A stretch of 64,000 nt of DNA from Myxococcales bacterium (GTDB taxonomy: Bacteria > Myxococcota_A > Polyangia > Polyangiales > Polyangiaceae): NCBI GenBank assembly GCA_012514535.1, contig JAAZAA010000227.1, positions 1 through 64,000 on the forward strand, in the 5' to 3' direction. Positions 1 through 64,000 of this stretch are shown one piece after another. A program made the position numbers and the translations under genes. Position 1 is the stretch's first letter. The number at the start of each line of letters is the position of its first letter. The notes beneath the pieces were generated by a model that was not told where the DNA came from, made no database searches, and saw nothing but the letters and a program-made list of their open reading frames with translations.

Positions 1-189
1 GAAGCGCCTCTTCCGCGCCGCCCCGGCGCTCGCTGGCTTCTGGTACGCGCCGGCACCGCGCTTCGTTCCGCGCCTCCGCGGTCGGAGCGCGCACCGTCCC
101 CGCCGTGAGGCGAGGTGCGGAGCGCCCTCGCGCGGTGCATCTTCGAGGCCCAGGCAAGGCTCACGGAGACACCAGCCAGAAATGCCGAA

Positions 190-218
190 CGCCCCTCCGA
201 GGGTTCGCCGGAGGGGCG
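190..218 (-). terminator. Stem-loop downstream of the minus-strand beta-barrel gene
   Basis: Perfect 10-bp arms CGCCCCTCCG (190-199) / CGGAGGGGCG (209-218) just past the stop of the 277..1143 gene; short T-containing tract on the minus strand. Confidence 0.55.
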
Positions 219-276
219 AACTCGAAGGGGCGCTCAGGCGTCGAGGTCCGCTCCGTGAGCCGACCTCTGACGAGCT

Positions 277-1143
277 TCACTCGCTGATCTGGTACTGCGT
301 CGGGAAGAAGAAGCTCACGTTGACCGACATGATCTGGTTGACCTTGAACTGTCGGTCGTCCTCGTTGATCCGGTTGTCGGGGAACGCGCGGTCCGGGCCC
401 GAGCCACCGGTGTCGATGCCGCCGGTGTTCCGCGAGATCGGCAGGAAGCGATACTCCCACCCGAGCGACATCCACTTGCTGAGGTAGAAGCTCAGTCCGA
501 GGCCCGCCGTGGCCGCGATCGCCGTGCGGTCCGCCATGGCGAAGGAATCGGAGCAGTCGCTGCAGTTCGCTCGCTCGTTGAGGCTCACGAAGGCCGGCCC
601 GCCGAAGACGTACAGATCCGTATCGACGTAGACGTTGTTGAAGAGCCCGAGCTTGCCTCGGAAGGGCACCAGGGTCAGCTGCGGCGCGGCCATCCAGTTG
701 ATGGATCCGAGCTGATCCCGGAAGTCCCGCCCCATGTTCACCGCCGTCAGGCGGCAGTCGAGGGAGTCTCCACCACCGTCCCGGCAGGCGCGGCTCGCGT
801 TCACGTCCTGGATGTTGTCCGAGAGGCCCGTGGGCATCTTGAGGGCGCCGAAGGCTCCCCACACGCCGATCCCCAACCAGTCCGTGAAGTGATAGTTCAG
901 CTTCAGGCCCGGCATGATGTGCCGCTGGTACTCGTCCAGGAGGGTGAAGCTGGCATGCGGGGCCACCTCGACGCGACCCTTGCGGTAGAGGCGCAGCTTG
1001 CGCACGGCCGGTGCCCCAGCCAGCGGGCCCGTGACGTGGATCTCCTGGGCCTCAGCCACATCGGGGAGCGCCAGGAACGCACAGAGGGCGGCGAGCGCCG
1101 TAAGGCCGCGGCTCTTCATCTTCGATGCAGTGTTCGTGCTCAT
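277..1143 (-). CDS. Outer membrane beta-barrel domain protein with signal peptide
   Basis: ORF 277..1914 trimmed to MSTNTASKMKSRGLTALAALCAFLALPDVAEAQ (signal peptide); alternating hydrophobic beta-strand pattern and aromatic C-terminus region. Confidence 0.75.
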   Translation of the reverse strand: MSTNTASKMKSRGLTALAALCAFLALPDVAEAQEIHVTGPLAGAPAVRKLRLYRKGRVEVAPHASFTLLDEYQRHIMPGLKLNYHFTDWLGIGVWGAFGALKMPTGLSDNIQDVNASRACRDGGGDSLDCRLTAVNMGRDFRDQLGSINWMAAPQLTLVPFRGKLGLFNNVYVDTDLYVFGGPAFVSLNERANCSDCSDSFAMADRTAIAATAGLGLSFYLSKWMSLGWEYRFLPISRNTGGIDTGGSGPDRAFPDNRINEDDRQFKVNQIMSVNVSFFFPTQYQISE

Positions 1144-1169
1144 CGTAGTCTGACCTCGCTCCTCGCCTC

Positions 1170-2141
1170 TCACTGCGCCGCCGTCGTGTCTGCACCAGCC
1201 TTCGGGAGCCGGTACTCGAAGGAGAACGGGATGAAAATGGACGCTCCGATCTGGAGCTGCACGTTGTTCGTCAGGCTCGAGTCGCCGAGCCAGTGAGACT
1301 TGTCCCTGGGATCGAGGCCGCTCGTCTGCGCGTCCTCCAGGTTCTCGAGCTTGTCGAGGAAGACGTAGTCGCGAACCTCGAGGAAGCCCGCGAACCAGCG
1401 GTTGACGAACACCTTCAAGCCGAGGCCGGCGTTGAACGCGAGCTTGGGCTCGAACTCGAAGATCCGGTACTCGGGCTCGATGACGGGAATGGGACGCGTG
1501 CTGATCGCACCGACGCCGCCCACGACGTAGAAGTCGTAGTGGAAGATGAAGTCTCCGAAGCCGGCGAACTTGCCGTTGGCGGGGACGTACGTGAAGTTCA
1601 GCGCCGCACCCCAGTCGTACTCGGTCAGAGGCACGCCGACGCGCGCCGCCCTCCGAACCTGGGCGTTGAACTCCTGATCCGTGTTGAAGGGGCCGTAGTA
1701 GTTTCCGTTGATACCAACGGCCAAGGCTTCGGTGATGTAGTAGTTCACCGCCAAGCCGGGACCAGGGTGCCCGACGAACTGGTCGTTGAGGGAGAGGGAC
1801 CAGTAGGGTTGGAGCTCGAAGCGGTTCTTCTTGATGATGAAGCGCTGCTGGACCGCGATGATCTTCTCGTTGAGCGGTTTCGCGGCCTCTTCTTCCATCT
1901 TCAGGGTGGGGCAAGCTTCGGGGTCGATCTCACAGATGTCACCCAAGCCCGATCCACCGTCGTCGATGCCGATGTCGTCGCCGATGTCGTCGCCGATGTC
2001 GTCGGCTCCATCGTCGTCGACGCCATCTTCGACGCCCTCTTCGATGGCGTCCGCATCCTCGTCAGCATCCTGTGCCCAGCTGGCAGTCGGAACCGCCCAC
2101 AATGCGGCTGCCGCAAGGAGCCCGAAGCGAGTCTTCTTCAT
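1170..2141 (-). CDS. Outer membrane beta-barrel domain protein with acidic Asp-rich N-terminal segment
   Basis: Start MKKTRFGLLAAAALWAVPTASWAQ (signal peptide), then DDIGDDIGDDIGIDDGG repeat and beta-barrel-like body. Confidence 0.75.
   Translation of the reverse strand: MKKTRFGLLAAAALWAVPTASWAQDADEDADAIEEGVEDGVDDDGADDIGDDIGDDIGIDDGGSGLGDICEIDPEACPTLKMEEEAAKPLNEKIIAVQQRFIIKKNRFELQPYWSLSLNDQFVGHPGPGLAVNYYITEALAVGINGNYYGPFNTDQEFNAQVRRAARVGVPLTEYDWGAALNFTYVPANGKFAGFGDFIFHYDFYVVGGVGAISTRPIPVIEPEYRIFEFEPKLAFNAGLGLKVFVNRWFAGFLEVRDYVFLDKLENLEDAQTSGLDPRDKSHWLGDSSLTNNVQLQIGASIFIPFSFEYRLPKAGADTTAAQ
1971..2006. repeat. 12-bp coding tandem repeat (gatgtcgtcgcc, about 3 copies)
   Basis: Read directly; encodes the DDIG repeat in the beta-barrel protein. 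Confidence 0.85.
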
Positions 2142-2367
2142 CGATGCCTCTTCAACTCTTCCCAGGAAAGTCCGCAGGCGAAATGCGTGCGGGGTGCTCG
2201 AACCGTCGGAGCTCCCGAAACAACCATCGGGCGCCTTTTTATCGGGTACCAGCCCCGAGGAGCAACCCACAAATGCGTGTAACCATTAGAGAATTCGGCT
2301 AGCCGGAAGTTGCAGCGGGACTATATCACGCGAAAAATCACACGATCAACAGCCAAAAAATTACACT

Positions 2368-3672
2368 TTAAGCGGCAGCGTCCTCTTCGTCCCGTCCGAG
2401 CAGGGCTTCGACGAACGCTTCTGGTGAGAACTCGTGGAGATCATCGGCGCGCTCACCAAGACCTACGTAGCGCACCGGCAGGCGCAGGGTGTCACAGATA
2501 CCCAGCACCACACCTCCCTTGGCAGTCCCGTCCAACTTGGTGAGCACGATGCCCGTCAAGTCGAGGGCCTCGGCGAACTCCTTCGCCTGGGCGAGGGCGT
2601 TCTGCCCGTTGGTGGCGTCGATGACCAACAGGGTCTCGTGGGGCGCGCCAGCGAGTGCTTTGGTGGCGCTCCGAGCGATCTTCTGCATCTCCGCCATGAG
2701 GTTCGTCTTGGTGTGCAGGCGTCCCGCGGTGTCGGCGAGGACCACGTCGGCGCCAAGCTCCTCACCTTTGCGGACAGCGTCGAAAATGACGCTGCTCGGG
2801 TCGGAAGCGTCCTTGCCGGCGACGACGTCACAGCCGACGCGCTCGCCCCAGACCTTGAGCTGCTGCACTGCGGCGGCCCGGAAGGTGTCCCCCGCGGCGA
2901 GCAACACCTGGTTCCCTTCGCCGACGAGCTTCGTCGCGAGCTTGCCGATGGTGGTCGTCTTCCCGGCCCCGTTCACGCCCACCAGGAGCACGACCGTCGG
3001 CTTCGTGCGGGGCACGATCGGGCCCGCGCGGCCATCGACCTCGAGGATGCGGCGCGCTTCTCTGCGGAGGGCCTCCCAGACCTTGGAGGGATCGCTCAAG
3101 TCACCGCGCTCGAGGTCTTCCCGGATCCGATCGAGGATCGTCCGTGTGGTGCTGACGCCCACGTCGGAGGTGAGGAGCACTTCCTCGATCTCCTGGGCGA
3201 TGCTCTCGTCGATCTGCCGGGCGCCGGCGAAGAGGGAGCGGAGCCGACCGAAGAACCCCTCCTGGGACCGGGAGCGGGCGAGCCCCCGGCGCATGCCCTC
3301 GACGTCCACCATGGGGCGGCGCGGTGCCCCGACCTCGGCGGGCGCTTCGACGGGAACGGCGCCATCCGTCGTGAGGGGCTCGGCGCCTGCTTGCCCCGCG
3401 GGCGCGCCCTGCGGTTCCTCCGGTGCCCCACGAGTCTCCGCCTGGACATCGGCGGCGGCCCCAGTCGCCGCGGGCGCCTGGTCACGCGGGCTCGCGGGCT
3501 GAGGGCTCGCCGCCTGGGGAGCAGCACCGGGGCGTTGGCGCGCGGCCTCGCCGCGAAGCTCGGGGCGCGCCACCGTGGGCCGCGTCGCCGGCGCCTCGCC
3601 ACCGCTCTTTTTGAGCAGGAAGAAGGCGACGATCAGGACCGCCGCTACCACCAGAACGATAGCTATTGTCAT
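2368..3672 (-). CDS. ftsY: Signal recognition particle receptor FtsY
   Basis: GVNGAGKTTTIGKLA, DTAGRLHTKTNLMAEM, TKLDGTAKGG motifs of the SRP-GTPase NG domain; N-terminal TM helix and A/P-rich linker. Confidence 0.95.
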   Translation of the reverse strand: MTIAIVLVVAAVLIVAFFLLKKSGGEAPATRPTVARPELRGEAARQRPGAAPQAASPQPASPRDQAPAATGAAADVQAETRGAPEEPQGAPAGQAGAEPLTTDGAVPVEAPAEVGAPRRPMVDVEGMRRGLARSRSQEGFFGRLRSLFAGARQIDESIAQEIEEVLLTSDVGVSTTRTILDRIREDLERGDLSDPSKVWEALRREARRILEVDGRAGPIVPRTKPTVVLLVGVNGAGKTTTIGKLATKLVGEGNQVLLAAGDTFRAAAVQQLKVWGERVGCDVVAGKDASDPSSVIFDAVRKGEELGADVVLADTAGRLHTKTNLMAEMQKIARSATKALAGAPHETLLVIDATNGQNALAQAKEFAEALDLTGIVLTKLDGTAKGGVVLGICDTLRLPVRYVGLGERADDLHEFSPEAFVEALLGRDEEDAAA

Positions 3673-3812
3673 CGTATCGAGACCCCAGCGCCCATGCGCT
3701 CAGCGCGCGGACTATAGGAACCGGCTCAGTGGGGCGTCAATGGAAAGCCCGGGGATCCTTCGATTCTCGGAGAAGCAGGCTCGCGGTTCGGGGCGGTCTC
3801 CCTCCGCTCACA

Positions 3813-5603
3813 TCACGGGGGCTCGGCTTCCCGCAGATGACGCTCGACGTCCTCGTCGGGGGCGATCGGTCCAAAGGCAGCCTCTTCGACCTGCTTGGCC
3901 CAGCGCGCGGTCGCTTCTTCCGAGCGGGCCTCGGCCGTGTCGGCGATGTGCGCCGGAGTAGGGGGGAGGGGACCGGACCAGGGAGGACCCTTGCGTCGAG
4001 CCCACGAGAGCAGCTGGTCCAGGATCGCGCGCCGTAGACCACTGAGATGGATCATGAGCCGTCCGCGGCGGGGGAGCGGGCGCTCGAGGGGGGCGTAGCC
4101 GGGAGCTCGCACCCGCAGGCGGGGGCTCACGCCATCGAACTCCGGGGAGCCCCTGTCGACCTCCAGGTGAAACACACCGTCCGCGTTCGTGCGCGTGGTG
4201 GCGATCACCCGCACCTGCTCGAGGGTGGGCCGGAGGGCATCGACGATCGCATCGGCAATCGCGGCGCCGGTGTGAGCGTCGAGGACCTGACCTGCCAGTC
4301 CCTCCGCGTCCTCGTCGAGCACGTCGAGGGTGGCCCGCCCCGGAGGCACGCGTGGACGATCCTTGTCTCCGTCGAGGGGCTTGCGGCCGGGGCGTCGCCA
4401 GATGACGAGCACCCACGTCACCAGGGCGGCGGCTGCGGCGAACCAAGGGAGCCGTGACCAGGGGTTCGGGGGAGCCAAGGTCAGCTCGACGGTGGTCGGC
4501 GGCCCGGGGAGCCACCAGGGCGCGTTCGGAACGTAGCGAAGTGTGAGAGGTGCGCCGGCGCCAGCGTCCTCGCGAGCAGCGCGGAGAGCGGCCAAGAGAT
4601 CGTCCGTCGGGGCGAGGTGGAGGCGCCCGACGCCGTCCGTCACGGGGCCGGCTCCGATCCGCCGATCGTGCCAGAACGCCTCGACGCTGCCGGTGGGGAC
4701 GGCGCCTCGGGTCCAACGTACGGCCACAGGGAGCTCGGCGGGGAGCGCCTGCTCGTCGAGCTGGAGCGCGCCAGGAGCGTCGACGTGAACTCGCGCCGTC
4801 TTCGAGATCCTGCGCAGGACCTCCGCGGAGGCCCATGTGGTGTCGCCCGCGAACCGTGCGGCGAGCGTCGCCGGTCCGGGAGGGCCGAGCTCCGTCGCCG
4901 AGAGCTCGAGCCGACCACGCTCTCCGGGGACGAGCTGGGCGACCCCGAGGCGGCGCCGCTGTCCGTGGGGGCTCTCGAGAGTCAGCTCGATGCTCACGGC
5001 AGACCACGGCGCCGCGAGGCGCGCGGCGCCATCGTCTCGGGTGGGGCGGGGGAGCGCGTCGATCTCGAACACGTGGACCGGCGTGTCGAGCGGGAGATCG
5101 GGCGGCGTGGTGAGGACGAGGTCGAGGGCTCGAGGAGCCGGCGCCGCGCGGAGCTCGAGCTCCGCGGCGCTCAGGAAGCCGTTCGGGTCCTCGTAGCGGA
5201 GGTGGATCGGGCTCCCTTCGAGCTCCGCGGCCAACTCGAAGCAGTAGACACCGCCGGCGGAGGTCGTGAGCAACAGCTCCCGCCCAGAGCGGCGGAGGGG
5301 TGCCTCCGCGTCGCAGGGCTCCACGCCCCGGTGCGCCTGCTCGACTCGCAATCGCACGGACGCTCCGGATACGGGACGACCAGCGTCGTCGATCAATCCT
5401 CCTTCGACGCGGAGGCGACCCTCGCTCGTGCGCGTGACGCGTCCTTCCAGCGTCGTCGAACCGAGGACGCGCAGGGAGCGCTCCGCACCCGACGCTTGGG
5501 CGGACCAACCTGCGAGGAGGCCGAAGAGAACGAGCGCCGCTCGTCGGGTCCGCCCGAGAGCTCGCGGGGCCCGACCGGTCTTGCGTGGAGATACGGCCGA
5601 CAC
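3813..5603 (-). CDS. Carboxypeptidase-regulatory-like / Ig-like domain membrane protein
   Basis: Minus ORF 3813..5966; GRPVSGASVRLRVE and ADGVFHLEV type CarboxypepD_reg motifs, one TM segment (LPWFAAAAALVTWVLVIW). Start uncertain (GTG at 5603 proposed). Confidence 0.6.
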   Translation of the reverse strand: MSAVSPRKTGRAPRALGRTRRAALVLFGLLAGWSAQASGAERSLRVLGSTTLEGRVTRTSEGRLRVEGGLIDDAGRPVSGASVRLRVEQAHRGVEPCDAEAPLRRSGRELLLTTSAGGVYCFELAAELEGSPIHLRYEDPNGFLSAAELELRAAPAPRALDLVLTTPPDLPLDTPVHVFEIDALPRPTRDDGAARLAAPWSAVSIELTLESPHGQRRRLGVAQLVPGERGRLELSATELGPPGPATLAARFAGDTTWASAEVLRRISKTARVHVDAPGALQLDEQALPAELPVAVRWTRGAVPTGSVEAFWHDRRIGAGPVTDGVGRLHLAPTDDLLAALRAAREDAGAGAPLTLRYVPNAPWWLPGPPTTVELTLAPPNPWSRLPWFAAAAALVTWVLVIWRRPGRKPLDGDKDRPRVPPGRATLDVLDEDAEGLAGQVLDAHTGAAIADAIVDALRPTLEQVRVIATTRTNADGVFHLEVDRGSPEFDGVSPRLRVRAPGYAPLERPLPRRGRLMIHLSGLRRAILDQLLSWARRKGPPWSGPLPPTPAHIADTAEARSEEATARWAKQVEEAAFGPIAPDEDVERHLREAEPP

Positions 5604-6075
5604 GTGTCCGGCGGCATCGTACACGAGCGGAGGAGCGGCGCACGGCGAAAGGCCGTTCGGAGGCAGGCGCGCGAGGGTCGTTCGGTCCCGAAGTGCTCGA
5701 GGTGAAGCTCGAGGTGTGTTTGTCTGGCGGGGCGCTGCCGTCCTGGGCGGGGTGAGGGGAAGCATCGACCTGCAGAGGAGTGATGGCCGGTGGTGGTCGG
5801 TGCCGCTCCGCCGGAGGTGGCGCCAGTTCGGGGAGCGTGTGGGATGGTTCGATCGTCGGGTACCGCCCGGGGGTTGTCGGGGGGTGCGCCGGCGATCCGC
5901 GGGCACGGGCGCACAGGAGCTGCAGCCGAAAGGTGGGGTCATCTCCGTGGTACGGGAGGTCGGCACTCACAGGGACACACGAAACTGCGGCGCGCCGGGA
6001 AGGCAAAGGACGGAGCGGACGAAAACCCTACGACCCACTCTCCCAGGTCATCCGAACGTGATATCGTCCTCCGAC

Positions 6076-6891
6076 ATGCAGCGCTTGCTGGTTGCCACCC
6101 TCGTCGCTTCGGCGCTCACGTTCGGAGGCGTGGTGACCCCCCGCACTGCGAGCGCACAGGACGCGGTCGAGCGGCACATCGCACTGCTCAAGCGCAGTGA
6201 TGACTTCCGCGTGCGGACCCAGGCCGCCCTCGCCCTGGGCGCGTCGAAGGACAAGCGGGCGCTCGTGCCCCTGTGTCACGCCCTCGACGATGGAAACCGC
6301 ACGGTGCGCATCGCTTCGGCGTCCGCGCTGGGACGCCTGCGCCTCGGAGGGAAGGGCTGCCTGGAGCGGCGTTTGAGCGTCGAGGATCAGGAGGCGGTGA
6401 AGTCATCGATCCAACGCGCCCTCGAGGCAGTGGGCGGCGCGAGCGCGGAGGAGGCGGCGCCGACGATTGATGGATCCACCAAATACTACGTCGCCCTGGG
6501 CAAGGTGGTGAACGCGTCGCCGGAGCACGCGAGCAAGGTGCGCGCGAACATGACCGGCGCCGCCCGTGAGCTCGGCGGTTACGCGGTGGCCCCCGAGAAC
6601 GAGACCCAGGCGCAAGCTCAGGCGCTCCTGAAGAAGCACCCCAAGGTCAAGGCCTTCTATCTCGCCCCGACCTTGACGCCGCCGTCCTACGAGGGGGGGA
6701 ACCTGACGATCCGGATTTCGGTCGCGATGCTCAGCTATCCCGACAAGGTCATGCTGGGGCAGTTCTCCGTGAAGCTCACACAGGAGGGCGTCTCGGGGAA
6801 GAACCCCCAGGCGGAGCTGGAGCTCGTCGGCATGGCGGCGGAGAGCGCCATGAAGAAGTTCGCCAAGCACGCAGGAGCTCTTGGATCCTGA
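6076..6891 (+). CDS. Exported HEAT-repeat domain protein
   Basis: MQRLLVATLVASALTFGGVVTPRTASAQ signal peptide, then HEAT-like repeats (RTQAALALGASKDKRALVPLCHALDDGNRTVRIASASALGRL). Confidence 0.75.
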   Translation: MQRLLVATLVASALTFGGVVTPRTASAQDAVERHIALLKRSDDFRVRTQAALALGASKDKRALVPLCHALDDGNRTVRIASASALGRLRLGGKGCLERRLSVEDQEAVKSSIQRALEAVGGASAEEAAPTIDGSTKYYVALGKVVNASPEHASKVRANMTGAARELGGYAVAPENETQAQAQALLKKHPKVKAFYLAPTLTPPSYEGGNLTIRISVAMLSYPDKVMLGQFSVKLTQEGVSGKNPQAELELVGMAAESAMKKFAKHAGALGS

Positions 6892-7113
6892 GGTGACACG
6901 GCGTCGAGGCGCGTCCGTCGGAGGTCCGCGGGGCGAGGCGTGGGTGGGGATTCTTGCACGCGGGCGCGTGACCACCCTACGATCCAAAGAGCGCGCCGCG
7001 CGCCCCCGGCCGGGAACCATCACGGAAGACCTGCAAAGGCGCTTCTCCCCGCCGCTCCCCGAGAGATCCTAGTCCAGGCATCCTACGTCCAAGCAAGAGC
7101 GAAGCAGGCGATC

Positions 7114-7905
7114 ATGTCAGATGCAGCAATGACAGTGCGACGTGGCGGACAGGGAAAGCGACGCGTCCGCAACTTCCTCCTCGATCGGAACTTCCAGCTC
7201 AAGTACGCGGGCTACCTCGTCGCCATCGCGCTGGTGCTGAGCGTCTCCTTGGGGGCGGTGTTGTGGCGCACGGGCGCGACCGTGGTGGCGCAGAGTCGCG
7301 AGAACGTGCGGCGGGGTGAGCAGATCGTCGCCCTCGGCAACGAGGTCGTCAGCGAGTCGCGCAAGGTCAGCGCCGTGGTCCGGATGAACATCGTCAAGGA
7401 TCCCGACTACCGGGACAATCCGGACCTGTTGGCGGCCTTCAACGCGGATGCGGAGTCCCAGGACGCCCGCCTCGCGTCCCAGCAGCGTCAGCTGGAGCAG
7501 CAGCGCATCGAGCTCGCGGAGCAGTCGGAGCACCTCGCCTCGTCACAGCGGCGCATGCTGTGGACCCTCGTGGTCGTCCTGCTCGTGCTCGTGCTCGCCA
7601 TCGGCGCCGCGGGCATCGTCGTCACCCACAAGGTGGCCGGGCCCATCTTCAAGATGAAGCGGCAGCTCGGGGACGTCGCGCAGGGCAACCTGCGCTTGCC
7701 CGCCGGGCTGCGGAAGGGGGACGAGCTCGTCGAGTTCCACGAGGCGTTCCGCGAGATGGTGGTCCGCTTGAGAGAGGACCGGGAGCGACAGCTCGCCGTG
7801 ATCGACGCGACCCTGGCGGAGCTCGCCGAGAGGAGCGAAGGAGCACGGCTCGAGGGGTTGCGAGAGCTGCGCGCCGATCTCGAGCGCTCCCTCGAGCCGC
7901 GATGA
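7114..7905 (+). CDS. Membrane HAMP-domain signalling protein without recognisable output domain
   Basis: Two TM helices flanking a periplasmic coiled segment; HAMP-like GPIFKMKRQLGDVAQGNLRLPAGLRKGDELVEFHEAFREMVVRL. Confidence 0.7.
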   Translation: MSDAAMTVRRGGQGKRRVRNFLLDRNFQLKYAGYLVAIALVLSVSLGAVLWRTGATVVAQSRENVRRGEQIVALGNEVVSESRKVSAVVRMNIVKDPDYRDNPDLLAAFNADAESQDARLASQQRQLEQQRIELAEQSEHLASSQRRMLWTLVVVLLVLVLAIGAAGIVVTHKVAGPIFKMKRQLGDVAQGNLRLPAGLRKGDELVEFHEAFREMVVRLREDRERQLAVIDATLAELAERSEGARLEGLRELRADLERSLEPR

Positions 7906-7975
7906 ACGGCCCCCGGTGATCGCCGGGCCGTCGACGGGAGCAGCGCGATCCGATCGCTCCGGAGCCCTGGGCAAC

Positions 7976-8350
7976 TCAAAAGGCACCCTCGACGTACTCC
8001 ACGGCGGGACCCGTAGTGCCGAAGGTCACCGCCGCCGCATCGAACCGCATCCGCTCCACCGAGGCATCGTTGCGGTAACGCATGCGCCACAGGCGCTCCC
8101 CCGCCCACCGGATCCGCTTCCGTTTGAGGGCGGAGATGCTCCCGAAGCCGCTCGTCCAGGCACCGGGACCTCGCGTGCGGACCTCCACGACCACGACCAG
8201 AGCGCCCTGGCGAGCGACGATGTCGATCTCGAGCGCTCCGAGGCGCAGGTTCGTGGCCTCGATGCTGAAGCCGCGACCCAGGAGGTAGTCGACCACGAGC
8301 CCCTCTGCCTCGCGGCCCACGCGGTGGCGTTCGCTCATCCTCTTCCCCAT
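7976..8350 (-). CDS. YraN/UPF0102 family protein (endonuclease-like fold)
   Basis: GREAEGLVVDYLLGRGFSIEATNLRLGALEIDIVARQGALVVVVEVRTR matches the UPF0102 signature. Start at 8350 or 8338. Confidence 0.85.
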   Translation of the reverse strand: MGKRMSERHRVGREAEGLVVDYLLGRGFSIEATNLRLGALEIDIVARQGALVVVVEVRTRGPGAWTSGFGSISALKRKRIRWAGERLWRMRYRNDASVERMRFDAAAVTFGTTGPAVEYVEGAF

Positions 8351-8359
8351 CCCTCCAGA

Positions 8360-8400
8360 GCACAAAATGAAACGAGGCGCACCCCCTGGGGATGCGCCTC
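8360..8400 (-). terminator. Intrinsic terminator downstream of the Cys-rich lipoprotein gene
   Basis: Minus strand GAGGCGCATCCCCAGGGGGTGCGCCTC followed by GTTTCATTTTGTG. Confidence 0.7.
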
Positions 8401-8421
8401 GATCCACTCGACTCCTGCTGC

Positions 8422-9084
8422 TCAGTCGTTGTAGGGCGGGTTCGCGCCGCCGCCGCCGCAGTTGCCTTCTTCGGGGTTGCACTCGCGGACGTCCGAGTCC
8501 GTCTCGTACTGGGTACCGTTCTTCACGCAGTACGATCCGGCGAGCTGCTCACGCCCGACGCCCAGGTTGTCCACCAACTCACGGCAGGTGAAGCCGCTGG
8601 GGCACTCGCAGTAGTTCGCGTTGGGATCCGGTCCCGCGCAGCGACAGGAGCAGTACACCGCTCGGTCCGCCCGGCGCTCCACGCGCTGGGGCCGCACGGC
8701 GACGCTGATACGGTCCTCGACCTGGGAGCCGTCCTGCCCGGGGACGCGGCAGGAGGCCGCATAGTCCGGCGACCCCGGCATGCAGTTCGCGGGATCCTTA
8801 CACTTCTCGGCCGTCTCCTCCGTCTGGCCGTAGGGGCAGCTCACCCGTCCCTGGAAGTGATTCACGAGGCAGACGCGCGTGAGGCACTGGAACGACTTGC
8901 TCTCGACGTTCACCTGCTCCACGGAGTAGCCCGTAAAGTCCGCGGCGTACTCATCCTCGGGCGTGCAGGGATCGCCCACGCCGCCAGGCTCGCACCCCAG
9001 GCTCAGCAGTCCCGTCGCCAAGAGCCCCAACGCAGCCAGGAGGCGGGCCCCGCGAACACTGTTCTCGCGCATAGTTTTCCTCAT
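8422..9084 (-). CDS. Cysteine-rich lipoprotein, function unknown
   Basis: MRKTMRENSVRGARLLAALGLLATGLLSLGCEPGG lipobox; many Cys residues. Confidence 0.7.
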   Translation of the reverse strand: MRKTMRENSVRGARLLAALGLLATGLLSLGCEPGGVGDPCTPEDEYAADFTGYSVEQVNVESKSFQCLTRVCLVNHFQGRVSCPYGQTEETAEKCKDPANCMPGSPDYAASCRVPGQDGSQVEDRISVAVRPQRVERRADRAVYCSCRCAGPDPNANYCECPSGFTCRELVDNLGVGREQLAGSYCVKNGTQYETDSDVRECNPEEGNCGGGGANPPYND

Positions 9085-9718
9085 GATAGGGGGGCGCGAC
9101 GACCGGTGAAATTCCGTCGCTGCCGCAGCGGCGGTAAGCTACCTGACCTCCGAGAACGCCGTCAACGTCAATCAAACCGCGAAATTCGCTCAGCCTTCCC
9201 TCTCCGACGGAAGCTTACCGCGTGGGCGGTCATCGCGCGGGGGCCCGCAGGTCCAGGCACACACTTCGATACCTGCGCTCCTCCTCCTTATGCTCCAGGA
9301 GGCTGCCTCGTCTCCACCTCGCCCCAGCCCGCGGCGGGGCGTGGCAGGCGATGAGCGATCCGAGAGACGTCCAACCCGACGCCTCGAGGGGCCGGAGCGG
9401 CCGCGAGCTCGCAGCGACGCGCTCGGGAAGGCGCAGGTCGAAGGGCAGGGGGGCGGTGTCCCGGGCCCCGGCAGCCCCCTTGGAGCGGGCGAGAAATCGT
9501 GGCCCGCGGAGGACGATTCCCGCGCCCGCCGCTGGCGCTCTCGTCCTCCCCCGTGAGACGATGTGCCCCGGCGACAGGGGGCGACATCGACCCACCCTGG
9601 GCGACGACGGAAGTGCGGCCCGCAGTCCCATTTCTCTCCCGCTCGGGAAGCGCGATTCAGGAATTTTACCTTGATGAGAGAACCGTTGCAGGGGCGTGCA
9701 GGCACACCCGAAGGGCGC

Positions 9719-9748
9719 TTGACAAGTAATTGCAGTGGTATCTAACAT
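9719..9748 (+). promoter_or_regulatory. Candidate sigma70-type promoter upstream of the TPR/glt-like locus
   Basis: TTGACA (9719-9724), 18-bp spacer, TAACAT (9743-9748). Confidence 0.4.
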
Positions 9749-9980
9749 CCTCGCCCACCACCGGTCGGTATCTGGCCGTTCTCATTATGGTTTTCTCTTA
9801 GACGAACCGCTGGGGTCGCACATGAGGCGGCTTCCGGCGTTTCGCATTTCAGTCTCTTGTTCGCCTTCGTGGAAGATTTCCGCTGTCAGAAGCACCTTCG
9901 CCCGCCGGCGATCCAACACGCCCGGGGACTTCAGCCCGGCCACCTTGTGCGCTGAATCCAACGCTCACCAACGAGGACAC

Positions 9981-11687
9981 ATGTTTCGAAAGCGCATTGC
10001 GGCAGTCAGTGTCATCGCAGCTGCCATGTTCGCGGGAGGAGTGACGACTCCTCGCCCCGCCCACGCTGCCGACGTCATCGACTTGGACGAAGAAGACAGC
10101 GGGGGCGTCATCGACCTCGATGAGGGGGATGCAGCTCCTCCGCCCGCCGTCGTAGCCGGAGACATGACGGAGGAAGCCGCGGCCGCGAAGCGTGCTTTCG
10201 ACCAGAAGCGCTGGCCCGAAGCCGCCCAGGGGATGTTCCGGGTGGTCGCAGGTGAGACGGGGGACGACCCCGGGAACCGTCAGCTCGCCGAGTACTACCT
10301 GGCGGTCTCCCTGTACAACCTCAAGTTCTTCCAGGCGAGCTTCGCGATCTTCAGCGTGATCGCGGACAACCCGAACCACCTGCGGTTCAACGAGACCCTG
10401 CTCTGGCTGGCCAAGCTCGCCACCGACCTCCCCGAGGCGGCGGACATCATCGCCCGCGTCGGTAAGTACGGCGACGAGCACCTCGCGCGCTTCGACAACA
10501 AGGAGCAGCGGGAGCTCTACTGGCAGCTCAACTACATGTTGGGGCGCTACAAGTACCAGCAGGGCGACTACGAGGAGGCGATCCGGCTCTTCCAGAAGGT
10601 CGATCGCCAGAGCCCGCAGTACGTCAGGGCGCAGTTCTTCACCGGCATCAGCTACGTCCGAGTGCGGAAGTCGGTGCCCGCCGTCAAGGCCTTCCAGCGC
10701 ATCGAGAAGGCGATCGCCGAGGGCACGAAGGGCGTCGAGGACGAGAACCGCATGCTCGACCTCGCGAAGCTGTCGATGGCGCGGACGTTCTACTCCGCCT
10801 CCATCCGGCTCGATCCCGAGACGAACGCTCCGACGATCGATGAGACGAAGCTGAGCGCGGCGGTCAAGTACTGGAACGAGGTCGAGGAGAACAGCGAGTA
10901 CTGGCTCGACGCACACTTCGAAGAGGCCTGGGCCTACTTCATGGCGGGTCAGTACACCCGCGCTCTCGGCAACATCCACACCCTGAACGCTCCGTACTTC
11001 CCCAAGGCGTTCTACCCCGAGGCGGACATCCTCAAGGCGGTCGTCTACTTCACGAACTGCGACTACGACCGCGCGACGATCGTCGTGGCGCGGTTCCAGC
11101 AGAAGACCCAGCCGGTCAAGGAGGAGCTCCAGAAGGTCCTCCAGAAGTACAAGGGGGAGAACCAGGACGAGGAGTTCTACAAGTTCCTCATCCAGGTCCG
11201 TGAAGGGAAGGCGAATCTGAACGAGACGGTGGAGCCCATCGTCGAGTCGGCTCTCAGCGATCGCAATCTCCTCCGCAACATCGAGTACGTGCGACTGCTC
11301 GAGGAGGAGGAGAAGCGGTTCAAGAAGGCGCCGCCGACCTTCCAGAACTCGGCCATCGGTACGCAGGTCGAGCAGTCGCTCGAGCTGGCCAAGACGCTGG
11401 CGAAGAAGCGAGCCGGCAGGCTCGCTCGTCAGCGGTACCAGAGGTACGTGGACGAGATGGATGAACACATCCGTAACGGTGACAAGATCCTGATCGACAT
11501 CGTTGCGGCGAAGCGAAATTTGCTCGACCAGGCCATCACCGAAGGTCAGGTCAGCGCGGCCGAGTCGAAGCTCTTCGGCGTGGTCAACCCGGACGACGAG
11601 CACTTCATGTGGCCCTTCGACGGTGAATACTGGCGCGACGAGCTCGGCTTCTATCGTCAAGAAGTCCAGTCGGCTTGCGGGAGATAA
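9981..11687 (+). CDS. Exported TPR protein (possible GltC-like)
   Basis: MFRKRIAAVSVIAAAMFAGGVTTPRPAHAAD signal peptide; TPR-like helices; first gene of the TPR cluster. Confidence 0.75.
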   Translation: MFRKRIAAVSVIAAAMFAGGVTTPRPAHAADVIDLDEEDSGGVIDLDEGDAAPPPAVVAGDMTEEAAAAKRAFDQKRWPEAAQGMFRVVAGETGDDPGNRQLAEYYLAVSLYNLKFFQASFAIFSVIADNPNHLRFNETLLWLAKLATDLPEAADIIARVGKYGDEHLARFDNKEQRELYWQLNYMLGRYKYQQGDYEEAIRLFQKVDRQSPQYVRAQFFTGISYVRVRKSVPAVKAFQRIEKAIAEGTKGVEDENRMLDLAKLSMARTFYSASIRLDPETNAPTIDETKLSAAVKYWNEVEENSEYWLDAHFEEAWAYFMAGQYTRALGNIHTLNAPYFPKAFYPEADILKAVVYFTNCDYDRATIVVARFQQKTQPVKEELQKVLQKYKGENQDEEFYKFLIQVREGKANLNETVEPIVESALSDRNLLRNIEYVRLLEEEEKRFKKAPPTFQNSAIGTQVEQSLELAKTLAKKRAGRLARQRYQRYVDEMDEHIRNGDKILIDIVAAKRNLLDQAITEGQVSAAESKLFGVVNPDDEHFMWPFDGEYWRDELGFYRQEVQSACGR

Positions 11688-11692
11688 TCGAG

Positions 11693-14600
11693 ATGCACAT
11701 CAAGCACGCGAAGACCGTTGTGGCCACCTTGTGTGGCCTGCTGTTGACTACGGCGTCGGCCCTGGGGGCGGACGCGCGCAAGATGAGCGCCGAGTGCGTC
11801 TCGCCTCAGGCATACAAGAACATCGAGGAGTGCCCCGGTGGCCCCGCGAAGTTCGAGGGGAAGAAGCGCAAGGGCACCTCATTCAAGAGCAAGCCGCCGC
11901 CAATCGAGACGAAGAAGCGGACGGACGCCAAGCCCGGCGACATCGGCGCCCTCGAGAAGCTGATCGAACGTGATACCCGCAAGGGCAAGATGCAGCAGCG
12001 CGTGAAGAGTCTGCTCATCACGGAGATCACGGGCCTCGAGCGCCTCTACAAGTCGACGCCCGACAAGTCGAAGGACAAGCCGCAGCTGACCTTGCGTCTC
12101 GCGGAGGCCTACGCGGAGCTCGAGCAGTCGGCGATCCGCGAGAAGATCGCGACCGACATCGCGATCCAGGACGCGAAGAAGAAGAAGAAGGACACCTCGA
12201 AGCTCCGCAAGGAGGTGGCCAAGGCCAAGCAGATGGAGAAGGCTGCTCGGGCCAAGGCCATCGCGTACTACCGCGTGATGGCGTCCAAGTACTCGAGCTA
12301 CTCGAAGATCGACGAGGTGCTCTACTACCTCGCGTACGAGTACGAGCAGGCGGGCGACCTGCAGAACGCCCGGAAGACGTACTACGAGTTGATTGAGAAG
12401 GCGCCGAAGTCGCCGTACGTCCCGAACGCCTACCTCGCCTTCGGTGAGCTCTTCTTCCAGGAGGCCAGCGCGGACCCGTCCAAGTGGGCCCTGGCCGAGG
12501 CGGCTTACAAGGAGGTGGTGAAGTACCCGCCGCCGAACAACAAGCTGTACGGCTACGCGCACTACAAGCTCGGCTACGTGTACTGGAACCAGGGCATGTA
12601 CAAGCAGGCCCTGGCCGAGTTCAAGAAGGTCATCGAGTTCGGCAACACGCACTCCCAGCTGCCGAACGCCAAGCAGCTCGCCAACTCGGCGCGCCGTGAC
12701 CTGATCCCGGTGTACGCGGCCAGCGAAGCGCCGAACAAGGCGTTCGTGTACTTCAAGCCGCTCGCCGAGGGGAAGACCGACGAGAACGCCATCAAGATGA
12801 TGCGCGATCTCGGGTATGCCTACCTCGACACCGGCCACTACGCCGAGGGCATCGAGCTCTACAAGGACCTGATGTCCCGGGACAAGGGTGAGCACTGGTG
12901 CGAGTACCAGGGCCAGATCACCACGGCGGTCCAGGCGGCGTACTCGGCGGACAAGGAGCGGATCAAGCGCGAGCTCGATCAGCAGCTGGAGATCCGCAAG
13001 CAGTTCAACGGCATGAAGGTGCCGGAGAAGGCCAAGCTCGCCTGTGACAACAAGACCGCCGAGCTCCTCTCCGAGACGGCGATGAGCTGGCACCTCGAGG
13101 CGGTCGGTACGGGCGGCGTGCGCGGCACGAACAGCCCGCAGACGATGGACCTGGCGGCGTACATCTACAAGAAGGTCGCCGACAACTTCACGTCGGAAGA
13201 CTTCGCCAAGTTCGAGTTCCCCCGCATCGTCAAGGAAGACTGGCCGACGATCTACAAGATCAAGTACGCCATGGCGGACCTCCTCTACTTCCAGCAGCGC
13301 TGGGAGCTCTGCGGTCCGGCCTTCGACGCGGTGGTCGCCGAGAACCCGAAGGGTCCCGACGCAGCCGAGGCCGCGTACGCTTCTGTGCTCTGCTACCAGA
13401 AGATGTACGACCAGATGCACAAGGGCGGCAGCGACCGGAAGGGCAAGGGCCTCGGTCCGAAGGGCGCCTCCGAGGAGGATCGCCAGGCCGCGAAGGGCGA
13501 GTGGGAGAAGTTCAAGCCGAAGGAAATGTCCGAGATGCAGAAGGGCATGGTCACGGCTTTCAACCGCTACGTCTGCTACATCACCCCGAAGGCCGGCGAC
13601 ACCGAGGCCGAGGAGCAGTACGTCGAGGTGAAGTACGCGCGTGCGCGCACCTACTTCGAGGCGCAGCACTGGGAGGAGGCGGCGCTCGGCTTCCGAGACA
13701 TCGCCATCAACCACGCGGACAAGGACGCGGGCATCTTCGCCGCCCAGCTCTACCTCGAGGCCGTGAACGTGCTCGGCTCCAAGGCGGAGCCGCCGCGACC
13801 GGCGTGCTTCGACGACATGGCCGCGGACGTGCCGATCTTCCTGAAGAACTACTGCCAGGGCTCGGCCTACGAGGACAACAAGGAGCAGTGCGAGCTGCTG
13901 ACCCGCATCGAGTTCGACGTGAAGCGTCTCGCGGCGCAGAAGAAGGTCGAGCTGGCGGACAACCAGGCGGACAAGGGCGACTACAAGAGCGCGCTGGAGA
14001 ACTACAAGGCGGGCGGCGACGCCTACCTCGACCTCTGGCGGGGCTACTGCGAGAAGCCCATGGCCGCGGGTGAGAAGGTCAAGCAGTGCGAGACCGCCCA
14101 CGAGATCGTCTACAACATGGCGCGGGCCTACCAGGCTGGCCGTCTCCTCGCGAAGTCGATTCAGGCGCGCATGATCCTCCTGAATCCCAAGTACGGGATG
14201 CAGAACACGGACCTGGCGCTGAAGGCGACCTACGAGATCGGCGGCAACTACCAGGCCATCGCCGTGTACGACAAGGCGGCCGACTTCTACGAGCGGTACG
14301 CGAGGGACTCGAAGTTCCGTGGCGAGAACGCCGACCAGGCCCTGAGCGACGCGGTGGTGTTGCGACTCGGTCTGGGCCAGGAGGACAAGGCTCTCGAGAC
14401 GGCGACGCTGTTCCAGCGGAACTTCGGCGCTCGGAAGCCGGCCCAGGCGGCGCAGATCGGCTTCGCCATCGCGGCGAACTACGCGGACAAGGGTGCATGG
14501 GACGATGCGCGCAAGAGCCTGACCGGTTCGATGCGACTCATCGACTCCAGCGCCACGCTCGACGTGCGACTCCAGGCCCACGCCCTGCTCGGTCGCGCCT

Positions 14601-15376
14601 ACGAGAAGCTGAAGAGCAAGCCGGCGGCAGATCGCGAGTACCGGACGGTCGTGTCCCTGTGGTCCGACCCGAAGAAGGCGGTCGCGGCGATCGAGAAGGA
14701 CGGCGGGCCTCGTGAGCTCGGTCGTGCCCTCGAAGCCGTGGGTGAGGCGCTCTTCTACTTCGCCGAGCAGAAGAAGGAGAAGGTCGATGCCTACGCGTTC
14801 CCGAAGTACAACGGACCGAAGGACCGGGAAGGCATCAACAAGCACATCAGCACCAAGGTCAAGGACTGGTACACGAAGAAGCGCGACATGATCGCCGAGG
14901 TGAGCAAGGAGTACGAGAAGGTCGTCCTTCTCGAGCCCGTGCCTCCGCCGAAGTGGGTCATCGCGGCCGGTTCGCGCGTCGGTGAGATGTGGGGCAAGTT
15001 CGTCGCGGACTTCCGCTCTGCGCCGATCCCCAAGGAGTGGGAGCGGGACTTCGAAATCCGGACCGCCTACTACGGCGCGCTGGACGACGCTTCCGAGCCC
15101 TTCAAGAAGCAGGCCCGCGGTGCTTACGAGATCTGCCTCGGGTACTCGGTGAAGTACCAGTACTTCGACGGGTTCAGCCGGTCCTGCGAGGAGTGGCTCG
15201 CCGAGAACTACAAGGCCGAGTTCGCCCTCATCGACGAGTTCCGCGGAGCTCCGACCCGCGTGAACGACCCGCTCCGTGAGCAGGCGTACCCGCTCCGAAT
15301 CGGTGGTGAGCCGATGGTGAGTGCGCCCACGGTACCGGTGGAGGAACAGAAGAAGCAGGAGGCGGCCAGCAAGTGA
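11693..15376 (+). CDS. gltD: Large exported TPR protein, AgmU/GltD-like
   Basis: 1228 aa, signal peptide, multiple TPRs, size and neighbourhood like Myxococcus AgmU. Begins 6 bp after the previous stop. The symbol is an inference. Confidence 0.6.
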   Translation: MHIKHAKTVVATLCGLLLTTASALGADARKMSAECVSPQAYKNIEECPGGPAKFEGKKRKGTSFKSKPPPIETKKRTDAKPGDIGALEKLIERDTRKGKMQQRVKSLLITEITGLERLYKSTPDKSKDKPQLTLRLAEAYAELEQSAIREKIATDIAIQDAKKKKKDTSKLRKEVAKAKQMEKAARAKAIAYYRVMASKYSSYSKIDEVLYYLAYEYEQAGDLQNARKTYYELIEKAPKSPYVPNAYLAFGELFFQEASADPSKWALAEAAYKEVVKYPPPNNKLYGYAHYKLGYVYWNQGMYKQALAEFKKVIEFGNTHSQLPNAKQLANSARRDLIPVYAASEAPNKAFVYFKPLAEGKTDENAIKMMRDLGYAYLDTGHYAEGIELYKDLMSRDKGEHWCEYQGQITTAVQAAYSADKERIKRELDQQLEIRKQFNGMKVPEKAKLACDNKTAELLSETAMSWHLEAVGTGGVRGTNSPQTMDLAAYIYKKVADNFTSEDFAKFEFPRIVKEDWPTIYKIKYAMADLLYFQQRWELCGPAFDAVVAENPKGPDAAEAAYASVLCYQKMYDQMHKGGSDRKGKGLGPKGASEEDRQAAKGEWEKFKPKEMSEMQKGMVTAFNRYVCYITPKAGDTEAEEQYVEVKYARARTYFEAQHWEEAALGFRDIAINHADKDAGIFAAQLYLEAVNVLGSKAEPPRPACFDDMAADVPIFLKNYCQGSAYEDNKEQCELLTRIEFDVKRLAAQKKVELADNQADKGDYKSALENYKAGGDAYLDLWRGYCEKPMAAGEKVKQCETAHEIVYNMARAYQAGRLLAKSIQARMILLNPKYGMQNTDLALKATYEIGGNYQAIAVYDKAADFYERYARDSKFRGENADQALSDAVVLRLGLGQEDKALETATLFQRNFGARKPAQAAQIGFAIAANYADKGAWDDARKSLTGSMRLIDSSATLDVRLQAHALLGRAYEKLKSKPAADREYRTVVSLWSDPKKAVAAIEKDGGPRELGRALEAVGEALFYFAEQKKEKVDAYAFPKYNGPKDREGINKHISTKVKDWYTKKRDMIAEVSKEYEKVVLLEPVPPPKWVIAAGSRVGEMWGKFVADFRSAPIPKEWERDFEIRTAYYGALDDASEPFKKQARGAYEICLGYSVKYQYFDGFSRSCEEWLAENYKAEFALIDEFRGAPTRVNDPLREQAYPLRIGGEPMVSAPTVPVEEQKKQEAASK

Positions 15377-15458
15377 GCCGCGACGCGGGCCGCTGTGAGG
15401 TCGGGAGGCATTCCGACGCGCGGCGGCCCGCACGCTGACCAAGAACGGAGATGACGAG

Positions 15459-16952
15459 ATGAAGACGTTCAGTGGACTTGCAGCGATTGCCCTCTTGCTT
15501 GGGGCCGTGGCTTGCGGTGGTAGCAGCAAGAAGGCTCTGGACCCCGACCTGGCGAGCGGGAAGAAGGACCGCAGCGGCAACATGGTGGCCAAGGCGGCGG
15601 AGAAGGGCTTCAACGATGCCCTCGACGACTTCGCGGCTCAGGACCGCGCGGCGTCGTGGAACGACGCGACCTGTGATCGGGTCGCCAAGGCGTTCCTCGC
15701 GGCGTCGGACAAGCAGAAGTCGTTGGCCGGCAACGTGCTGCCCGAGGCCATCTACAACGCGGGCCTGGCCTATCAGCGCTGTGGCGACGACGCGAAGGCG
15801 AAGGAGCAGTTCTCGAAGGCCCTGGCGGAGGAGTCGGAGTTCCACCGCGCGCGGGCGCAGCTGGCGCTCTACAAGTTCCAGGAGACCAAGGACCTGGACA
15901 CGGCGGTGCGGGAGCTGGACCAGATCATCCGGGACGCGAAGTTCCAGAACGTGGAGGCGCTCGTCAGCCTCGCGGCGCTACAGATGCAGCGGGGTGGCAA
16001 CGTCAGCGGCACGGGCTGTGACGACGACATGAGCTGCGCGCAGCTGAACCTGCAGCGCGCCCTCGCGATCGACGACAGCTTCATGCCGGCGTTCAACCAG
16101 CTCGCGCTCTATTACCTGGAGCAGGCGCGCCTCAAGGCGGGTCAGAAGAAGTCGGCGAAGGGCAAGGGCGGCCTGGTCGTGGCCGGCGCGGCGGCGACCA
16201 AGGCGAACGCGCAGCAGCTCGACCTGGCGGCGCTCGTGGCCTCCCAGGCGCAGAAGAAGAACCCGAACTACGCGCCCATCCACAACACCAGCGGGCTCAT
16301 CCTGGTGGAGCTCCAGAACTACAACGGAGCGGTGAAGGCGTTCGGGACGGCGCGCAAGCTGGACCCGCGCTTCTTCGAAGCGCACATGAACTACGCGGCC
16401 GTGAACCTGTCCTTCCGCGGCTTCGCGGAGGCGGAGAAGGCGTACCGCGAGGCCCTGAAGCTGCGTCCCGACACCTATGAGGCGCATCTCGGGCTGGCGC
16501 TGGCCCTGCGCGGGCAGATCACGCCGTCGAACATGACGAAGTACGTGGCGGAGGTGCAGAAGCACCTGGACGCGGCGAAGAAGATCGACGGGTCACGCCC
16601 GGAGGCCTTCTACAACGAGGCGATCCTCTCGCAGGAGTTCCGCGCCAAGACGAGCGAGGACCCCATCCCCGCCTACGACAAGGCCATCGCGCAGTACGAG
16701 GCCTTCATCTCGAAGGCGAGCGGGGACCCTGCCTTCGCGGACGCGGTCAAGCGCTCGAAGGACCGCGTGCAGGACATCACCGACACGAAGCAGTTCATCA
16801 TCGACGGGCGTGAGATTGAGCGCCAGCAGAAGGAGATCGACGCCCAGATGAAGGCGGAGGCGGAGGCGGCCAAGAAGGCAGCGGAGGCCGAGAAGGCCGC
16901 CGCGGACAAGGCCGCCGCGGCGGACAAGCCAGCGGAGACCGCCAAGCAGTGA
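15459..16952 (+). CDS. gltE: TPR lipoprotein, AglT/GltE-like
   Basis: MKTFSGLAAIALLLGAVACGGSSKK lipobox followed by TPRs; position after the gltD-like gene. The symbol is an inference. Confidence 0.6.
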   Translation: MKTFSGLAAIALLLGAVACGGSSKKALDPDLASGKKDRSGNMVAKAAEKGFNDALDDFAAQDRAASWNDATCDRVAKAFLAASDKQKSLAGNVLPEAIYNAGLAYQRCGDDAKAKEQFSKALAEESEFHRARAQLALYKFQETKDLDTAVRELDQIIRDAKFQNVEALVSLAALQMQRGGNVSGTGCDDDMSCAQLNLQRALAIDDSFMPAFNQLALYYLEQARLKAGQKKSAKGKGGLVVAGAAATKANAQQLDLAALVASQAQKKNPNYAPIHNTSGLILVELQNYNGAVKAFGTARKLDPRFFEAHMNYAAVNLSFRGFAEAEKAYREALKLRPDTYEAHLGLALALRGQITPSNMTKYVAEVQKHLDAAKKIDGSRPEAFYNEAILSQEFRAKTSEDPIPAYDKAIAQYEAFISKASGDPAFADAVKRSKDRVQDITDTKQFIIDGREIERQQKEIDAQMKAEAEAAKKAAEAEKAAADKAAAADKPAETAKQ

Positions 16953-16992
16953 GCCCGACCGTGTCGCTCGGCAGCGGCGCGGGGGCGTGAAG

Positions 16993-17029
16993 GACGAGGA
17001 ACGCACCCCTGAGGGGAGCGTTCCTCGTC
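16993..17029 (+). terminator. Perfect 12-bp stem-loop after the gltE-like gene
   Basis: GACGAGGAACGC (16993-17004) / GCGTTCCTCGTC (17018-17029); weak U-tract. Confidence 0.55.
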
Positions 17030-17209
17030 GCGCATTTGGCGAGCACCCGTTGGCGGCGAGGATTGACGGAGCAGAAGACAAGCAGACAGTTCGACGATGG
17101 GCACCGAGAGCGGAAGCGTCTTCGAAGATTTTTCGACATCGTTCGGGAACTTTGGTGGGCCCGCGATGTCAGATTCGGTGCCTGACGCGGCTGGATCTCT
17201 CGGCCGCTG

Positions 17210-17239
17210 TTGACGACCCCTGGGAAACCCAGGTACACT
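17210..17239 (+). promoter_or_regulatory. Candidate sigma70-type promoter with palindromic spacer
   Basis: TTGACG (17210-17215), 18-bp spacer containing CCTGGGAAACCCAGG, TACACT (17234-17239), upstream of the 17278 ORF. Confidence 0.5.
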
Positions 17240-17277
17240 GATACTGGAAAACAACGGAAAGTTTCGACGAGGCTGAA

Positions 17278-17547
17278 ATGAAGCGTTCGGGCAAGGTGAG
17301 CTTGGTGGCTGGTTTGGTTGGTGTTTCGCTGCTCGTGGTGGCGCCCTCGGCGTTTGCCCAGGCTGCCAAGGAGAGCGGCGGTGACGACGGCTACGGGTAC
17401 GAGTTCTCCGACGACCCGCTCAGCGCCGGTGGCTTCGGCCCCAACGACTCGACCATTCGAGTGCGGGCCAAGGCGCAGCGCACCACCCTGATCCGGCCGC
17501 GGACCTCGTTCGTTCCCGAGATGCTCAAGTCGGTCGAAGACCTCTGA
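17278..17547 (+). CDS. Small exported protein (possible GltF-like)
   Basis: MKRSGKVSLVAGLVGVSLLVVAPSAFAQ signal peptide, 89 aa, located between gltE-like and gltG-like genes. Confidence 0.6.
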   Translation: MKRSGKVSLVAGLVGVSLLVVAPSAFAQAAKESGGDDGYGYEFSDDPLSAGGFGPNDSTIRVRAKAQRTTLIRPRTSFVPEMLKSVEDL

Positions 17548-17645
17548 GCCCTGATTCCCCTCCGACGTTGACCCGATTCTTTCTCGTCACTTCCCCGTGA
17601 GCTCACCGGTGAGCGAATCGAGGAGTGCGTCTAGGTAACCCCGAA

Positions 17646-19682
17646 ATGGCAAAAGCGGTTCTCACATTTGCGCTCTACCAGGGTGACAGCCTCCTGCGTC
17701 GTGAAACGGTCACGCAGGACATCGTCAAGGTCGGTAGGGATCCCAAGAGTCACCTTCAGGTAGAAGACGAGCTGGCGTCGCGGATGCACGCCGTGATCGA
17801 GGTCGCTGGCCCCGATGACATCACGCTCATCGACCTGGGGAACGAGCCGGGCACCCTCGTCAACGGCGCGAACGTGAACAAGTGCAAGCTGCACGTGGGT
17901 GACCAGATCCAGGTCGGCGGAACGCTGATCGTCCTGGAGCGCGCCGAGGCCGCGGGAGCAGAGGTCGCCGCGCCGGTGGCTGCCGCTGCCGCCGTCTCCT
18001 CGAACCCGTTCGCGGCGAGCGCCGCGGCGGTGGCACCTCCCGCTTTCGGTGCCGCAGCTGCTTCGAACCCGTTCGCCGCAGCCGGCGCTTCGAACCCGTT
18101 TGCTGCTGCGGGGGCCTCGAACCCCTTCGCAGGTGCGGCCTCGAGCCCGTTCGCGTCCGCCGCGTCTCACGCTGTGCCGGACGACGCGCCCCCTGGCACG
18201 TACACGTACACCATGCTCAAGAGCGGGCCCGACGTGCCTCCGGACGAGGTGGAGTCGAACGCGCCCGCGGTGGAGGTGATGGTGCTGTGGGACACGAACG
18301 TCCTGCACGTCTCGCACCTGGCTCCGCCCCGCAACTTTTACGTCGGTGAGGAGGAGGGGAAGAACTTCTCCTGTGATTTCTTCGTGCCGAGCGAGAAGCT
18401 GGGGACGACCCGGATGCCGGTCGTCATCGGCGATGCGGCGTCCGTCGCGGTGGTGATCCCGCCGGGTGCGACGGGCCACGTGGAGATCGCTGGCCAGCCG
18501 CGGATGAGCCTGGATCAGGCGCGAGCGCAGGCGCAGCCGTGCTCGGAGCTCAGCGGCGCGCATCAGCTTCCGCTGCCGAACGGGGCGAAGGCGCGCGTCG
18601 AGCTCAACGGCTTCGTCTTCCAGGTCGCCGCGGTGAACGCGGGCAAGCCCATCAAGAAGGGCCTCGCCGCGGGCATGGACTGGACGGTGGCGATGTACTT
18701 CGGCCTGTCGTTCCTGTCTTTCGGCGGTTTGATTGCGGCGATGGCTTACTTCGTCCCGCCGATGGGCCTCACGGACGAAGGTGAGATCGACAAGGATCGC
18801 CTGCTGTTGATTCAGCAGTACCTCAATGCGGCGGCGGAGCGTGAGCAGGAGGAGAAGACGGAAGACGTCGTCTCCGAGAACGCCGATAACAAGGAGGGCG
18901 GTACCGGTACCCGAGCCAAGGGCGAAGAAGGCTCGATGGGTAAGGAGACGAGCAAGGCGACGAACAAGCGCTATGCCGTCCAGGGTCCGAAGGACAACCC
19001 GGATCCACACCTCGCGCGCCAGGCGGCGCTCCGTGAGGCTCGGGACTTCGGCATGATCGGCCTGTTGAACGCCGGCGCGGCGGGCGATCCGAACGCCCCG
19101 ACGGCGCCCTGGGGTCGTGACACCTCGTCCGGTATGGATGACGTCAGCGCCCGCGGAAACATGTGGGGCGACGAGATCGGTGACGCGTTCGGCGCCGGCG
19201 GCCTCGGTCTGTCTGGTATCGGCGAAGGTGGTGGTGGCCGCGGCGAGGGTATCGGCCTCGGCAACATCGGCACCTTGGGTCATGGCGCGGGCACCGGTTC
19301 CGGTCAGGGCTTCGGCGCTGGACATGGCCGCCTCGGCGGGTCCCACAAGACGAAGGCTCCGAGCGTCCGCATGGGTGCCACGACCGTGAACGGGCGCCTC
19401 CCGCCGGAGGTCATCCAGCGTATCGTCCGGCAGAACTTCGGTCGCTTCCGCATGTGCTACGAGCAGGGGCTCTCGCGGAACCCGAACCTCGAAGGGCGCG
19501 TCGGTGTGCGCTTCGTGATCGGTCGTGACGGCGCGGTGTCGACCGCGGGCAACGGTGGCTCGGATCTGCCGGATACGGGCGTGGTGAGCTGCGTGGTGTC
19601 GGCCTTCTACGGGCTGAGCTTCCCGCAGCCGGAAGGCGGCATCGTGACCGTCGTGTATCCCATCATGTTCAGCCCCGGTTGA
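17646..19682 (+). CDS. gltG: FHA-domain, single-TM protein with AgmX/PglI (TonB-like) C-terminal domain; GltG/PglI-like
   Basis: FHA region (VGRDPKSHLQVEDELASRMHAVIEV...LGNEPGTLVNG), TM (MYFGLSFLSFGGLIAAMAYFV), Gly-rich linker, C-terminal GRLPPEVIQRIVRQNFGRFRMCYEQGL...GRVGVRFVIGRDG. The domains are clear; the symbol is an inference. Confidence 0.7.
   Translation: MAKAVLTFALYQGDSLLRRETVTQDIVKVGRDPKSHLQVEDELASRMHAVIEVAGPDDITLIDLGNEPGTLVNGANVNKCKLHVGDQIQVGGTLIVLERAEAAGAEVAAPVAAAAAVSSNPFAASAAAVAPPAFGAAAASNPFAAAGASNPFAAAGASNPFAGAASSPFASAASHAVPDDAPPGTYTYTMLKSGPDVPPDEVESNAPAVEVMVLWDTNVLHVSHLAPPRNFYVGEEEGKNFSCDFFVPSEKLGTTRMPVVIGDAASVAVVIPPGATGHVEIAGQPRMSLDQARAQAQPCSELSGAHQLPLPNGAKARVELNGFVFQVAAVNAGKPIKKGLAAGMDWTVAMYFGLSFLSFGGLIAAMAYFVPPMGLTDEGEIDKDRLLLIQQYLNAAAEREQEEKTEDVVSENADNKEGGTGTRAKGEEGSMGKETSKATNKRYAVQGPKDNPDPHLARQAALREARDFGMIGLLNAGAAGDPNAPTAPWGRDTSSGMDDVSARGNMWGDEIGDAFGAGGLGLSGIGEGGGGRGEGIGLGNIGTLGHGAGTGSGQGFGAGHGRLGGSHKTKAPSVRMGATTVNGRLPPEVIQRIVRQNFGRFRMCYEQGLSRNPNLEGRVGVRFVIGRDGAVSTAGNGGSDLPDTGVVSCVVSAFYGLSFPQPEGGIVTVVYPIMFSPG
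18061..18141 (+). repeat. 27-bp coding repeat encoding GASNPFAAA-type units
   Basis: Repeated ASNPFAAAG in the FHA-protein linker. Confidence 0.75.
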
Positions 19683-19716
19683 GGGCGACCCGCGGAGCGC
19701 GGGGAATGAGTCGAGT

Positions 19717-19748
19717 GAAGACGCCGCCTCCGGGCGGCGTCTTCCATT
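19717..19748 (+). terminator. Intrinsic terminator after the FHA/AgmX-C protein
   Basis: GAAGACGCCGCC (19717-19728) TCCG GGCGGCGTCTTC (19733-19744) followed by CATTTT. Confidence 0.85.
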
Positions 19749-20639
19749 TTGTCCGCGAGGGAACCGGTGCGGCGGACGCTGTGTGGGGGCTCCGTGTGCC
19801 GAGCGTCGGAGGCCGGGTCGCGCCGCCATGCGGTGTACGTCACCGTGGAGTCCCGGGGGTGCGTCGGGGAGGATGCGGCGGACGTGGCAGTGAGTGGAGC
19901 TCGCGGGCGTCCCTGGCGGATGGGGAGCCAGGGAGGAGCGGCGGGCAGGGGCGCCGAGAGGAGGCGCCAAGGGGGGAGCGGCTCGAGGGGAGGGCCCCGG
20001 GAGCACTGCACAGCGAAGCAGGAGTGTTCCGCTATCCCCTGGCGGCCAGGGGCCGCGCTTCGGCCGGCGTGGCGGAGGGGGAGGCGGGTGCGGGGGGGAC
20101 TAGGCCCTATCGCGGTGACCTGCTCGCGTGGAGGAGGCTATCAATGACGATCAGCGTGGACGCTCGGCGCGAGCCGAGTGGTCGGTGCCGTCGTGGATTC
20201 CGGGAGCGCACGCCCGATCCAGAATGGGCTCTCGTAGCTGACCGCGAGGTAGTTGGGAGAAGGGAGCGCAGCGCGAAGGAAGGGCCAACGCCGAGGTCGG
20301 TGGGCGTCCGCCTCTCCTGGGATACTGGCGGTGGGTCCGACGCGTTCAGGGGCGAGCGCAGGGATGGCGCAGGGGGTGACGATAGACGCTGGGGGAGGCT
20401 GTAAGCCTACATTTCGTGATGCAGATTCCTGGGGACTCGGGTTTCGATGTGCCTTTACTTCGCCGGCCGCGTCCGCCTATGCTCTCCGCCAACTTTCGAG
20501 GTGCGCGCTCGTTCCCGGGCACGGAGCAGCGTGCAACCCGACGGAATGGCCAGAGTTTTGGTCACGACTTTTCTAACGCATCTCTGTTATCTGTCCGGCG
20601 CGGGTGAAGTTTGAGCGGACGCGCGCAAGGGAGTCGGGT

Positions 20640-21560
20640 ATGAAGCTGACGACGAGCATCAAGCGCGCAGCACTCGCCATGAGTGTTGCCTTTGGCGTGG
20701 CCTCGACCGGTTGTAGCCGGGACCACATCGAGGCGGTGAACCTCGCGAACGAGGGGGACCGGGCGGTCACCGTGAACGTGGAAGGGGCCATCCAGAAGTA
20801 CGAGCAGGCGCGGCAGCTGGATCCCACGAACCACCTGATCACGTGGAAGCTCGCGAAGGCCTACGAGCGGAAAGAGGACTGGGACAAGATGGCCGCGACT
20901 CTGGCCGTCGCCGTCCAGACGAACCCGGAGTTCGCGAGCTACTGGGAGAAGCGTGGCTTGGCGCTCACGAAGCTCGCCGAGGCGGGGAACCCCGACAAGT
21001 GGGAAGAGGCGAAGGAGCCGCTGAAGAAGTGCATCGAGGCGGATCCGAACCGGGCGTGGTGCTATCAGCTCCTCGGCGAGGCGCACTGGTGGACCGATGA
21101 TGAGCAGTCGGCGTTGCAGAGCTTCACGCAGGCCATCGAGCACGATCCCACGGTGCCGTACTTCTACGTGACCTTGGCGGAGCTCTACCAGACGCTGAAG
21201 TTCTACAAGGAGGCGCAGGCGGTGCTCGAAGAGGGCACCAAGCTGGTGCAGCCGACCGAGGACAATCGGGATCACCTGTACAACATGCACCTGCTGACCT
21301 TCAACGTCGCGCAGTTCCGCCAGGACAAGCCCGCGATGTTGGCGGCCGTGGAGCGCGCCTACGAGATCGGTGGTCAGAACCACCCGGAGGCGAAGTTCCA
21401 CCTCGGCAGCACCTACGCGAGCATGGACCCGCCGCAGCGCGAGAAGGCGAAGCGACTCCTCGAGTCGTTCTCGAAGGGCGCCTGCAAGGGTGAGGCGGCA
21501 AAGAAGTTCAAGGATCAGTGCGCGCAGGCCAACGCGTTCATTCAGAAGCTGGGGAGCTGA
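20640..21560 (+). CDS. TPR lipoprotein
   Basis: MKLTTSIKRAALAMSVAFGVASTGCSRD lipobox; TPR repeats. Confidence 0.75.
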   Translation: MKLTTSIKRAALAMSVAFGVASTGCSRDHIEAVNLANEGDRAVTVNVEGAIQKYEQARQLDPTNHLITWKLAKAYERKEDWDKMAATLAVAVQTNPEFASYWEKRGLALTKLAEAGNPDKWEEAKEPLKKCIEADPNRAWCYQLLGEAHWWTDDEQSALQSFTQAIEHDPTVPYFYVTLAELYQTLKFYKEAQAVLEEGTKLVQPTEDNRDHLYNMHLLTFNVAQFRQDKPAMLAAVERAYEIGGQNHPEAKFHLGSTYASMDPPQREKAKRLLESFSKGACKGEAAKKFKDQCAQANAFIQKLGS

Positions 21561-21750
21561 CTTGCTCCAAGCCGTCGAGCCGACCGACGTTGACCGCTTG
21601 TGCGGAGAGCAGGGAGATGCGGGACGTGGGGCACCCCTCGCGTCCCGCCCCTTTGTGGAGACAACGTGTGGGGCAAGGTGCGCCTTGGAGATGACCCGCG
21701 GGGTAGGGCGGGCCTGAGGCGCACGAGAGCTCTGCGAGAGCGAGGATGTC

Positions 21751-33351
<11,601 letters not shown>

Positions 33352-33688
33352 GCCCAGCACGAGGAATGAGCAAGGAGGCCGAGGGCGGAGCACCGCCCTC
33401 GGCCGCGCTTGTTCGTGGGAGTGCACGGCTGCGCTCACGCGGCCGCTGGGTTCCCGAGCTCGGGGCTGGGCGTCGTCGCGTGGCGCGGCGCTCGAGGCGC
33501 GCGCTGGTGGGAGTGGACGGGTGCGCTCGCGCGCGAGGCATCCGGCGTGTGAGGGCAAGCCCGCGTCGTCGTGCGAGGCCGCGATGAGGTGGAGGGACGC
33601 TCCTACGCCGCTGTGTGCCGTCGTGGTCGACGCGGAGGTCGTCGCGCCGTGGTCACGTGAGGTCGTGAGATGACGCCACGGCTCCCCG

Positions 33689-34393
33689 TCAGCGGCCGTG
33701 GCCGGGGAAGTCCACGGCGACGCGCAGGCCGGTCATGAAGCGCCAGGACACGCCGTTGGCCTGTTCGTCGTCCGGACGAGCGAAGAAGTTCCCGGCGCCC
33801 AGCTCGACGAAGGGACCGAAGCCGAGCTGAGGCAACGCGTACCAGTCGCCCCCGAACTGGACGCGGGCCCAATCCAAGCCCCCATAGCTACGCTCGACGC
33901 CGTTCACGTCTTGGCTCTGGCTTCTGTAGCCGATGCCGAAGGAGAACCACGGGTCGAAGCGGAGACCTTGCACCAGGTGGTAGCGAACGAAGGGGCCACC
34001 GGCGAACCCGATGCCCGCGCAGTCGTCGCAGCCGCTGCCGTCGCTGAGGGTGAGCAGCTGACCCCACACACCGATCACCACCGAGGAGCCGACGCCGTAC
34101 CCGAGGTCGAGCTGGTAGCCCAGCCCGGAGCCGAAGCGGTCGTGCTGGCTCACGCCCTCGCTGATCGTCCCGAAGGGCAGGACCCAGGCAACGGAGCCCG
34201 AGAGCGCCACGTGACCAGCGAGCCCCGCGGGGCGCGGGGGTTCGCTGCGGGTGTTCCAACGCGCCGCCGAATCCTGCGGGGGATCCTCGGCGCCCGCTCC
34301 GCCCGGTTCGGCGGGCTGGGCCGCGGCCGAAGACGCCAGGAGGGCCAGGCTCGAGACCGCGAGTGCCATGCTCAGGTGGCCGGGGGTGCGCAT
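33689..34393 (-). CDS. Exported outer-membrane beta-barrel-like protein
   Basis: Start MRTPGHLSMALAVSSLALLASSAAAQ; beta-strand-rich body ending FMTGLRVAVDFPGHGR. Confidence 0.7.
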   Translation of the reverse strand: MRTPGHLSMALAVSSLALLASSAAAQPAEPGGAGAEDPPQDSAARWNTRSEPPRPAGLAGHVALSGSVAWVLPFGTISEGVSQHDRFGSGLGYQLDLGYGVGSSVVIGVWGQLLTLSDGSGCDDCAGIGFAGGPFVRYHLVQGLRFDPWFSFGIGYRSQSQDVNGVERSYGGLDWARVQFGGDWYALPQLGFGPFVELGAGNFFARPDDEQANGVSWRFMTGLRVAVDFPGHGR

Positions 34394-34511
34394 CGCGGCA
34401 ACAGTTATCATCCCCGCGCGCCATTCCCAAACGGGAACGTGCGCGGACCTCTGCCCTTCGCGGGTGATGATTTCACGCAACCAGCGCCGTTCCTGGGCCG
34501 AGGACGGTGGC

Positions 34512-35807
34512 ATGGACGGGAAAGCATCGGAACACACGACCGTCGAGCTGGACGTGACGCCGCGGAGGGGCCCTTGGCGGGTCGAAGTCGGCAACGCCGT
34601 GAGCCACCGGGTGCTCACCCTGCGCGATGGTCAAGCGGTCGTGCTCGGGAGCGGCCGGGGGGCAGCGGTCCTGGTCGACGATCGGGCGGTGAGCGCGCGG
34701 CACTGCCGGCTGGTTGCGACGGCCCAGGGGCTCGCCGTGGAGGACCTGAAATCGCGGAACGGGCTCTACGTGGGCGCGGCGCGGGTCGGTTCGGCCATGG
34801 TGACGGGGAGCGCGGGGAGCTTCGTCGTCGGCTGCACGACGGTGACCGTGCGTCGCGGCGAGGAGGAGCGCAGGGAAGCCGCGGACGTGCCGGAGCTCGT
34901 CGGAGGCTCCGAGAGCCTGCAGGAGGTCAAGCGTCTCATCCACCACTACGCGCGCCTTCGGGCCCCCGTGATGATCCTCGGTGAGTCGGGCACCGGCAAG
35001 GACGTGGTCGCCCGGGCGTTGCACCGGTTGGGAGGACGCGCGGGGGCGTACGTCCCGCTGAACGTCGCCGCGCTGCCGGACTCGCTCCTCGACGGGGAGC
35101 TGTTCGGTCATCGGCGGGGTGCGTTCACGGGCGCGGTCGCGCACCGGGCCGGCGCCTTCGAGCAAGCTCACCAGGGCACCCTCTTCCTCGATGAGGTCGC
35201 GGAGATGTCCCCCATCGCGCAGGCGAAGTTGCTTCGGGTCGTGGAGGATGGGCAGCTGCGGCCCGTGGGGTCGGAGCGCAGCGTGGCGGTCGACGTGCGG
35301 ATCCTTTCGGCGACGCTCGAGGACCTCCGGTCGCGCGTGGAGGAGGAGCGGTTCCGAGAGGATCTCTACCATCGCCTCACGACTTTGATCCTGCGCCTGC
35401 CACCGCTGCGGCAGCGCCGCACGGACATCCCGGTGCTCGCCCAGCGCCTGCTCGAGCGGGTCGAAGGGGACGTCGGCCCCAAGCACCTGTCGCCCGCGGC
35501 CCTGGCGCGGCTGGTGGCGTTCTCGTGGCCCGGCAACGTGCGTCAGCTGGCGGGCGTCCTGTATCGGGCGGCGGCTGTCTCCGTGGGGGAGGTCATCGAG
35601 CCGAGCCACCTGGAGCTCCCTCCGGAAATCCAACGGAGAAGGAGCCACCGCCCGGACGCGGAGCGGGCGCGAGAGCTGTTGCGAGAGCACGGAACGATCA
35701 GCGCGGCGGCGCGCGCTGCGCGCATCCCGAGGACGACGTTCCGCGCGCTGCTGGGGCGGGCGCCGGGGGAGCGGGGACAGCAGCTCGGAGGGGGACGCAC
35801 GCGGTGA
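34512..35807 (+). CDS. FHA-domain sigma54-dependent Fis-family regulator
   Basis: N-terminal FHA, AAA+ GESGTGKDVVARALH, GAFTGA motif intact (RRGAFTGAVAHRAGAFEQA), C-terminal Fis-like HTH. Confidence 0.92.
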   Translation: MDGKASEHTTVELDVTPRRGPWRVEVGNAVSHRVLTLRDGQAVVLGSGRGAAVLVDDRAVSARHCRLVATAQGLAVEDLKSRNGLYVGAARVGSAMVTGSAGSFVVGCTTVTVRRGEEERREAADVPELVGGSESLQEVKRLIHHYARLRAPVMILGESGTGKDVVARALHRLGGRAGAYVPLNVAALPDSLLDGELFGHRRGAFTGAVAHRAGAFEQAHQGTLFLDEVAEMSPIAQAKLLRVVEDGQLRPVGSERSVAVDVRILSATLEDLRSRVEEERFREDLYHRLTTLILRLPPLRQRRTDIPVLAQRLLERVEGDVGPKHLSPAALARLVAFSWPGNVRQLAGVLYRAAAVSVGEVIEPSHLELPPEIQRRRSHRPDAERARELLREHGTISAAARAARIPRTTFRALLGRAPGERGQQLGGGRTR

Positions 35808-35897
35808 AATCGAACGGGATCCCAGGGGGAGCCTCGAGCCGTGTCGCGCCCGAAGCCGTCACCGGTGTCTCGGCCGGGACGCCCAACCCGTCACCGT

Positions 35898-37145
35898 TCA
35901 GAAGGTGCCGATGACGGACAGGCCCTGGACGTGGGGGGTGGCGATGGGAACGACGCGGGGGCGAGGGGTGCGAGCGACCGTGTCCCGCGGTTCGCTCGAG
36001 GGGGCCGCCAGGAAGTAGTACGCCACCGTCCCGGCAGCGATGACCGCGGCGCCGACGTAACCGCCGATGGCGAGGGCCCGCCAGGTGTCCCCCTGATCGA
36101 GGCGCCGCTGGCGCTCCCCGCAGGCGTTCTGAAACTGTGGCAACGAGGACGTCCCGCCCGCGCAGATCGTGCCCCCTCGACCTTGCGCGGCCGCCGCGTC
36201 CTCGATGGTGCGCGTCGCGTCCTCAGCGGAGTCGTAGCGTTCGGTGGCCACGATGGTGCCGGCGATGCCGAGGGCCAGACCCGTCCCTGTGAGCACCAGG
36301 CCCGTGGTCCCCGCCGGCGACGAGAACAACCAGCTACCGAACGAGGGATAGGCCGCGGGAGCGTCGGTGGGACCCGCCGGTGGCGCGGAGTCCGTGGGCA
36401 GCGGGTCGATCTGCGCGACGTGGGACGTGGGAGCCAGACGCTGCACGTCGGACTCGCTCGGCAACGCCAGCGTGAGCGAGTGGACCGCTCCAGCGACCGC
36501 GTAAACCTCCTCGACCACCGAGTCGCTCCCTCGCCGGAGGCGGACCCGGTGCACCCCGGGGGTGAGGAACAGCGGTTGCAGCAGCGGCAGGCGTCCCACG
36601 CTGGTACCGTCGACGTAGATCTCTCCCTCGTCCCCCGGCGCCGTGAGGCGAAGCTCGCTCAGGCGTGCGCGCGCCTCCTTCAGCCCTTGCTCCGCGGTCG
36701 ATCGCTCGGGCGCGTCCTCCGGCGCTTCGCGAAGATAATCGGCGAGGTGGCCCGCTGCCTCCAGGTAGTGCCCGCCGTGGAGCTCGCTCAGGCCGAGGTT
36801 CAGCAGGATCGTCGGATGTGGCTTGAGGGCGTAGGCCTGCAGGAACGCCGCCCGGGCCTCTTCGTAGCGCTGGGCGTCGAAGTAGGTGACCCCCTCTTCG
36901 AAGCGGGTGCGCGCCATTTCGACGGCAGCGAGATCCTCGGCGTGGGCGCTCACGGCCCAGCCCTGACAGCAGAGCACGAGCGCGCCCGCAACGGCTCGGC
37001 GGAGGCATCGCGGAGCGCTACCTCGACGTGGGCGCGCCCCAGGTCCGTCCGCTCCGGCGCGACGCGGCGGCCCGCTCACTGGCGTTCCGGAAGACCTCCG
37101 TCGACCGAACGGAGACGGTGTGGCGTCGTGATTGCGCATGGTCAT
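35898..37145 (-). CDS. TPR plus PEGA-domain exported protein with TM segments
   Basis: TPR region (FEEGVTYFDAQRYEEARAAFLQAYALKPHPTILLNLG), PEGA-like GEIYVDGTSVGRLPLLQPLFLTPGVHRVRL; ATGA overlap with the upstream stop. Confidence 0.75.
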   Translation of the reverse strand: MTMRNHDATPSPFGRRRSSGTPVSGPPRRAGADGPGARPRRGSAPRCLRRAVAGALVLCCQGWAVSAHAEDLAAVEMARTRFEEGVTYFDAQRYEEARAAFLQAYALKPHPTILLNLGLSELHGGHYLEAAGHLADYLREAPEDAPERSTAEQGLKEARARLSELRLTAPGDEGEIYVDGTSVGRLPLLQPLFLTPGVHRVRLRRGSDSVVEEVYAVAGAVHSLTLALPSESDVQRLAPTSHVAQIDPLPTDSAPPAGPTDAPAAYPSFGSWLFSSPAGTTGLVLTGTGLALGIAGTIVATERYDSAEDATRTIEDAAAAQGRGGTICAGGTSSLPQFQNACGERQRRLDQGDTWRALAIGGYVGAAVIAAGTVAYYFLAAPSSEPRDTVARTPRPRVVPIATPHVQGLSVIGTF

Positions 37146-38146
37146 CAGAAGGGTGCTTCGCGCACGATGTCGGACGTCGGTGCCGTCCGCGGCGGCGCGG
37201 TGTGCGATGGTGCCGCTCGTGAGGGCTGCTCCCGCGAGGGCACCGTCTGTGACGGCACCGTGCGTGATGGCACGGCGCGTGACGGCACTGCTCGCGAGGC
37301 AGGCGCTCGCGAAGCGGGTGTGGAGGCGATGTCCGAGCTCGCGCCCCTCGGGGCCGCCGCGGACGACCGTGGAGGGGCTGGGTGGGACCGGGTCCCGTCG
37401 TCGTCGGAGGTCCGCGACGAACGCTCGGGAGCGGCCGATGAGCGTTTCGAAGGCGCGTCGGAGGCGGGCGAGCGCTCCCGCGTCGAAGGGCGCGCCGCGC
37501 CTTCGGGCGGCCTCGGAGGAGCAGCGTCGGGCGGCGTCTGGACGTCACTGGAGGTGGTCGGCGAGCCGCCGTCCTGCGCCTGTTCCGGGGGCGGCGGGGC
37601 GGGGACGTCGAGGGGCGCCGTGCCCGGCGGATCTCGACGCGGTTCGGCGTCTCCGGAAGGGGGCTCCTCGAGGAAGTCGCCGATCAACTGGGTGCCGAGC
37701 GCGTCCAGCCAATGGACGACCGTGCCCCGCCAGTGCCAGACACCGAGCAGGGCGCCCGCCGCGACGGAGGCGACGAACACGCCGATCGAGATGCGGCGGG
37801 CGAGGGGCAGCAGGGGAGGAGCGAGCTCCGAGGACGGCGCGGTCCATCCCCGGGAAGACGTCGCCGATTCGTACGGCTCGATCGGAGGAGCGCAGAGAGG
37901 CGAGGTGACCCCACGACCGGGTCCGTCCTCCAGGCTCCCGGTGTCTTCGAGGATGATGGCGCGCAAGGGCACCAGGGGCGCTCCGTCGCTCGCTCCGTCA
38001 CTCGATGGGAGCTCGAAGCGCGCCGGCGCCCTCGAACGAGCCCAGGGCGGGCGCAGTCGCTGGGCGAGCCGCTCTGCCCGCTCTCGGTCGAAGGCGCCGC
38101 TCCGGGCGGCAGCGCCGACATGCGGATGGGTCGGAGACGTTTCCAT
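37145..38146 (-). CDS. Single-TM protein with Pro/Ser-rich C-terminal pentapeptide repeats
   Basis: ORF METSPTHPHVG..., TM (RISIGVFVASVAAGALLGVWHW), C-terminal PSRAVPSRAVPSRTVPSQTVPSREQPSR. Confidence 0.6.
   Translation of the reverse strand: METSPTHPHVGAAARSGAFDRERAERLAQRLRPPWARSRAPARFELPSSDGASDGAPLVPLRAIILEDTGSLEDGPGRGVTSPLCAPPIEPYESATSSRGWTAPSSELAPPLLPLARRISIGVFVASVAAGALLGVWHWRGTVVHWLDALGTQLIGDFLEEPPSGDAEPRRDPPGTAPLDVPAPPPPEQAQDGGSPTTSSDVQTPPDAAPPRPPEGAARPSTRERSPASDAPSKRSSAAPERSSRTSDDDGTRSHPAPPRSSAAAPRGASSDIASTPASRAPASRAVPSRAVPSRTVPSQTVPSREQPSRAAPSHTAPPRTAPTSDIVREAPF
37200..37330. repeat. 15-bp imperfect coding tandem repeat
   Basis: Encodes PSRAV/PSRTV units at the C-terminus of the 37145..38146 product. 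Confidence 0.65.
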
Positions 38147-38253
38147 ACACCACGCTCCAGGAGCCGAACGGCTCGTCCACCCGCGGACCCCATGACCCGT
38201 CTCGAGGGTCTCGGTTTCGCTCCCGAAGGCGATTCGCGGTACACCCCGCCTGC

Positions 38254-39996
38254 ATGCTCCCGTTCCAGCGTCTCTTTCTGGAGCTCTGCTCGCGACGCTC
38301 TGGTCGATGGATCGTGGCCTGGGGTGCTGCCACGGTGCTCGTTCTCGGAGCCGCTGGCTGCCGCCGTGACGCCGAGCCGTCCCCCGACGTGGCGTCCACC
38401 GACGCGGCGGACACCGCGTCCGCCGGGGACACGGTGGACGCGGCGGAGGAGGCGGAGGAGGCGGGAGCCAGGAACCGCTACACCCTGGTGGCGCATGCGG
38501 ACGCGCTCGCCTTGGCGGTTCAAGGCAAACAGGACATCTTGGCGGGTCCGACCCTCCTGCAAGCCGCCAACCTCCGGGAAAAGGCGTGGCGGCGTCACGG
38601 CAAGCGGGTGGACGCGCTCGAGGCGCTCGAGCTCTTCACGTCGACCGCGGCGCTGAGCTGGCCCGGGGCCTGCCACGGGGCATTGCGCGCGGCGCTCCTC
38701 CGGGCGGAGTTCGAGGGGAGCCCCGAGCGCGCCTACGGCGAGGTCTACGTGGTCGCGCGGAGCGAGCCCACCCACGGCTGCCGGGAGCGCGCGGAGGCGG
38801 CCCTCGCCGCGCTGGCGAGCCATCGCCCCAAGGAGGACGAGCTGCGGCGGATCCTGGCGGCGGCCCAGGCAGAGACGGGGCCGGCGGGAGACGGCGCCGC
38901 AGCGGATGGGGCAGGGCGCGCTCCCTCGGAGCACGACTCCCACGTCGTCGTCCCCGAGGTTCTCGAGCAAGCCCTGAACACCCCGACGACGATCACGCGC
39001 GTCGAGCCCTACGGAGCGGAGGAGACCGCGCGGGTGGTCGTCCACCTCAGCCATCCGACTCGGTTTCGCGTGGGGGTGCTCGAGGCGCGCGGGGGCCAGG
39101 AGCCTCGGCTCTTCGTCGACGTCTCCCAGGCCAGTTACGAGGGGCCCCAGCAGTTCGAGGTGGGGGGGCTCGTGCGGCGCACGCGGATCGGGCAGCGGGA
39201 GGATGGCACGCGGGTGGTGCTCGATCTCGCCCGCCCCGTGTACCACCGCGTGTTCTATCTGCCGCAGCCCTTCCGCCTGGTGATCGACGTGAGCCGAGAT
39301 CCTCCCGAGCGCCTCGCAGCGCGCCGGGCCATCCAGCGCATCGTGCTCGATCCCGGGCACGGCGGGAGCGATCCGGGCGCGTTGGGGCCCAACGGTCTGC
39401 GTGAGAAGGACGTGACCCTCGACGTGGCGCACCGGGCAGCGCCCCTCCTCGCGCGGGAGGTGGGGGTCTCCACGCTGCTGACGCGGGACACGGACGTGTT
39501 CGTGCCCCTGGACGAGCGGGCCGCCCGCGCCAACGCCTTCAACGCAGATCTGTTCGTATCCATCCATTGTAACGCGAGCGAGGACGCCGATCAGCGCGGG
39601 GTCATGACCTTCGTGCTCGACGCGTCCAAGGACCGCCTGGCCGCTCGCATCGCGGCGCGCGAGAACGCGTCGACGGAAGCCGCCGCTGCGGAGCTCGCAA
39701 ACGCTCTGAGCCGCGTCAACGACGCCGAACGTCTCCAGGCCTCCGAGCATTTCGCCATGTTGCTGCAGCGCGCGGCCGGCGCGTCCCTGGGGTTGAAGTA
39801 CGACCAGGTGCGCGACCATGGCGTGCGCCGCGCGGGGTTCTACGTGCTGGCCGGGGCCCGGATGCCGTCCGTGTTGTTCGAGAGCTCCTTCATCTCGAAC
39901 CACGAGGAGGCACGTCGGCTCAACCAGGGCGACTACCGCCAGCGCCTGGCGGACTCCATCGTGAACGCCGTGCGCGCCTACCAGGAGGGGCGCTGA
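38254..39996 (+). CDS. AMIN-domain N-acetylmuramoyl-L-alanine amidase (AmiC-type), lipoprotein-like N-terminus
   Basis: AMIN domain, then IVLDPGHGGSDPGALG...TRDTDVFVPLDERAARANAFNADLFVSIHCNAS (Amidase_3); lipobox LVLGAAGC. Confidence 0.9.
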   Translation: MLPFQRLFLELCSRRSGRWIVAWGAATVLVLGAAGCRRDAEPSPDVASTDAADTASAGDTVDAAEEAEEAGARNRYTLVAHADALALAVQGKQDILAGPTLLQAANLREKAWRRHGKRVDALEALELFTSTAALSWPGACHGALRAALLRAEFEGSPERAYGEVYVVARSEPTHGCRERAEAALAALASHRPKEDELRRILAAAQAETGPAGDGAAADGAGRAPSEHDSHVVVPEVLEQALNTPTTITRVEPYGAEETARVVVHLSHPTRFRVGVLEARGGQEPRLFVDVSQASYEGPQQFEVGGLVRRTRIGQREDGTRVVLDLARPVYHRVFYLPQPFRLVIDVSRDPPERLAARRAIQRIVLDPGHGGSDPGALGPNGLREKDVTLDVAHRAAPLLAREVGVSTLLTRDTDVFVPLDERAARANAFNADLFVSIHCNASEDADQRGVMTFVLDASKDRLAARIAARENASTEAAAAELANALSRVNDAERLQASEHFAMLLQRAAGASLGLKYDQVRDHGVRRAGFYVLAGARMPSVLFESSFISNHEEARRLNQGDYRQRLADSIVNAVRAYQEGR

Positions 39997-40014
39997 GACG
40001 ACTCACGTCGTCTC
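39995..40014 (+). terminator. Stem-loop overlapping the amidase stop codon
   Basis: GAGACGAC TCAC GTCGTCTC, perfect 8-bp arms; no clear U-tract. Confidence 0.4.
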
Positions 40015-40034
40015 ACTGAGTTGTCTCGTCATGG

Positions 40035-40146
40035 GCCGTCTCGTCTATGGGCCGTCTCGCCGATGAGCCGTCTCGCCGGTGAGCCGTCTCGCCGATGAGC
40101 CGTCTCGCCGATGAGCCGTCTCGCCGATGAGCCGTCTCGCCGATGA
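40035..40146. repeat. 16-bp tandem repeat array, 7 units (consensus gccgtctcgccgatga)
   Basis: Units at 40035, 40051, 40067, 40083, 40099, 40115 and 40131, with a degenerate copy just upstream. Confidence 0.95.
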
Positions 40147-40161
40147 GGGAGCGCGTCACGT

Positions 40162-40188
40162 TGCGCGCCTGCCAGGAGGAGCGCTGAG
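40162..40188 (+). repeat. Duplicate of the amidase gene 3' end (copy 1 at 39971-39997)
   Basis: tgcgcgcctaccaggaggggcgctgag versus tgcgcgcctgccaggaggagcgctgag: 2 mismatches in 27 bp. Confidence 0.85.
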
Positions 40189-40293
40189 TCGTCCCACTGC
40201 GTGGCCAAGCGGTCCCCGGCGAAGCCAAAGTACGGGCCCGCGGGGCGCGGCGAACACGAGGTGGGCCAGCCCAGGAACCCCGGGGAGAGGCGG

Positions 40294-40339
40294 CCCATGA
40301 ACATGAAAGAGAAACGCCCATGAACATGAAAGAGAAACG
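40294..40339. repeat. Perfect 23-bp tandem duplication
   Basis: cccatgaacatgaaagagaaacg at 40294-40316 and 40317-40339. Confidence 0.97.
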
Positions 40340-40569
40340 GAGGGCGCGGAGCACATGCGCGCTGCGGCTTGCATCGGGCGCGCGCGGGTTCACACTCCAA
40401 GAATCTCGGAAATTCGGAGCGGGACCACGACGCTCCTGGGCTTCCGGGAAGCGGTCTTTGGGGAAGGCCGCTCGAAAGGAACCGAAGGCGGTGCTCCGTC
40501 GCCGCGTGTCACCCATAGGGGGGCGAGATTCCCGCCCGATCGGCGCGGGGCTGCCCACCGGGGGGACCG

Positions 40570-40598
40570 TTGACGTTCAGAATCTCGATACCTATGTT
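40570..40598 (+). promoter_or_regulatory. Candidate sigma70-type promoter of dksA
   Basis: TTGACG (40570-40575), 17-bp spacer, TATGTT (40593-40598), about 95 bp upstream of the ATG. Confidence 0.5.
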
Positions 40599-40691
40599 AA
40601 CCGGCCCGAATGACCGGGGCGGCGGTCGCCCAAGCGACAGGACGATGAGCCACGGCCGAACGATGCGTGCCGAACGACGAAGGCCCACACC

Positions 40692-41054
40692 ATGACGAAG
40701 GCCCAACTGAAGAAGTTCAAGGATCTCCTCGAGGCGAAGCAGCGGGATATTCTGCGCCGTGCGCAGCAGACCCTCGACGAGGACATGACCCTCGACGCGG
40801 ACGATCTTCCGGACGAGATGGACCTGGCCTCGAGTGAGTACCTCCAGTCGTTCACGTTTCGTCTCCGCGGCCGCGAGAAGGTCTTCCTGGAGAAGATCCA
40901 GAAGGCCCTCGAGCGGATCGAGGACGGAAGCTACGGCGTTTGCGAGGATTGCGGGGAGGAGATCTCCGCCAAGCGTCTCGAGGCTCGCCCCGAGACGACC
41001 CTCTGCATCCGTTGCAAGGAAGATCAGGAGCGCGTCGAGCGCGATTTCGGCTGA
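40692..41054 (+). CDS. dksA: RNA polymerase-binding transcription factor DksA/TraR family
   Basis: 120 aa, coiled coil plus C4 zinc finger CEDCGEEISAKRLEARPETTLCIRC. Confidence 0.9.
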   Translation: MTKAQLKKFKDLLEAKQRDILRRAQQTLDEDMTLDADDLPDEMDLASSEYLQSFTFRLRGREKVFLEKIQKALERIEDGSYGVCEDCGEEISAKRLEARPETTLCIRCKEDQERVERDFG

Positions 41055-41181
41055 GCAGGCCTCACCCTGAAGGCCCCCCGACGCCCCGTGGCGCCGCGAA
41101 GAGCCCCTCGAGCAGGAGCTCCTCGGCGGCGCTTCCGGGGCTGTTGGCGTTCGCCTGCCGTCTGGGGAGTTGCAGCAAGAG

Positions 41182-44100
41182 TCAGCGACTCCGCCGGCGA
41201 TCCGCGCTCGCGCCAGAACCCGTGCGGGAACGGGCCGCGGGAGCCGCCTTGGCTTTGTCCGCGCCCTTCGCCGAGGTCTTCTTCGTCGACGAGGCCTTGC
41301 CTGCAGCGGCTTTGCCCGCAGAGGAGCTCTTGGCGCTCGGCGCCTTGCTCGAGCCGACCTTCGTCGTCGCCTTGGCGGGGACCCTCTCCGACGAGGCCCT
41401 GTCCGAGGATGCGGTCTTGCTCGGGGGAGACTTCGAGTTGGCCTTGGCCGCTCGAGGGGCGACGGCGCTCCGGTAGAGGCTGCCGTCCAAGACCTCCCGC
41501 AACGCGCGCCCCGTGTGGCTCTCCGGGCACGCGGCGACCTCCTCGGGCGTGCCCTCCACGACGACGCTGCCGCCGCCTTCGCCGCCCTCGGGGCCCATGT
41601 CGATCACCCAGTCCGAGCACGCCACGACCTCGAGGTTGTGCTCGATGAGGACGATCGTGTTGCCCGCGTCCCGCAGATCGAGCAGCGCGCGGGTGAGCAG
41701 CTCGATGTCCGAGAAGTGGAGCCCGGTGGTGGGCTCGTCGAGCACGTAGAGCGTCTGCCCCGTCGCTTTGCGGCTCAGCTCGCTGGCGAGCTTCACGCGC
41801 TGCGCCTCACCGCCGGACAGGGTGGTCGCGGGCTGCCCCAGCTGGATATAGCCGAGGCCCACCTGTCGGAGCGCCGTCAGCTTGTCGAAGATGCGCTGAA
41901 TCGGCTGGAACAGATCGTAGGCTTCGTCGACCGTGAGCTCGAGCACGTCGGCGATCGACATGCCCCGGTAGAGGATCTCGAGGGTCTCGCGGTTGTAGCG
42001 CTTCCCCCCGCACGCGTCACAAGCGACGTAGACGTCGGGCAAGAAGTGCATCTCCACTCGGAGCACGCCGTCGCCCTGACACGCCTCGCAGCGGCCGCCC
42101 TTGACGTTGAAGGAGAAGCGACCGGGCTTGTAGCCCCGCGCGCGGGCGTCCGGCAGCGTGGCGTAGAGCTCGCGCAGGTGAGTGAAGATGCCGGTGTAGG
42201 TGGCGGGGTTGGAGCGCGGCGTACGACCGATGGGGGCCTGGTCGATGCTGATCACCTTGTCGATGTGCTCGAGGCCCTCGATGGCGTCGCAGGGCCCCAC
42301 CCAGCCGCTGGCGCCGTACAGCTTGGCCCGGGTGGCGCTCAGCAGGGTGTCGACGATCAGGCTGCTCTTGCCCGAGCCGCTCACGCCCGTGACGGACGTG
42401 ATGAGACCCAGGGGCACCTCGACGGTCACGTTCCTGAGGTTGTGCGCGCGCGCGTTGACGACGCGGAGGCGCTCCGGTGGGGGGGCGCGGCGCTGGGCGG
42501 GGATCGGCAGGCGCTTCGCCCCCGAGAGGTACGGTCCGGTGACGGAGTTGGGGTTCCTGGTGAGCTCTTCGGGGGTGCCTTCGGCGACGATGCGCCCGCC
42601 GTGAGCGCCCGCACCCGGGCCCATGTCGACGACGTAGTCGGCGGCGAGGATGGCGTCGCGGTCGTGCTCGACGACGAGCACGCTGTTGCCCTTCACGACG
42701 AGCCGACGCAGCGCCTCGAGGAGACGATTGTTGTCGCGGGAGTGCAGGCCCACGCTCGGCTCGTCGAGCACGTAGAGCACGCCGACGAGCGAGGCGCCGA
42801 TTTGCGTCGCCAAGCGGATGCGCTGCCCCTCGCCGCCAGACAGCGTCTGCGCGGCTCGATCGAGGGTCAGGTAATCGAGGCCGACGTCGAGGAGGAAGCC
42901 GAGACGCTCCGCGATGGCGCGGATGAGGGGCTCGGCGATGGCCGCTTCCCGCCCCCCCAGCTGGTCTCCCTGGAGCACTTCGCTCAAGAACTGGCGCAGC
43001 TTGCGCAGGGACATGCGGCACAGCTGGCCGATGTGGTGTCCCGCCACCTTCACGCTGAGCGCCTCCGGGCGGAGGCGCATGCCCTCGCACGCGGGGCAGG
43101 TCTGGGTGACGACGAAGCGACTCAGATCCTCCGGTCCCACGGCGCCCTCTTCGGGCTCCTCACCCTCCTCGAGGCCGCCCGTCTCCAGCATGCGCTCCAG
43201 GCGACCCACGATGCCGGGGTAGGTGACCTTGCGTTTGGTCTCGCCGTGCAGGAGCGCCTGGCGTTGTGCCTCGGGGAGATCCTTCCAGGGCGTGTCCGGA
43301 TCGATCTTGAGGATCTCGACGGCGCGGTGCACCTCGGTGGCCGTCGCCATCGATCCTCGGCGACCGAACGCGGCCACCGCCCCCTCGCGCAGGGTGCGCG
43401 TCTCGTCGGGCACGATGCGCGCGGGATCCACCGCGGACTTCAGCCCCAGGCCGCCGCACTCCGGGCAGGCGCCGTGGGGGCTGTTGAAGGAGAAGAGGCG
43501 CGGCTCCAGCGGCGGCAGGGTGATGCCGTGCTCCCAGGAGACGTGGCGCTCGCTCATGACCAGGGGGTCGTTTCCGTCGAGCAGGTCGACGAGCACGGTG
43601 CCCTCGCCGAGCTTCAAGGCCAGCTCGACGGAATCGGTGAGGCGGCCCTTGATGTCGTCCCGGACCACGATGCGATCGACGACCACGTCGAGATCGTGGG
43701 GGACCTTCGGATCGACCCGGAGATCCTCCCCGAGATCGACGTTCTCGCCGTCGACGCGCGCGCGGACGTATCCCTCCCGACGCAGCCGGCGCAGCTCCTC
43801 GGCGAGATCTCCGCGCTGGCCACGCGCCACACGCGCCAGCAGGACGGCCCGGGTGCCCTCACCGCGGGCGACGATGCCATCGACGATCTCCTGGACCGTA
43901 TAAGCCTTCAGCACCTTCCCCGAGATGGGGCAGTGGGGCACCCCCACGCGAGCGAACAAAAGGCGCAGGTAGTCGGCGATCTCCGTGACGGTCCCCACCG
44001 TCGAGCGCGGGCTCTTGCCGAGGGCGCGCTGCTCGATCGCGATGGCCGGACTGAGCCCGTCGATGCTCTCGACGGCCGGCTTGGGCAGCTGATCCAGGAA

Positions 44101-44289
44101 CTGCCGCGCGTAGGCGGAGAGGGACTCCACATAGCGGCGTTGCCCTTCGGCATAGATGGTGTCGAAGGCGAGCGACGACTTGCCGGACCCGCTCGGTCCC
44201 GTGATGACCACGAGCCGATTGCGGGGCAGCTCGCAGGAGACGTTCTTCAGGTTGTGCTGCGTCGCACCCGTGACGACCAGGCTCTGCAT
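41182..44289 (-). CDS. uvrA: Excinuclease ABC subunit UvrA
   Basis: [35 protein letters not shown], two ABC ATPase halves, Zn fingers (CPAC, CEAC/CDAC), [12 protein letters not shown]. Lys/Ala/Ser-rich tail of about 90 aa. Confidence 0.97.
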
Positions 44290-44575
44290 GGGGCTGCCGA
44301 CATATCACAGCTTGCCGGGAGGTTTCTCGTTCTTCGGGCGTGATCGAGCCCGACGGTGCCCGCCAAGGGGCGGCGGTTGCTCAGCTCCCCGGCTTCGACT
44401 AGCTTTGCCGCCGTGGAGCTCGTGTGGAGCCGTCCTCTGAGTGCGCCCGTCCCCCGAGGGAGGAGACTGCGCTTCGGGGGGTCACCGCTCGGGGGCTTCG
44501 GGCGACCCGCGCTCCGAGAGGGGGTGGCGTCCGACACGCTCGTGGGTGGAGGGGGATGGCTTTTCGCGGGACCGC

Positions 44576-44649
44576 GGGCCCATAGCTCAATCGGTCAGAG
44601 CCCCCGGCTCATAACCGGGTTGTTCCTGGTTCGAACCCAGGTGGGCCCA
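44576..44649 (+). tRNA. tRNA with CAT anticodon (Met or lysidine-type Ile2)
   Basis: GGGCCCA acceptor pairs with TGGGCCC; D-stem GCTC/GAGC; anticodon stem CCCGG-CTCATAA-CCGGG; T-stem CCTGG/CCAGG. CCA not encoded. Confidence 0.9.
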
Positions 44650-44729
44650 CGACGCGCCATCGGCGCGAGGACGTGCTAACGCAGGAGCCTGGAGATGCGG
44701 GCCCCCGGGCAAGGAGCCAAGAAAACACT

Positions 44730-45515
44730 GTGAGTATCGAAGCCCAAATCCAAGTTCTCAAAGCGTTGGCAGCCCTGGACGCCGAGCTGGCGGAGCTCGA
44801 AGGGGGGTTGAGCCGCGAACGAGAGACCATCGAGAGCAAGCGCAGCCTGCTCGAGGAGCTCGACAACCGCGTCCGCTTGAACTCCGAGAGCATCCAGGAG
44901 CTCGACAAGACGCGCTCACAGCTCCTGGCGGAGCTGCGGCAGATGAGCGCTCAGGTCGATCGAGCGCGGGAGAAGCTGGCGCGCTGCCGCAACGAGCGCG
45001 AAGCCAACGCCGCCCAGCGGGAGCTCGAAGAGCTGCGCAAGCTCTACCGAGACCGCGAGCACGAGATGGAGAAGCTCGTGGGGGTGGCGGACGAGGTGAA
45101 GGGCGACGTCGAGGCGACGAGCAAGCGCCGCGAGGAGCTCGCGGGGGAGCTCGGCGAAGCCGAAGGCGCGGTCTCGGAACAGATCGCGAGCTTCGAGCAG
45201 CAGCTGGAGGAGAAGCGCACCCGGCGAGCAGCGCTCGGTCGAGAGATCGATCAGGTCCTGTTTCGGCGCTACGAGCTCATCCGCAAGCGTCGAGGCACGG
45301 GCGTGGCCGAGGCGGCGAACGGCGGTTGCACGGCGTGCCACATCACGCTGCCGCCGATGCTGTTCCAGAAGATCATGCAGGGTGGTCCCCTGCAGCAGTG
45401 CCCGAGCTGCAACCGCATCCTCTACTTCGAGGTGACCCCACCCCAGAGCGGGGAGCAGGGCGCCGACGGAGCCGAGGCCGAGGACGCAGGGACGTCGGTC
45501 GATCAGGCCGGCTGA
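44730..45515 (+). CDS. C4-type zinc ribbon, coiled-coil protein
   Basis: GTG start VSIEAQIQVLKALAALDAELAELEG; long coiled coil; CTACHITLPPMLFQKIMQGGPLQQCPSCNRILYF zinc ribbon. Confidence 0.85.
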   Translation: MSIEAQIQVLKALAALDAELAELEGGLSRERETIESKRSLLEELDNRVRLNSESIQELDKTRSQLLAELRQMSAQVDRAREKLARCRNEREANAAQRELEELRKLYRDREHEMEKLVGVADEVKGDVEATSKRREELAGELGEAEGAVSEQIASFEQQLEEKRTRRAALGREIDQVLFRRYELIRKRRGTGVAEAANGGCTACHITLPPMLFQKIMQGGPLQQCPSCNRILYFEVTPPQSGEQGADGAEAEDAGTSVDQAG

Positions 45516-45535
45516 GGCCGTGAGAGCCCGCCCTC

Positions 45536-47044
45536 GTGAAAGCCTGCCCACAGTGCGGCCGCCTGTACCCTGACGACGCGGGGTTCTGCCCTGTCGAGGG
45601 GACGCAGCTGACGCGAGCGACCCAAGCGCCGCCTCCGACCGACGCGAGCGACGAGCGCGTCGGTACGGTCTTGTTCGATCGCTACCAGATCCGTCGCGTC
45701 GTGGCGGACGGCGGGATGGGGCGCGTCTACGAGGCGCTGGACCTGGCAGAGCGCCGGAGCGTGGCGCTGAAGATTCTGCACGCCGAGGTCGCCCAGGATC
45801 CGGTGCAGGTCGAGCGCTTCAAGCGTGAGTTCGAAGTGAGCGGGGAGCTGCCCCACGAGCACATCGTGGACGTGCACGACTTCCGCCCGACCCAGGATGG
45901 GTCCTACGCCCTCGTGATGGAGTTCCTCTATGGCGAGGAGCTCAGCGCGACCTTGAAGCGCGAGGGGGTGCTCCACCCAGGGCGCGTGGTGCGGATGGCG
46001 AGCCAGGTGGCGGTGGGGCTGGACTGGGCCCACGAACGCCAGCTCGTGCACCGGGATCTGAAGCCCGACAACGTCTTCCTGTGCCAGCAGCCCGACGGAG
46101 ATCGCGTCAAGGTGCTCGACTTCGGCTCCGTGAAGGACACGGCGGACGGCGCCAAGCGGCTCACGGTGATGGGGACGACCATCGGGTCGCCGTTCTACAT
46201 GGCGCCCGAGCAGGCGCAGGGGCTCGACACCCTCGATCAGCGCGCCGACGTGTGGGCCCTCGCGGCGATCACCTACGAGTGCGTCACGGGGCAGGTGCCC
46301 TTTCCGGGGGACAACGGGCCCAGGATCCTGGTGGAGATCCTGACGAAGGAACCGCTGTCGCCGAGCCAGGTGGGGGCGAACCGCAGGTATCCCGTGCCGC
46401 CCACGCTGGATCCGGTGATCGCTCGCGCCTTGAAGAAGACGGCGGCGGTCCGCACCGCCTCCGTCGGTCGCTTCGCCGATGAGCTGGGGCAGGCCTATGG
46501 GCTCGAGGGCGATCACCGGGTGTGGGCCGAGCTCCCGGAGCGAGAGCTCGTGGCAGCCATCGACCGCAAGATGCCCGAGCTGCTCCAGGCGCGCCCTGTG
46601 ACCACCCCCCGCGACGCGGTCGACGAGTTCTTCGGGGAGCTCGACTCCCTGGGACACGAGGGCGCGCTCCTGGGAGGCGCCGCTGCACCCGCGCCCGCTG
46701 CACCCGCGCCCGCTGCACCCGCGTCGGAGCCCGCCGCACCCGCGGCGCAGCACGCCGCGGTCACCCAGGACGCCCCCCCGGCCGTGCTTCCACCGGCCGC
46801 GGCCATCTCCGCCACGACGGGCGCGAACCAGAGCGCCGAGCCGCGCGACCAGGGCCGGGTCCCCACGGCGGACGGGCTCGATCCCATGACCCAGGCCATG
46901 GCCGCGGCCCAACGCGGGCTCGAGGAGGACGATCTGCGGCCGCACGGGGTCCCCCAGGGCCCGCCCCGCTGGCTCTTGCCGGCCCTCGCGGGAGGTCTGG
47001 TGGTGCTGCTGCTGGTCGCTGGCGGGCTGTTTCTGCTGTCGTGA
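45536..47044 (+). CDS. Ser/Thr protein kinase with N-terminal zinc ribbon and C-terminal TM
   Basis: MKACPQCGRLYPDDAGFCPVEG; kinase motifs GGMGRVYEALD, VALKIL, LVHRDLKPDNVFL, DFGSVKD; C-terminal TM. Confidence 0.92.
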   Translation: MKACPQCGRLYPDDAGFCPVEGTQLTRATQAPPPTDASDERVGTVLFDRYQIRRVVADGGMGRVYEALDLAERRSVALKILHAEVAQDPVQVERFKREFEVSGELPHEHIVDVHDFRPTQDGSYALVMEFLYGEELSATLKREGVLHPGRVVRMASQVAVGLDWAHERQLVHRDLKPDNVFLCQQPDGDRVKVLDFGSVKDTADGAKRLTVMGTTIGSPFYMAPEQAQGLDTLDQRADVWALAAITYECVTGQVPFPGDNGPRILVEILTKEPLSPSQVGANRRYPVPPTLDPVIARALKKTAAVRTASVGRFADELGQAYGLEGDHRVWAELPERELVAAIDRKMPELLQARPVTTPRDAVDEFFGELDSLGHEGALLGGAAAPAPAAPAPAAPASEPAAPAAQHAAVTQDAPPAVLPPAAAISATTGANQSAEPRDQGRVPTADGLDPMTQAMAAAQRGLEEDDLRPHGVPQGPPRWLLPALAGGLVVLLLVAGGLFLLS

Positions 47045-47195
47045 GCGGCTCTCGGAGCCCCTCTGGCGGCCCCGTGGCGGTTGTGCTGGGGCGGACGGCG
47101 AAGGAAACTCCTGGCGATCCGCGACGTACGTGCCCAGGATGGAAGAAGAGTCCCCCTTCGTGGGTTGGGTCAGCGACGTCACCCCCGAGAACCGC

Positions 47196-47795
47196 ATGTC
47201 CACTCCCGCAGCATCTCCATCGTCTCCCCCTCTCATCGCTCGGACCACCGCGGGGCTGCGGCTCCTCGGGCTCTGCGCGGGCGCGCTGATCGCCCTCGCG
47301 GCCTGCGAGCGCGCCGACGCGCGGGTCTCGAAGGAGACCGGCACCGAGGCCGTGGTCGGGGAGGGGCAGGGCGCAGCGTCCAGGGGAGCGACCCCGGGAG
47401 ACCCGAGCGCCCCCGCGGAGGCCGAGGCCGTCGCCGGCCAGGCCACGTATCGGGAAGAGGCCTTCGAGCTCGCGATCGCGCCACCCGCGGAGGCGAAGGC
47501 AGGGGAGGCGGCGGAGGCGATCGTCACCCTCCAGGCCAAGCCCCCCTACAAGGTGAACGAGGAGTACCCCATCAAGCTGAAGCTCGGGTCGAGCGCGGGG
47601 CTCACGTTCCCGGCCCCCGTCGTCGGCAAGGACAAGGCCACCGTGGAGGTCCAGAAGGCGGTGATGAAGGTCCCCTTCACCGCGAGCGCCGCCGGGGAGC
47701 ACACCCTCGGGGGCACCTTCTCCTTCAGCGTCTGCACGGACGAGCGCTGCCTTATCGAGAAGCGCGAGCTCGCCGTCCAGATCGCCGTGCGTTGA
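47196..47795 (+). CDS. Lipoprotein, function unknown (C-terminal Cys pair)
   Basis: Lipobox LCAGALIALAACERAD; C-terminal SVCTDERCLIEKRELAVQ. An in-frame upstream start exists at 47130. Confidence 0.65.
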   Translation: MSTPAASPSSPPLIARTTAGLRLLGLCAGALIALAACERADARVSKETGTEAVVGEGQGAASRGATPGDPSAPAEAEAVAGQATYREEAFELAIAPPAEAKAGEAAEAIVTLQAKPPYKVNEEYPIKLKLGSSAGLTFPAPVVGKDKATVEVQKAVMKVPFTASAAGEHTLGGTFSFSVCTDERCLIEKRELAVQIAVR

Positions 47796-48051
47796 TCAGC
47801 GCAGCGAGCGTCACGTCAGCGCGGGCATCGTCCGCCTGCCGCACAGGGGAGCCCGCTGTGTCGGTCGCGCGCTGATGGAGTCCTCACGTCCCGGTCTCTG
47901 ACGGGGGCGAACGAGGGACTTCCGGAAACCGTCCAGGAACGGCGCGGGCAACGCTCGCGGCAACCTAGAAGCGGGCCTACGTGCCAGCTCTCGACCCGGG
48001 GGCCGCGGGGGCCCTGCCGCCTCCAGGGGCGGTACGTGTTATGTTGGTGGC

Positions 48052-50304
48052 ATGGGAAAGAGCGCGGTCGTGGACGAACTCCGGAACATCGCTGGCGCGG
48101 TGCAGGCCGATTTCGCGCGGCAGCGTCGGGTGCTGTCCTTCCAGGAGTACCTGGACCTCTTCGCGCAGGATCCCGTGCGGCACTCGCGCGACGCGGCCAC
48201 CTACCTGCGTGACGCCTTCGACTTCTACGGCAGCGAAGAGGTCGAGCGCCCGTGGGGGCGCCAGAACAGATTTCGACTGTTCGATCAGCCCTTCGCGGAG
48301 CCCGGCGATCGAGCCAGGGACGCGCTGGTCGGGCAGGAGGCGGTCCAGGGCGAGATCTACCGGGTGCTCAGTAACTTCGTCCGGGAAGGGCGACCGAACC
48401 GTGTGCTGCTTCTGCACGGCCCCAACGGCTCGGCCAAGAGCACGATCGCGGCCTGCTTGATGCGCGCTCTGGAGCACTACTCGTCCTGCGACGAGGGGGC
48501 GCTCTACAGGTTCCATTGGGTGTTCCCCAGCCAGACCACGCTGCGGGGCGCGATCGGCTTCGGGGGGCCGAAGAGCATGACCGAGCGCGGGGCGAGCTAC
48601 GCCCACCTCAGCGACGATCAGATCGACGCGCGCCTGTTCGTGGAGCTGCGGGACCACCCCCTGTTCCTCTTGCCCCAGCGCATGCGACGCGAGCTCATCG
48701 AGCGCCTTTACCGAGAGGCTGGGTGTGAGCGCAGCCCACCGCGCTGGTTGACCCACGGCGGGCTCTGCCAGAAGAGCCGCCGCATCTACGAGACCCTGCT
48801 GTCGAGCTACGGCGGCTCCCTCGAGGAGGTCCTGCGGCACATCCAGGTGGAGCGCTACTTCATCTCGCGGCGGTACCGCATCGGCGCCGTCACCTTGGGA
48901 CCGCAGCTGTCCGTGGACGCAGGGGAGCGCCAGGTGACCATCGATCGCAGCGTCGCGGGCTTGCCGGCGTCGCTCCAGGGGCTCGCCCTCTTCGAGGTCT
49001 TCGGGGAGCTCGTGGACGCGGCAGGCGGGCTGCTCGAATACTCGGATTTGTTGAAGCGCCCCCTGGACGCGTTCAAGTATCTGCAGATCACCGCGGAGAC
49101 CGGTGAGGTGGCGCTGCAGACGCAGACCCTCCAGGTCAACTGTGTGCTCCTCGCGAGCGGCAACGAGGCGCACCTCGGCGCGTTCCGGGCGCACCCGGAG
49201 TTCGAGAGCTTTCGGGGCCGGCTCGAGCTCGTGCGCGTGCCGTATCTGCGGAGCTGGCGCGACGAGGTGAAGATCTACGACGCCCAGATCGTGCCCCACG
49301 TGAACGGCCACGTTGCCCCCCACGCGACGGAGGTCGCGGCGATGTTCGCGGTGCTGACGCGCATGCAGAAGCCGAGCGCCGATCGGCACCCCCGCGAGCT
49401 CCGGGAGCTCGTCCTGGAGCTGACCGCCGTCGAGAAGATGGACCTGTACACGGACGGCCGCGCACCGAAGCGCCTCGACGAGGAGGCTGCGAAGCTGCTG
49501 CGGGCCGCCATCCCCGATCTCTACCGGGAGGGGGAGGCGTCGGTCGACTACGAGGGGAGCAGCGGGGCGAGCCCTCGAGAGATGCGGGTCGTCCTCCTCG
49601 ACGCGGCTCAGAACCGCCGGTACGGCTACCTGTCTCCCTTCGCGGTGTTGGACGAGCTGGAGCACCTCTGCGAGCGTGTGAACGAGTACACGTTCTTGCA
49701 GCAGGAGCGCCTCCCCGGCGGCTATCACGACACGACGGCGTTTCGAGAGGTCTTGCTCCATCGGGTGCTGGACGCCTTCGAGGACGAGCTCCGCCTCGTC
49801 AGCGGCATCGTCGAGGAGACGCGCTACCTCGAGCTGTTCGATCGCTACGTCACCCACGTCAGCTACTGGACGAAGGGAGAGCAGCTGCGCAACCCCCTGA
49901 CGGGCGCGTACGAGGAGCCGGACAAGGCCCTGTTCGCCGAGGTGGAGCGCCTGCTCGGCGTCAGCGACAAGCCCGAGGCGTTCCGGCACTCGCTCATCAA
50001 CGCCATCGCGGCGTGGGCCATCGATCACCCCGACGAGGCGGCGGACAACCGCCGCGTGTTCGCCGATCACCTGCGGCGGCTCCGGGACGCGGTCTACTCC
50101 GAGCGCCGGGTGACCCTGGCCAAGCTCTGTCGGGACATCGTGCTCCTGTTGCGGGAGGACAGCGCCGGCCTCGACGAGGATCGCAAGCGGGAAGCCCGCG
50201 CCGCGGTGGATGCCCTGAACCGTGACTACGGCTACATCGACGACTCCGTCGCGGACGTCGCGGCGGTGCTCCTGCGCCGGCGGTACGCCGAGCTCCTCCA
50301 CTGA
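48052..50304 (+). CDS. prkA: PrkA-family serine protein kinase (AAA+)
   Basis: RNRFRLFDQPF, DALVGQEAVQGEIYRVLSNFVREG, LLLHGPNGSAKSTIAACL Walker A; about 750 aa as expected for PrkA. Confidence 0.85.
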   Translation: MGKSAVVDELRNIAGAVQADFARQRRVLSFQEYLDLFAQDPVRHSRDAATYLRDAFDFYGSEEVERPWGRQNRFRLFDQPFAEPGDRARDALVGQEAVQGEIYRVLSNFVREGRPNRVLLLHGPNGSAKSTIAACLMRALEHYSSCDEGALYRFHWVFPSQTTLRGAIGFGGPKSMTERGASYAHLSDDQIDARLFVELRDHPLFLLPQRMRRELIERLYREAGCERSPPRWLTHGGLCQKSRRIYETLLSSYGGSLEEVLRHIQVERYFISRRYRIGAVTLGPQLSVDAGERQVTIDRSVAGLPASLQGLALFEVFGELVDAAGGLLEYSDLLKRPLDAFKYLQITAETGEVALQTQTLQVNCVLLASGNEAHLGAFRAHPEFESFRGRLELVRVPYLRSWRDEVKIYDAQIVPHVNGHVAPHATEVAAMFAVLTRMQKPSADRHPRELRELVLELTAVEKMDLYTDGRAPKRLDEEAAKLLRAAIPDLYREGEASVDYEGSSGASPREMRVVLLDAAQNRRYGYLSPFAVLDELEHLCERVNEYTFLQQERLPGGYHDTTAFREVLLHRVLDAFEDELRLVSGIVEETRYLELFDRYVTHVSYWTKGEQLRNPLTGAYEEPDKALFAEVERLLGVSDKPEAFRHSLINAIAAWAIDHPDEAADNRRVFADHLRRLRDAVYSERRVTLAKLCRDIVLLLREDSAGLDEDRKREARAAVDALNRDYGYIDDSVADVAAVLLRRRYAELLH

Positions 50305-50472
50305 GTTCCCGGGGAGGACCCGGAGGGCCTCTGACCGCCTCTGGAGGGCCTCTGACGGGGCTTCGGCGCGTCAACGGGGTTTGGGCCGCCCTCCACGGGC
50401 TCTGGACGCCAGGGCGCCCCCTCCGCTCCGTCCTCGCCGGAGGCTGTCCAAAGGCTGGGGCGCCGCCACGCC

Positions 50473-50502
50473 CGAACGGCCTGCCTTTCGGCAGACCGTT
50501 CG
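50473..50502 (+). terminator. Stem-loop between prkA and tatD genes
   Basis: CGAACGGCCTGCC TTTC GGCAGACCGTTCG, one internal mismatch. Confidence 0.45.
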
Positions 50503-50522
50503 TCACGCTAGGGAGAGGTCTC

Positions 50523-51311
50523 ATGCTCATCGACACGCACTGTCATCTGGATCCGGGACACTGCGGGGCTGGCCCCGACGAGCTCTTGAGCCGAGCGCGG
50601 AGCGAGGGCGTCGGCGGGGTCGTGTGCATCGGCGTGGGCGGCCTCGAGCAGGCGCGCTTCGCGGTGGAGCTCGCCTCGAGGCGGGCGGACGTCGCGGCGA
50701 CCGTTGGAGTCCACCCGCACGACGCCTCGAGCCACGACACCGAGCTCGCGGCGGAGCTGCGGGGGCTGCTCCAAAGCGGCGGTGCGGTCGCGGTCGGAGA
50801 GGTGGGGCTCGACTACCACTACGACCACTCGCCCCGGGACATCCAGCGGGAGGTCTTCGCGAGCTACGTCGCGCTCGCCCGCGAGCTCGGGCTGCCCCTG
50901 GTGATCCACACGCGGAGCGCCCCCGCGGACACCCTCGATCTGCTCCGCGCCGAGCGCGCCGCCGACGTGGGCGGCGTGATCCACTGCTTCAGCGAGGATC
51001 TGAGCTTCGCTCGCCAGGCGCTGGACCTCGGCTTCTACCTGTCCTTCTCGGGCATCGTCACCTTCAAGAAGGCAACGGAGATCCAGGAGGTCGCGGCCTG
51101 GGCGCCCCTGGAGCGCGTGCTGGTGGAGACGGACAGCCCCTATCTCGCGCCCGTCCCGTACCGCGGCAAGACCAACGAGCCCGCCTACGTGACGCACACG
51201 GCGCGCTTCGTGGCGGACCTCCGAGGCACGCCCTACGAGGAGCTGTGCGCGGCCACCACCGCCAACGCCCGCGCCCTGTTCCGCTTGCCGCCTACCTTCG
51301 GGGAAGCGTGA
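50523..51311 (+). CDS. TatD family metal-dependent hydrolase
   Basis: MLIDTHCHLD, GEVGLDYHYDHSP, VIHTRSA, HCFSEDLSFARQAL, LVETDSPYLAPVPYRGKTNEPAYV. Confidence 0.95.
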   Translation: MLIDTHCHLDPGHCGAGPDELLSRARSEGVGGVVCIGVGGLEQARFAVELASRRADVAATVGVHPHDASSHDTELAAELRGLLQSGGAVAVGEVGLDYHYDHSPRDIQREVFASYVALARELGLPLVIHTRSAPADTLDLLRAERAADVGGVIHCFSEDLSFARQALDLGFYLSFSGIVTFKKATEIQEVAAWAPLERVLVETDSPYLAPVPYRGKTNEPAYVTHTARFVADLRGTPYEELCAATTANARALFRLPPTFGEA

Positions 51312-51414
51312 AGCGGTCTTGACAGCGCCGGGTCCGCCCAACATATTGCCGCGGCCCAAGCCGACGGCCCGTGCCGGTGGCTCGGGTGCTGCGCCGCGAG
51401 ACGGGTCGCAGAAC

Positions 51415-51491
51415 GCCGAAGTAGCTCAGTCGGTTAGAGCACGCGCTTCATAAGCGTGAGGTCGTCGGTTCAAGTCCGACCTTCGGCACCA
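51415..51491 (+). tRNA. tRNA-Met (CAT)
   Basis: GCCGAAG/CTTCGGC acceptor, D-stem GCTC/GAGC, anticodon stem CGCGC-TTCATAA-GCGTG, T-stem GTCGG/CCGAC, encoded CCA. Confidence 0.93.
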
Positions 51492-51731
51492 CATCAGCGC
51501 TCGAGGGGGAGGAGCAGCGCTGAAGGGGACCAGCGCCCGAAGGCACGGCGCCCGAGAGCACGGCGCCCGACCGACGCGGCGCCCGAAAGCACGGGTCGTC
51601 GACTCGGGCACACTGCACCTCCGAAAGACTCCGGCGGAGCAGACGAGAACGGTCGCCGACCCGCGTCCCGTGGGAGCGCGTGTGGCGACCGTTGCGCGCG
51701 ACGTCGGAGCGCCGCGGGGCCCGAGCGGGGG

Positions 51732-52340
51732 TCAGTTGTTCCCGAAGAGGCTGTTGATCTTGGAGTCGAGGGCGACCGCGATCTTGTAGAGGCTCGAGAT
51801 CGAGGGGCTCGATTCGGCGCGCTCGATCTGGGACAGCAGGGAGATGCTGAGGCCCGTGCGGCGGCTCATCTGCTTGAGGGTGAGCTCCTGCTCCTTGCGC
51901 AGGCCGCGGATGGTGTCGCCGATGATCTTGTGGAGCTGCTCCTCGGGCGTGCGCGCGAGGCCCTTCTTCTTCATGACGCGGGAGAGCACGTCCCGGAACT
52001 CGTCGACGTTGAAGGGCTTCTTGATGTAGTCGACCGCGTCGAGCTTCATCGAGGCGACGGCGGTGTCGAGGTTCGGGTGAGCGGTGAAGATGACCACCGC
52101 GACGTCACTGTCGATGGAGCGGATGCGCTTGAGCACCTCGATGCCGTCCAGCTTGGGCATCATGAGATCGAGGATGATGACGTGAAAGGACCCCTGACGG
52201 ACCTCGTCCTCGACGAGGGTGGGATCGCTCACCGTGCGCACCTGGAACCCATCCTTCTCGAGGAGGGTCTGCATGTACTCACAGATTGCGGGGTCGTCGT
52301 CGACGATGAGGATTTGAATTGCAGGAACTTCGATGGCCAC
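51732..52340 (-). CDS. Response regulator receiver fused to XRE-type HTH
   Basis: Receiver: ILIVDDDPAICEYMQ, VIILDLMMPKLDGIEVL, VVIFTA, DYIKKPF; C-terminal LRKEQELTLKQMSRRTGLSISLLSQIERAESSPSISSLYKIAVAL. Confidence 0.92.
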   Translation of the reverse strand: MAIEVPAIQILIVDDDPAICEYMQTLLEKDGFQVRTVSDPTLVEDEVRQGSFHVIILDLMMPKLDGIEVLKRIRSIDSDVAVVIFTAHPNLDTAVASMKLDAVDYIKKPFNVDEFRDVLSRVMKKKGLARTPEEQLHKIIGDTIRGLRKEQELTLKQMSRRTGLSISLLSQIERAESSPSISSLYKIAVALDSKINSLFGNN

Positions 52341-52568
52341 AGTGGAACTCCTCCAGCTCGCTCGGGGGATAGAACGAGGGCGTCGTTTGCAGTGTAACTA
52401 CAATAACCCCACTGCCGTTACCGTGTCACTAGATTTCGTACGTGCCCCGGGCATTTTCTTTGTAAACCAAGGAAATTGCTCGCGATTTTCCCTGGCGTAG
52501 GGAGGGCGTCCGGGGGCCATTTTCGGCCGGTGCTCCGAGATGGGGGGCTCGGATGGGGCACAAACGGA

Positions 52569-52599
52569 AGCTGGGTCAGCTCAGTGAGCTGACCCAGCT
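52569..52599 (-). terminator. Perfect inverted repeat downstream of tRNA-Pro
   Basis: AGCTGGGTCAGCTCA G TGAGCTGACCCAGCT; on the minus strand followed by TCCGTTTGTG. Confidence 0.65.
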
Positions 52600-52612
52600 G
52601 TCGTCGGCTTTG

Positions 52613-52686
52613 TCGGGGCGGGCAGATTCGAACTGCCGACCTCACGGACCCGAACCGTGCGCGCTACCAAACTGCGCTACGCCCCG
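52613..52686 (-). tRNA. tRNA-Pro (CGG)
   Basis: Minus strand CGGGGCG TA GCGC...GCGC G CACGG-TTCGGGT-CCGTG ... GGCAG TTCGAAT CTGCC CGCCCCG A; CCA not encoded. Confidence 0.95.
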
Positions 52687-52826
52687 CCTTGCGGCTCCTG
52701 CCCCACAGAGACCGGTGAACCGGCGTCTGGGGGACGGGCCGCGGAGAATGGTGGGAGAGCGGGGCGGTGTCAAGCCGAGTTCGCCGGGCAACGCCTCGAA
52801 CTCGGCTCGAGCAGGACGCCCGCCCT

Positions 52827-53798
52827 TCACCCGCGGGCGCGCAGAGCGCTCACGAGCTCCGGGACGGCGGTGAACAGGTCGGCCACGAGCCCGTAGTCCG
52901 CCAGCTGGAAGATGGGCGCCTCCGGATCTTTGTTGATGGCCACGATCACCTTCGACCCCTTCATTCCGGCGATGTGCTGGATGGCCCCCGAGATCCCGAT
53001 GGCGATGTAGAGGGAGGGGGCAACGATCTTGCCAGTCTGACCGACCTGATAGTCGCCGGGGGCATACCCGGCGTCCACCGCGGCACGGCTCGCGCCGATG
53101 GCGGCGCCCAGAGCGTCCGCGAGGGGTTCGATGACCTCGAAGAATTTCTCCTTGAGGGCACGGCCGCCCGCCACGACGACGTTGGCCTCCGTGAGCTGGG
53201 GCCGCTCGGAGGTGACCGCGTCGAGGGAGACGTACTCGACGCGCGCGGCGGCGCCGCTCGGGGCCGCCTTGGCGACCTTCTCGATGGGTGAGGTGCTCCC
53301 GGAAGGCTCCGCGGCGGCGAACTCGCTCTGACGCGCGGTGGCTACCTGAATGGCGGTGGAGAGCTCGCAGTAGCCGTAGGCGTTGCCGGCGAACATGGGG
53401 CGCTTGTAGACGAGCTTCCCGCCCTCGGCGGCGACGTCGGCGCAATCCCCCGCGTAGGCGGCGTCGAGCCGGGCAGCGACCCGCGGCATCAGGTCCTTGC
53501 CGAAGGTGGTCGCGGTGGCGACGACGAGCTTGTAGCCCTTGCCGACCTCCGCCACGGTCGGGGCGAAGTGCTCGGCGACGTAGTGCGCGAGGCTCGCGTC
53601 CTCGCAGACGAGCACGCGTCCGGCGCCGAAGGTGGTGAGCTCCTGGGCTGCCGCGGCGGTGTTGGCGCCGAGCACGAGGACGTCGAAGCCGCCGCCCAGG
53701 GCGCCTTCGGCCTTTCGGGCCAGGGTGATGGCGGAGAGGGTGCTCTTGCGCAGGTTGCCGTCCTGATCGAGCTCCGCAACGACGAGTACGTTGGACAT
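52827..53798 (-). CDS. etfA: Electron transfer flavoprotein alpha subunit
   Basis: [91 protein letters not shown]. Confidence 0.97.
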
Positions 53799-53826
53799 GG
53801 TGATCTCCTTTCGTTCGTCCGCGGCG

Positions 53827-54654
53827 TCAGAGAACGCGGGCTTCTTCCGTGAGTTTCTGCACGAGCTCGGCGACGTCCTTGACCTTGACGCCAGCGCTGC
53901 GCTTCGCAGGGAGCTCGAACTTCGTGTACTTCGTGGTGAGCGCGACGTCCGTCAGCTCGGACAGGGGGCGCACGGTGAGCGGCTTGCGCTTCGCCTGCAT
54001 GATGGCGGGGAGGGGGGCGAAGCGGACACCTTCGTTGTACTTGAAGGACGGATCCGTCAGGGAGGAGTACACGCCCTCCGGCGACACGATGCGGAGGTCG
54101 ACGGTGACGAGGCACGGCGGGCGGACGCGGAGGGAGAGCACACCTCCGTCCACCTCTCGCCCGACGAGGAGGCTGCCGTCCTGCTCTTGGCGCAGGGTCG
54201 CAGCGAAGGTCGCCATGGGCCAGTCGAGGAGCTCCGCGAGCATCTGCCCGACCTGATTGGAGTCTCCGTCCACCGTCTGCTTGCCCATGAGCACGACGTC
54301 CGGCTTCTCCTCCTCGACGAGTTTGCGCAGGGCGTGCGCCACGACGCGGCCGTCGAGATCGTCGTCTCCCGCCTCGACGCGGATCGCCCGATCCGCCCCC
54401 GTCGCGAGGGCCGAGCGCAGGGTCGTCTCCGCCTCCTTCGGGGCCATGGTGACGACGACCACCTCGCCCTCCCGCTTCTTCGGAGAGGCGCCGTTCTCGG
54501 TGAGGCGCAAAGCTGCCTCGAGGGCGTACTCGTCGAAGGGGTTGATCTTCCACTCGAGTCCGGAGGCGTCGATGGCGTCGCCGCCGCTCGAGACCTTGAT
54601 CCTGTTCGCGTTGTCCGGGTCGGCGACGCGCTTGACGGCGACGAGAATTTTCAC
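53827..54654 (-). CDS. etfB: Electron transfer flavoprotein beta subunit
   Basis: MKILVAVKRVADPDNANRIKV...NPFDEYALEAALRL...DVVLMGKQTVDGDSNQVGQMLAELL. Confidence 0.97.
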   Translation of the reverse strand: MKILVAVKRVADPDNANRIKVSSGGDAIDASGLEWKINPFDEYALEAALRLTENGASPKKREGEVVVVTMAPKEAETTLRSALATGADRAIRVEAGDDDLDGRVVAHALRKLVEEEKPDVVLMGKQTVDGDSNQVGQMLAELLDWPMATFAATLRQEQDGSLLVGREVDGGVLSLRVRPPCLVTVDLRIVSPEGVYSSLTDPSFKYNEGVRFAPLPAIMQAKRKPLTVRPLSELTDVALTTKYTKFELPAKRSAGVKVKDVAELVQKLTEEARVL

Positions 54655-55172
54655 GGCTTACCTCCGATGTTCACCAAGTACCTCCTGGTTGCGACCTCTG
54701 CGGGGCCGGGAGAAGCCCGCCCCCACGAGGGGCATCAAGTAAGCAACGTAGGCGCCCGTCACGCCGCGTCAAGGACCCAAGTGGTTGTAAATAGAAGAGA
54801 TCAGGCACATTGCAGGCCCGCGCGCCGTGTCTCTGGGCTGCGCGCCCGTGTCTCTCCTCTGGTCAGCGATGGGTCAGCGACCGGGTGCGGCCGCCCTGGT
54901 TCCCCGGGGCGAGATTCAGGGGACGCCATGAGGGCGCTGCAGGAGTGAGCGCTTCGTTCCCGACTCTCCGAGCACCCGTGAGGCTCCGGGGAGAAGGGGC
55001 GCGAGCCGCGGAGGGGGCTCCGGAGGTGCGTCGCTGATTTCGCGGCGGAAATTGCGGCGCGCTCATGCTCCGGCCGGCAAGCCTTTGCTATGAAGGCCGC
55101 ACCTTCCGCCCTCCCCCGAGTCGGTCACGAGGATCGGCCTCTCCGGGAGGCGCTTCTCCGGTGCAAGTCCCC

Positions 55173-56780
55173 ATGCCCCTTCGCACAGATTTTTTGGTCC
55201 TCGGGAGCGGTGTCGCTGGCCTGTCCTTCGCTCTACGAGCGGCCCGTCACGGTCACGTCACGGTCGCCACCAAGCGGGCCGCGGAAGAGTCCGCCACGAA
55301 CTGGGCGCAGGGGGGGGTGGCCGCCGTGCTCGATCCCGGAGACTCCTACGAGAAACACGCCGCCGACACCCACGCCGCGGGGGCGGGGCTGTGCCGCCCC
55401 GAGGCCGTCGATCTCTGCGTGCGTCGGGGACCCGAGGTGCTCCGCTGGCTCATCGACCTCGGAGCGCAGTTCAGCTCGAAGCGCTCCGGTGAACTCGATT
55501 TGGGGCGTGAGGGAGGACACAGCGAGCGCCGCGTCGCCCACGCGGGGGACGTCACCGGGGCGGAGATCGAGCGGGCCCTGCTCGAGGCCGTCGCCGCGGA
55601 GCCGAACATCGAGCTCTTGCCGTGGCACATGGGCGTCGATCTCATCACCCACGGCCGCCTGGGGAAGCCCGACGAGTGCGTCGGCGCTTACATCCTCGAC
55701 GAAGAGTCGGGGGAGGTGCACACGTGCCTGGCGCGCGCCACGATCCTCGCCACGGGCGGCGCGGGGAAGGTTTACCTCTACACCTCGAACCCGGACGTCG
55801 CGACGGGCGACGGCGTCGCCATGGCCTACCGAGCCGGGGCCGAGGTGGCGAACATGGAGTTCTTCCAGTTCCACCCCACGGTCCTCTACGAGCCGCGCGC
55901 GAAGAGCTTTCTCATCAGTGAGGCGCTGCGGGGTGAAGGCGCCGTGCTGCGTCTCCCCAACGGCGAGGCCTTCATGGAGCGACACCACCCCATGGGCGAT
56001 CTCGCTCCCCGCGACGTCGTCGCGCGCGCCATCGACTACGAGATGAAGCGGAGCGGCTACGAGTACGTGTGGCTCGACATCACCGAGCGCCCCGCGAGCT
56101 TCGTGCGAGAGCGGTTCCCCACGATCCTGAGCACCTGCGCGCGCTACGGGATCGACATCACCACCACCCCGATCCCCGTGGTCCCGGCGGCGCACTACAT
56201 GTGCGGAGGGGTCAGCTCGGACCTGTGGGGACGCACGAGCCTGCCCGGTCTCTGGGTCGTCGGCGAAGCCGCGTGTACGGGGCTGCACGGCGCCAACCGC
56301 CTGGCTTCGAACTCGCTGCTCGAAGGGCTCGTCTTCGGTGAGCGCGCTGCCACCAAGCTGGAGTCGCAAATCAAGGCATTGCGGGAGCGCCCCTGGCCGG
56401 ACGTGAAGGGCTGGGAGACGGGATCGGCTTGTCCCAGCGACGAGGCGGTCATCGTGACCCAGAACTGGGACGAGATCCGGCGCCTCATGTGGAACTACGT
56501 CGGCATCGTGCGCAGCGACAGCCGGCTGCGCCGGGCGGCGCGGCGCGTCGCCCTGCTCGAGGAGGAGATCCACGAGTACTACTGGAAGCACCTGGTGACC
56601 CGCGACTTGCTCGAGCTGCGCAACATCCAGACCGTGGCGGAGCTGATCATCGCCTCCGCGGCCAGCCGCAGGGAGAGCCGTGGACTCCATTTCACCATGG
56701 ACCATCAGGTCACCCGCCCCGAGTTGGCGAGGGATACGGTCGCCAAGCGTGGCGTGCCCCCGCATCTTCGGGGAGCCTGA
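55173..56780 (+). CDS. nadB: L-aspartate oxidase
   Basis: FLVLGSGVAGLSFALRAARHG, WAQGGVAAV, GGAGKVYLYTSNP, EFFQFHPT, GGVSSDLWGRTSLPGLWVVGEAACTGLHGANRLASNSLLEGLVFG. Confidence 0.97.
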   Translation: MPLRTDFLVLGSGVAGLSFALRAARHGHVTVATKRAAEESATNWAQGGVAAVLDPGDSYEKHAADTHAAGAGLCRPEAVDLCVRRGPEVLRWLIDLGAQFSSKRSGELDLGREGGHSERRVAHAGDVTGAEIERALLEAVAAEPNIELLPWHMGVDLITHGRLGKPDECVGAYILDEESGEVHTCLARATILATGGAGKVYLYTSNPDVATGDGVAMAYRAGAEVANMEFFQFHPTVLYEPRAKSFLISEALRGEGAVLRLPNGEAFMERHHPMGDLAPRDVVARAIDYEMKRSGYEYVWLDITERPASFVRERFPTILSTCARYGIDITTTPIPVVPAAHYMCGGVSSDLWGRTSLPGLWVVGEAACTGLHGANRLASNSLLEGLVFGERAATKLESQIKALRERPWPDVKGWETGSACPSDEAVIVTQNWDEIRRLMWNYVGIVRSDSRLRRAARRVALLEEEIHEYYWKHLVTRDLLELRNIQTVAELIIASAASRRESRGLHFTMDHQVTRPELARDTVAKRGVPPHLRGA

Positions 56781-56784
56781 CACC

Positions 56785-57681
56785 ATGAAGGGGAGGAAGG
56801 GTGCGTTCGGTTACCCCGAGGCCTTCGGGTGGTCGTTTCTGGCCCTGGCGGGGTTGCTGCTCAGCGCTCATGGGCTAGCCGCTCTCCGTCCCGGGTTCAC
56901 CGAGGACCTGGTCAGCCTCGGCACCCTCAGCGCCGCGGTGTACCTGCTCTTCGCCGCCCTCCTCCTCGGCGTCTACGGACCGCAGACGCTCCCCGAGCCT
57001 CGGAGCTCCGCCCCCCCGGACAGCTCGACCCGGCGCCTCCGGGGCGACGGACGGCTCCTGCAGGTGCTCGGGCTCCGTGGGACGCACCCTCTCCTGGCGC
57101 TCCTGGGTCTCGGCCTCGGCGTGATCGCTCAGATCCCGGCGGACACCGTGCGGCAGCTCGTGGAGCTGTGGACCCCCATGAGCGAGGAGGAGACCCTGAA
57201 GCGAGCTGCCCTGCTCACCTCCGAGACTCAGCTCCAGGCCGTCATGATGGTGGTGGTCGCGGCGTGTCTGGTCCCGGTCGCCGAGGAGATATTCTTTCGG
57301 GGAGCGCTGTTCGGCGCGCTGACGCGCTCCGGGCGTCGCGGGGTGGGGGCCGCCGTGGTCACCAGCATCGCGTTCACCATCAGCCACGCAGATCCGCGCC
57401 TTTGGGCGCCCATCGGGGTCGTGGCTGCGATGGCTGGCTACCTTCGGTTGGTGTCCGGCTCCTTGTTTCCTTGCCTCGCCCTCCACGTAGGCTTCAATTC
57501 GGTGACCGTCGTCGGGGCAGCCAGCGGCTGGGTCCGCCCCTACGAGGGCATCCAGACGCCCATCTCCGTGGTGATCGGAGGTTGGTTGTTCGCCGCCGCC
57601 CTCCTGGTCACGGTGGGTTGGTTGGCCCACGGCAGCGAGAGGGCTGCTCGCAGTCGCAGCGAAGACGAAAATGACCGCTGA
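56785..57681 (+). CDS. CPBP-family intramembrane (CAAX-like) metalloprotease
   Basis: Multiple TM helices; EEIFFRGALFGAL, AFTISHADP and ALHVGFNS motifs. Confidence 0.88.
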   Translation: MKGRKGAFGYPEAFGWSFLALAGLLLSAHGLAALRPGFTEDLVSLGTLSAAVYLLFAALLLGVYGPQTLPEPRSSAPPDSSTRRLRGDGRLLQVLGLRGTHPLLALLGLGLGVIAQIPADTVRQLVELWTPMSEEETLKRAALLTSETQLQAVMMVVVAACLVPVAEEIFFRGALFGALTRSGRRGVGAAVVTSIAFTISHADPRLWAPIGVVAAMAGYLRLVSGSLFPCLALHVGFNSVTVVGAASGWVRPYEGIQTPISVVIGGWLFAAALLVTVGWLAHGSERAARSRSEDENDR

Positions 57682-57735
57682 ACTCCCCATCCCACGGCCC
57701 GCGGCTCCCCGTCGCTGGTTCCTTCGGAGGCCCCG

Positions 57736-58878
57736 ATGAGGATCGCCCTGTGTCTGACCGGCGGGGGTCCCACGGGGGCCATGTTCCAGATCGGCGCCCT
57801 CGCCGCCCTGGAGGACGCCATCGAGGGCCTCGTCGCCCACGAGCTCGACCTGTATGTGGGCACGTCGAGCGGCGCGAGCGTCGCCGCCACCCTCGCCGGG
57901 GGGCGCCCCGTGCAGCGGGTGTACCGAGCGTTCCTCGATCCCGCGGACGTGTACTTCAGCCTCGAGCGCAAGCACCTGATGCGCGTGGACCTGGCCGAGT
58001 GGCGCCGCACCCTGGTCACCGCCTGGGGAGCGCTGCGCCAGGCCATGGCGAGTCTCTGGGCGCAGCCGCCGATCGCGACGGGGGCGCTGCGGGAAGAGCT
58101 CGAGCGCCTCGAAGACTCCATGCCCGCGGGGTTTCTGACCCTGGACGCCTACGAGCGCTTCCTCGAGGACTTCTTCGTGCGCCGCGGCGTGCCCAACAAC
58201 TTCCACGGCATGCCGCGCCCGCTCATCGTCCTCGCCCACGATCTCGACAGCGGGGCGGAGGTGCAGTTCGGGGCGCCCGGCTGGGACTCGATCACCGTCA
58301 CCCGTGCCTGCATCGCCAGCTCCGCGCTGCCGCCGTTCTTCTCGCCGGTCCGCATCGGAGAGCGCCACTACATCGATCCGGGCGCGGCGCCCGTGTCGCA
58401 TTTCCGCGTGGCTCTCGACCGGGGCGCGGACGTCATCATCGCGATCAACCCCATGGTGCCCGTGAGCGCCGCCACCGTCCCGACGGGCCATGGGCGCGGC
58501 TCGAGCGTCCGCGACAAGGGGCTGCTCTGGGTCTCCAACCAGTCTCTCCGCATCGGCGTGCACCACGCGGTGCACGCGGCGCTGGCCCTGCACCGCGTGG
58601 CCGAGCAGGCGACGCTGTTGTTGGTGGAGCCCGAGCCCGAGCAGGGGCAGCTGTTCATGTACAATCCGTCCAGCTACGAGTCGCGGCGTCGGGTGCTCGA
58701 GTACGCGTACCGCTCGACCCGCGCCCTGGTCGACGAGTGGTTCGCGGATCCGGACTCAGCGCTCGTGCGCGCCGGCTTCCGCCCCAACCCGAGCGCGGAG
58801 CCCGTCGCGCCCAGCGTGCGTCCGCCCGCGCTCCCCGCCGACGGGCCTCCCGCCGCCTTCTCCTGGGGAGGGCCCTGA
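57736..58878 (+). CDS. Patatin-like phospholipase family protein
   Basis: GGGPTGAMFQIGAL oxyanion loop, GTSSGA (GxSxG), catalytic DPGA. Confidence 0.9.
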   Translation: MRIALCLTGGGPTGAMFQIGALAALEDAIEGLVAHELDLYVGTSSGASVAATLAGGRPVQRVYRAFLDPADVYFSLERKHLMRVDLAEWRRTLVTAWGALRQAMASLWAQPPIATGALREELERLEDSMPAGFLTLDAYERFLEDFFVRRGVPNNFHGMPRPLIVLAHDLDSGAEVQFGAPGWDSITVTRACIASSALPPFFSPVRIGERHYIDPGAAPVSHFRVALDRGADVIIAINPMVPVSAATVPTGHGRGSSVRDKGLLWVSNQSLRIGVHHAVHAALALHRVAEQATLLLVEPEPEQGQLFMYNPSSYESRRRVLEYAYRSTRALVDEWFADPDSALVRAGFRPNPSAEPVAPSVRPPALPADGPPAAFSWGGP

Positions 58879-59393
58879 TGGTGGAGCGTCGTGTCCCCCG
58901 CTCGTCGGCGCTCGCGCCGCTCTTGGTGGGGCTCGCGCTCTTTCTCGCCGCCTGCAACGAGCCCTATCGCATCGGCGAGTACGTCTGGGTCGAGTGGGAG
59001 GAGGGGGCCTACTACCCGGCGTACATCATCCAGAGAAAGAGCGCGACCCGGTACCGCGTGCACTTCGAGGGATACGAGAGCCGCTGGGACGAAGACGTCA
59101 CCCTCGATCGGATCCGTGGGCGCGTTGACGGTCCCGCCTCCGCGCCGCCTCCCCCGAAGAAGGTGCAGCGCAGCCGCGGACAGACCGGGAAGGGCCCCGA
59201 TGGCAGGCCCATCGCCCCTCCGCTCAGCGCCTTCAGCGAGGGGGACCGGGTGCGGGTCCGTTGGCGGGGATCGATCTACTCGGCGACCGTGATCGGGGTC
59301 GTCAAGTCCGATCAGATCCTCGTCCACTACGACGGCCTCGAGAACGCCTGGGACGAGATCGTCACCCTCGATCGAATCGTGAGCAAACTCTGA
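58878..59393 (+). CDS. Lipoprotein with two tudor-knot/chromo-like repeats
   Basis: Lipobox LLVGLALFLAACNEP; repeats EYVWVEWEEGAYYPAYIIQRKSATRYRVHFEGYESRWDEDVTLDRI and DRVRVRWRGSIYSATVIGVVKSDQILVHYDGLENAWDEIVTLDRI; start overlaps the patatin stop (TGATG). Confidence 0.75.
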   Translation: MVERRVPRSSALAPLLVGLALFLAACNEPYRIGEYVWVEWEEGAYYPAYIIQRKSATRYRVHFEGYESRWDEDVTLDRIRGRVDGPASAPPPPKKVQRSRGQTGKGPDGRPIAPPLSAFSEGDRVRVRWRGSIYSATVIGVVKSDQILVHYDGLENAWDEIVTLDRIVSKL

Positions 59394-59579
59394 TTGCCGG
59401 GGCGCACGCAGGACGCTGGGGTCCCGTCGAGCCCGGGCGCCGCTTCGAGAGGCGTCCGGACGCGTGGCCCGACGTCGAGCCGGGATCCGGGCGCTCCGAG
59501 GCCGCTCGAGGATCGAATTCCGCTCATCGAGGCGCGCAGAGGTCTCCTCGCGGCGGGGGCCCGCTGCTAATCTGTCGTC

Positions 59580-60113
59580 GTGACGGACGATCTTTCGACG
59601 AGGCTCGCGGCCAACCTGAAGCGCCTGCGAGATGGTCGGGGCCTCAGCCAGCAGGCCCTCGCGGATCTGAGCGGGGTGCCTCGGCCGACGGTCGCCCACC
59701 TGGAGTCGGGGCAGTCGAACCCGACCCTCGCCGTCGTCTCGAAGCTCGCGCGCTCCCTGGGGGTCACCTTGGATGGCTTGATCGAGCCCGCCCGGTCCGA
59801 GGTGCGGGTCCTGGAGGCCGGTGAGCTCCGGGTGGAGCGGCGCGGCAAGGCCAAGCGCACCCACCTCGTGCCCGAGGGGGCGGGGATGGTCGCGGAGCGG
59901 ATCGAGCTGCGGCCGGGCGGGAGCTGCAGCTTGGAGGCGGCTCGAGGCTCCATGTCTCTGCTCGCTTGCGAGCGGGGGGAGCTGGTGCTGAGCGAAGGCG
60001 AGCAGCGCGCCGTCCTCAAGCCGGAACGGGCTGCCCTGGTGTGGGGGACCGTGCAGTGTTCGAGCCCGGGAGGGGGCATCGGTTACTGCATTGGCGGATT
60101 GCCTTCCCTCTGA
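59580..60113 (+). CDS. XRE-family regulator with cupin-like C-terminal domain
   Basis: [61 protein letters not shown]-terminal cupin-like segment. Confidence 0.85.
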
Positions 60114-60161
60114 ATTTCCTTGCGCGGGGGGGCGGCCCCACGGTAGCGAGAGCCGGCCCCT

Positions 60162-61979
60162 ATGCCCCAACTCCGACACGACCTCCGTAACGTCGCCATC
60201 ATCGCACACGTCGACCACGGCAAAACCACCCTCGTCGACGCGATGCTGAGACAGACGGGGGTCTTCAGGACCAACGAGATCGTCGAAGATCGCGTGCTCG
60301 ACTCCAACGATCTCGAGCGTGAGCGGGGCATCACGATCCTCGCGAAGCACTGCAGCGTCGTCTACGGCACGACCACCGTCAACATCATCGACACGCCGGG
60401 CCACGCGGATTTCGGCGGTGAGGTGGAGCGAACGCTCAAGATGGCCGACGGCGTGATCCTGCTCGTCGACTCCGCGGAGGGGCCCTTGCCCCAGACGCGC
60501 TTCGTGCTCGGTAAAGCCATCGAGCTCGGCCTGCCCATCATCGTCGTGGTGAACAAGATCGATCGCCACGACGCGCGCCCGGACGAGGTGCTCAGCGAGA
60601 CGTTCGATCTCTTCTGCGAGCTCGAGGCCTCCGACGCCCAAGCCGACTTCCCCGTGCTGTACGCGATCGGCAAGGAGGGCATGGCGAAGCGAGAGCTGGA
60701 GCACGAAGGAAACGGTCTCGGGCCCCTCTTCGAGACGATCCTCGAGCGCGTGCCGCCGCCGGAGGTCGCCATCGACGAGCCCCTGCAGTTCCTCGTGCAC
60801 AACATCGAGCACGACGAGTACGTGGGGCGACTCGCCGTCGGGCGGGTGCGGCGCGGCGCCATCCAGGTCGGTTCGACGGTGGCGTGGATGGGCGAGAAGG
60901 GGACCTCTCCGGCGCGCCTCAGCGCCGTGTATCGCTACGAGGGGACCAAGCGGGTCAAGGTCGACCGCGTCGAGGCGGGCGACATCGTCGCGGTGGCGGG
61001 TCTCGACGAGGTGCAGATCGGAGACACCCTGGCGGATCCCGCCAAGCCCGAGGCGTTACCGCGCATCGAGGTCGAGGAGCCCACCATCAAGGTGCGCTTC
61101 GTCGTGAGCAACTCGCCCTTCGCGGGCAAGGTTGGCAAGTGGGTCACGTCCCGGCACATCAAGGAGCGCCTCGAGAAGGAGGCGCGGCGTAATTTGGCCC
61201 TGCGCGTCGAGACGACGCCCGAGCCCGACACGTTCATCGTCTACGGCCGGGGGGAGCTCATGCTGGCGGTGCTCGCGGAGACGATGCGCCGCGAAGGCTA
61301 CGAGTTCGCCATGGGCATGCCCGAGGTGGTCGTGCGGGACATCGACGGGACGAAGTCCGAGCCGGTCGAGCGCGTCGTCATCGACGTGCCCGAGGAGTAC
61401 GTCGGGGCGGTCACGACGCGCCTCGGTGAGCGCCGCGGCCAGATGACGAAGATGCAGTCCCTCGGCTCCGGGCGCTCCCGCCTGGAGTTTCGCGTCCCCT
61501 CCCGGGGGCTCATCGGCTTCCGGTCCCAGTTCTTGACGGACACGCGCGGCCTGGGCCTGCTCAACACGCTCTTCGACGGCTGGGAGCCCTACGCGGGGCC
61601 GATGCTGCGGCGCCCTGGCGGGGCCTTGGTGGCGGATCGTGCGGGCACGACCACGCCCTACGCGCTCTTCCACCTGCAGCCGCGGGGCGTGCTGTTCGTG
61701 GGCGCGGGCACGGACGTCTACGAAGGGATGATCGTCGGCGAGCACAACCGCGCCAACGACCTCGACGTGAACGTGACCCGCGAGAAGAAGCTCACGAACA
61801 TCCGCGCCGCGGGCCGCGACGAGAACGTGGTCCTGACCCCGCCGCGGGCGCTCACCATCGACACCGCCCTCGAGTGGATCGATCGGGACGAGCTCCTGGA
61901 GATCACCCCGGACGCGATCCGTGTCCGCAAGCGGGTGCTCGCTTGCAATCGGCGCCCCCGTCGCGACGAAGAGAAGTGA
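60162..61979 (+). CDS. typA: Translational GTPase TypA/BipA
   Basis: [53 protein letters not shown]-terminal [27 protein letters not shown]. Confidence 0.97.
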
Positions 61980-62028
61980 CGCGGACGACCCGGACGCCGC
62001 CCTCGCCGTGAGTTCGCCGGGGGCGGCC

Positions 62029-62074
62029 GGGTGGTCGTCGGCTGGGTGGTCGTCGGTTGGGTGGTCGTCGGGCT
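62029..62074. repeat. 15-16-bp tandem repeat (gggtggtcgtcggct), 3 copies plus decayed copies
   Basis: Read directly between convergent typA and hflX. Confidence 0.85.
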
Positions 62075-62137
62075 GGGTGCTTTGCCAGCTGGGCGGTCCC
62101 GGGCTGGGTGCTCCGCCAGCTCTCCCGGGTGGTCGGC

Positions 62138-63886
62138 TCAGTGATCCGCCAGCTCGTCGAGGAGCTCCGGATCCGTGGAGCCGGAGCTCGTCCAGGCGTG
62201 CCCGTCGTGCGTCGCGCGGCGCCGCAGTGAGGCGCCCAGCGCCTCCTCGATGCGGGCGAGGAGGGGAGGGATCGTGGAGCGATCGAGCGCCGAGACGAGC
62301 ACCGCGTCCTCGTCGAACGCGAGATCCTCGGCGGCCGCCTCGTCGAGGCGATCCACCTTGTTGAAGACCCGGAGGCGGGGCACGTCGCGCAGCTCAAGGC
62401 GATCGAGCAGCTCCTGGGTCGTGCGGCGGTGCTCGGCCTCTTCCGGATCCGAGGCGTCGATGAGTTCGAGCAGGAGGTTCGCGTCCGCGGCCTCCTCGAA
62501 GGTGGCGCGGAAGGCCGCGAACAGGTCCTTGGGCATGTCCCGGATGAACCCCACCGTGTCCGTGAGGATCACGTGGGCCCCGGAGGGGAGCTCCAGGCGT
62601 CGCGAGCGGGTGTCCAAGGTGGCGAACAGCTTGTCCTCCGCGAGCACGCCCGCGCGGGTGAGGGTGTTGAGCAGGGTGCTCTTGCCCGCGTTCGTGTAGC
62701 CGACGATCGCCACCACGGGCACGTCGACTTGCTGGCGGCGCCGGCGTCGTTCGGAGCGCTGCCGCTCGAGCTGCGTGAGCTGTCGCTCCAGCCGATTCAG
62801 CCGCTCGCGGGCTCGCCGCCGGCCGATCTCGAGGGTGGTCTCGCCGGGACCCCGACCGCCGATGCCGCCGGTGAGGCGGCTGAGCGCGTCGTCCCGCTGT
62901 CCCAGGCGCGGCAACGTGTACTTGAGCTGCGCCAGCTCCACCTGCAGCTTGCCGTCCCGGGTCTCCGCTCGCTGAGCGAAGATGTCCAGGATGAGCTGAC
63001 TGCGGTCGATCACCTTGAGGTCCGTGTGGGCGGCGATGCCGCTCGCCTGGGCCGGGCTGAGGTCGTGGTCGAAGATGAGGGTCTCGGCGTCGAGATCGAT
63101 GGCCCGGATCACCACCTGCTCCAGCTTGCCCTTGCCGAGCACGAGCTTCGGATCGATGCGATCCCGCAGCTGGATGATGCGGTCGATCACCTCGACGCCC
63201 GCCGTGTGGGCCAGGGAGGCGAGCTCGTCCATGCGAGAGCGGGCGCGGCGCATGGCGCCCGGGTGGCTCTTCTCCCCCACGTGGACGAGGATGGCGCGGC
63301 CGTCCTTCGCTTCGATGGTGCGGCTCTTGGAGAGGCGCGAGAACTCGTCCTCGAGGGCGCCGATGAGCTGGCCGAAGTGCGGCTGGGGGCGCCCCCAAGG
63401 CTGGGGCGGGACGACCTCGTAGCTGCCGCCGCGGCTCTCTGCGCCCTCTGCGCGCTTGTGGCCGCTCGGCACGTTGTAGGCCCAGGTGAGGGAGCGCGGG
63501 TCGCCTCCCGGGCTCAGCAGGACCGCGCACACGAGATCGAGCCGGAGGCGCGTGAGGTCCGTGAGGTCGTCGTGGGTGAGCCCCTCGTTGAACAAGTGGG
63601 TGTGCACGAGGCGCAGGGCCCGGAAGCGGCCCTGGGCGGCGCGGAGGCGCCCGATGTCCGGGAGCATCAAGCCCGTCGAGGTCCCCACGACGACGTAGTC
63701 GACCACGCCCGAGCGGTGCACCAGCACGCCCACCTGACGGCCCGCTTCCCGCGAGGCGTCCGCGAGGGATCGTACGAGTTCGGGGGTGGCGATGCTGTCG
63801 GGGGGGACTCGGCGGCGATAGATGCGCTCGAGGGCGCGGAGGGCACTGGGTCCGAGTCCGGCGGTGTTTCCGTAGATGTCGGGCAT
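62138..63886 (-). CDS. hflX: GTPase HflX
   Basis: GGRGPGETTLEIGRRRARERLNRLERQL, VAIVGYTNAGKSTLLNTLTRA, DTVGFIRDMPKDLFAAFRATFEEAADANLLLELIDASD. Confidence 0.97.
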   Translation of the reverse strand: MPDIYGNTAGLGPSALRALERIYRRRVPPDSIATPELVRSLADASREAGRQVGVLVHRSGVVDYVVVGTSTGLMLPDIGRLRAAQGRFRALRLVHTHLFNEGLTHDDLTDLTRLRLDLVCAVLLSPGGDPRSLTWAYNVPSGHKRAEGAESRGGSYEVVPPQPWGRPQPHFGQLIGALEDEFSRLSKSRTIEAKDGRAILVHVGEKSHPGAMRRARSRMDELASLAHTAGVEVIDRIIQLRDRIDPKLVLGKGKLEQVVIRAIDLDAETLIFDHDLSPAQASGIAAHTDLKVIDRSQLILDIFAQRAETRDGKLQVELAQLKYTLPRLGQRDDALSRLTGGIGGRGPGETTLEIGRRRARERLNRLERQLTQLERQRSERRRRRQQVDVPVVAIVGYTNAGKSTLLNTLTRAGVLAEDKLFATLDTRSRRLELPSGAHVILTDTVGFIRDMPKDLFAAFRATFEEAADANLLLELIDASDPEEAEHRRTTQELLDRLELRDVPRLRVFNKVDRLDEAAAEDLAFDEDAVLVSALDRSTIPPLLARIEEALGASLRRRATHDGHAWTSSGSTDPELLDELADH

Positions 63887-64000
63887 CGCGTCGTTCCCTC
63901 CAAGGGTGCCAAGTCGGCGGGCCGCGGTCGAGCCGCCGGAGCAGAAAGGCGCGGAAGGGGAGAGGGGCGACACCGCGCGCGGGGCCACGGAGCGGCTCGG

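What the first reader, a model, noticed from the sequence alone, without database searches (positions are those of the whole stretch)
9981..33351. Glt-like (gliding motility / trans-envelope) gene cluster with a possibly merged arrangement
Seven co-oriented genes encode: exported TPR (568 aa), exported TPR (1228 aa), TPR lipoprotein (497 aa), small exported protein (89 aa), FHA-TM-Gly-rich-AgmX/PglI C-terminal protein, TPR lipoprotein (307 aa) and a giant TPR protein (3866 aa). Sizes and order recall the Myxococcus xanthus G1 cluster (agmU/gltD, aglT/gltE, gltF, gltG, agmK/gltI). The first gene could correspond to gltC, which in M. xanthus lies in a separate cluster with the OM beta-barrel genes gltA/gltB. 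If so, this genome may retain a different or more ancestral layout. No AgmX/GltJ homologue with zinc finger/GYF and no AglRQS (TolQR-like) motor were seen in this window, so the power source must lie elsewhere or the complex has another role.
Basis: partly seen in the sequence, partly recalled or inferred. Interest (0 to 1): 0.8.

Follow-up and report, generated by a model that had tools for sequence, protein, structure and literature searches.

The report
Gliding-machine gene cluster, common merged layout
This stretch of an uncultured myxobacterial (Polyangiales) genome encodes most of the known envelope-spanning Glt gliding machine in one place, which turns out to be the usual arrangement in its phylum rather than an oddity, while its motor genes sit on another part of the genome.

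Summary
Seven co-oriented genes at 9981-33351 encode homologues of Myxococcus GltC, D, E, F (CglF), G, an extra TPR lipoprotein (here "T6") and GltI. The interpretation needs three changes. (2) The merged layout is not unusual: gltC sits next to gltD in loci of at least 16 family-level groups of the phylum, and published work already reports grouped G1/G2 in Anaeromyxobacter and a merged nfsA-H. M. xanthus is the outlier. (3) The missing parts are in the same genome on other contigs: GltJ (zinc ribbon and GYF both match solved M. xanthus AgmX domains), two divergent TolQ-TolR-TolR motor sets, and mglBA. The sixth gene is not GltH (a 209-aa outer-membrane protein in M. xanthus). It is a TPR lipoprotein found in that slot across the phylum, without an NCBIfam name: the most interesting loose end. 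Verdict: new member of a known kind, moderate interest; gliding is inferred, not shown.

The parts
277..1119 (-). GltB-type 8-stranded outer-membrane beta-barrel (280 aa)
   Evidence: TIGR04565 OMP_myx_plus E 5.1e-16, 59.1 bits against a cut-off of 60. AlphaFold2 model with eight long strands, mean pLDDT 67; Foldseek best hits OprF and OmpA barrels, E 8e-7. Assignment as GltB rather than GltA is by order only.
1170..2141 (-). GltA-type 8-stranded outer-membrane beta-barrel (323 aa)
   Evidence: TIGR04565 E 1.6e-23, over cut-off. AlphaFold2 eight strands, mean pLDDT 68; Foldseek best hit OmpA, E 4e-7. Homologues lie directly upstream of gltC in the distant genome G002 (24-25% identity, E 3e-19 and 1.8e-16). 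Only two strong TIGR04565 loci in this genome, C152 and C313.
9719..9748 (+). Promoter-like site upstream of gltC (TTGACA-18-TAACAT)
   Evidence: Consensus scan only: 3 sites found in 13 kb, 0.8 expected.
9981..11687 (+). gltC, exported periplasmic TPR protein (568 aa)
   Evidence: NF033756 gliding_GltC E 6.6e-75, 253 bits over profile 91-619/622; curated cut-off 450 not reached, as in 236 of 237 phylum genomes.
11693..15376 (+). gltD (agmU), exported TPR protein (1227 aa); 5 bp after gltC
   Evidence: TPR domains. No NCBIfam model. About 49-74% identical to full-length Polyangia homologues in the same context; size near M. xanthus GltD, 1191 aa (PMC3169522).
15459..16952 (+). gltE (aglT), TPR lipoprotein (497 aa)
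   Evidence: NF033758 gliding_GltE E 5.2e-17; a general TPR model scores slightly higher. Lipobox AVAC in the sequence.
17278..17547 (+). gltF/cglF, small exported protein (89 aa, the same length as M. xanthus GltF)
   Evidence: NF033764 gliding_CglF E 3.9e-5, matching to the last residue of the model. C-terminal motif around LI..R..F...LKSVE[DN] conserved across families.
17646..19682 (+). gltG (pglI): FHA domain, one TM helix, Gly-rich region, AgmX/PglI tail (678 aa)
   Evidence: NF033760 gliding_GltG E 8.3e-104 over profile 5-647/650; NF033768 myxo_SS_tail 81 bits, over cut-off; PF00498 FHA.
19717..19744 (+). Terminator-like hairpin after gltG (12-pair stem, weak T tract)
   Evidence: Consensus scan; suggests gltG and T6 may not share one transcript.
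20640..21560 (+). T6: TPR lipoprotein (306 aa) in the slot between gltG and gltI; not GltH
   Evidence: TPR domains; lipobox STGC in the sequence; same slot in the Polyangia loci and in distant families f4, f7, f8, f14, f19, f29.
21751..33351 (+). gltI (agmK), giant TPR protein without signal peptide (3866 aa)
   Evidence: Many TPRs; position next to T6 conserved; M. xanthus GltI is 4132 aa (PMC3169522).

Best explanation
The locus encodes the transducer part of a myxobacterial Glt gliding machine. GltG sits in the inner membrane, with its FHA domain in the cytoplasm and a TonB-like tail in the periplasm. GltC, GltD, GltF, the lipoproteins GltE and T6, and the giant GltI carry force across the envelope. 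The two OmpA-like barrels at 277-2141 (GltA/GltB) anchor it in the outer membrane. A proton-driven TolQ-TolR-TolR motor (AglR-AglQ-AglS type), encoded elsewhere in the genome with GltJ and MglA/MglB, moves the inner-membrane part. Coupling to the outer-membrane part at surface contacts then pulls the cell forward. Shown here: the genes, their homologies, the conserved synteny, and the presence of motor, GltJ and MglAB genes. Inferred from M. xanthus: assembly, force transmission and gliding as the output.
For: Family matches to GltC, GltE, CglF and GltG, those of GltC and GltG over most of the model. Two TIGR04565 barrels with OmpA-like predicted folds. The C-D-E-F-G-T6-I order is kept in nearly all checked Polyangia loci, including Sorangium, Polyangium and Minicystis, with the barrels and ftsY upstream where the fetched stretch reaches that far, and in distant families of the phylum. 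Own genome: GltJ at C107 with zinc ribbon and GYF matching PDB 7zok (E 3.1e-8) and 7z3c (E 1.1e-9), both M. xanthus AgmX. Two R-Q-S motor sets at C107, each TolR-like protein with its membrane Asp (sequence). MglA at C441 matching M. xanthus MglA, E 1.1e-106, with an MglB-like gene before it. Of the 20 GltC-less genomes listed, none has an AglR-type hit better than 4.7e-29; most GltC-bearing ones do. Biology of the parts: PMC3169522, PMC4488436, PMC3858216, PMC12288465.
Against: No NCBIfam gliding equivalog model reaches its curated cut-off. That cut-off is passed by only 1 of 237 phylum genomes for GltC, so it mainly separates Myxococcaceae-like sequences. GltD and GltI rest on TPR content, size and order. 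Which of the two motor sets is AglRQS is not settled. GltK/CglC and AglZ were not tested, GltH was not found in the locus, and TraA gave only a weak partial hit (E 6e-6). The organism is an uncultured draft genome with no motility data.
Confidence: 0.77

Rival explanations
1. The machine is a Glt/Nfs-type surface transport complex whose main job in this organism is not gliding but moving a surface polymer or adhesin (as Nfs does for the spore coat).
For: Nfs is a paralogous, merged eight-gene cluster that moves Exo polymer on spores with the same AglRQS motor (PMC3858216). Core genes occur in many bacteria without documented gliding (PMC3169522). The genome is small for a fruiting myxobacterium (5.8 Mb).
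Against: Nfs lacks GltI, GltJ and GltK homologues (PMC3858216), whereas GltI is in this cluster and GltJ in this genome. MglA, a gliding regulator, is present. The same locus occurs in the myxobacteria Sorangium and Polyangium. A different, more diverged paralogous set exists at C208 and C313.
Confidence: 0.2
2. Unrelated TPR proteins that happen to sit together and only resemble Glt proteins because TPRs are alike.
For: GltE, T6 and GltI match general TPR models as well as or better than gliding models.
Against: GltG and GltF have no TPRs yet match their gliding models; GltC and GltG matches run along most of the model. The order is conserved across the phylum.
Confidence: 0.03

Closest known systems
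Myxococcus xanthus Glt gliding transducer, clusters G1 (gltD-J, MXAN_4870-4862) and G2 (gltK, B, A, C, MXAN_2538-2541)
   Same: GltC, D, E, F, G and I homologues with similar sizes and the G1 order; GltA/B-type OmpA-like barrels; GltJ, an R-Q-S motor and MglA in the genome.
   Different: gltC is joined to gltD; the barrel pair lies 8 kb upstream on the other strand with ftsY and other genes between; the gltH slot holds a TPR lipoprotein (T6); gltJ is on another contig; GltK was not tested.
M. xanthus nfsA-H spore-coat cluster
   Same: Merged A-H type organisation with the C and D genes in one cluster (PMC3858216).
   Different: nfs has no GltI paralogue and is used in sporulation; the window cluster has GltI and scores far better on the GltC and GltG models (253 and 348 bits) than the genome's own paralogous set at C208 (45 and 98 bits).
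Anaeromyxobacter glt locus and the group-B core complex of other proteobacteria
   Same: G1 and G2 homologues grouped on the chromosome (PMC3169522).
   Different: In non-deltaproteobacteria and Geobacter the motor genes aglRQS are in the same cluster (PMC3169522); here they are on another contig.

Membership tests
Glt gliding transducer (G1/G2) | GltG: FHA domain, TM helix, AgmX/PglI (TonB-like) tail | tested here: met
   NF033760 E 8.3e-104 over profile 5-647/650, myxo_SS_tail over cut-off, FHA; TM helix in the sequence.
Glt gliding transducer (G1/G2) | GltC periplasmic TPR protein | tested here: met
   NF033756 E 6.6e-75 over most of the model.
Glt gliding transducer (G1/G2) | Scores over NCBIfam's curated equivalog cut-offs | tested here: inconclusive
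   GltC 253/450, GltG 348/650, GltE 62/225, CglF 24/90: none reached. For GltC only 1 of 237 phylum genomes reaches it, so the cut-off is not diagnostic for this clade.
Glt gliding transducer (G1/G2) | GltE TPR lipoprotein and GltF/CglF small exported protein | tested here: met
   NF033758 E 5.2e-17 with a lipobox; NF033764 E 3.9e-5 with a conserved C-terminus.
Glt gliding transducer (G1/G2) | GltD and GltI (large TPR proteins) | tested here: inconclusive
   TPR content, size and conserved order fit; no specific model and no M. xanthus sequence at hand for reciprocal search.
Glt gliding transducer (G1/G2) | GltA/GltB outer-membrane beta-barrel pair | tested here: met
   Two adjacent TIGR04565 proteins at 277-2141 (one over the cut-off, one just under it) with OmpA-like 8-stranded models.
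Glt gliding transducer (G1/G2) | GltH outer-membrane protein (209 aa) between gltG and gltI | tested here: not met
   The slot holds a 306-aa TPR lipoprotein. [quoted passage not shown]
Glt gliding transducer (G1/G2) | GltJ (zinc ribbon, GYF, TM, TonB-like tail) in the genome | tested here: met
   C107 (L070 9919-11817, 632 aa): PDB 7zok E 3.1e-8 and 7z3c E 1.1e-9, myxo_SS_tail.
Glt gliding transducer (G1/G2) | GltK/CglC lipoprotein; AglZ | not tested
   No model or reference sequence was at hand.
AglRQS motor | TolQ-like protein followed by two TolR-like proteins with a membrane Asp | tested here: met
   Two such sets on C107. Which is the AglRQS orthologue is undecided.
Glt gliding transducer (G1/G2) | Required for single-cell gliding | not testable with these tools
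   Uncultured draft genome.
Nfs spore-coat complex | nfsA-H only, no GltI or GltJ paralogue | tested here: not met
   GltI at 21751-33351; GltJ on C107; definition from PMC3858216.

The most novel reading that the evidence does not exclude
The phylum-wide Glt unit contains a component not described in M. xanthus: the TPR lipoprotein T6, which is the ancestral occupant of the slot that GltH fills in M. xanthus. In Polyangiales the machine is served by a divergently encoded pair of complete R-Q-S motors, one for the Glt complex and one for a paralogous surface-transport complex.
Probability: 0.35. Interest if true: 0.55.

Novelty: new member of a known kind. Interest (0 to 1): 0.36.

Why it matters
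It puts the split glt layout of the model organism M. xanthus in perspective: the joined gltC-gltD layout is the rule in the phylum. The seven-gene order, with gltA/B, ftsY and yraN nearby in Polyangiales, gives a reliable genomic signature for finding Glt machines in uncultured Myxococcota. It also names a testable extra component (T6) and a paired-motor locus in an order that includes cultured myxobacteria.

Tried and rejected
The 241-aa ORF at 19679-20404 in the gltG-T6 spacer was rejected as non-coding: it was not picked by the codon-usage gene finder and the spacer is shorter in relatives. The idea that T6 is GltH was rejected because M. xanthus GltH is a 209-aa protein found in outer-membrane vesicles with a proposed beta-domain (PMC3169522), whereas T6 is a TPR lipoprotein. 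A second GltJ-like protein at C236 (PDB 7zok E 2.6e-5, 7z3c E 6.8e-5) was kept as a weaker candidate. M. xanthus reference sequences could not be fetched. An attempt to assign the two motor sets to AglRQS or MXAN_3003-5 stayed undecided. TraA was looked for; only a weak partial hit was found. The library searches found no open paper on glt layout in Polyangia beyond PMC3169522.

Full report
Setting. The window is bases 1-64000 of a 71-kb contig (C152) of a 5.77-Mb draft genome in 442 contigs, 98.8% complete. Its closest named relatives by GltD are MAGs of Sorangiineae/Polyangiaceae, so it is a member of Polyangiales (inference).

NCBIfam hits are GltC E 6.6e-75, GltE 5.2e-17, CglF (taken here as the gltF product; 89 aa in both species) 3.9e-5 and GltG 8.3e-104, plus the AgmX/PglI tail over its cut-off. 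GltD and GltI have no model of their own; they are large TPR proteins of the expected size and place (sizes in PMC3169522). None of the gliding equivalog models reaches its curated cut-off. For GltC, only one of 237 genomes of the phylum does, so this says that the protein is not Myxococcaceae-like, not that it is no GltC.

Barrel genes that were missed. At 277-1119 and 1170-2141 on the minus strand lie two members of TIGR04565, an outer-membrane beta-barrel family with few members in this genome. AlphaFold2 models from alignments of Polyangia homologues show eight long strands each (moderate mean pLDDT of 67-68, with low-confidence N-termini and loops), and the best Foldseek matches are OmpA and OprF barrels. 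M. xanthus GltA and GltB are paralogous OmpA-like barrels that bind GltC (PMC4488436). In the distant genome G002 a homologue of the 1170-2141 protein sits directly before gltC, as gltA does in M. xanthus. I therefore call the pair GltB and GltA; which is which is by order only.

Layout. In loci of relatives, C-D-E-F-G-T6-I are consecutive in essentially every case (37/37, 39/39, 30/30, 30/30, 30/30, 31/32), with the barrel pair, ftsY, yraN and four further conserved genes upstream where the stretch reaches that far. Complete or long contigs of other Polyangiales families (G178, G023) and of the same family (G103) show the same. gltC next to gltD was seen in at least 16 family-level groups of the phylum. 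Published precedents are grouped G1/G2 in Anaeromyxobacter and a core complex in one region in other bacteria (PMC3169522), and the merged nfsA-H cluster of M. xanthus (PMC3858216). The joined layout is therefore common and probably ancestral (inference); the split in M. xanthus is then the derived state.

Motor and partners. Contig C107 carries GltJ (632 aa; its zinc ribbon matches PDB 7zok and its GYF domain matches 7z3c, both M. xanthus AgmX). About 20 kb away on the same contig are two divergently transcribed sets of one TolQ-like and two TolR-like genes, the make-up of AglR-AglQ-AglS. By my reading, the divergent pair is present in 33 of 37 Polyangiales genomes. M. xanthus also has two complete sets, AglRQS and MXAN_3003-5, the latter dispensable for motility (PMC3858216). 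Contig C441 carries mglB and mglA; MglA matches the M. xanthus protein at E 1.1e-106. The GltC-less genomes listed lack good AglR-type hits.

The sixth gene. T6 is a TPR lipoprotein of 306 aa. M. xanthus has GltH there, a 209-aa outer-membrane protein (PMC3169522). T6-like proteins occupy this slot in families as far apart as f1, f3, f4, f5, f7, f8, f14, f19 and f29. TPR similarity is unspecific, so the argument is positional. It is the best candidate here for an undescribed component.

Transcription. gltC and gltD are 5 bp apart. A promoter-like site lies at 9719-9748, and a strong hairpin follows gltG at 19717-19744, so the seven genes need not be one transcript.

Paralogues. The same genome holds a second, diverged core set: C-, D-, E-, F- and G-like genes on C208, followed by a gene that resembles polysaccharide-export (Wza-type) proteins by eye, and a barrel plus GltC-like triad on C313. 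If these two belong together, the Glt-like set is merged here and the paralogous set is split, the mirror image of M. xanthus.

Conclusion. This is a Glt-type gliding transducer in the common merged layout: a new member of a known kind. Assembly and gliding are inferred from M. xanthus and untested in this organism.

Noticed in passing
L071 8233-14596 (genome C107, about 36.2-42.6 kb): Two complete, divergently transcribed TolQ-TolR-TolR motor sets; set a is followed by a fourth conserved membrane-protein gene. The divergent pairing appears in 33 of 37 Polyangiales genomes by my reading of the tables.
   Followed up: partly
L075 12-13402 (genome C208): Diverged second core cluster (GltC-, D-, E-, F- and G-like) followed by a gene resembling polysaccharide-export (Wza-type) proteins.
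   Followed up: partly
L136 7256-10855 (genome C313): TIGR04565 barrel, a 262-aa protein and a GltC-like TPR protein in a row, resembling a gltABC/nfsABC triad.
   Followed up: partly
window 3813-5966(-), 6076-6891(+), 6940-7905(+), 8422-9072(-): Four genes of unknown function (CarboxypepD_reg domain protein, exported HEAT-repeat protein, HAMP-like membrane protein, lipoprotein) that stay between gltAB/ftsY and gltC in Polyangiales.
   Followed up: no
L150 679-1881 (genome C441): mglB-mglA pair; MglA matches M. xanthus MglA structures at E about 1e-106.
   Followed up: yes
L137 5157-6614 (genome C236): Second GltJ-like protein with zinc ribbon and GYF domain, matching the solved AgmX domains more weakly than the C107 protein.
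   Followed up: partly
L079 1493-5908 (genome C327, match at 10990-11853): Open frame whose C-terminal part reads as a von Willebrand A-type lipoprotein and matches the CglB gliding adhesin model at E 8e-21, below its cut-off.
   Followed up: partly
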